Assembly: GCA_947446595.1 (NCBI GenBank)
Contig: CANFGS010000018.1
Span: 1 to 37,656, forward strand
Direction of reading: 5' to 3'
Length of the DNA: 37,656 bases
Origin: Neisseriaceae bacterium
Lineage (GTDB): Bacteria > Pseudomonadota > Gammaproteobacteria > Burkholderiales > UBA11063
The notes under the pieces are model-generated. The model searched no databases and was not told the origin of the DNA. It saw nothing but the letters and a program-made list of their open reading frames with translations. The position numbers were made by a program, and so were the translations under genes. Numbering within the stretch: position 1 is the stretch's first letter; each line of letters opens with the position of its first letter. Below, piece after piece: positions 1 to 37,656 of the stretch.

Positions 1-120
1 ACAAGATTATAAACTAAGCATTTACCCTCTTTCTGTTTTATAGCTAAACCATTTATCTACAATCAATATAACAAAATATAAATAAATTTAATCTTTTGAT
101 AACTATCATGCTCATATTTG

Positions 121-155
121 TCCGTTGCTTTTCATTATTGAATGAATCTAACGGA
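121..155. repeat. imperfect inverted repeat downstream of recD
   Basis: Outer arms TCCGTT and AACGGA are perfect. Inner arms TTTTCATT and AATGAAT are nearly perfect, around an ATTG loop. It lies about 30 bases past the recD stop and could end the recD transcript, but no strong T-run follows on the minus strand. The rest of 1-184 shows no gene that I can support. Confidence 0.4.
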
Positions 156-184
156 TTAATATACAAATTTTAATATAAGTTTTA

Positions 185-1870
185 TCAAATAATAGTAGTA
201 GCTAATCCGGTATTTCTGATTGTTGGGTTTGCTATTGCTTCTTTAATAATATTATTCGTCGAAAATATAGTAAGATGATTTTTTGCTCTTGATACTGCTG
301 TATATAGTAGCTCACGGCTACATTTTGTATTGGGGATTACTACATAAGCATGATTAAACTCAGAGCCTTGTGATTTATGTATTGAAATAGCGTATGCTAG
401 ATCAAATTTGGGTAGTATTTCTGGAATAAACGCCCTACCATCTTCAAATATTATTTGAATAATCCCGTCTTTTATAACACATATACCAATATCGCCATTA
501 TTTAGCCCTAGCGCATAATCATTCTTAAGGATAATTATTGGGCGTCCACTATACCATGTATCAATAGTAGCTAATTTTTGCTTAATATGTTTTTCAATTT
601 GTAAATTAAGATTATAACTACCTAATATCCCAACATTAGTAAGACAAAGTATACACTGACGACTAAATTTATCAAATATATTAGTAGTATCAGATTGTAC
701 AGAAATGAAATAATCATTTAAAGACTGTGAATTCAAATAATTATCTAAAATAGTATTTAGTTTAGGTTTGTAGAGTTTAATATTATCTGAATTATCTAAC
801 ATAGATTTTATCATATCTAAATTATTATTTAGAACGGCTTTGGTAAGATTTCCAATATCATTACTGCTTCTTTTACTTTGAATAAGTTCACTTATATTAC
901 AGTGGTTAGTAAATAAGTCATGAGAATTAGGGCTAATTAGAGAAGCAAATACATAGCCCTCCTCTACTGAGGATAATTGATTTTTGTCCCCTAGAAATAT
1001 TATATGACGTATGGTATGACTATCAATTGCTTCTAATAATTTACTATATAATGGCAAACTTACCATTGAAGATTCATCAATAATTAATATATCAAGATCT
1101 AACTTATTATCCTTATTATGTCTAAAATAAATACTATCGTTTTTTGCACCTAATAATTTATGAATAGTTACAAAGTTTTCAATTTCCAAAAGCTTGTTAA
1201 TAGCTGTCATATCCAGATATTTACTTAAAGCTCCAATATTACTTTGTAGCGACTCTTTAACTCGTTTACTTGCTTTACCTGTCGGAGCTGCAAGTTTAAC
1301 TTTTATATCAAAGCCATAAATCTCATAAAAAAGCCACAATAATAATGTAACAGTAGTTGTTTTACCAGTACCAGGCCCACCAGTAATAAAGCTTAATTTA
1401 TTATGGATACTAGTTTTAATAGCTTCTAATTGTTCTATATTAGGTAATTTATTATTATAGGAAATCTCATCTAGTATCTTGATTGAGTTTTGATAATTAT
1501 CGTCTAAATTAGTATAGATTCTAGTCAATAACTGAATCTGCTCTTTTATACTAATTTCGTAGTTTAAATATTTACTAATATATACCAGATAATCATTATC
1601 AATCTTTAGGATTGATAGAGGTTTTGGAGCTGTATTTTTTATAGAAAAATCACTAGCTATCCCACTTTTTTTAAATAATCTAGTTATGTCATTTGGTGAT
1701 AGGCTAATGCTGCTACTTAAGTCTGACAATTTACTACAACTATGACCATTACTAATATCAGTAAATAAATACTCAATAATTTGTGTTAAATTTGTTTTAT
1801 CAATACTGCTTAAATCTGACTCAGCTAGACTTACTAATTGTTTTGACAAGTTAAAAAAAGTAGTGTTCAT
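185..1870 (-). CDS. recD: RecD, exonuclease V alpha subunit (5'-3' helicase)
   Basis: RecD is the fast 5'-3' helicase motor of RecBCD, which processes double-strand DNA ends for recombination repair and degrades foreign linear DNA. The protein is about 561 residues, near the usual 600. Walker A (GGPGTGKTT) is at about residues 164-172, the Walker B-like IIDESSM follows, and the C-terminal SIHKSQGSEF and YTAVSRAK helicase motifs are present. An ATG two codons upstream (1876) is in frame, but AGGA sits six bases before the ATG at 1870 and would overlap the upstream ATG, so I prefer 1870. recD normally follows recB directly. Here 956 bases separate it from recB, including a gene on the other strand, so recD probably has its own promoter near 1963-1968. 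Family assignment is firm. Confidence 0.95.
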   Translation of the reverse strand: MNTTFFNLSKQLVSLAESDLSSIDKTNLTQIIEYLFTDISNGHSCSKLSDLSSSISLSPNDITRLFKKSGIASDFSIKNTAPKPLSILKIDNDYLVYISKYLNYEISIKEQIQLLTRIYTNLDDNYQNSIKILDEISYNNKLPNIEQLEAIKTSIHNKLSFITGGPGTGKTTTVTLLLWLFYEIYGFDIKVKLAAPTGKASKRVKESLQSNIGALSKYLDMTAINKLLEIENFVTIHKLLGAKNDSIYFRHNKDNKLDLDILIIDESSMVSLPLYSKLLEAIDSHTIRHIIFLGDKNQLSSVEEGYVFASLISPNSHDLFTNHCNISELIQSKRSSNDIGNLTKAVLNNNLDMIKSMLDNSDNIKLYKPKLNTILDNYLNSQSLNDYFISVQSDTTNIFDKFSRQCILCLTNVGILGSYNLNLQIEKHIKQKLATIDTWYSGRPIIILKNDYALGLNNGDIGICVIKDGIIQIIFEDGRAFIPEILPKFDLAYAISIHKSQGSEFNHAYVVIPNTKCSRELLYTAVSRAKNHLTIFSTNNIIKEAIANPTIRNTGLATTII

Positions 1871-1939
1871 TAGCATTCCTAAGGGGATATTAAAGTATTT
1901 AGATTAAAGTTCTAAACGTAAATTTTACTTATTAAGTTT

Positions 1940-1968
1940 TTGGTTGTAGTATATAAATGTGTATTATA
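1940..1968. promoter_or_regulatory. candidate overlapping divergent promoters (recD and the inserted gene)
   Basis: On the plus strand TTGGTT (1940-1945) is followed after 16 bases by TATTAT (1962-1967), pointing at the gene starting at 2060. The same bases read on the minus strand give a perfect TATAAT (1963-1968) pointing at recD, but with a poor -35. Two opposed -10 boxes sharing bases would make the two transcripts compete. This is seen by eye only. Confidence 0.35.
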
Positions 1969-1995
1969 CAATCAAACGCTTAGCTTAAATATAAC

Positions 1996-2028
1996 AAATT
2001 TACATTATGTAAAACATAATGTAAATTT
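1996..2028. repeat. perfect 15-bp palindrome with 3-base centre
   Basis: Arms 1996-2010 (AAATTTACATTATGT) and 2014-2028 (its exact reverse complement) flank AAA at 2011-2013. It lies between the candidate promoter and the ribosome binding site of the gene at 2060. It could be an operator for a dimeric regulator or, in RNA, a 15-bp hairpin just before the ribosome binding site. No T-run follows, so a standard intrinsic terminator is less likely. Confidence 0.8.
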
Positions 2029-2059
2029 CATAAAAATAATTCAAAACAGGAGAAATTTA

Positions 2060-2820
2060 ATGAAAAACAATTAATAGCTAAATTTGAAGACCCAAATTTT
2101 AAGCCCTACATTTTTAGAACTGGGGTATCTGGAAATTTATGTAGAATTTTACATAGTGGATATATATCAAAAGACGAAAAAGAGTACGATGTCTTTAAAA
2201 TATCAAAAAAATACAATAATACACTGTACTCAGCTTCAAAATGCGAATTTACAAGTATTGGTGGTCCTGTACTGACAGAGTTTTATGGTGATGTATTGTA
2301 TATATTAAATGATTATCAACTTCAAGCTCCTAATGTATGGGGATCAACTGCAGCTCCTGGTGATGATGGTGGTGCTGTAATGGGTAGTACTTATTTTCGT
2401 ATTGCTCGTCAACTTATGATGGATGGATTTGAAGAAAGTGCTCCACTAACAATAGATCCCAAAAAATTAGCTGCAGCTCAAGAAATAATAAGTGACCAAA
2501 TTATATTAAGTAGTGACTGGATTAAATTTAATAAATATTTCACAATGCTTAGTATCCACTCACTTAAAAATAAAGATGAAATTATTACTAGTTTATTAAA
2601 CGAAAATGATAGAATGAAATTCTGGACGCTGTTTAATAAAAGCATACTTCAAGGCGATGCTGGCCCTATAGAAATGCATTATGATGGCAAAATACCACTT
2701 AATGATGTTAAATCTATAACAATATCTAGTAAAATAAAAGACATGCTAGTTGAGAGTTGCCCCTCAGACTATGAAACATATAAAGATAAAATTATAATTG
2801 ATAATAGCTCAAAAATATAA
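2060..2820 (+). pseudogene. unrecognised protein gene with a frameshift (or recoding site) at codon 3
   Basis: AGGAG (2048-2052) stands seven bases before ATG 2060, but that frame reads Met-Lys-Asn-Asn-stop. A long frame, -1 relative to this ATG, is open from 2020 to the stop at 2820 and has no ATG, GTG or TTG start upstream of the point where similarity of composition begins. One extra A in the A-run at 2063-2067, or a -1 slip at G-AAA-AAC, joins the two and gives about 253 residues starting MKKQLIAKFEDPNF or MKNQLIAKFEDPNF. The N-terminal half holds YIFRTGVSGNLCRILHSGY; the middle holds GSTAAPGDDGGAVMGSTYF; the C-terminal third is charged. There is no signal peptide or membrane segment. I do not recognise the family. 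It lies on the plus strand between recB and recD, both minus. From the internal GTA-TTG, residues after 2296 could be made separately (174 residues). Possible readings are a decaying insert, a phase-variable gene, a recoded gene or a sequencing error. Confidence 0.7.
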
Positions 2821-2826
2821 CTAGTT

Positions 2827-5800
2827 TTATATCTGAATTGGATAAAATAATTTATCCAATTCACTCACTAGATTTTGACAGTTTTTATCAATAAATACCC
2901 CTTGTGGTACACTAGTAGTATAAATACCTCTAACATAATAATACGCAGCACCGCCTAGTAAGTGACTAGCATCTTCAACTTTAAGCCTTTGTTCTAGATA
3001 GCGTTTGACGGCCACTAAATAGAGTAAATACTGTAAATAATAATGATGTTCTGCCATTGAAATAATAAGTGGGTTATCAACATCATTTATATCTGAAGTT
3101 GATGTGTAGTCAGTCAGAGTATTAGTTTTATAATCGAGTACAAAGTATAGCCCATTATGCTCAAATAATAAATCAATAAAACCAACCAAAAAGCCCTCCT
3201 CTATTGTACCTAAACTTCTACATGCTAGAGTAAATGGGTGCTGTTCCCCAAAATAACGACTCATTAATAAATATATATCTTTACAAATTGAAACAGTATG
3301 TTTGATTGAAAGGTTAAATTCAAGCTCATGCATACTATTAGTAAAATCACCTATCCCATAATTTTCCAAAATAGGATAAGTAAAAGCCTCATCAAGCATT
3401 GTAGTTAATTCATTACGATATATTTCATTATCGATATTATATTCTATAAGTATTGATTTAAGTCTGTCCTGATCCACAGGATAGTTTTCGCATAGATGAT
3501 GAAATAATACCCCAAATGTAGCTCCACTGCACTCTTTATCTGATAGTATAGAATAGCGGTACTCCAATTCTGCTATCGGATTATTAGTATCGTCATTATC
3601 ACTATACTTGCTTGGCTCGTTGGTTTTAGTTAACAAAGTATAGCTTTGACGATAAAATATTGGTGCGGGACTAATATTCACATTAATTAAATTAGTTTTT
3701 TTATCCGTTGCCTCATTATCAATAAAATGCAGTAATTTAAGATCGTTATCGCTCACTAAGTCACGATTATAGGCAACAACTCCACTCAAAGGTTTTTTAA
3801 ACCCATCTTGTGGATTGTTTGAGAAAAACTTAGAGTAATTAAATAGCGAATGAGATAAATCATCAGGTTTATCTTTTACATAGCCAAATAACTCCGTAAT
3901 CTTATCTGGTTTTTCACTGGCACTATATTTACCACTTTTAAGAATTGTCGGCTGTTTTAGATAAATATAGAGGCGAGTCTTGGCTCTTGTAAGAGCTACA
4001 TAATTTAAACGCTGTGACTCCTTATTACCCTTGTCAACAATGTATTTTCCAACAGTTTCATCCATTACCATTGATGAATTAAACACTCCACCATAAGAAT
4101 AACTACTAAAAAACGGCAATTGTTTATTATCAAAACTTTGATTACCTTTGAAAAACGGGCAAAATACTATATCAAATTCAAGTCCTTTTGACTTATGCTG
4201 GGTTGTAACAAGGATTTGTTCATTATCGTTATCTAGTCGCACCAACTCTTCATTTTGACCATCTATGTCTGTAGCACTACTAGAATTAATAATCTTTTGA
4301 TGAAACCAAAATAATAATTCAGTTTGATTAGTCGCACTACTTCTATTGAGTAATTCTGCCAATTGCCAAATATTTGATAATTCACGATTATTTAGACTAT
4401 AACTACTATTTTGAAATAAACGATTAAATAAAGCATAAACTAAAGATATGATTCCTTTGCTATTCCAAATTTGCTGGTAATAATAAAAGTCTTGTAATAA
4501 AATCTGTAATTCTTTATTCTCATTAAAGTTTATTAAATTACTTAAGTTAAAATTAAATAACTTACTAGTAATTGCTTTAATAAAATTTTTACGATTACTT
4601 AAATCAAATATTGAATTTAAAAATAAAAATAAGTCATTAGCCGTATTTGTTGCAAATATATTCCCTAGTTTTAATTCGGAAGCGGTAATACCATAACCAC
4701 GTAAATATTCAACTATTTCAGTACATTCTTGATTTCTGTTAACCAAGATAGCGATTTTACCACCGAGAGTTTTATCTGCATTTAATAGTGACAATATCTC
4801 AAAAGTCATAGCACGTAGTAATGCACTAGTTCTTAATGGCTTAGTTGCTCCATTTATTGCTACTATTTGTACATTCTCATCATAAAACTTGGCTTTTATT
4901 CCTCTATTACCTGCATTTGATGTAACTTCTGCTACCTCAGGTAGTATATTTTCTTCATTTGCTTTAGCAATACTAGGTGAATATGTAATACCATCGCCTA
5001 GCATCCCCTCGCCTACAAATAACTCATTGATAAAATTAAGTATATTACAGTTAGAGCGAAAATTACTATCAAGACTAAGTTTATTATTAATTTGGTGCCG
5101 AGCTTTGATATAGGTATCTATATCTGCCCCCCTGAAACTATAAATAGCTTGTTTAGGATCTCCTACTACTACTACATTTCCTCGTCTCACACTATCAAGA
5201 TGATAAATTGAACTAAAAATCTCCCATTGAAGCTTATCAGTATCCTGAAACTCATCAATAAAAGCTACTGGATATAAATTAAATATTTTATCACTTAATG
5301 TTTTAGAATTAGACAATCTATCGGAGATACGTTCAATTAGCTCATCAAAAGTTAATTTATTATTTTGTATGTAATTATTACTAATATACTGAATAACAGA
5401 TGCAAGAAACTCAGCTTTTACTAATGGTAATAACTCACTATCAAGTAGTAGATCAGCTAGTTTTGACAAATTAGGGGTAATATCTATAGTATATTTATTT
5501 ACATAAGTCGCATTTTTTATAGTTAAAATATCGCGAGGAATTTTGGAAGCAATTCGCCCAACCAAAGTTTGTGTTATATCACGGCTAGTAAAAATCTTCT
5601 CTAAATTTGCAAGGACTATGTCAATATTACTCTTAAATTTATTGATGATCTCACTACGCATGAAATTCAGTACCAAAGATTCTAGTACTTCTGTTTTATC
5701 ATTTACTAGTTCAAATTCAGGATTGATCAGGCACTCAAAAGGATAGTCATTCAAAATCTTCTTACAAAAGCCATGGATAGTATAAATACTTGCCCAATCA

Positions 5801-6168
5801 AAATTTTGTAACGCTCTGTTTAGAATAGTTAAATCACGTTTATATAAATTTTTACGTGTATCTAAATAGGTAGAAAATATATCCAATTCCGACGCTACTT
5901 TATTATGAATACAAATAATCTGATCTATGGTTGCCTTAATTTGGGAGGAAATTCTATCTTTTAATTCATTAGTTGCATCATTTGTAAAAGTAACTACCAA
6001 AATATTTTCAATACCAATTATGGTGTTGTCAAGCCTACTAGATTCTAACAAAGCCTTGATAAAGAGTCGTTCAATAGTCCAAGTCTTCCCAGTACCTGCT
6101 GAAGCCTCAATAACATACGCATTATTATGTTGCTTAAAATCAATCTGGTTTAATGGGTGGTTTGACAT
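2827..6168 (-). CDS. recB: RecB, exonuclease V beta subunit (3'-5' helicase and nuclease)
   Basis: RecB is the slow helicase and the only nuclease of RecBCD. It cuts DNA ends and, after Chi recognition, loads RecA. The 1113-residue protein is close to the usual 1180. The N-terminus has a UvrD-type Walker A (EASAGTGKT, Lys28), followed by VAFIDEFQDTD, GDPKQAIYSFRGAD and the later TTQHKSKGLEFD and YVALTRAK motifs. The C-terminal nuclease keeps its metal residues: GFIDLLF with Asp999, and LDYKTN with Asp1012 and Lys1014. The gene starts two bases after recC stops, with GGGGAG inside the recC end, so the two are probably translated together. Its last codons form a perfect hairpin (2835-2862). It converges on the plus-strand gene ending at 2820. 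Confidence 0.97.
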   Translation of the reverse strand: MSNHPLNQIDFKQHNNAYVIEASAGTGKTWTIERLFIKALLESSRLDNTIIGIENILVVTFTNDATNELKDRISSQIKATIDQIICIHNKVASELDIFSTYLDTRKNLYKRDLTILNRALQNFDWASIYTIHGFCKKILNDYPFECLINPEFELVNDKTEVLESLVLNFMRSEIINKFKSNIDIVLANLEKIFTSRDITQTLVGRIASKIPRDILTIKNATYVNKYTIDITPNLSKLADLLLDSELLPLVKAEFLASVIQYISNNYIQNNKLTFDELIERISDRLSNSKTLSDKIFNLYPVAFIDEFQDTDKLQWEIFSSIYHLDSVRRGNVVVVGDPKQAIYSFRGADIDTYIKARHQINNKLSLDSNFRSNCNILNFINELFVGEGMLGDGITYSPSIAKANEENILPEVAEVTSNAGNRGIKAKFYDENVQIVAINGATKPLRTSALLRAMTFEILSLLNADKTLGGKIAILVNRNQECTEIVEYLRGYGITASELKLGNIFATNTANDLFLFLNSIFDLSNRKNFIKAITSKLFNFNLSNLINFNENKELQILLQDFYYYQQIWNSKGIISLVYALFNRLFQNSSYSLNNRELSNIWQLAELLNRSSATNQTELLFWFHQKIINSSSATDIDGQNEELVRLDNDNEQILVTTQHKSKGLEFDIVFCPFFKGNQSFDNKQLPFFSSYSYGGVFNSSMVMDETVGKYIVDKGNKESQRLNYVALTRAKTRLYIYLKQPTILKSGKYSASEKPDKITELFGYVKDKPDDLSHSLFNYSKFFSNNPQDGFKKPLSGVVAYNRDLVSDNDLKLLHFIDNEATDKKTNLINVNISPAPIFYRQSYTLLTKTNEPSKYSDNDDTNNPIAELEYRYSILSDKECSGATFGVLFHHLCENYPVDQDRLKSILIEYNIDNEIYRNELTTMLDEAFTYPILENYGIGDFTNSMHELEFNLSIKHTVSICKDIYLLMSRYFGEQHPFTLACRSLGTIEEGFLVGFIDLLFEHNGLYFVLDYKTNTLTDYTSTSDINDVDNPLIISMAEHHYYLQYLLYLVAVKRYLEQRLKVEDASHLLGGAAYYYVRGIYTTSVPQGVFIDKNCQNLVSELDKLFYPIQI
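2835..2862. terminator. perfect 12-bp hairpin inside the recB 3' end; possible bidirectional terminator
   Basis: GAATTGGATAAA (2835-2846) and TTTATCCAATTC (2851-2862) pair perfectly around ATAA. It lies within the last recB codons and a few bases past the convergent gene ending at 2820. T-rich sequence follows only at a distance on the minus strand (TTATATTTTT after about 14 bases), so the hairpin is certain but terminator function is tentative. Confidence 0.55.
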
Positions 6169-6170
6169 AT

Positions 6171-9100
6171 CTAAATACTCCCCATTTTGGATAACAATTC
6201 ACCTATATTTACAATATCATTAATCGATCCAACATCTTTAATAACATCAAAATACTTATTAGCAATCGATCCAAAAATAATATCTTGCCGTATATTTTCA
6301 AGATCAAAGTTGTTAAAAGAACCAGAATATTTATTATAAGCCTTACCTATTGATAAGGTATTAGCATATTCTTCAATTGCTGCTCTATGGATTAAAACTG
6401 GATTATTTAAACTTCTTAAATAATATACTAAAATTTGGTTTATCATATTATCTTGATTGATATTTATTACCAAATCACTAGTTTCTAAAGAGCTATTTAT
6501 TTGGCGTACAACCAATATCTTGTCCAATCGAGAAGCTATTAATGAAGCATACACCATAGCGGTTAACTTTAATTTATAAGGCAAGTCACTAAACTTATCA
6601 GCTAATGGCTTATCGTTAATATCACCAAAATCTGGAATAAGAATTAAACTATTATTTTCTATATATAGAGTTCCATTAATTAATAGATTATATTTTTCAT
6701 CATTTCTAGTAATAGTATGAGTAAAATCAACTTCAACAGCTTCATTTCCCCTATGTTTTTTATAGAAATCATAAAGAGTTTTATAATATTTATATTGAGC
6801 TTCACCAAAATGTTGATAACCAATAATTCCTTTTATACTCAAATACTCATAAAGTTGATCTGAATTAGGCTTATACGTTTCAAATACTCGATAGATTTTT
6901 CCCGCAATGCTTCTATTAAATAAGACTAAGTTTTCAGTATCTTCGAGCTCTATTTCTTCATTATAGGTGCTTATCCCAAGAGTTTTATATAAATTAGAAT
7001 TAGTATATAAGAATGTATTTACTATACTATCTATTTTAACTTCAATTTCCATTTGTTGAAGTTTGGTTAGATTAGTAAAATCCCAACGTCTATCTTCAAA
7101 ATTATTATTTATTTGGGAACCAACCTTATGCCATAGCTGTGAATAGTTATTTTGGCTATTATTATAAAAAGGATGTAGGGAATGAATTGTGATAATCTCG
7201 TCAATATTGGTAAAGCTCTGCTCTATTGTATTGATTAATAACCCAAGCACTGGAGAAGGTTTAATCGCGCTATTATCTGTTTCAGCTCTACCAATATAGC
7301 TAAGATACAGCATCTTTCTTGCTGCTAAAATAGTATCTAAAAAGATTTGTTTATCTTCAATATTATAATTACGATCTGCTAAATGCCAAGTTTTAGCTAA
7401 AATACTTAGTTGATTAGGAGTGTTACTTGATGGAAATTCCCCAAAGTTTAGCCCCAAAATATATATGTATTTATATGGGATATTTCGTAAATATCCCAGA
7501 GATGCACAAGTAATCCTCCCATCAAGGTTTATTTTATTACTACTAGCTTTGCAATACTCGTCTATTATCTGATTAATAATTTGTAAATCAATTGGAGTTT
7601 TAAGATTAATTTCTAATAATGTGCCCAAGAAGTTTTGTGTCGTGAGATTAATTTCAAAAACCGAATTAACTATATTAGTTAATGTATCATGACTTTCTTT
7701 TATAGTTAATTTTCTTAATGTATTTTCATCACTATAAAACACTTGACGAAGTTCTGATAGGAGATTAAATAGACTAATAATTTTTTCGCATAACTCTAGT
7801 TGATTACTATCAATATTATCATAAGGAATATATTTACCATCATTAGAATTATAAATAGGTGCTTTTGATTCAAACATAGAATTATTCAAACACGCACCAA
7901 GGCTTATATTATTTATAAACTGTAAGAAACTATGAATAGGATAGTTTTGATAACCATATTTGTTATAATCATCACTACTATAACCAAAATGAGTTGCATT
8001 TTCAAGTAAGGATTTCTTTATCCAATTAATATCATCTTCTGAGACTCCAATTTGGTTTAGAATATCTATAAAGTAACTCACATTCAAAATATATGGAGTA
8101 TTTATAATTAGCTTTATGGTTTCAAGTATTTTATAATCACTATGCCGGCGATTACCAGTGATATTATATGGAAGTTTTTGATTATGAGAAAGTACTTCAT
8201 TATCAAAAACTGCACTAATATACGGTGCATATAAATCAATATCTGGTGCTACAACCAAAATATCATTTAATTTATTATCATTGTTTAAAATACCAACAAT
8301 CTCATTAAACATCACTTGTACTTCACGCATTCTATTATGACAGCTATTTATTTTAATATTATGATTACTAACGGCTATTGGATCTTCATAATAACTTTGG
8401 TGAATTCTTTTATCTAGCGTTATTCTATATTTTAGCGATCTAATATCATTTTGGATTACATCTAACATCGTATCCATTTTTGGAATTGAAGTCGCTGGTT
8501 TAAAATCATATACTGTAATATCATTAGCCTGAAGAAGTTCAATAAATTCGCGTGACTGGGATCCTAAATTGGATAGTAATGGGTTACCTGAAGTTAAATA
8601 TAAATCATCAAGATTTAGGTCTGGCTCATTAAGAAGCTTTTTCTCTAACTTATTACGTGTAGCATCACTTAATAAATCACCATAATACTCATAAGAACAT
8701 GGCTGATAATACCAATATATATCAATATTTTTTGCTAAATGTTTCAGGATATTTAGTTGGGATGGATATATACTCGTTAGTCCAAAAATAAATAATCTGT
8801 TGGGTAATTGGAGTTTTGAAATATCAGTAGTAGTAAAATAGGTATAAATATCAAGAAATGTTTGTTTTGAGTCTATATGTTTAAATAAATGAGCTAAAAT
8901 TTCTTTTTGCCACCCAGGGAATTTTGATTTCTCGAGGTTTAATAATTCAAATGTACGTAAATATAAGTATTCGTGGAAAATCTGCTGTAATTGACTAGCT
9001 AATTGATAAACTCTATAAATATCAAGTTTATCATTTTGATAAATATATTGATTTAATTCTATACTATCTTCACTTGATAATTTATTATTACATAAATAAT

Positions 9101-9428
9101 CATAAATTATATATTTAGCTTCTTTAAAATCAAATAGTATTACATCTGGATTATTAGCTTTATAGATATTTTCAATGACAGGTCCAGGTAATACTACAAA
9201 ATCAAGATTGGCACAAATACCAAGCTTTTTCGCAACATTATCCTTCATAAAAGCACTCATGGCATGATTTGGTACAATAACTTGTACCTTATCAAATATT
9301 GATAAACCTTCTAGGGTATTAAAATGGCTTAGAAATAACTCAAATAACCCTGCTTCATTGTCTGAGGTACCAATAGCTGTACTTTGGAAAAACATTATCT
9401 CAGTATTTGTATCATTCACTTCCGTCAT
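6171..9428 (-). CDS. recC: RecC, exonuclease V gamma subunit
   Basis: RecC is the scaffold of RecBCD. It splits the two strands and reads Chi through an inactive helicase/nuclease fold. It is weakly conserved; the call rests on 1085 residues (usual about 1120), position just before recB, and an N-terminus resembling RecC (VQVIVPNHAMSAFMKDNVAKKLGICANLDF, like the E. coli stretch ending in GIAANIDF). The segment ILVVAPDIDLYAPYISAVF and GRITCASLGYLRNIPYKYIYILGLNFGEFP also fit RecC. The first ATG (9428) lies inside the CGTCAT end of a dispersed repeat, and neither it nor Met12 (start 9395) has a clear ribosome binding site. Comparison with E. coli, where RecC starts near MLRVYHSN, favours Met12 (MFFQSTAIG). 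Confidence 0.9.
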   Translation of the reverse strand: MTEVNDTNTEIMFFQSTAIGTSDNEAGLFELFLSHFNTLEGLSIFDKVQVIVPNHAMSAFMKDNVAKKLGICANLDFVVLPGPVIENIYKANNPDVILFDFKEAKYIIYDYLCNNKLSSEDSIELNQYIYQNDKLDIYRVYQLASQLQQIFHEYLYLRTFELLNLEKSKFPGWQKEILAHLFKHIDSKQTFLDIYTYFTTTDISKLQLPNRLFIFGLTSIYPSQLNILKHLAKNIDIYWYYQPCSYEYYGDLLSDATRNKLEKKLLNEPDLNLDDLYLTSGNPLLSNLGSQSREFIELLQANDITVYDFKPATSIPKMDTMLDVIQNDIRSLKYRITLDKRIHQSYYEDPIAVSNHNIKINSCHNRMREVQVMFNEIVGILNNDNKLNDILVVAPDIDLYAPYISAVFDNEVLSHNQKLPYNITGNRRHSDYKILETIKLIINTPYILNVSYFIDILNQIGVSEDDINWIKKSLLENATHFGYSSDDYNKYGYQNYPIHSFLQFINNISLGACLNNSMFESKAPIYNSNDGKYIPYDNIDSNQLELCEKIISLFNLLSELRQVFYSDENTLRKLTIKESHDTLTNIVNSVFEINLTTQNFLGTLLEINLKTPIDLQIINQIIDEYCKASSNKINLDGRITCASLGYLRNIPYKYIYILGLNFGEFPSSNTPNQLSILAKTWHLADRNYNIEDKQIFLDTILAARKMLYLSYIGRAETDNSAIKPSPVLGLLINTIEQSFTNIDEIITIHSLHPFYNNSQNNYSQLWHKVGSQINNNFEDRRWDFTNLTKLQQMEIEVKIDSIVNTFLYTNSNLYKTLGISTYNEEIELEDTENLVLFNRSIAGKIYRVFETYKPNSDQLYEYLSIKGIIGYQHFGEAQYKYYKTLYDFYKKHRGNEAVEVDFTHTITRNDEKYNLLINGTLYIENNSLILIPDFGDINDKPLADKFSDLPYKLKLTAMVYASLIASRLDKILVVRQINSSLETSDLVININQDNMINQILVYYLRSLNNPVLIHRAAIEEYANTLSIGKAYNKYSGSFNNFDLENIRQDIIFGSIANKYFDVIKDVGSINDIVNIGELLSKMGSI

Positions 9429-9518
9429 TCCAGCATTTTTTCGTCATCGAAACATTAATATCCGTCATCCCAGCTAAGGCTGGGATCCATGCACTCATAT
9501 ACTCAATTAGGGCAAGTG
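9423..9518 (+). repeat. dispersed repeat copy A (left half with perfect hairpin)
   Basis: The core runs from CGTCATCCC (9463) through GGATCCATGC to about 9518. ATCCCAGC (9467-9474) and GCTGGGAT (9479-9486) form a perfect 8-bp stem with loop TAAG. A further CGTCATTCCAGC (9423-9434) and CGTCAT (9442-9447) suggest remnants of another copy. It fills the rpe-recC gap and runs into the recC start. It matches the left half of copy C (24375-24477). Confidence 0.85.
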
Positions 9519-9524
9519 CTATAA

Positions 9525-10184
9525 TTAAGCTAAATTTGCTCTCATTGCATCAATAACCATTTTATAGTCAGACGAACCAAATATAGCACTACCGGCAACA
9601 AATGCATCAGCTCCAGCATCAGCAATTTCTCTTATATTATCAACCTTAACACCACCGTCAACTTCAAGAATAATATCACGCCCTGACGCTGTAATCAACT
9701 CACGAGTTTTACGAATTTTATCCAAAGTTGACGGAATAAATGACTGCCCACCAAATCCAGGATTAACTGACATTAATAATATTAAGTCAATATCATTAAT
9801 AGTATGCTCTAGATAGCTAAGGCTAGTTGCAGGATTAAAAGCTAACCCGGCTTTTAGGCCATAGCTTTTAATTAAACTAAGACTTCGATTAAGATGTAGT
9901 GTTGCTTCAGGATGAAATACAATAATATCGGCCCCTGCTTTGGCAAACTCATGAATTAATTCATCTACAGGAGATACCATCAAATGCACATCCATCAAAG
10001 CTCCTTTGGCGTATGGCTTAATAGCCTTACATATCATTGGCCCAAATGTTAGGTTTGGTACATAATGATTATCCATAACATCAAAATGAATCCAATTAGC
10101 ACCCGAGGTGACAACGTTTGCAACCTCATCACCGAGCTTAGCAAAATCGGCTGATAAAATACTTGGTGAAATAATATAACTCAT
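9525..10184 (-). CDS. rpe: ribulose-phosphate 3-epimerase
   Basis: Interconverts ribulose-5-phosphate and xylulose-5-phosphate in the pentose phosphate pathway; a cytosolic TIM barrel. The 219 residues are of usual length. Family marks are [13 protein letters not shown] at the start, [17 protein letters not shown] (metal-binding His and Asp), MDVHLMV, the [12 protein letters not shown] phosphate-binding loop, and LEVDGGV with the second catalytic Asp. It starts 18 bases after the ctpA stop, so it probably shares its transcript. A dispersed repeat separates it from recC. Confidence 0.97.
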
Positions 10185-10202
10185 AATTTTATCTTTAAAA
10201 TA

Positions 10203-11666
10203 TTATTTTTGAGACTTAGTCTGAGCGGGTAATGGCTTACCTTCCAAAATATTTAATGCCCACTGTAATTGGAAATCAGTAGCTAAATCAACAATTGCAA
10301 CATCTTCTTTTACAACTTTAGGCTGTTGTAGTTTTTGCTGCTTCATTTTAGCCTTAACTTCCTCTTGGGTACTTATTTGTTTTGGAGGCGAAATAACTGG
10401 AGTATTATCCTTATCTTTAGTAACTTGTACTGTATTAGTCGGATTATCTAAATGATGGTCTAAATTTGCCTCAGATAAATCCCAGCTATCATAAATATCA
10501 CTATATTCACTCTTAACAATAACATCAGGTTTAATACCTTTTGCCTGTATTGAACGACCTTTAGGAGTGTAGTATAATGCAGTTGTTAGTTTAACCGCAG
10601 TATCTTCAGATAATGGAATTACGGTTTGAACTGAGCCTTTACCAAACGAAGTTGTACCAATTATTTTAGCTCTCTTATAATCTTGTAATGCCCCAGATAC
10701 GATTTCTGAAGCTGATGCTGTACCTTGATTTACCAATACAACCATAGGAATAGTTTTAAATACATGAGGAACTTCAGCTAAAACATCAGGTTTTGATTCG
10801 GAAGTAGAATAATCCTCTGGTTTTGCATAGAATTTTTGATTCGAATTTGGAGCCCTACCAGCAGTATAAACAACCATACTATTTGTCGGTAAAAAAGCTC
10901 CAGCAACACCTACAGCACCTTGTAGAAGTCCACCTGGATCATCGCGTAAATCAACTACCAAGCCTTTTAGACTCTGGTTTTGACTCGCTAGTTTTTTAAG
11001 TGCAGCAATGAGATTGTCAGTAGTATCTGCTTGGAAATTAGTAATCCTAATATAAGCATAATTAGGAGTCAAAATCGTATATTTAATACTCTTGACTGAT
11101 ATTGTAGCTCGAATAATACTGAAAGTCAAGGGCTTTAATTCACCTTTTCTGGATATTGTAACTACAACCTTAGATCCAACAGTTCCTCGCATTTTTTTAA
11201 TTGCTTCATCAAGACTAAGACTAGATACTGGAATATTATCAATTTTAACTATCAAGTCGCCACTTTTTATCCCAGCTTTATAAGCAGGAGTACCATCAAT
11301 CGGTGCTACAACCTTGATACCATCATCTTTTTCACGGCTAACTTCAATACCAAGACCTGCAAAAGATCCTGTTGTCATTTCATTTAATTGCCTAAAATCA
11401 TCTTTATCAAGATAGGATGAATGAGGGTCAAGATTAGTAAGCATGCCATTAATAGCACCTTTAATCATTTTTTTATCGCTAACACTCTCAACATAATAGC
11501 TTTGAGCTATGGCATATACCTTAGCAAAATTATTAATCTCATCAACTGGTATACTAGTACTTAATGTTTCAGGAGTGCTCGTATCATCTATAGCATAAAC
11601 ATAGCTAACTATAGCCATACCTAAAACTGCAGCTAATATGATTTTATTAAATTGTTTAATTCGCAT
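10203..11666 (-). CDS. ctpA: C-terminal processing peptidase, S41 family (CtpA type)
   Basis: A periplasmic or membrane-tethered serine protease of the carboxyl-terminal processing family; such proteases trim envelope proteins, often cell-wall hydrolases. Residues 1-26 form a signal peptide or membrane anchor (hydrophobic stretch ILAAVLGMAIVSYVYA). A PDZ domain lies near 85-175 (GSFAGLGIEVS, AGIKSGDLIVKIDN) and the S41 domain near 195-385. The catalytic pair is visible: Ser318 in GTASASE and Lys343 in FGKGSVQ. The last 90 residues are a Lys/Gln-rich linker ending in a short hydrophobic-charged tail. Length 487 fits. It lies between ispF and rpe in a co-directional run. Confidence 0.93.
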   Translation of the reverse strand: MRIKQFNKIILAAVLGMAIVSYVYAIDDTSTPETLSTSIPVDEINNFAKVYAIAQSYYVESVSDKKMIKGAINGMLTNLDPHSSYLDKDDFRQLNEMTTGSFAGLGIEVSREKDDGIKVVAPIDGTPAYKAGIKSGDLIVKIDNIPVSSLSLDEAIKKMRGTVGSKVVVTISRKGELKPLTFSIIRATISVKSIKYTILTPNYAYIRITNFQADTTDNLIAALKKLASQNQSLKGLVVDLRDDPGGLLQGAVGVAGAFLPTNSMVVYTAGRAPNSNQKFYAKPEDYSTSESKPDVLAEVPHVFKTIPMVVLVNQGTASASEIVSGALQDYKRAKIIGTTSFGKGSVQTVIPLSEDTAVKLTTALYYTPKGRSIQAKGIKPDVIVKSEYSDIYDSWDLSEANLDHHLDNPTNTVQVTKDKDNTPVISPPKQISTQEEVKAKMKQQKLQQPKVVKEDVAIVDLATDFQLQWALNILEGKPLPAQTKSQK

Positions 11667-11688
11667 GAATAACCTTTTTTATAAATAT

Positions 11689-12165
11689 TTATTTAATTAA
11701 AAGAACGATTGCTTCAGCAATTACTGCTTCACCTCGCCCAACTACTCCAATACCTTCACTCGTTTTAGCTTTAATATTAATTTGTTCAATTTCTATTTCA
11801 AGTACATTTGCTAGGTTTTGTCGCATACTATCTATATAACTTCTTAATTTGGGAGATTCAATAATAATTGTAGTATCAATATTATTGATTTTATAGTCAG
11901 TCTCAGTAGTAATTTTATTTATAACGTTTTTAAGTAGTATACAGCTATTGGCATCTTTGAATTGCTTATCGGTATCTGGAAAGAATTTGCCTATATCTCC
12001 CATTGCAACAGCGCCAATTAGGGAGTCAATAATTGCATGAGTTAACACATCAGCGTCAGAATGACCAAGTAATCCTTTATCAAATGGAATTTCTACTCCA
12101 CCTAATATCAATTTACGATCTGCTACTAAGCGATGTAAGTCAAAACCTTGACCTATTTTAAGCAT
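11689..12165 (-). CDS. ispF: 2-C-methyl-D-erythritol 2,4-cyclodiphosphate synthase
   Basis: Fifth step of the non-mevalonate isoprenoid pathway, making the cyclic diphosphate in the cytosol. The 158-residue length is typical. The zinc ligands Asp8 and His10 are in GFDLHRL, the third His is in GHSDADVLTHAI, and the C-terminal KAKTSEGIGVVGRGEAV motif is present. ispD, often fused or adjacent, is not in this window. It lies about 31 bases after trxB on the same strand, with AAGG before its ATG. Confidence 0.97.
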   Translation of the reverse strand: MLKIGQGFDLHRLVADRKLILGGVEIPFDKGLLGHSDADVLTHAIIDSLIGAVAMGDIGKFFPDTDKQFKDANSCILLKNVINKITTETDYKINNIDTTIIIESPKLRSYIDSMRQNLANVLEIEIEQINIKAKTSEGIGVVGRGEAVIAEAIVLLIK

Positions 12166-12196
12166 TAAATTTTAACCTTAAAAACCATCAAAACAA

Positions 12197-13424
<1,228 letters not shown>

Positions 13425-13425
<1 letters not shown>

Positions 13426-14243
13426 TATTTACGTCCTCCCTTGAATATACGTGTTAATAAACCTTTCTTCGGGGCAATGGTAAAACGTAATTCCTTATCT
13501 TCACCCAAAAACCTAGCAACAACATCATTATAACTCTCTGACACATTAGTGCCTTTTAGATTAATTGCTGGAGTACCTGTATTTGAGGCCTGTAGTACAT
13601 CCTTTGATTCAGGAATAACCCCAATAACTGGAATGCGTAAAATATCTTCTATATCAGTTATAGATAGCATTTCACCACTTTCTACGCGCTCAGGGTTGTA
13701 GCGTGTAATAAGTAGATGAGTTTTGATTTTTTCTAAGCCATCCTCAGCTCTTTTTGATTTAGATGCCAAAAGACCTAATATTCTATCTGAATCACGCACT
13801 GATGACACTTCAGGGTTAGTTACAACAACAGCTTCATCAGCGTAGTATAAAGCTAAAAACGCCCCACGCTCAATTCCAGCCGGTGAATCACAAATAATAT
13901 AATCAAAATCTTCAGAAAGATCTTGAATAACCTTAGCAACACCTTCTTCAGTCAACGCCTCTTTATCTTTGGTTTGGGATGCAGCCAATATAAATAGATT
14001 ATCGCTGTTTTTATCTTTGATAAGCGCCTGATGAAGTGTTGCTTCCCCATTAATCACATTAACAAAGTCGTATACTACTCTTCGTTCACATCCCATTATT
14101 AGATCTAAATTTCGTAACCCGATATCAAAATCAATAACAACCGTTTTATAGCCCTTAAGTGCTAATCCTGTTGCAAAACTTGCTGATGTGGTAGTCTTTC
14201 CAACTCCCCCCTTACCTGAGGTAATAACTACTATTCTAGCCAT
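13425..14243 (-). CDS. minD: MinD, septum-site ATPase
   Basis: A membrane-cycling ATPase that recruits MinC and is released by MinE. The deviant Walker A (SGKGGVGKTT) begins about residue 8 after the preferred ATG at 14243, which has AGGAG seven bases upstream. An in-frame extension to 14288 overlaps minC and is rejected. FDIGLRNLD and ICDSPAGIE are the switch motifs. The C-terminal amphipathic membrane helix is visible as KKGLLTRIFKGGRK. About 272 residues, typical. Confidence 0.97.
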
Positions 14244-14268
14244 ATAAACTCCTAAATGATTAATGTGA

Positions 14269-14949
14269 TTAATATGCCATTGGCTCAATAATTAAACGAT
14301 TTTTATTATCTAATGAAATCATAACTGATTTATGAAATATATTGTCTGGCAATTTTCCATCCATAGTTCGGTATAAACCCCCAATAGAAATCAATTCAGC
14401 ATTAAATTTACCAACAAACATACGTGCTGTTTTGTCACCATTAGACCCAGCAACCAAACGTCCCTTTGCTTCGCCATAGACATGAATATTGCCTGAAGCA
14501 ATAACTTCTGCGTTATCTGATACAAATGAAGTTATAATTATATCGCCATCATTTTCTAATTTCATACCGCTTCTTAGTGGGTCCGAATAAAGCAATGCTT
14601 TATTAAAAATATGATCAGATGCTTTTTCTGATTCAGGCATATTTATTACCTGAATACCTGAAATACTATCTACATGAATAAAGTTACTTCTTAGCACCGC
14701 ATGAAAATTCAGTTCTAATTTATTAGCTATTATAAGAATTCCTAGAACAATTTTCTCAAGTGCACTATGCTGTATTTCTCCATCAATTGATAATACAATA
14801 TTGGCATTTTTCTGTTCTAATTTTTTGAAACCATTTAATTTAGACTCAATTTCAGCTAATTCAGTAGTAGGATTTATTTGTAATAAAAAATATTCAAATT
14901 TAGCATGTGTAAATTTTATTTTTTTTTGTAACACCTTTAACCTATTCAT
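14269..14949 (-). CDS. minC: MinC, septum-site inhibitor
   Basis: Blocks FtsZ polymerisation away from mid-cell when carried by MinD. The 226 residues fit the family. The N-terminal FtsZ-binding domain is divergent, but the C-terminal beta-helix is clear: LRSGMKLENDGDIIITSFVSDNAEVIASGNIHVYGEAKGRLVAG, then FNAELISIGGLYR with the MinD-binding R-S/GG region. It leads minC-minD-minE-trxB. Confidence 0.95.
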   Translation of the reverse strand: MNRLKVLQKKIKFTHAKFEYFLLQINPTTELAEIESKLNGFKKLEQKNANIVLSIDGEIQHSALEKIVLGILIIANKLELNFHAVLRSNFIHVDSISGIQVINMPESEKASDHIFNKALLYSDPLRSGMKLENDGDIIITSFVSDNAEVIASGNIHVYGEAKGRLVAGSNGDKTARMFVGKFNAELISIGGLYRTMDGKLPDNIFHKSVMISLDNKNRLIIEPMAY

Positions 14950-14966
14950 ATAAAAAACAATTCGTT

Positions 14967-14997
14967 ATTTTAACATATTCTTTGTTAATAAATTCAA
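14967..14997 (-). promoter_or_regulatory. candidate minC promoter
   Basis: On the minus strand TTGAAT (14992-14997) is followed after 18-19 bases by TTAAAA/TAAAAT (14967-14973), about 20 bases before the minC ATG. The 80-base gap also serves the divergent gene at 15030. Next to that ATG is a palindrome AGTTAT-A-ATAACT (15016-15028) that overlaps a perfect TATAAT (15019-15024) on the plus strand. Confidence 0.35.
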
Positions 14998-15029
14998 CAG
15001 AATTTGAGATAAAGAAGTTATAATAACTC

Positions 15030-16205
15030 ATGATAAAAAAATATGACTGTATAATAATTGGTGCTGGTGCCGCAGGGCTAATGTGTGCTTATAACGTAGG
15101 GTTAAAAGGTAAAAAAGTTCTTTTGATCGACCACAGCCCAAAACTTGCCGAAAAAATTAGAATTAGCGGTGGCGGACGATGTAATTTCACCAATATAAAT
15201 ACCAAAGCTAGTTCATACCTTTCAAATAATCCGCATTTTTGTATTTCAGCACTCTCTAGATATACTCCTAATCATTTCTGTGAGTTATTAGATTTGCACA
15301 ATATAGCCTATCACGAAAAGACGCTGGGGCAATTATTTTGTGATAATAGTGCTACTGATATCATAAATTTGCTGGATTATCTATGTACAAGCGTTGGTGT
15401 TATACGTAAAATGTCTGTTTCTATTAATCAAATAGATAAATCCGCAACAGGCTTTAGCGTTCATTCTACCGAAGGTATTACTGATAGTGAAGCTCTTGTT
15501 ATAGCTACAGGTGGCCTTGCCATGCCCCAAGTTGGTGCTAGCGCTTTTGGATATAATATTGCCAAACAGTTTGGCATTAATGTTATTAAACCAGAACCTG
15601 CGTTAGTGCCATTAGCACTTGATCCAAATGATTTACTTAAGTTTAATGACCTATCAGGAATATCATTTGAAAGTATCGTATCAACTAATGATATTAGCTT
15701 CGCTGAATCTACATTACTAACTCATAGAGGACTTAGTGGCCCAGCAATTCTTCAAATATCATCATATTGGAACTCCGGTAATAAAATAAATATAAATATG
15801 TTACCGTCACAAAATATAGTTGAATTAATTAGACAACATAAAACCAGCACCAAATTATTAAGTACATTTTTACACCAGTTTTTGACACAGCGTTTATCAG
15901 ATAGCATGTGTAAAATAATTGGTATCAATAAACAAATATGCCAACTGTCAAATAAAGAGATTGCTGCTATTGCAACCTTTATACATGAGTTAAGCCTCAA
16001 ACCAACTGGTACACTTGGCTATAAAAAAGCAGAAATTACCAAAGGTGGTGTTGATACTACAATGTTATCCTCAAAGACTATGGAATCAAATTCTGTATCT
16101 GGATTATACTTTATTGGTGAAGTAGTTGATGTAACTGGATGGCTTGGTGGATATAATTTTCAGTGGGCATGGGCATCCGCCTATGCCTGTGGTGCTAGTA
16201 TATGA
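15030..16205 (+). CDS. HI0933/YhiN-family FAD-dependent flavoprotein
   Basis: A flavoprotein of the HI0933-like family, also called BaiN/RdsA-like NAD(P)/FAD oxidoreductase; the physiological substrate is not settled for most members. The 391 residues carry an N-terminal Rossmann motif IIGAGAAGLMCAY, the family mark KIRISGGGRCNFTN, a central IATGGLAMPQVGASAFGYNIAKQFG, and the C-terminal GLYFIGEVVDVTGWLGGYNFQWAWASAYACG. A TATAAT at 15019-15024 lies only five bases before the ATG, so a leaderless or very short-leader transcript is possible; GAAG 12 bases upstream is a weak ribosome binding site. xthA follows after 16 bases. Confidence 0.9.
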   Translation: MIKKYDCIIIGAGAAGLMCAYNVGLKGKKVLLIDHSPKLAEKIRISGGGRCNFTNINTKASSYLSNNPHFCISALSRYTPNHFCELLDLHNIAYHEKTLGQLFCDNSATDIINLLDYLCTSVGVIRKMSVSINQIDKSATGFSVHSTEGITDSEALVIATGGLAMPQVGASAFGYNIAKQFGINVIKPEPALVPLALDPNDLLKFNDLSGISFESIVSTNDISFAESTLLTHRGLSGPAILQISSYWNSGNKININMLPSQNIVELIRQHKTSTKLLSTFLHQFLTQRLSDSMCKIIGINKQICQLSNKEIAAIATFIHELSLKPTGTLGYKKAEITKGGVDTTMLSSKTMESNSVSGLYFIGEVVDVTGWLGGYNFQWAWASAYACGASI

Positions 16206-16221
16206 ATTTAAGAGGAATATT

Positions 16222-16995
16222 ATGCTAAAGGTAATAAGTATTAATGTAAATGGGATCAGATCTGCTAATAATAAAGGTTTGTTTGACTGGCTTCTCAAAG
16301 AAAACGCTGATATAATTTGTATACAAGAGCTAAAAGCTAACCTTAAAGATATTCCTCCTGAACTAATTAAATTTAATGGCTATTATAGTGAATTTCACCC
16401 AGCTCAGAAAAAGGGTTATAGCGGTGTTGCTATTTATTCTAAAATAAAACCAGATAATATTGTTGTTGGTTTAAATAACACCCGTATTGATGATGAAGGG
16501 CGTTATCTACAATTTGACTTTAAAGACTTCTCAGTAATTTCACTATATTTACCGTCTGGTTCATCAGGCCCTGAAAAACAAGCTAATAAATTTCATTTTA
16601 TGGATTTTTATAAACCACTACTTCAAAACAAACTAAAATCTGGACGCGAATATATAATTTGCGGAGATTGGAATATAGCACATCAGGAGATAGATCTAAA
16701 AAACTGGAAGGGAAATCTTAAAAACTCTGGATTTTTACCTGAAGAACGCCAATGGATAGGCGAACTATTCGATATAGGATTTGTTGATAGCTATAGAAGC
16801 CTATATAAAGACACCCCCGGCTATACTTGGTGGTCAAACCGTGGACAAGCTTATGCCAAAGATGTCGGCTGGAGAATAGATTATCAGATAACCACTCCAA
16901 ATATTGCAAAAACACTCAAAAAAGCTACAATCTTCAAAGAAATTAAATTCTCTGATCACGCTCCACTAATAATGGAGTATGATATAATTTTCTAA
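16222..16995 (+). CDS. xthA: exodeoxyribonuclease III (AP endonuclease)
   Basis: Cuts DNA at abasic sites and removes 3'-blocking groups in base excision repair. I start it at ATG 16222 (AGAGGAA just upstream, MLKVISINVNGIRSA); a longer in-frame opening would overlap the preceding gene. Length 257 is usual. Metal/catalytic motifs are INVNGIR, IQELK (Glu), CGDWNIAH (Asp/Asn), GWRIDYQ and the final SDHAPL (Asp-His). It is convergent with the YciI-like gene: the stops overlap by four bases at 16992-16995. Confidence 0.96.
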   Translation: MLKVISINVNGIRSANNKGLFDWLLKENADIICIQELKANLKDIPPELIKFNGYYSEFHPAQKKGYSGVAIYSKIKPDNIVVGLNNTRIDDEGRYLQFDFKDFSVISLYLPSGSSGPEKQANKFHFMDFYKPLLQNKLKSGREYIICGDWNIAHQEIDLKNWKGNLKNSGFLPEERQWIGELFDIGFVDSYRSLYKDTPGYTWWSNRGQAYAKDVGWRIDYQITTPNIAKTLKKATIFKEIKFSDHAPLIMEYDIIF

Positions 16996-17279
16996 GCTTC
17001 TAGGCTTTGAATTAGTTGATTACGCCTAGTTGCACTAAATTCAGTAATAGTATATTTACCAATATTATTAATATAGAACGGGTCTTGCTTTATTAATTTT
17101 TCAGCTTCAGCCCTGGTTTTAGAAAGAAGTACTACCACCCCACCAGTTCTTGGAACTTTTGGCCCAGCTAATAATATATTTCCGCGTGATACTTCAACAT
17201 CAAGCCATGCTCTATGAGGTACAGTATGTTGTTCAACCACTTCAATTGGCACCAAATAATTTATTTCAACTAAAAACAT
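16992..17279 (-). CDS. YciI-like protein
   Basis: A 95-residue protein of the YciI family, a small ferredoxin-like (dimeric alpha-beta barrel) fold of unsettled function. The family signs are an early strand (MFLVEINYLVP), HRAWLDVEVSRGNILLAGPKVPRTGGVVVL with the conserved His and the GG turn, then DPFYINNIGKYTITEF. No signal peptide. It is co-directional with the lipoprotein and MFS genes upstream. Confidence 0.8.
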   Translation of the reverse strand: MFLVEINYLVPIEVVEQHTVPHRAWLDVEVSRGNILLAGPKVPRTGGVVVLLSKTRAEAEKLIKQDPFYINNIGKYTITEFSATRRNQLIQSLEA

Positions 17280-17318
17280 ACAACTTACTCCATAAATTTA
17301 CATATACAAAAAAGATAT

Positions 17319-17666
17319 TTAATTACTTACTTTATGCAGTGGTTCAGAGCAATAATTATCAATAGTTAACTCGCCCTCCACATAAACTATATTAAATTTC
17401 AATGTAGGATCAATTGCACTAAAAAGAAAATAGATACCATTTTTTTTAAAATTAAGATCTATATTTTCTAATGATTTATTATTTATCCCGCTAAATTTAT
17501 CAACCATAATAGATGCTCCATTTCTCACTAACTCTAGATTACACAGATCATCATTACTGGTCCATTTACCATACAGCTCTACATTAATTTCTGGAGGCGT
17601 AGTTTTATGTTCACAACCACATAAAAGAACTGCCATTATTAAATATATTTTTGTTAATTTCATCAT
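17319..17666 (-). CDS. small predicted lipoprotein
   Basis: I do not recognise the family. 115 residues start MMKLTKIYLIMAVLLCGCEHK. The N-terminal hydrophobic stretch ends in a lipobox (LLCGC, lipidated Cys18), so it should be anchored in a membrane facing the periplasm. The remainder is probably beta-rich with one more Cys (DLCNLEL) and one near the C-terminus (DNYCSEP). Its first ATG overlaps the MFS stop as ATGA, with a second ATG directly after, so it is coupled to the transporter and may work with it, or simply share the transcript. Confidence 0.7.
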   Translation of the reverse strand: MMKLTKIYLIMAVLLCGCEHKTTPPEINVELYGKWTSNDDLCNLELVRNGASIMVDKFSGINNKSLENIDLNFKKNGIYFLFSAIDPTLKFNIVYVEGELTIDNYCSEPLHKVSN

Positions 17667-18916
17667 AATCCCACTTCACTACTAAATCTATCGGGTCGAA
17701 ATTTGTATATAAACAACAAACCACCAATTATTGTGCACATACCACCAATCAATACGGGATACATTATATACCCTGAAGCAAGGTATCCAGCGATTAATGC
17801 TGGTATTGTTCCCGACAAAGCATTACTACTACTATTTATACCCATTACTTCCCCACGAATTTCTGCTTTTGTAATTCGAGTCAGTAAGGCTGTGCTAAAA
17901 GCTTTAGTTAGTGCAATAGCAAGAGCCATTAGCGGTGGAATAAAATAAATATACAGAACATTATCTAATGAAATAAAATAATAAGCTAATATACATAAGC
18001 CTGTAGCTATTATTGATATGCGAAGAACTTTATAATCAGTAATCTTACTAGAAAGTCTTCTAACAACAACCCCTTGAGCCAAAATTACCATTACCCCAAA
18101 GTATGCAAAAAAATCACCAATTTGTGATTGATTGTAGAAAAACTTACTAGCTAATATCACACCCCAAAAAGTAGTAAAAAAACTAAATCCTGCGTTAAAT
18201 AAAAATATAGATGGAATAATATTTCTTAACCCATTGTCGCTAAAACCTCTAAAGATATTAATAAACGGTCTAGCTAAATCAATATTAGCCTTATTCACCA
18301 CTCGAGTTTCAGGTAAAAAATATAAAATCAATAATACGTTTAAAAAACAAAGAAAGCTTGCAAAGATAAATGGCGTATAACTAGTAAACCAATCAACTAT
18401 CATTGAATCTGATAGTTTGCCACCAACAAATGGTCCAAAAATAAACCCACTTCCTAATGCCATCCCTACTATCCCAAAATTCCGCGCTCTTTTTGTAGGC
18501 TCGCTAATATCACCGATTACAGAATGAGCAACAGAAATATTGCCACCAGTAGCACCATCAATACTACGAGCTAAAAACATAAGAGGGATATTTTTACAAT
18601 ATATAGCATAAGCAAAGAGAAGATATGAAATCGCGGTGCCAGAAATAGAAAATAATAAAATAAGTCGTCGTCCAAATTTATCAGAATATTGCCCAAGTAT
18701 AGGGGCACAAATAAACTGAAATAATGGATACATTGCCATCAGCCATCCACCCATAATCAGTGCTTGTGATGTACTCCAACTATCTGGAATTATACAAAAT
18801 ATTGATGTTTTTAAAATAAGTAGTGGAATTACTGGTATTAAGATACCAATACCTAGCATATCAAGAAATATAGTTAAGAAAACCACCAAAAGAACTTTGG
18901 TATTAGAATTTTTCAT
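17663..18916 (-). CDS. MFS transporter, TetA/Bcr-type exporter
   Basis: A 417-residue inner-membrane protein with about 12 hydrophobic segments. The MFS signature between segments 2 and 3 is GQYSDKFGRRLILL. The start (LVVFLTIFLDMLGIGILIPVIPLL) and LARSIDGATGGNISVAHSVIGD, then GMALGSGFIFGPFVGGKL, resemble the tetracycline/H+ antiporter branch (DHA1). The substrate cannot be told from sequence; calling it tetracycline resistance would be an over-reading. It is followed by a coupled lipoprotein. Confidence 0.85.
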   Translation of the reverse strand: MKNSNTKVLLVVFLTIFLDMLGIGILIPVIPLLILKTSIFCIIPDSWSTSQALIMGGWLMAMYPLFQFICAPILGQYSDKFGRRLILLFSISGTAISYLLFAYAIYCKNIPLMFLARSIDGATGGNISVAHSVIGDISEPTKRARNFGIVGMALGSGFIFGPFVGGKLSDSMIVDWFTSYTPFIFASFLCFLNVLLILYFLPETRVVNKANIDLARPFINIFRGFSDNGLRNIIPSIFLFNAGFSFFTTFWGVILASKFFYNQSQIGDFFAYFGVMVILAQGVVVRRLSSKITDYKVLRISIIATGLCILAYYFISLDNVLYIYFIPPLMALAIALTKAFSTALLTRITKAEIRGEVMGINSSSNALSGTIPALIAGYLASGYIMYPVLIGGMCTIIGGLLFIYKFRPDRFSSEVGL

Positions 18917-18968
18917 AGTTAGAGTTGTCGTATAACATTACTCATACGACACCAAGAATACATGGATA

Positions 18969-19235
18969 TTAATTATGTCCAGGTTTAGCAAAACGGCATA
19001 GACCACTTCCACTTTTTTCTTCATTCAAAGTTACAGTAATATTTTTATCTAGTGCAAGAATATTTGCTTTACAAGTAGCAGCACAATCAGCTTTATCAGC
19101 AGTGTAGTTTACTTGAACTGCCGTTTTATTATGGCTTTTTAGCATTCCTACAACTTTTTCTGCATTTTTTGGATCATTACAATCAGCAAAAGCAACACTA
19201 CTAAGAACCATAAGTGCTAACAATAATTTTTTCAT
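18969..19235 (-). CDS. small exported four-cysteine protein, unrecognised
   Basis: An 88-residue protein with a clear signal peptide (MKKLLLALMVLSSVAFA, probable cleavage before Asp18). The mature part of about 71 residues has four cysteines (19, 51, 55, 80), enough for two disulfides in the periplasm, with a CAATC pair. A strong AAGGTGAT ribosome binding site precedes the ATG, and an extended -10 promoter lies upstream. I do not recognise the family. Confidence 0.75.
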   Translation of the reverse strand: MKKLLLALMVLSSVAFADCNDPKNAEKVVGMLKSHNKTAVQVNYTADKADCAATCKANILALDKNITVTLNEEKSGSGLCRFAKPGHN

Positions 19236-19310
19236 ATTTTATCACCTTTATAAATTATTAAACATCTCACAAATTAGATATTTGAAAAATCACTTACCTA
19301 ACAATTATAC

Positions 19311-19319
19311 ATTATACCA
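19311..19319 (-). promoter_or_regulatory. extended -10 promoter for the small exported protein
   Basis: The minus strand reads TGGTATAAT, a perfect extended -10 (TGnTATAAT), about 76 bases before the ATG at 19235. A second TATAAT follows a few bases on. A TTGACT lies just upstream at too short a spacing to serve as the -35. The leader would be about 70 bases. Confidence 0.5.
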
Positions 19320-19381
19320 CAGTAGTCAAAAATAAAGCACAAATTTTAAATTATATTACCTATCCCATCAAGCATTATTAT

Positions 19382-19436
19382 GGCATGGATCCTCAACTCA
19401 CATTTAAGCAGCAACTTGTTTATGTCGAGGATGACG
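19382..19436 (+). repeat. dispersed repeat copy B (right half)
   Basis: GGCATGGATCC through GAGGATGACG matches the right half of copy C (24421-24477), including AAGCAGCAA and CTTGTTTATG. ATCCTCaAC (19389-19397) pairs with GTcGAGGAT (19424-19432) at 8 of 9 positions. Two of these pairs differ from copy C on both sides of the stem. It lies between the RNase E/G-family gene and the small exported protein. Confidence 0.8.
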
Positions 19437-19445
19437 CTGAGGGTA

Positions 19446-20471
19446 TTATTTGCTTCTAATAATCTCACAAAGACCGGCCTTAGTGAATCCTAGTACTTTA
19501 TTACGCCGCCAATCATCTTGAAATAATTTTTTTATTTTATCAGATAGTATCAAACACTCTTTATTACTCATGTTTTTAATAAAATCAATAAGAATAATCC
19601 CGCTTAAATCATGTAGTTTTATTTGTTTTACTATATCATCAATTGCTAATAAATTTACCTGATAAAAACTTAAATTAGAACTACCACTATCAATATCAAT
19701 GAGATTTATCCCTGATAACTTGTGAATATTTAGTTTAATACCATTAGACGTAACAGCTACATTATTTAATTCAATATTAGGCTTATCTATATCACTATCA
19801 AGAGAGAGCTCATCAATCCCCCACAAATCAATACATGACTTCAAGCCATCAAAAATTTTGTTACTATTAGTTACAATATTTAAGCCTTCACTATATTTAT
19901 AAAGTAACTCTATATAATTAGGAATACCATCTAGCACACAACCAAGAGCAGACTGTTTGGCTATTGCCACTAACTTACTAGATAACAATAAAATTTCGGC
20001 TTCTACAATTTTTAAATCAGTTAATGAATTTATGGATGATCTGAAGATTAATCCTATATCCTTATATTTCTTACTAATCTCATCTAATTTTTGATGCTCA
20101 ATAAGACTATTAGCATAATGATGCGTCTTTAAAGCAGATAATAGCACAACATATTTACCTGCTAATTTTATTTCCTGACTCAATTTAGGCATTTTACCAT
20201 GGATACCAATGGAAGTCATTTGACAAACAATCTTACTTCCATTTTGAAGACTATGCCCTTTTGGTAAATTGATAACTCCAACTTTGTCAAACTCATAATT
20301 AAGCCAAGCTAGATTATTTCTTGATTGAATATTAGTGATTTTTGCCAAAAACACCCCTTGAGAATTAGATTCTAGTGAGTCTACTAAATAATACTCCAAT
20401 TGTGAGGATGAATTATAGGCAAAAGTATAGCTATTTTGTTTATCGGCATAAATAATTATTTTACTTAACAT
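19446..20471 (-). CDS. RNase E/G-family protein, short form
   Basis: A 341-residue relative of the RNase E/G catalytic domain. An S1-like segment lies near residues 35-95 (GVFLAKITNIQ...KVGVINLP). LIDIDSGSSN is the counterpart of the AIDINS motif, and HDLSGIILIDFIKNM carries Asp296, equivalent to RNase E Asp303. FQDDWRRNKVLGFTKAGLCEIIR carries Asp319/320 at the place of Asp346. It ends directly after this, so the zinc-link cysteines and the small dimerisation domain of RNase E/G are absent. It may be a compact ribonuclease or a divergent RNA-binding relative; the family call is good, the activity unproven. rng is a possible name, but I leave it blank. Confidence 0.75.
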   Translation of the reverse strand: MLSKIIIYADKQNSYTFAYNSSSQLEYYLVDSLESNSQGVFLAKITNIQSRNNLAWLNYEFDKVGVINLPKGHSLQNGSKIVCQMTSIGIHGKMPKLSQEIKLAGKYVVLLSALKTHHYANSLIEHQKLDEISKKYKDIGLIFRSSINSLTDLKIVEAEILLLSSKLVAIAKQSALGCVLDGIPNYIELLYKYSEGLNIVTNSNKIFDGLKSCIDLWGIDELSLDSDIDKPNIELNNVAVTSNGIKLNIHKLSGINLIDIDSGSSNLSFYQVNLLAIDDIVKQIKLHDLSGIILIDFIKNMSNKECLILSDKIKKLFQDDWRRNKVLGFTKAGLCEIIRSK

Positions 20472-20514
20472 ATTGATTTATCAACTTTGAGATACTATAA
20501 CATATAAAAATTGT

Positions 20515-20544
20515 TTGACATCTGGGAATTATTCATTATATAAT
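20515..20544 (+). promoter_or_regulatory. tRNA-Asn promoter with consensus -35 and -10
   Basis: TTGACA (20515-20520) and TATAAT (20539-20544), both perfect consensus, are 18 bases apart. The tRNA starts 11 bases after the -10. Confidence 0.85.
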
Positions 20545-20555
20545 ACTCTCCTTGT

Positions 20556-20632
20556 GCCTCAATAGCTCAGACGGTTAGAGCGACGGACTGTTAATCCGCA
20601 GGTCGTAGGTTCGATTCCTACTTGAGGCGCCA
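20556..20632 (+). tRNA. tRNA-Asn (anticodon GTT), CCA encoded
   Basis: The acceptor stem GCCTCAA/TTGAGGC pairs perfectly. The D-arm GCTC...GAGC, the anticodon loop CTGTTAA (anticodon 20590-20592) and the T-loop GGTTCGATTCC are all present. The discriminator is G (20629), followed by an encoded CCA. The top pair of the anticodon stem is an A-C mismatch. It runs antisense to its neighbours, between purB and the RNase E/G-family gene. Confidence 0.97.
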
Positions 20633-20653
20633 CTTCTACAATTACTTACCACT

Positions 20654-22006
20654 CTAAAACAACTTATCAGCTAAGCCAATGTAATTATGTGGTGTTAATT
20701 GTAATAACCCATTTTTATCAGATTCTGGTAAATCAAGCCCCAAAATAAACTCACGCACACGAACTTCATCTATTTTTTTACCACGAGTTAAATCTTTAAG
20801 TTTTTCATAAGCATCTGGAATCCCACATTTACGCATCACTGTTTGGATTGGTTCAGCTAACAGTTCCCAATTTTGATTAAGATCATTAGTTATTGCTACT
20901 TGATTTAATTCTAGCTTATTAAGCCCTTTTAATAACGAGCTATACGCTAATACGCTATAGCCTATTACAACCCCAATATTTCTTTGAACTGTACTATCAG
21001 TCAAATCTCTCTGGAAACGTGAAATAGGTAGTTTTTCTGCCAAATGTAGCGCTATTGCATTAGCTAAGCCAAGATTACCTTCGCTATTTTCAAAATCAAT
21101 TGGATTTACCTTATGTGGCATAGTAGAACTACCCACTTCTCCGGCAATCACTTTTTGTTTAAAGTAATTATATGCAATATAGCCCCATATGTCACGGGCT
21201 AAATCAATAAGTATGGTATTAATACGTGATAAATTTTGCATAAATTCAGCGACATAATCATGTGGCTCAATCTGAGTAGTAAATGGATTAAATGTTAGCC
21301 CTAATTTTTGTTCAACCATTATTTTAGCTAAATTTTGCCAATCAACATCTGGATAACTAACAATATGAGCATTATAATTACCAACAGCTCCATTAATTTT
21401 ACCTAGTATCTCTTGATTTTTGAATTGCTTTAGTTGACGCTCTATACGATAATAAACATTATAAAACTCCTTACCAACGGTAGTTGGTGTAGCACTTTGA
21501 CCGTGCGTACGACTCATTAAAGAAATAGCTTTGTACTCATTTGCAAGAGACAATAATTTACTACCTAATTTAGCTAATTCAATATCTAACACTTTATCTT
21601 TAATATCCTTTAGCATCAAAGCATAGCTTAGATTGTTAATATCTTCAGAAGTACAGGCAAAATGAATAAACTCACGATAGGAATGTAGTTTTTGATTTGC
21701 TACTATTTGCTCTTTTATATAGTACTCAACAGCCTTAACATCATGATTAGTTGTTTTCTCAATTGCTTTAATACGGTTACAAGCTGTAATATCAAAATTA
21801 TTGCTAATATTATCAAGAATAGTTATTTCTTCATTTGATAATGGTGGCAAATCAAAACCTTTAGTTTCAAATAATAACTTAAGCCACTCTATCTCAACCC
21901 TAACGCGGTATTTTACTAAACCAAACTCAGAGACTATTTCATTTAAAATACTAACTTTATCGCTATAACGTCCATCAAGTGGCGAAATATTCATTACTTT
22001 ATCCAT
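20654..22006 (-). CDS. purB: adenylosuccinate lyase
   Basis: Acts twice in purine synthesis, splitting fumarate from SAICAR and from adenylosuccinate. The 450-residue protein follows the E. coli-type start MNISPLDGRYSDKV. It carries SRTHGQSATPTTVGKE (active-site His), and the fumarase-superfamily signature GSSTMPHKVNPIDFEN. AAAAGGA lies eight bases before the ATG. It begins 24 bases after the UbiC-like gene and so probably ends a glmS-ubiC-like-purB transcript, which would run towards the tRNA gene on the other strand. Confidence 0.97.
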   Translation of the reverse strand: MDKVMNISPLDGRYSDKVSILNEIVSEFGLVKYRVRVEIEWLKLLFETKGFDLPPLSNEEITILDNISNNFDITACNRIKAIEKTTNHDVKAVEYYIKEQIVANQKLHSYREFIHFACTSEDINNLSYALMLKDIKDKVLDIELAKLGSKLLSLANEYKAISLMSRTHGQSATPTTVGKEFYNVYYRIERQLKQFKNQEILGKINGAVGNYNAHIVSYPDVDWQNLAKIMVEQKLGLTFNPFTTQIEPHDYVAEFMQNLSRINTILIDLARDIWGYIAYNYFKQKVIAGEVGSSTMPHKVNPIDFENSEGNLGLANAIALHLAEKLPISRFQRDLTDSTVQRNIGVVIGYSVLAYSSLLKGLNKLELNQVAITNDLNQNWELLAEPIQTVMRKCGIPDAYEKLKDLTRGKKIDEVRVREFILGLDLPESDKNGLLQLTPHNYIGLADKLF

Positions 22007-22030
22007 GTCTATCCTTTTAAATTTATATAA

Positions 22031-22492
22031 TTAGGTATATTGCTTAAGAACATCATTAAGTCCTGGCAAAATAAATTCCTTTAAAGTCAATATCTCATCA
22101 TCCATAACAAAATTTGACTGTCTATAATAAATCACCCCTGATACATTACTTTGTACCAAATAGCTTTTTATAGTTTGATTATTTATTGTTTTTGTATCAA
22201 TTTTACCAATAAATGACTCAATTCTCTTAATTCCAGAGTTTGGGGCAAATAAACGCACTCCAATAGGAGTAACACCTGCATTTTGTAATATCTCTAGAAA
22301 TGTTAGATTCGATAATTTAGTCTCACTAAGTCCAAGCATAACAGGTATTTTATCAACAAAGATTACTACTAAGCGACTAAATACATCACCAACAACTCCA
22401 TGCTCAATAACTTCTAAAAAATATTCATCAGACCAAGTTTTAAAATGTTTGGTTGTTGAACCATAGTCCGCCAAAAACTCCATTACATTCAT
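22031..22492 (-). CDS. UbiC-like protein (chorismate--pyruvate lyase family)
   Basis: UbiC makes 4-hydroxybenzoate from chorismate, the first step of ubiquinone synthesis. This 153-residue protein is near the usual 165. The layout fits: an Arg (Arg40, RLVVIF) where UbiC has its pyruvate-binding Arg, then EILQNAGVTPIGVRLFAPNSGIKR (like the PLGRWLF region), IYYRQSNFVM (like YxRRS), and LTLKEFILPGL with Glu139, the likely counterpart of catalytic Glu155. Similarity is weak, so a UbiC-fold relative with another ligand is possible. I start it at ATG 22492, six bases after the glmS stop. No ubiA is nearby. Confidence 0.6.
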   Translation of the reverse strand: MNVMEFLADYGSTTKHFKTWSDEYFLEVIEHGVVGDVFSRLVVIFVDKIPVMLGLSETKLSNLTFLEILQNAGVTPIGVRLFAPNSGIKRIESFIGKIDTKTINNQTIKSYLVQSNVSGVIYYRQSNFVMDDEILTLKEFILPGLNDVLKQYT

Positions 22493-22498
22493 CAAATT

Positions 22499-24331
22499 TT
22501 ATTCCACTGTAACACTTTTAGCTAAATTACGCGGCTTATCTACATCAGTGCCTTTGATAACAGCAGTATGATATGCTAATAACTGTAAAGGCACAGTATA
22601 TAAAATTGGTATTAAATAATGCGGCACTTCTATTGTTGGCATATGAATTACCATATGGCATCCTACACTTGCATCAGCTTTAACATCACTAAACAAATAT
22701 ACCTGCCCCTTACGTGCCAAAATCTCTTGTACATTTGATTTGGTCTTATCCATTAGCATTGTTGATGGCATAAGAACCACACTTGGCATAGCATCATCAA
22801 TCAAAGCTAATGGGCCGTGCTTTAGCTCACCTGCAGCATAAGCTTCTGCGTGTATATAAGAAATTTCTTTTAATTTTAATGCACCCTCAACCGCTACTGG
22901 ATATAAAGTATTTCGCCCTAAAAATAACGCATGCTGTTTACTTTCTAGCTCCTGCGCAATTTGCTTAATTTCACTCTCCATTTCTAATACATGGATAATA
23001 TGCTGAGGGAGTTTTCGCATTTCTTCGATAATTTCATCCTCTTCATGTCCAGATAATTCGCCACGAACTTTAGCTAAAGTAAAAGCTAAATACAATAAAA
23101 CCACCAACTGCGTTGTAAAAGCCTTAGTTGAAGCAACGCCAATTTCAGGCCCTGCCTGAGTTAGAATACTTAATTTAGATAATCTAACCAAGCTACTCTC
23201 AGCTACATTACATATAGACAATGTATTTGGCATACCTAATTCATGGGCATATTTGACACTCGCAATAGTGTCTGCAGTTTCACCAGATTGGGATATATTA
23301 ACTATCAGCGTATTTTTTGCTACTGGAATTTTACTATAGCGGTATTCACTTGCAATATCAATTGCACATTCAATATTTGCAAACTCCTGTATCCAGTATT
23401 TGGCAACATGTCCAGCATTTAGGCTTGTTCCACAGGCAATAATTTGCACCTTATCAATTGATTTAAACACTTGTAGTGCTTCTTTACCAAACTTGTCAGC
23501 TTCAAATGTATTACCAAGACTTTGCAAAGTTTGTCCAATGGCATTAGGTTGTTCAAAAATTTCTTTTTGCATATAGTGACGAAACTGCCCTAAGTCTGTT
23601 AACCCAGCTGATAATTCACTAATATTAATATTTCTAGTAATATTAGCACCTTTACTATCCCAAATATTATATGAATAAAGTCCAATCTCAGCAACATCAC
23701 CATCTTCTAAATAAACAACTTTTTGAGTTACTGGTAACAATGCTGAAATGTCGGATGCAAAAAACATTTCATCAATACCAACTCCAAGCACTAAAGGCGA
23801 ACCATTTCTTGCACACACAAGCTGCTCAGGATTATCTTTAGACATAACTCCAATAGCATAAGCACCTTTTAGTTTTGCTATGGCTTCTTTAACCGCACTA
23901 AGCAAATTTTTAGTTTTTTGGTAAAATGAATGGATTAAATGAACAATAACCTCAGTATCAGTTTCTGATTCAAAAAGATATCCAGATTTAATTAGATCAT
24001 CTCTAATGATTTCATAATTCTCAATAATACCATTATGGACTAAGGCAATATTATTTTTAGAGAAATGTGGGTGAGCATTATCGGTAGTTACACCACCATG
24101 TGTAGCCCAGCGAGTATGCCCTATTCCACTTTTACCTTTAAATTTATTAGCTAGACATAGCTCTTTAAGTGCAGCAACACGACTAGTAACCCTCTGCCTA
24201 GCTAATTCATTATCATCATTAATTACCGCAATACCAACAGAGTCATAGCCACGATATTCTAATCTTGATAACCCTTCCAAAATTATTGGAACCACATTTC
24301 GTTCGCTAACACCACCAACAATTCCACACAT
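22499..24331 (-). CDS. glmS: glutamine--fructose-6-phosphate aminotransferase
   Basis: Makes glucosamine-6-phosphate from fructose-6-phosphate and glutamine, the first step towards UDP-GlcNAc for peptidoglycan and LPS. Cys2 (MCGIVG) becomes the N-terminal nucleophile. The glutaminase domain spans about 1-240 (GHTRWATHG, HNGIIEN), followed by two SIS isomerase domains (ACGTSLNAG, NISQSGETADT, GVASTKAFTTQ, EISYIHAEAYAAGELKHGP). It ends in the conserved LAKSVTVE with catalytic Lys605. The 610-residue length is usual. No glmS ribozyme is expected or seen upstream. It works against NagB (33734-34558), which runs the reverse direction. Confidence 0.98.
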   Translation of the reverse strand: MCGIVGGVSERNVVPIILEGLSRLEYRGYDSVGIAVINDDNELARQRVTSRVAALKELCLANKFKGKSGIGHTRWATHGGVTTDNAHPHFSKNNIALVHNGIIENYEIIRDDLIKSGYLFESETDTEVIVHLIHSFYQKTKNLLSAVKEAIAKLKGAYAIGVMSKDNPEQLVCARNGSPLVLGVGIDEMFFASDISALLPVTQKVVYLEDGDVAEIGLYSYNIWDSKGANITRNINISELSAGLTDLGQFRHYMQKEIFEQPNAIGQTLQSLGNTFEADKFGKEALQVFKSIDKVQIIACGTSLNAGHVAKYWIQEFANIECAIDIASEYRYSKIPVAKNTLIVNISQSGETADTIASVKYAHELGMPNTLSICNVAESSLVRLSKLSILTQAGPEIGVASTKAFTTQLVVLLYLAFTLAKVRGELSGHEEDEIIEEMRKLPQHIIHVLEMESEIKQIAQELESKQHALFLGRNTLYPVAVEGALKLKEISYIHAEAYAAGELKHGPLALIDDAMPSVVLMPSTMLMDKTKSNVQEILARKGQVYLFSDVKADASVGCHMVIHMPTIEVPHYLIPILYTVPLQLLAYHTAVIKGTDVDKPRNLAKSVTVE

Positions 24332-24374
24332 AAATAATTACCTTTCAATTTAAAGAATAACCAGCATTGTACCC

Positions 24375-24477
24375 CGTCATCCCAGCGCAGGCTGGGATCC
24401 ATGCTCTTGCTCTAATTTTTAGGGCATGGATCCCAAACTCATAACGAAGCAGCAAAAAGTTCTTGTTTGGTATGACG
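24375..24477 (+). repeat. dispersed repeat copy C (full-length, about 103 bp)
   Basis: Bounded by CGTCAT and ATGACG. Stem 1 is ATCCCAGC/GCTGGGAT (24379-24386 with 24391-24398, loop GCAG, perfect). The centre holds GGGATCCATGC and its exact inverse (24394-24404 with 24424-24434). Stem 2 is ATCCCAAAC/GTTTGGTAT (24430-24438 with 24465-24473), 8 of 9 paired. No coding capacity. It lies between hemH and glmS. Confidence 0.9.
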
Positions 24478-24492
24478 AAAATAACCCTTGCA

Positions 24493-25452
24493 CTAATCAC
24501 ACAAACTATTTAATACATTAATAAAATCATCGTTATCATTCAAACAAGGAATATAATTATAACTAACTCCACCTGCATTTAAAAATACTTCTTTATTAAG
24601 TATCGCTATTTCCTCTAAAGTCTCAAGACAATCACTAACAAATCCTGGACATATTATATCTACTGAAATAACTCCATCACGAGCCAAAGCCGCTAATGTA
24701 ATATTTGTTGCTGGAGATAACCATTTTTGAGCACCAAATCTAGATTGAAATACCATAATATATTCATTTTCAGTTAAACCTAATTGTGTGACAACTAGTT
24801 TAGTAGTAAGCTCACAGTGCTTAAAATAAGCATCCCCACGTTTTATTATATCTAATGGCAATCCATGATAGCTAAATACAAGCTTTTGGCTCTTACCATT
24901 ATTTTGCCAAGATTCACGAATAGTATTACAAAGGGCATTAATATATAGACTATTAGCAGCAAAATCACTGACAAACTTAATTTCTGGAATATAATATTTG
25001 TCTTTATAAAACTCAGAAATACTATCAAATACAGGTAGAGTAGTAGTTGATGAAAACTGTGGGTACATTGGTACTATAGTTAACTTGTCAGGTACAAGGG
25101 TATTATGTATCTCAGATAATACATCATTGATAGAAGGATTTGCATAAGAAAATGCATACTTCACAATATGCCCCGTCTTTGCTAGTTTGGTTGCTTGCAT
25201 ATCTGTATAATGAATAAGTGGTGAATTATTAAATAGCCAAATTTTAGTGTATTGTTTAAGTAATCGTTTAGCCCTAAAGGTTAATATTATGCCGTATAAA
25301 ATCGGATACCAAAGTATTTTAGGTAAATTCACCACTCTTTTATCAGACAAAAAAGCACTTAGAAACTTACGAATCGAACTTGTTGACAATGAATTAGGCG
25401 AACCTAAATTAACCAATAAAATCACATGTTTAGTTAAAGTTTTATTATCCAT
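24493..25452 (-). CDS. hemH: ferrochelatase
   Basis: Inserts ferrous iron into protoporphyrin IX, the last step of protoheme synthesis. 319 residues, usual for bacteria. ILLVNLGSPNS opens the protein. VFSYHGLP contains the metal-binding His196, and the C-terminal CPGFVSDCLETLEEI carries the conserved Glu. VPMYPQFSSTTT is another family mark. It follows plsY by six bases. A dispersed repeat separates it from glmS. Confidence 0.96.
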   Translation of the reverse strand: MDNKTLTKHVILLVNLGSPNSLSTSSIRKFLSAFLSDKRVVNLPKILWYPILYGIILTFRAKRLLKQYTKIWLFNNSPLIHYTDMQATKLAKTGHIVKYAFSYANPSINDVLSEIHNTLVPDKLTIVPMYPQFSSTTTLPVFDSISEFYKDKYYIPEIKFVSDFAANSLYINALCNTIRESWQNNGKSQKLVFSYHGLPLDIIKRGDAYFKHCELTTKLVVTQLGLTENEYIMVFQSRFGAQKWLSPATNITLAALARDGVISVDIICPGFVSDCLETLEEIAILNKEVFLNAGGVSYNYIPCLNDNDDFINVLNSLCD

Positions 25453-25458
25453 CTATTA

Positions 25459-26067
25459 TTACTCTTCCGATTTTTTAAACTTATGTTCTTGACCACTAAA
25501 TAAACGAAAAACATTCTCTTTATGCTTATATAATACAAAAAATGCTATTACTAAAGTAGCTCCAAAATATGTATTATTACCCATTAGTAAAAAAGCATAT
25601 ACAGGTGATAAAACAGTTGCAGTTAATGCCGATAGCGATGATATCTTGGATATTTTAAACACTACGCCCCAAGTAACTACAAGTAATAACGCCAATATGG
25701 GATTAAATCCAAGCATCACACCAAATGCAGTTGCAACACCCTTCCCACCCTTAAATTTAAAAAATAGTGGATAGATATGTCCTATAACTACAAGAACCCC
25801 AGCTAAAGCAGTAATAGTTTGCACATCAATATTATGATTAAATAAATGCTTAAACACTAATACTACAATAGTACCTTTAAGTAAATCACCAATTAAGGTT
25901 AATAGAGCAGCTTTTTTATTACCACTACGCATAACGTTAGTTGCACCAGCATTATTTGAACCATAACTTCTTGGATCATTAAGTTTCATAAATTTACTAA
26001 CAATAATTGCAAAAGACAAAGAACCCGCACAATATGCGATAAACAAAGCCATATATGAATGATTCAT
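25459..26067 (-). CDS. plsY: glycerol-3-phosphate acyltransferase PlsY
   Basis: An inner-membrane enzyme that moves an acyl group from acyl-phosphate to glycerol-3-phosphate, starting phospholipid synthesis. The 202 residues have about five hydrophobic segments. The three PlsY motifs are visible: SLSFAIIVSKF, DPRSYGSNNAGATNVMRSGNKK and FKFKGGKGVATAFG. GAGG precedes the ATG well. It overlaps nothing and is closely followed by hemH. Confidence 0.96.
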   Translation of the reverse strand: MNHSYMALFIAYCAGSLSFAIIVSKFMKLNDPRSYGSNNAGATNVMRSGNKKAALLTLIGDLLKGTIVVLVFKHLFNHNIDVQTITALAGVLVVIGHIYPLFFKFKGGKGVATAFGVMLGFNPILALLLVVTWGVVFKISKISSLSALTATVLSPVYAFLLMGNNTYFGATLVIAFFVLYKHKENVFRLFSGQEHKFKKSEE

Positions 26068-26081
26068 AAAAATCCTCTCTA

Positions 26082-26516
26082 TTAATATTTAATGTTAAAT
26101 TGAAGTTGCCGTTGGTTTATATTCATCTTCACATTATCAGATGGCGCCAGTGGTAAACTCATACCTCCTTGATACTTTCCCATGGCATTTTTGAAATTCT
26201 GATCTTGCATCGTATTTTGGTTAGAATTTGTTCCAGCTGTAGCTACACTGACTGTTTGTTCATGATTTGAAATATCATATCCATTAATTTTGGTGCTACT
26301 TTCATATTTAGTTTGATATGCTGATGGATTTTTATTACAAATAACATCAGCCACATTTCCAGTATAACATTCTTTGGTACTATTGTTAGTTATACCACCT
26401 ACAGTTTTAGTGTTTAGAGATTCTGTTGGCATCAAAAATGATAGTACACCGCTTTTTATACCTTCAGCTTCTACATGAAAGATATAAAACACTAAAAATA
26501 TAGTCAATAGTTTCAT
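26082..26516 (-). CDS. small secreted protein, unrecognised
   Basis: I do not recognise the family. I start it at ATG 26516, one base after the erpA stop (MKLLTIFLVFYIFHVEAEG); a longer form to 26546 would overlap erpA. Residues 1-16 look like a signal peptide, with possible cleavage at VEA-EG. The mature part of about 128 residues is rich in Asn, Thr, Ser and Gln, has two cysteines (ECYTGNVADVICN) and no repeats or further membrane segments. It ends close to plsY (15 bases). Confidence 0.65.
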   Translation of the reverse strand: MKLLTIFLVFYIFHVEAEGIKSGVLSFLMPTESLNTKTVGGITNNSTKECYTGNVADVICNKNPSAYQTKYESSTKINGYDISNHEQTVSVATAGTNSNQNTMQDQNFKNAMGKYQGGMSLPLAPSDNVKMNINQRQLQFNIKY

Positions 26517-26517
26517 T

Positions 26518-26850
26518 TTATACTGAAAAAGATGACCCACAACCACACGTTGTTGTAGCTTGAGGGTTTTTTATAGTAAACTGAGAACCTTCAAATGAGT
26601 CAACATAATCAATCTCAGCACCAACAAGATATTGATAAGACATACTATCTACCAAAAACTTAACTCCATCCTTATCAACGACCAAATCATCTTCATTACT
26701 AATTTCATCAAAAGTAAAACCATATTGAAATCCAGAGCATCCACCACCTGTGATAAAGACTCTTAATTTAAGATCGTTATTACCTTCTTCTTCAATTAAT
26801 TCTTTTACTTTATTTACAGCATTATCTGTAAATACAATTGTAGTTTCCAT
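26518..26850 (-). CDS. erpA: iron-sulfur cluster insertion protein ErpA
   Basis: An A-type carrier that delivers Fe-S clusters to apo-proteins, including isoprenoid-pathway enzymes. From ATG 26850 (AGGA nine bases upstream) it has 110 residues. The three cluster cysteines are Cys38 ([11 protein letters not shown]), Cys102 and Cys104 (TTCGCGSSF). The stretch [19 protein letters not shown] is typical of ErpA rather than IscA. An extension to 26886 is possible but has no better ribosome binding site. Confidence 0.95.
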
Positions 26851-26937
26851 TATTATTTTCCTATTAATTTTTAATGAATAAAGCACCTATAATGCTACTC
26901 ACTATGTATTTTATCACAAATACTGTATATTTCAATA

Positions 26938-26968
26938 ATAAAAAGCCCTCACATAAATGTAAGGGCTT
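26938..26968 (-). terminator. intrinsic terminator of rpsB-tsf
   Basis: AAGCCCT (26962-26968 read on the minus strand) pairs with AGGGCTT (26943-26949). The stem extends through a C-A mismatch into ACAT/ATGT, and the minus strand continues with TTTTT. It lies 26 bases past the tsf stop. Confidence 0.9.
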
Positions 26969-26993
26969 CTAAATACTTAGATTGAAAGAGTAA

Positions 26994-27875
26994 TTATTTA
27001 ACTATTGCAGCAGCAGCCACTTCAGCAGCAAAATCTACTTCTTTCTTTTCAATTCCTTCACCAACTACAAACATTGCAAAAGATTTAACAGTTGCTTTTT
27101 TATCAGCAAGTAGTTTATCTACACTAACATCAGGATTTTTAACAAATTGTTGCCCAAGAAGTGTTACTTCCGCCAAAAATTTATTTAATCTACCTTCAAC
27201 CATCTTAGCTACTATCTCAGGGCTTTTCCCTGAAGCTGAGGCTTGTTGGGTATAAATATTACGTTCAGTTTCTATTTGTTCGCTAGGAACATTATCTTTT
27301 GACACACAAATTGGTTTACTAGCAGCAATATGCATTGCAATATCACGACCAAGCTCAGAATCACCACCTACTATATCAAGGGCGACACCGATTTTTTTAC
27401 CATGTAAGTATGTAGCAACTAGACCTTCAGTTGCAAAAGGCTTAAATCTACGAACAGAAATATTTTCACCAAGTTTAGCAATAAGTTCTTTTCTAGATTC
27501 TTCAACAGTTTTACCACTATCAGTTTTAGCATTAGCTACATCTTCTAATGTAGTTACATTAGCATCAACGATTGCCTTAGCAACACTATCCGCAAAAGCC
27601 AAAAAACTAGCATCTTTAGCAACGAAATCAGTCTCACTGTTTACTTCAACTAAAGCACCTTTTTTACCATCAGCGGTAATAAAAGTAGCAACAACACCCT
27701 CAGCTGCAGTTCTTCCTGCAACTTTACCAGCTTTAGCTCCACTTTTAATACGTAGTAACTCTTCAGCTTTTTTAATATCGCCTAGAGTTTCAACCAGCGC
27801 TTTTTTACATTCCATCATACCTAAGCTAGTGATTTCTCTAAGTTCACCAACCATTTTAGCTGTAATATTTGACAT
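26994..27875 (-). CDS. tsf: elongation factor Ts
   Basis: Nucleotide exchange factor for EF-Tu in translation. 293 residues, usual. The start [27 protein letters not shown] is the UBA-like domain, and [15 protein letters not shown] is the TDFVAKD core motif that contacts EF-Tu. GGAG precedes the ATG. It follows rpsB by four bases and is closed by a strong terminator, so pyrH, often third in this operon, is not attached here. Confidence 0.98.
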
Positions 27876-27879
27876 AGTA

Positions 27880-28701
27880 TTATACTCCTGCCGATTCTAC
27901 AGTAAAAGCTACTTCAGCTTCTTCAGATTTAGCACTTTTCACTCTACGAACTGTTTTTGCTTTAGCTTCTGGAGCATCTTCAACCATTTCAAGCTTAACT
28001 TCATTAGCTAAATCTTGAACTGCGCTATCTTTAGCTTTAATAATTGTATCTGCTATTACTGAAGCATACAAGCGAATAGCTTTAGCTGAATCATCATTAC
28101 CAGGGATAACATAATCCACTTCTGATGGATCGTTATTTGTATCAACGATACCAATAACAGGGATACCAAGTTTTTTAGCTTCTTTAATAGCGATATCATG
28201 ACAACCAGTGTCAATAATAAATATAGCTGAAGGTAAACCCTTCATTTCAGAAATACCACCAATACTTAATTGTAGCTTTTCTACATCACGTGATAAATCT
28301 AATAATTCTTTTTTAGATAAGCCGCTATCATCAGTTTTTTCTAATAATGCACCCTTAACTTCAAGTTTTTTAATTGATTTTTTTACTGTTTCAAAATTTG
28401 TTAACATACCACCCAACCAACGGTGATCAACAAATGGCATACCTGCTCTTTTTGCTTCTTCAGAAATAATTTCACTAGCTTGGCTACGAGTACCCACAAA
28501 AAGCACTTCGCCTTTATTTCTAGCAACTTGGTTAATAAATTTTAATGCATCTTTGAATAAAACAAGTGTTTTATCTAAGTTGATAATATGAATTTTACTT
28601 CTAGCGCCAAAAATATAAGGTTTCATTTTTGGGTTCCAGAATTTGGTTTGATGTCCGAAGTGAACACCGGCTTCCATCATTGTTTGAATAGAAATAGACA
28701 T
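27880..28701 (-). CDS. rpsB: 30S ribosomal protein S2
   Basis: Structural protein of the small ribosomal subunit. I start it at ATG 28701 ([32 protein letters not shown]), giving 273 residues; an in-frame opening to 28836 reads through an apparently structured leader and is rejected. Family marks are [32 protein letters not shown] and [20 protein letters not shown]. The C-terminal tail of about 45 residues is longer than in E. coli and Ala/Glu/Lys-rich. It is co-transcribed with tsf. Confidence 0.98.
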
Positions 28702-28790
28702 AAATTTTCCATAAAAAAGGGTTAAACCTCCACCCGTGGATTTCGATAAGCTACTATCACTAGTAAGCCTACACCCCTTAACCACAGATG
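28702..28790 (-). promoter_or_regulatory. candidate rpsB 5' leader
   Basis: About 90-100 bases of leader lie between the proposed start and the ATG. On the minus strand, TCCAC-GG-GTGGA forms a hairpin. Overlapping it, GGGT...ACCC is followed by TTTTTT directly before the start region, so two structures exclude each other. Many proteobacterial rpsB leaders bind S2 for autoregulation; that this one does so is inference. Confidence 0.4.
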
Positions 28791-28797
28791 TGCGAGA

Positions 28798-28825
28798 TAT
28801 ATAATAACTTTCGGCACAATACCAA
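28798..28825 (-). promoter_or_regulatory. candidate rpsB promoter
   Basis: Minus strand TTGGTA (28820-28825), 16 bases, TATATA (28798-28803). A GC-containing CTCGCAC follows the -10, as is common at growth-rate-controlled promoters. Confidence 0.4.
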
Positions 28826-28846
28826 AAGAGTGACATATTTTAACAT

Positions 28847-28868
28847 AAAAAACCCCATGTATGGGTTA
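28847..28868 (-). terminator. intrinsic terminator of the yciA gene
   Basis: The minus strand reads AACCCA-TACA-TGGGGTT (one bulged G) followed by TTTTTT. It directly abuts the stop of the thioesterase gene at 28870 and insulates it from the rpsB promoter. Confidence 0.75.
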
Positions 28869-28869
28869 A

Positions 28870-29262
28870 TTATTTTAGAATTTTTGTGGGCTTACCATTA
28901 GCATCTATTGACACATAGGTAAATACCCCTTGAGTGACAATCTTCGATATATTAGTAAGGTAATCATATACCCATGTTTCTACCGATATTTTTATCGAGG
29001 TATTACCAAGGCTAATAATTGCTGCATAAGTAGATACTACCGACCCAACTTTTACTGGATTTATAAAAGCCATACTTTCAATCGCAACTGTTGCAGCACG
29101 TCCTTCTGGTGAATAAGCTTTTGCAAGTATTGCACCACCCAAATCCATCTGAGATAATACCCAGCCCCCAAATATATCGCCATTAGCATTAGTATCTCCT
29201 GGCATAGCCAGAGTTTTCATAACCAATTCACCTTTAGGAGCACTTGGAACAACCTTAGTCAT
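28870..29262 (-). CDS. yciA: YciA-type acyl-CoA thioesterase
   Basis: A hot-dog fold hydrolase that splits acyl-CoA esters in the cytosol. 130 residues, usual. GELVMKTLAMPGDTNANGDIFGGWVLSQMDLGGAILA carries the Asn/Asp-containing catalytic segment of the YciA group; VAIESMAFINPVKVGSVVSTYA and ISVETWVYD follow. It is divergent from murI, with 100 bases between starts. Confidence 0.92.
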   Translation of the reverse strand: MTKVVPSAPKGELVMKTLAMPGDTNANGDIFGGWVLSQMDLGGAILAKAYSPEGRAATVAIESMAFINPVKVGSVVSTYAAIISLGNTSIKISVETWVYDYLTNISKIVTQGVFTYVSIDANGKPTKILK

Positions 29263-29362
29263 TATTAAGCCTTTAAATAATATTACAACAGCACAAATCT
29301 TAACATATATACTAAACGCTTAATATGATAAAATAATGTAAGATTATTTTTAGAGATGATAT

Positions 29363-30154
29363 ATGTCAAACAAGCGTCCCATAGGTGTTTTTGATTCTGG
29401 TATTGGTGGATTAACTGTAGTTAAAAGCATTATGCAAAAACTCCCTCATGAAAATATAGTTTATTTTGGAGATATTGCACGACTGCCATATGGTACCAAA
29501 TCAGTTGCAACCATAAGGAAATTTGCTGAGCAAACAGTACGGTTTTTGGTACAGCATAATGTAAAAGCTATTGTTATCGCTTGTAATACTATATCAGCAG
29601 TTGCTAAAGATGAAGTAATAAAACTAGCTGGAAACATACCGGTTCTTGATGTTATTTCATCTGGTAGTGTAGCTAGTAGCAACGGAAACAATATCGGAAT
29701 TATAGCAACACCTGCAACCGTGAATAGTAACGCCTATCCAAATTCAATACTAAGATTGAATAATACAGTTAAGATTTCACAAGCTGCGTGCACCCTCTTT
29801 GTTCCATTAATAGAAGAAGGCTATATTAATCACCCGGCACTAGATTTAATTGCCAAAGAATATTTATCTCCAATGAATGAAATAGATACACTGGTACTGG
29901 GCTGTACTCATTATCCGATAATAAAAAACACTATAAGAAAAATTGTTGGTGAAAATGTAAACATAATAGATCCAGCTGACAAAACAAGTGATGATTTGGT
30001 TACGAACCTAACCAAGCTTGATTTAATTAATACAAGTCTTGATAAACCTGTCTATGAGTTTTATGTTACCGAAATTTCTCCCAAATTTAATTCTATTGGG
30101 GAAATGTTTCTAAATACCAAACTTAGCACACCGCAGTTAGTAAGTTTAGATTAA
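29363..30154 (+). CDS. murI: glutamate racemase
   Basis: Makes D-glutamate for peptidoglycan. 263 residues, usual. IGVFDSGIGGLTVV contains the catalytic-pocket Asp and Ser; Cys74 (IACNT) and Cys181 (LGCTHYP) are the two catalytic cysteines. AGAG lies before the ATG. It is a single gene on the plus strand and converges on the permease at 30356, with a dispersed repeat between. Confidence 0.97.
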   Translation: MSNKRPIGVFDSGIGGLTVVKSIMQKLPHENIVYFGDIARLPYGTKSVATIRKFAEQTVRFLVQHNVKAIVIACNTISAVAKDEVIKLAGNIPVLDVISSGSVASSNGNNIGIIATPATVNSNAYPNSILRLNNTVKISQAACTLFVPLIEEGYINHPALDLIAKEYLSPMNEIDTLVLGCTHYPIIKNTIRKIVGENVNIIDPADKTSDDLVTNLTKLDLINTSLDKPVYEFYVTEISPKFNSIGEMFLNTKLSTPQLVSLD

Positions 30155-30168
30155 AAAAGCACAAGAAC

Positions 30169-30196
30169 ATGGATCACAACCTCCGCTTCGATGACG
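30169..30196 (+). repeat. degenerate fragment of the dispersed repeat
   Basis: ATGGATCACAACC...CTTCGATGACG resembles the ATGGATCCCATCCTTCGATGGGATGACG end of copy D (30304-30332) but has lost the pairing. It lies directly before copy D. Confidence 0.5.
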
Positions 30197-30223
30197 AAAT
30201 TTACTTCGACGACGGACATAAAC

Positions 30224-30332
30224 CGTCATTCCAAACAAGAACTTTTTGCTGTCTCACAGAGAGTTTGGAATCCATGCTTTAGAAAAGCAAATTAGAGCAA
30301 TGGCATGGATCCCATCCTTCGATGGGATGACG
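30224..30332 (-). repeat. dispersed repeat copy D (full-length, about 109 bp, inverted)
   Basis: Same element as copy C in the opposite orientation. ATTCCAAAC/GTTTGGAAT (30228-30236 with 30263-30271) is a perfect 9-bp stem. ATCCCATC/GATGGGAT (30309-30316 with 30321-30328, loop CTTC) is a perfect 8-bp stem. Conserved stretches with copy C include AACAAGAACTTTTTGCTG and AAATTAGAGCAA (on the appropriate strand). It lies between the convergent murI and permease genes and could also stop both transcripts. Confidence 0.9.
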
Positions 30333-30355
30333 TAAGAAGCAATGGGATGAAGTAC

Positions 30356-31720
30356 TTATTTAATTAAATTAAATTTCTTTTTACTATAAAATACACTATA
30401 ACCTAATATATAAACATACCCCACCACAGGAACTAAGAAAGAAATTTCTATATTAAATATATCTGCAATACGACCTTGAATAACTGGCAATATCGCCCCA
30501 CCCAAAATCATCATTACTAAGAACGATGATGCTTGCTCTTTTAGTTTACCCAAGCCATCAATTGCTAAATCAAAAATATTTGGCCACATTACCGAATTAA
30601 AGATTCCAACAGATAAAATAGCCCAAGCTGCAAACCACCCATTATGTAATGTAGCACCAAGAACTAAACTCACTATATTTACAATACTAAACAATAGTAA
30701 ATTAATACGTGAATTTTTACTAAATAAGAATAACACAAGCGCTAATACTTGGAAGCCAACATAATATACAATATTGATACCTTCAATATTAGTCAAAAAC
30801 ACAATTAGACAAGTAAGTAGGCAAGCAACTATTGGCATAAAAATTATTTTTTTGCTAAACCTAGTACTACTTAAAGAAATCCCACCAAGAAATCTTCCTA
30901 TCATTGCCCCACCCCAGTAGAATGCTAACAATTTCCCAGCAATATTATCAGTAAGCCCAACAGTTGAACTAGATTTAAGATAAGCTACTAAATTTGTTCC
31001 AACTGATACTTCAGAACCAACATAGAAGAAAATCGCAAATGCACCAAACAATAAATTAGCATGATTAAGCGCAAAAGGTTTACCACTTTCTTGACTAAAT
31101 GTATGTTGTTCACTAGTATGTAAAAACTTATACATTAAAACTAGTAAACCCAAGAAAAACAAAGCTAATAAAATATAAGGGTATTTTAAATTTGCATGAT
31201 TATTATTTACATCAAGAAAGTTATAAAATACTACCACTCCAATTATTGGAGCTAGTGTTGTAGCGAGTGAATTGAAACCTCCCGCCAAATTTAGTCGACT
31301 AGCACCAGTAGCATGATTACCAGAAATTAACACTAATGGATTAGCTGATATTTGTAAAAAAGTAAACCCAAAACCAATAGAAAATAATCCAACTAGAAAG
31401 ATAGGGTAGCTTTTAAGCATTGCTGCAGGAATAAAAATCAAACAGCCAATACCAGATAATACCAGCCCCAATAAAACCAAGCCTTTATAACCTAAGCGTA
31501 CAAAAAAAGTTATTCCTACCATTGATGATAATACATAAAACAAGGAACCAATAAAATAAGCGGTAAAAAATGCAAAAGATACAAAATTTGCCTGAAATTG
31601 ACTTAGGGCAAATAATTGTTTTAAAATTGGAGTTAGTAAGTCATTTAGACAAGTAACAAAACCCCAGCCAAAAAACAATCCCAATAGAACCAAAAAGTTC
31701 AGATTATTACGATTCAACAT
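30356..31720 (-). CDS. FucP/GluP/NagP-type sugar:H+ symporter
   Basis: A 454-residue inner-membrane MFS transporter of the fucose/glucose/galactose permease family. FFGWGFVTCLNDLLTPILKQLF at the start, FTAYFIGSLFY, FSIGFGFTFLQISANPLV and SRLNLAGGFNSLATTLAPIIGV are the marks of this family. About 12 hydrophobic segments. The position after nagB and acs makes N-acetylglucosamine or glucosamine the most likely substrate, as for Shewanella NagP; this is inference. It starts 41 bases after the acs stop. Confidence 0.88.
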   Translation of the reverse strand: MLNRNNLNFLVLLGLFFGWGFVTCLNDLLTPILKQLFALSQFQANFVSFAFFTAYFIGSLFYVLSSMVGITFFVRLGYKGLVLLGLVLSGIGCLIFIPAAMLKSYPIFLVGLFSIGFGFTFLQISANPLVLISGNHATGASRLNLAGGFNSLATTLAPIIGVVVFYNFLDVNNNHANLKYPYILLALFFLGLLVLMYKFLHTSEQHTFSQESGKPFALNHANLLFGAFAIFFYVGSEVSVGTNLVAYLKSSSTVGLTDNIAGKLLAFYWGGAMIGRFLGGISLSSTRFSKKIIFMPIVACLLTCLIVFLTNIEGINIVYYVGFQVLALVLFLFSKNSRINLLLFSIVNIVSLVLGATLHNGWFAAWAILSVGIFNSVMWPNIFDLAIDGLGKLKEQASSFLVMMILGGAILPVIQGRIADIFNIEISFLVPVVGYVYILGYSVFYSKKKFNLIK

Positions 31721-31761
31721 CCATATACCCTTTCAATAAGTTAATTTACTTGTTTTAATTG

Positions 31762-33711
31762 TTACAAAACTGCTGGATTTTCTAATGTAGATACATCCTG
31801 AGTAATCTCATCTCCTTTAGCAAGGCTTCTTAATAATCGACGCATAATCTTACCTGAACGAGTCTTAGGTAGATTATCTCCAAAACGTATTTCATCAGGC
31901 TTAGCAATTGCACCAATTTGATTACCAATCCACTCCCTGAGTGCTGATTCTATCTCTTTAGCTTTTGCACCAATTGGCCGCTCTCCCCTACACACCACAA
32001 AAGCACAGATAGCTTCACCTTTGATATCATGAGGACGACCTACTACCGCAGCTTCTGCAACTATTGGATTCAATGCTAGAGCTGACTCAATTTCCATAGT
32101 ACCTAAACGATGTCCTGATACATTCAGTACATCATCAATCCGACCTAAGATCCAAAAATATCCATCTTTATCCTTATGTGCCAAATCACCAGCAATATAA
32201 TATTTACCATCACCAATATCTTTAGGGTAATAAGCCTCTTCATATCGCTTCGGATTATTCCAAATAGTTCTTATTTGAGATGGGAATGGCTTAGTGATTA
32301 CAAGATAGCCATTATCATTATTGCATAATATTTTACCTGATTCATCAATTATATCAATCATAACGCCAGGTATTGGGTTGGTACAAGATCCTGCTTTTAA
32401 ATTTGTAACTCCAGGAATTGGGGATAACATATGACAACCAGTTTCAGTTTGCCACCAGGTATCAACTATAGGACAATTCTTATTGCCTATCATCTCATAA
32501 TACCACAACCATGCCTCAGGATTTATAGGCTCACCTACACTACCTAAAAGCCTAAGCGTTGATAAATCATACTTTTGTGGTAAATCGTGACCAAGCTTAA
32601 TCAAAGTGCGAATAGCTGTTGGTGCGGTATAAAAAACTGATACTTTATGGTTTTGTATAATCTGCCAAAATCTATCTGGAGCTGGATAAGTAGGCACACC
32701 TTCAAAAATAACTTGGGTTGCACCAACAGCAAGTGGACCATAACATACATAAGTATGCCCCGTAATCCAACCAACATCAGCAGTACACCAAAACACATCA
32801 TTCGGTTTATTATCAAAAACCCATTGCATAGTCATTATAGCGCCTAATAAATAACCCCCACTTGAATGCTGCACTCCTTTAGGAGACCCAGTACTACCTG
32901 AGGTATATAGTATAAATAACGGATGCTCACTCTCAACTGCAGTAACGGGACAAATATCAGACTTATCTTTAATTAATTCATGCCACCAAATGTCTCGTTG
33001 GTTATCCCATTTAATTTCTTCATAACTAATTTTGTTATAAATAATTACATGTTGTATATAATTATCATGCGGTAGCATATTAATAGCTATATCGACTTCA
33101 TTCTTTAGTGGTATTACTTTACCACCACGCTTTTGACCATCAGTAGTAATAACAATTTTGGCGCTGGCATCTGTTATTCGCTCAGCCAGTGCTTTGGATG
33201 AAAAACCACCAAAAACAACAGAATGTATTGCACCTATCCTAGCACAAGCTTGCATTGCAACTATAGCCTCAATACTATGTGGCATATAAATAATAACCGT
33301 ATCACCCTTTGTTATGCCAATTGATTTTAGTCCATTGGCAAAAGTAGATACCTTAGAATGTAATTCTTTATAACTAACTTTTTCGGTAATACCGCTATCT
33401 GATTCAGAAATAATAGCTGTTTTATTAGCGTTATTCGCTAAATGTCTATCAAGGCAGTTGTAAGAAACATTTAGCACCCCGTCTTCGAACCATTTAAAAA
33501 AAGGAGGATTATCTTCATTAAGGGTTTTTGTAAATGGTTGATGCCAATGGATGTGTTTTTTAGCAAGATTTGCCCAAAATAGTGGATAGTCTCTCATAGC
33601 TTGATTATTCAGTGAATCTAGAATTGAAGAATTGATATTAGCAGTATCGGAAAAATTCTTACTTGGCTTGAATAAACGAATATCACTAGTAACTGATTTT
33701 AGATCAGACAT
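31762..33711 (-). CDS. acs: acetyl-CoA synthetase
   Basis: Activates acetate to acetyl-CoA through acetyl-AMP. I start at ATG 33711 ([17 protein letters not shown], 649 residues); a GTG four codons upstream is possible. [17 protein letters not shown] is the AMP-binding P-loop; [12 protein letters not shown], the YYIAGD and [16 protein letters not shown] motifs, and the C-terminal [14 protein letters not shown] with Lys621, the lysine acetylated for control in this family, are all present. It begins about 20 bases after nagB. Here it may recapture acetate from amino-sugar deacetylation. Confidence 0.97.
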
Positions 33712-33733
33712 ATTGTATATCACTTATAAAACT

Positions 33734-34558
33734 TTAAAGCGTAGATCCCATTTTAGCTAATTGATTTTCTAATGCATCGTAGTCATCTTTTAGATTTTCA
33801 AAATAGCGTATTGTTTTTAGCTTTAATTCATATGCTGCATATTCATCACATATGATAGCAGAATTTCTATGTAATTGCAATGCGGTTATTGGGCACATAC
33901 TAGACACAGAACCCTCAATCGCATTTGACAATGCTATTGATTTATTTATACCTTTTGCTAAAATCAATACTTCATCAGAATCTAAAATAGTTTTAATACC
34001 CATGGTAAGGGCAATATTTGGGGTTTTATCTGGATTATTATCAAAAAATCGAGAATTTGCAAGAACTGTACTATAATTAAGTGTTTTTACTCGAGTAATA
34101 GAATTAAGTGATGAGCTTGGTTCATTAAACGCTATATGACCATCATCGCCTACACCACCAACAATTAGGTTTATCCCGCCATAAAAAGCTATTTTTTCTT
34201 CAAAGACTTTACATTCGTATTCAAGATAAGTAGAATTACCATTTAGAATATTAATATTTTTGGGGTTAATATCAATATGTTTAAAAAAATTATTTTGCAT
34301 ATAATAATGATAGGACATTGGATGATCTTCAGCTAAACCTACATACTCATCCATATTGAATGTTACGACATTTTTAAAGCTGAGAATCTTTTGTTGGTTT
34401 AATTTTATTAACTGTTTATACATATCAAGAGGCGTATCGCCGGTAGGTAAACCTAAGACGAAAGGTTTAGACTCTGTAGGTTTAAATTTATTAATTTTAT
34501 CACAGATATAGCGGGCTGCCCAATCCCCAAGATTAAACTTCGAAACTAACAATCTCAT
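33734..34558 (-). CDS. nagB: glucosamine-6-phosphate deaminase
   Basis: Converts glucosamine-6-phosphate to fructose-6-phosphate and ammonia, the catabolic reverse of GlmS. I start at ATG 34558 because AGGGGG lies six bases upstream; a TTG one codon earlier is possible. 274 residues against 266 in E. coli. Marks are LGLPTGDTP, FNMDEYVGL (catalytic Asp), GGVGDDGHIAFNEPSSS (His and Glu of the ring-opening relay) and ALTMGI. nagA is not in the window. Confidence 0.95.
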   Translation of the reverse strand: MRLLVSKFNLGDWAARYICDKINKFKPTESKPFVLGLPTGDTPLDMYKQLIKLNQQKILSFKNVVTFNMDEYVGLAEDHPMSYHYYMQNNFFKHIDINPKNINILNGNSTYLEYECKVFEEKIAFYGGINLIVGGVGDDGHIAFNEPSSSLNSITRVKTLNYSTVLANSRFFDNNPDKTPNIALTMGIKTILDSDEVLILAKGINKSIALSNAIEGSVSSMCPITALQLHRNSAIICDEYAAYELKLKTIRYFENLKDDYDALENQLAKMGSTL

Positions 34559-34588
34559 CAAATACCCCCTAAAGATAAAAATTTTAAT

Positions 34589-34594
34589 ATTATA
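34589..34594 (-). promoter_or_regulatory. candidate nagB operon -10 box
   Basis: A perfect TATAAT on the minus strand, 30 bases before the nagB ATG. The nearest -35-like sequence, TTCAAG, is poor. This would be the promoter of nagB-acs-permease. No clear operator was seen. Confidence 0.4.
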
Positions 34595-34683
34595 ACATAA
34601 ATTTTCACACTTGAATAGTGCGCCGCAACAAAGCTGATTATCAGGCTCTAGGGGTAAATAAAAAATATCGCCTCTTTATAAAA

Positions 34684-35853
34684 CTATTCAGCAATAAAGA
34701 TATCTTTTAGTTTATCCATAAATGATTTTGATTTTGGGTTATGTTTGCCCAAATTATCGCCACCACTTTCAATTTCAAACTGTCTTAACAAATCTTTTTG
34801 TTTATCAGTTAGCTTGACTGGAGTTTCTAGTAAAATATGACAATATAAATCACCATAACCAAGTCCACGTAAGGCTTTAATACCTTTCTCCCTAACACGA
34901 AGGACGCTATTAGTTTGAGTTCCTTCTGGAACTTTAAGATGAACTTTTTTACCATCAAGTGTTGGTACATCTACACTTCCACCCAAAGTTGCAGTTATCA
35001 TACTAACGGTTATTTCACAGTGTAAATCCTTACCTTGACGCGTAAAGAATTTATGCGGTTTTATCCTAACATGAACATATAAATCACCGTTAGGACCACC
35101 ATTAAATCCAGCCTCACCCTCACCTGTCAGGCGTAGAGTCGAGCCATCATCAATACCGGCTGGGATATTTACATTAATACTCTTACGATTTTTAATTAAT
35201 CCTGAACCACGACAATCAGAACATGGGTCTTTAATTCTTTTTCCAACGCCATGACAATCAGGGCAAGTTTGTTGTACTGCGAAGAATCCTTGTGAAAATC
35301 TAACCTGACCCTTACCACCACAGGTATTACATGTTTCAGGATGGCTACCTTTTTTGGCCCCACTACCACTACAGGTGTCGCATCGCTCAGTCCTTGGGAA
35401 TGTTATTGGCTTTTCTAGTCCATGAGCTGACTCATTTAGAGATACCTCAACTTGAATCTCAAGGTCACTTCCTCGCATCTGAGAGCTCCCACCGCGTGAG
35501 CGACCACCACGGCCACCACCAAAAATATCTCCAAATGCTTCATAAACATCTTCAAATGAGCCGCCGCCAAAACCACCACCATCAAATCCATGCCCACCAC
35601 TAGCAGAATTACCACCAACTCCAGCATGACCAAATTGCTCATACATTTGTTTCTTTTGCGGATCAGATAGTACAGCATAAGCTTCTTGTATTTCTTTGAA
35701 TTTTTCTTCAGATTGTTTTTTTTCATTATCTGGTAGGCTTGATGCTCTATCCGGATGAAATTTCATCGCTAGTTTACGATACGCTTTTTTGATCTCATCA
35801 TCACTAGCGCCACGGCTAACACCTAAAACTTCATAAAAATCTCGTTTACTCAT
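34684..35853 (-). CDS. dnaJ: chaperone DnaJ
   Basis: Hsp40 co-chaperone that brings unfolded clients to DnaK and stimulates its ATPase. 389 residues. J-domain 1-70 with HPD at 33-35; a Gly-rich stretch near 80-125; four zinc-finger repeats ([32 protein letters not shown]); then the client-binding and dimerisation domains ([22 protein letters not shown]). dnaK is not upstream here: glnA is, so the usual dnaK-dnaJ pair is split or dnaK lies elsewhere. Confidence 0.98.
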
Positions 35854-35952
35854 ATTTACTTCTCTAATATTATTATTTTCAAAAATTATACAACTTAATA
35901 CAGCTTATATAGTGTCAATTTGAATAAATTCAACTACATTTATATCTTTATT

Positions 35953-35982
35953 AAAAAAAAGCTGGTTAATTAGTTAACCAGC
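35953..35982 (-). terminator. strong intrinsic terminator of glnA
   Basis: GCTGGTTAA (35961-35969) pairs perfectly with TTAACCAGC (35974-35982) around a 4-base loop. On the minus strand it is followed by eight T (35953-35960). It lies 22 bases past the glnA stop. Confidence 0.95.
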
Positions 35983-36004
35983 ATCAAAATCTTAAACTTT
36001 AAGA

Positions 36005-37414
36005 TTATAGACTATAATACATTTCAAACTCAACTGGATGTGGAGTCATCCCAGTTCTGTGCACATCATGCATTTTTAATTCTATATATGAATCAATAAT
36101 TTCATCAGTAAATACACCACCACGTTTTAGAAATTCTCTATCTATATCTAGATTGTGTAACGCTTCATCAAGGCTGCCACAAACCTGAGGTATTTGCTTT
36201 AATTCATCTCTAGATAATTCGTATAAATTTCTATCCATAGCTTCGCCTGGGTGAATCTTATTAACTATCCCATCAATACCCGCCATTAATAAAGCACTAT
36301 AAGCTAAGTATGGATTTGATAACGCATCTGGAAAACGCACCTCAATACGACGCCCTTTGTCAGTTGCAGAATAAGGAATGCGAATCGAAGCAGAACGATT
36401 GCACGCAGAATAAGCCAAAATAACTGGAGCTTCAAACCCTGGTACTAAACGTTTGTATGAGTTAGTTCCTGGATTGGTTATTGCATTAAGTGCTTTAGCA
36501 TGTTTGATTATTCCACCAATGTAAAATAGTGCTGTTTCAGATAGTTTGGCGTAGCCATCACCAGAAAACAGGTTTTTACCATCTTTCCAAATAGATTGAT
36601 GCACATGCATACCAGAGCCATTATCACCAACAATTGGTTTTGGCATAAATGTAGCCGTTTTTCCAAAGTTATGCGCAACATTTTGTACTACATAACGGAA
36701 CGTTTGTGACCAATCACCACGTTGTGTAAGGGTACTAAATTTTGTACCAATTTCACATTGCCCTGCTGTAGCTACTTCATGATGATGGATTTCTGTTGGT
36801 ATACCAAGCTCTTCAAGAGTTAGACATACTTCAGAACGGAAGTCTTGTAATGAATCAACTGGAGCTAGTGGGAAATATCCACCTTTAATTACAGGACGAT
36901 GTCCAGTATTACCGCCTTCAATTTTTTTATCTGAAGACCATGCAGCTTCTTCTGATTCAATACTTACATGAGAACCACCATGGTTAATTCCCCAAGTAAT
37001 AGAATCAAAAACAAAAAATTCCGGTTCAGGGCCGAAATATGCAGCAGAACCAATACCAGAATTAATTAAGAACTCCTCAGCACGTTTTGCTATTCCACGT
37101 GGACATTTGATATATGTTTGACCAGTAAGAGTATCTATTACATCACAAGTAACAAATAATGTTGGAGTTTCATAAAAAGGGTCGATTTTAGCAGTAGATA
37201 AATCAGGCTTTAATAGCATATCAGAATTCTCGATTCCGCGCCATCCATGAATTGACGAACCATCAAAAGGTTGTCCATTTTTAATTAAATCTTCATTAAG
37301 AGATTTTACGGGTATTGTCACGTGATGTTCTTTGCCTAAAGTATCACTGAAACGTAGATCTACAAACTTAATAGCTTGATCGCTAATAAGTTTTTGAACA
37401 GCTTTGATTTCCAT
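36005..37414 (-). CDS. glnA: type I glutamine synthetase
   Basis: Makes glutamine from glutamate and ammonia with ATP; a dodecamer and the hub of nitrogen assimilation. 469 residues, the standard GSI length. Motifs: [27 protein letters not shown] (metal Glu), [56 protein letters not shown]. Tyr398 in [10 protein letters not shown] is the adenylylation site, so GlnE-type control is likely (inference). No ntrB/ntrC follows; a strong terminator closes the gene. GGAG lies eight bases before the ATG. Confidence 0.98.
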
Positions 37415-37465
37415 TGAATAATCTCCAAAAATACGCTATAGTTTAATATAAAATTTGAAGACGTA

Positions 37466-37474
37466 ATTATAGCA
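37466..37474 (-). promoter_or_regulatory. extended -10 promoter of glnA
   Basis: The minus strand reads TGCTATAAT, a perfect extended -10, about 52 bases before the ATG. The -35 region is poor. I did not see a clear RpoN -24/-12 pair or paired NtrC boxes, so a sigma-70-type promoter is more likely. Confidence 0.55.
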
Positions 37475-37549
37475 CGAAAACGGCACCAAAATCATTTTTT
37501 TGCACAGCTGTAAGAGCCAAGTACATACTGGAAAATCATTTTATATTTA

Positions 37550-37656
37550 TTAAGCTACTATTTTAACATTTTTGGTAAGCTCCAAGTGATATTCAAATGG
37601 CGTAAGTTTATTGTTAAATCGTTGATGTACTCGCTTCATGTTATACCAATGTAGAT
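37550..37656 (-). mobile_element. C-terminal end of a DDE (rve) transposase, cut by the window edge
   Basis: The last 34 codons read LHWYNMKRVHQRFNNKLTP... and stop at 37550-37552. The WYN-x2-R-x-H-x-[RS]-x4-LTP-x-EY pattern is the end of the integrase core in IS3- and IS481-type transposases. The family cannot be settled from this stretch. The element end probably lies within 37500-37549, where a TGTAAGAGCC-like terminus is possible but unproven. It lies upstream of glnA. Confidence 0.75.

Follow-up and report, generated by a model that had tools for sequence, protein, structure and literature searches.

Repeat units in the window

The window, that is, the whole stretch of 37,656 nucleotides analysed here, is the entire contig C18 of the host genome (G000; 1,737,106 bases, 57 contigs). 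It carries four copies of a repeat, A to D, composed of a short-loop hairpin unit (S), a long-loop hairpin unit (L) or both (Table 1), and a ferrochelatase gene adjoins copy C. Copy C is an S unit followed by a reversed L unit, and copy D is the same arrangement reversed. An earlier note on this DNA had placed the four copies from the sequence alone; its starts for A, C and D are right, whereas copy B starts at 19383 and not at 19382. The CGTCAT...ATGACG frame that it ascribed to all four is present on reading each site, as is the central inverted GGGATCCATGC of the full copies. Copies C and D do have two stems each, one S and one L, and the two partial copies are a lone S unit (A) and a lone L unit (B). 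The pair swap noted for copy D (AGC/GCT against ATC/GAT) is real. In the second stem, B differs from C by the two proposed changes (C:G to T:A and A:T to C:G) and also at a third pair (A:T to G:T), and at one position T:A in D stands against A-G in C and C:G in B.

Table 1. Repeat units, half units and spacer at copies A to D, in window coordinates.
Feature	Position	Strand	Remark
Copy A, S unit, complete from tag through 8-bp stem and 4-nt loop to CCATGC tail	9463..9492	+	Sequence read, orthologous alignment
Ladder upstream of copy A, two half units (tag and left arm only) at 9423 and 9442	9423..9453	+	19 and 21 bp apart
Copy B, lone L unit	19383..19436	-	Stem subtype ATCCTCGAC/GTTGAGGAT; common to G001 and G010
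Copy C, S unit	24375..24404	+	
Copy C, spacer separating the two tails	24405..24423		TCTTGCTCTAATTTTTAGG
Copy C, L unit; 26-nt TGCTG loop, one mismatched pair in the 9-bp stem	24424..24477	-	In G010, missing from G001
Decayed S unit next to copy D	about 30167..30196	-	Scan and pattern match
Copy D, L unit	30224..30277	+	
Copy D, S unit, ATCCCATC/GATGGGAT	30303..30332	-	One stem pair C:G here, T:A in G010 ortholog
Half unit upstream of copy D's S unit	30341..30352	-	20 bp upstream

Folded as DNA, copies C (z -4.2) and D (z -3.4) beat 200/200 shuffles and copy A (z -3.5) all but one, while copy B alone folds no better than shuffled DNA (z +0.5). The pattern CGTCATCCCA(N8)TGGGATCCATG with up to 3 mismatches matches the window four times compared with 0.00 in 100 shuffles, the fourth match being the decayed S unit. 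An Rfam search of the window returned a tRNA only.

Long matches to the window stretch have 91–95 percent identity in G001 and 88–89 percent in G010, both MAGs of closely related sister species; G003 and G006 are sister species as well. The sister species that share window copies are 5–12 percent apart. Copies B and C lie at loci shared with G001 and G010, and copies A and D at loci shared with G010; A and D were not located among the contigs examined of G001, a genome only 58 percent complete. Copy C in G001 has the S unit without its partner. The copy A locus in G010 holds an S> <L S> trimer, so copy A is best read, from this alignment, as a probable deletion remnant.

A genome-wide family of opposed short-loop and long-loop units

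A consensus-likeness scan over 74 stretches of the host genome (1.74 Mb) returned 89 clusters holding 147 units in all (76 S and 71 L), which bears out the dispersed family suggested from the window; 46 of the clusters are lone units. The S unit reads CGTC-ATCCCAGC-GNAG-GCTGGGAT-CCATGC and the L unit CGTC-ATCCCAAAC-[mostly 25–26 nt, TGCTG mid-loop]-GTTTGGGAT-CCATGC, with tag and tail identical in both. Among 35 aligned S units, T3 of the tag never varies, G2 and C4 hardly do, and the first base is mostly C but also T, A or G. The S stem has 8 bp and opens with A-T and T-A pairs (a few units open with G-T), the loop has 4 nt, and the CCATGC tail is present in 35/35. Three subtypes stand side by side at S pair 7 (AGC/GCT, ATC/GAT and AAC/GTT). 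A BLAST search of the host genome with copy C gave, at E up to 10, at least 95 matches among the candidates scored, the weak ones including reverse-complement tail matches.

An S and an L unit stand opposed in 48 of 58 neighbouring pairs; six more are like-with-like and opposed (54/58 opposed overall), and four have the same orientation. Both tags-out and tags-in arrangements occur, and all 18 tags-out dimers with fewer than 80 bases between the units join S with L. The clusters are mostly intergenic: 58 of 89 lie between same-strand genes, 22 between convergent and 4 between divergent ones, with 5 undetermined, where genes are long open frames called without annotation and 5 clusters overlap such a frame.

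Near-identical alternating S/L arrays were seen at two contig ends (G000:C9:70758-71386 and G000:C37:12136-12332), possibly one array split by assembly. At L141:1350 (G000:C8), a half L unit is tandem to a complete L unit, and the comparison with its G001 ortholog L173 ends inside the repeat. Tandem arrays in G010 (L101–L106) alternate L-type units of two stem subtypes, and L106 has tandem half L units. Amplified arrays of G010 hold another L subtype, ATCCTCGA/TCGAGGAT, in near-identical units.

Model R1 matched 54 of 300 genomes of the order and 36 of 134 genera at E up to 1e-4. Because R1 also matches L units, R1 and R2 counts in the genus genomes, which are limited by the number of candidates scored, are not additive; the L unit was sought with its model in G000, G001 and G010. 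Outside the genus, most of the best order-level loci listed carry ATTCCCGCG/CGCGGGAAT-type stems.

Relation to known repeats and MITE-like carriers

Judged by its sequence, the S unit is a member of a widespread known class. In the available excerpts of its description (Di Nocera, De Gregorio, Rocco 2013, PMC3733652), the CGTC-1 REP superfamily has a CGTC tag, an 8-bp stem starting with AT, a 4-nt loop and a CCA tail, CGTC families other than CGTC-1 having a 5 nt loop. The S unit matches in tag, stem, loop and tail, which counts for CGTC-1 identity, and the host family resembles CGTC-1 further in its mostly intergenic position and perhaps in its opposed dimers and apparent lack of a dedicated transposase. 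The L loop, mostly 25–26 nt, departs from the 4-nt CGTC-1 length, and the L unit is a variant partner rather than CGTC-1 itself. In CGTC-1, according to the same excerpts, opposite-orientation (HH) dimers predominate, as do homodimers, whereas host dimers mix S with the 25–26 nt-loop partner; the half-unit ladders described below likewise go unmentioned in those parts of PMC3733652. The host family is thus ordinary in class and unusual in detail, namely in its mixed short-loop and long-loop pairs and its ladders.

The likeness to dRS3 and other GTCATCCC repeats raised in the earlier note is genuine, as the excerpts of PMC3733652 file dRS3 as CGTC-1. The Neisseria dRS3 element, given as ATTCCC(N8)GGGAAT in part of PMC3898611, shares the 6+8+6 inverted-repeat geometry, but no phage link was found for the host units. 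The exact dRS3 pattern is present in G006; it has 0 matches in the window, and no G000 locus is among the 29 of 240 loci that match it. REPINs or BIMEs with RAYT, as far as described in portions of PMC3116915 and PMC8266576, are alike in paired REPs of alternating orientation, compensatory changes and tandem clusters, and unlike in that the host tag is CGTC, not GTAG, and the search for a Y1 transposase in the host gave no match. QMITE2 of Coxiella (excerpts of PMC5896051) offers a parallel as a MITE with REP-like small forms, whereas G006 and G003, but not the host, are where MITE-borne CGTC units were observed.

One such carrier in G006, an element of ~195 bp with TAGACTTCTTGCATAACCT ends, encloses a pair of opposed CGTC units. 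With 2 mismatches allowed, such ends occur at 67 sites in G006 and at none in G000, G001 or G010, and a match of some kind occurs in 10 of the 23 genomes of the genus. No transposase of the ~195 bp element was found. At G006 loci L209–L226, this MITE-like element carries a tags-out dRS3-type dimer, and several copies sit at contig ends. In G003 (L043, L049, L113–L116), a CGTC unit lies in an element of ~150 bp with AAGTACC...GGTACTT ends adjoining TA; at L115:1419 of the same genome, a CGTC unit was seen once within an element with other ends. CGTC dimers within palindromes are known from Halothiobacillus (H. neapolitanus).

Paired stem changes and their cause

The check across copies proposed in the earlier note gave paired-change cells far in excess of shuffles for both units. 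The S alignment (35 rows, 24 distinct) has 12 cells changed on both sides compared with 2.4 in shuffles (0/500), and in the same 35 rows the number of pairs with a both-side change is at chance level (2 compared with 1.4; 237/500 shuffles). The L alignment (42 units) has 21 cells compared with 4.7 and 5 pairs compared with 1.6 (0/500 each). Since both sets had been found with a pairing-rewarding score, the test was redone on units picked by consensus likeness: 22 cells compared with 3.7 in 52 distinct S units and 44 compared with 8.6 in 70 distinct L units (0/1000).

Shuffles ignore relatedness, and orthologous units were therefore compared too, in 50 unit pairs (23 with G001, 27 with G010) after gapped units and those below 70 percent identity had been dropped. 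Eight double changes lead from one Watson-Crick pair to another (7 G010, 1 G001). Other stem changes are two doubles to mismatch, nine singles to mismatch and four to G-T, and restoring changes are six from G-T and four from mismatch to Watson-Crick. In G010, independence predicts ~0.7 doubles (14 and 11 changes of 225 sites) compared with 8 seen, 7 paired and 1 not. The excess of double changes at orthologous loci is real.

Its source could be conversion between copies or hairpin-templated repair besides selection; such repair may produce paired stem changes. Half of the eight doubles switch S pair 7 and so join standing subtypes, for which conversion between copies would suffice. The remaining four doubles, of which two are in copy B, one in copy D (S unit) and one at locus C32:4699, produce a T:A pair at position 5 of the S stem or at position 6 or 9 of the L stem, types found in 0/52, 0/70 and 1/70 distinct host units, the subtypes tabulated being those of the host. 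As these pair types are absent or nearly absent in the host, selection or hairpin-templated repair fits them better. Between G000 and G010, stems changed at 25/450 sites, loops at 44/305 and the tail at 3/162; stems slower than loops, with the tail slowest, make some constraint likely. Between G000 and G001, L stems show no such lag behind the loop (10/216 compared with 12/311). The earlier note had argued from paired changes to a selected fold. The paired changes do exceed chance, but they do not by themselves establish selection, the 8 doubles being about as frequent as the 9 singles to mismatch; the question was beyond the reach of the four copies in the window. Paired changes in DNA hairpins need not signal an RNA.

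Ladders of half units

Upstream of 40 of the 76 S units lies at least one half unit (tag plus left arm, at least 9/12 bases), giving 82 rungs; the other 36 units have none. Rung spacing is 19–23 bp in 76 of 82 cases and most often 21. With the upstream DNA shuffled, the mean fell to 1.4/76 units (maximum 5, 50 rounds), and downstream DNA gave 7/76, with 200 bases read upstream against 150 in the downstream control and units of one array counted several times. Spacers are more alike within ladders (0.74) than between random rungs (0.44); the likeness of rung cores within ladders (0.85) arises partly because rungs were picked by core. Across species, rung number differs in 11 of 25 orthologous S comparisons and is equal in 14 (six of them 0 and 0), four of the original 29 at one ambiguous locus having been set aside. 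Examples are 1 and 6 rungs at C2:79261 and 0 and 4 at C37:2813.

Ladders recur on a different stem sequence in G006, where 6 of 21 distinct TGTCATTCCCGCG..GGCGGGAATCC units carry them with a period of 20–21 bp; the other 15 sit in the MITE-like element and are ladderless. For the best order-level matches listed, 90 bases of upstream sequence showed no ladder except at the G006 locus. A limited literature search returned no description of half-unit ladders; longer tandem REP arrays of another sort are described in the REPIN paper (excerpts of PMC3116915). We read the ladders, a new feature here, as probable local tandem duplications seeded by the hairpin. Slippage alone does not explain why loci whose spacers are unrelated share a period of about 21 bp. 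An identity as intrastrand triplex motifs was rejected; such motifs are mirror-type purine/pyrimidine repeats, whereas a ladder repeats a mixed sequence in direct orientation.

Transposase, vectors and locus turnover

A search for Y1_Tnp in the host genome gave no match at E up to 1, and the same search matched 10 of 14 controls, 6 of them above the cut-off. Six of 23 genus genomes have a Y1 transposase, and none of the five with copy C BLAST matches does (G000, G001, G003, G010, G015); G006, with its dRS3-type units, has four Y1 matches, against a simple rule. At L059:1501-2095 (G006:C59), a Y1 gene has a shortened CGTC-bearing element ~150–200 bp away, and REP flanks on both sides were not seen. 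Pfam scans of 152 of 160 flanking proteins (71 + 81) placed no transposase among the commonest 25 of 166 and of 148 families. Direct repeats adjoining 18 tags-out dimers reach 2 bases at most; the target-site duplication expected of a MITE beside its terminal inverted repeats is thus missing, none of the 18 having a direct repeat of 3 or more next to it. Vector searches drew a blank in phage records, matched nothing exactly in viral contigs, and gave one partial match, in one plasmid record.

Differences between species read as loss and gain at repeats. Both G000 and G001 have a unit at locus C16:43886 where G010 has none, for which insertion and loss are both possible. Locus 21 (in G010) and locus 60 (in G001) are read as deletions between repeated S units, and locus 60 is also empty in G010. 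Orthologous loci in G001 and G010 were traced via their units, from a subset of listed matches, so this sample is skewed to occupied sites and the window's own loci are the sole even-handed one.

Origin and maintenance of the units

The units are probably CGTC-1-type REPs in BIME-like S/L heterodimers, old, without a resident Y1 transposase, and changing in place as DNA. The heterodimers, with S and L opposed, tags outward or inward and mostly after genes, would be old insertions left by a now-lost transposase with an affinity for single-stranded hairpins; past transposition is argued from analogy, none of the loci having shown an insertion event. The units may persist because they are harmless between genes, and their stems may be kept paired by conversion between copies, hairpin-templated repair and perhaps some selection. 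Replication pausing at the S hairpin could duplicate the preceding tag and left arm and so build the ladders.

It is unlikely that the units are instead parts of 3' untranslated regions in which selection acts on the transcribed RNA hairpin for its role in stabilising or terminating messages. The position of clusters mostly after genes, as in other REP genomes, and the excess of paired changes, also at orthologous loci, would suit such a role. Hairpins fold on both strands, however, and orientation to flanking genes is balanced in same-strand contexts (sense/antisense 22/22 for S and 24/20 for L). Selection on RNA would tolerate G-U on the transcript strand, and mismatches there were accordingly counted: G-T 14 and A-C 9 give no clear G-U bias, in cells so few that a weak effect could escape. 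The suggestion of the earlier note that RNA might be the selected form thus finds no backing in orientation or in a significant G-U excess. Furthermore, none of 12 terminator-like sites in the scanned stretch 18000–31800, outside which copy A lies, falls at copies B, C or D. An intrinsic terminator (a G+C stem followed by a T run) was also rejected as an identity, with no predicted site at those three copies. We consider it quite improbable that the rungs are phased binding sites, about two helical turns apart, for a nucleoid protein or gyrase and that the hairpins are by-products. The tight spacing, its recurrence in G006 with another stem sequence, and cores more alike than spacers (though rungs were chosen by core) are what such binding would predict, but nearly half of the S units are rungless, rung number often varies between species, and the likeness of spacers within a ladder suits local tandem duplication.

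Movement at present, in trans, by a host transposase or a visiting phage or plasmid appears very unlikely. A still active element would account for the high copy number, the near-identical units of the G010 arrays and the locus filled in two species and empty in the third, and dRS3 in Neisseria is a phage integration site (excerpts of PMC3898611). Against it, window copies lie at the same loci in the sister species, unit ends lack duplications, the vector searches gave at best the partial plasmid match, and two presence/absence differences are read as deletions between repeated S units. A tentative alternative, doubtful though not far-fetched, is that CGTC REPs can do without a transposase of their own, spreading as cargo in IS-derived MITEs and growing through local hairpin-driven duplication of tag and left arm near two helical turns, repeatedly and at unrelated loci, in which case the ladder would record a defined step, enzymatic or replicative. 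In 2013 the way in which CGTC REPs move was still an open question, and the excerpts of PMC3733652 report that they lack a dedicated transposase. In this genus, three closely related genomes with shared loci, ladders whose rung number varies between species, and sister species with CGTC units inside MITE-like elements make hairpin spread and local growth testable.
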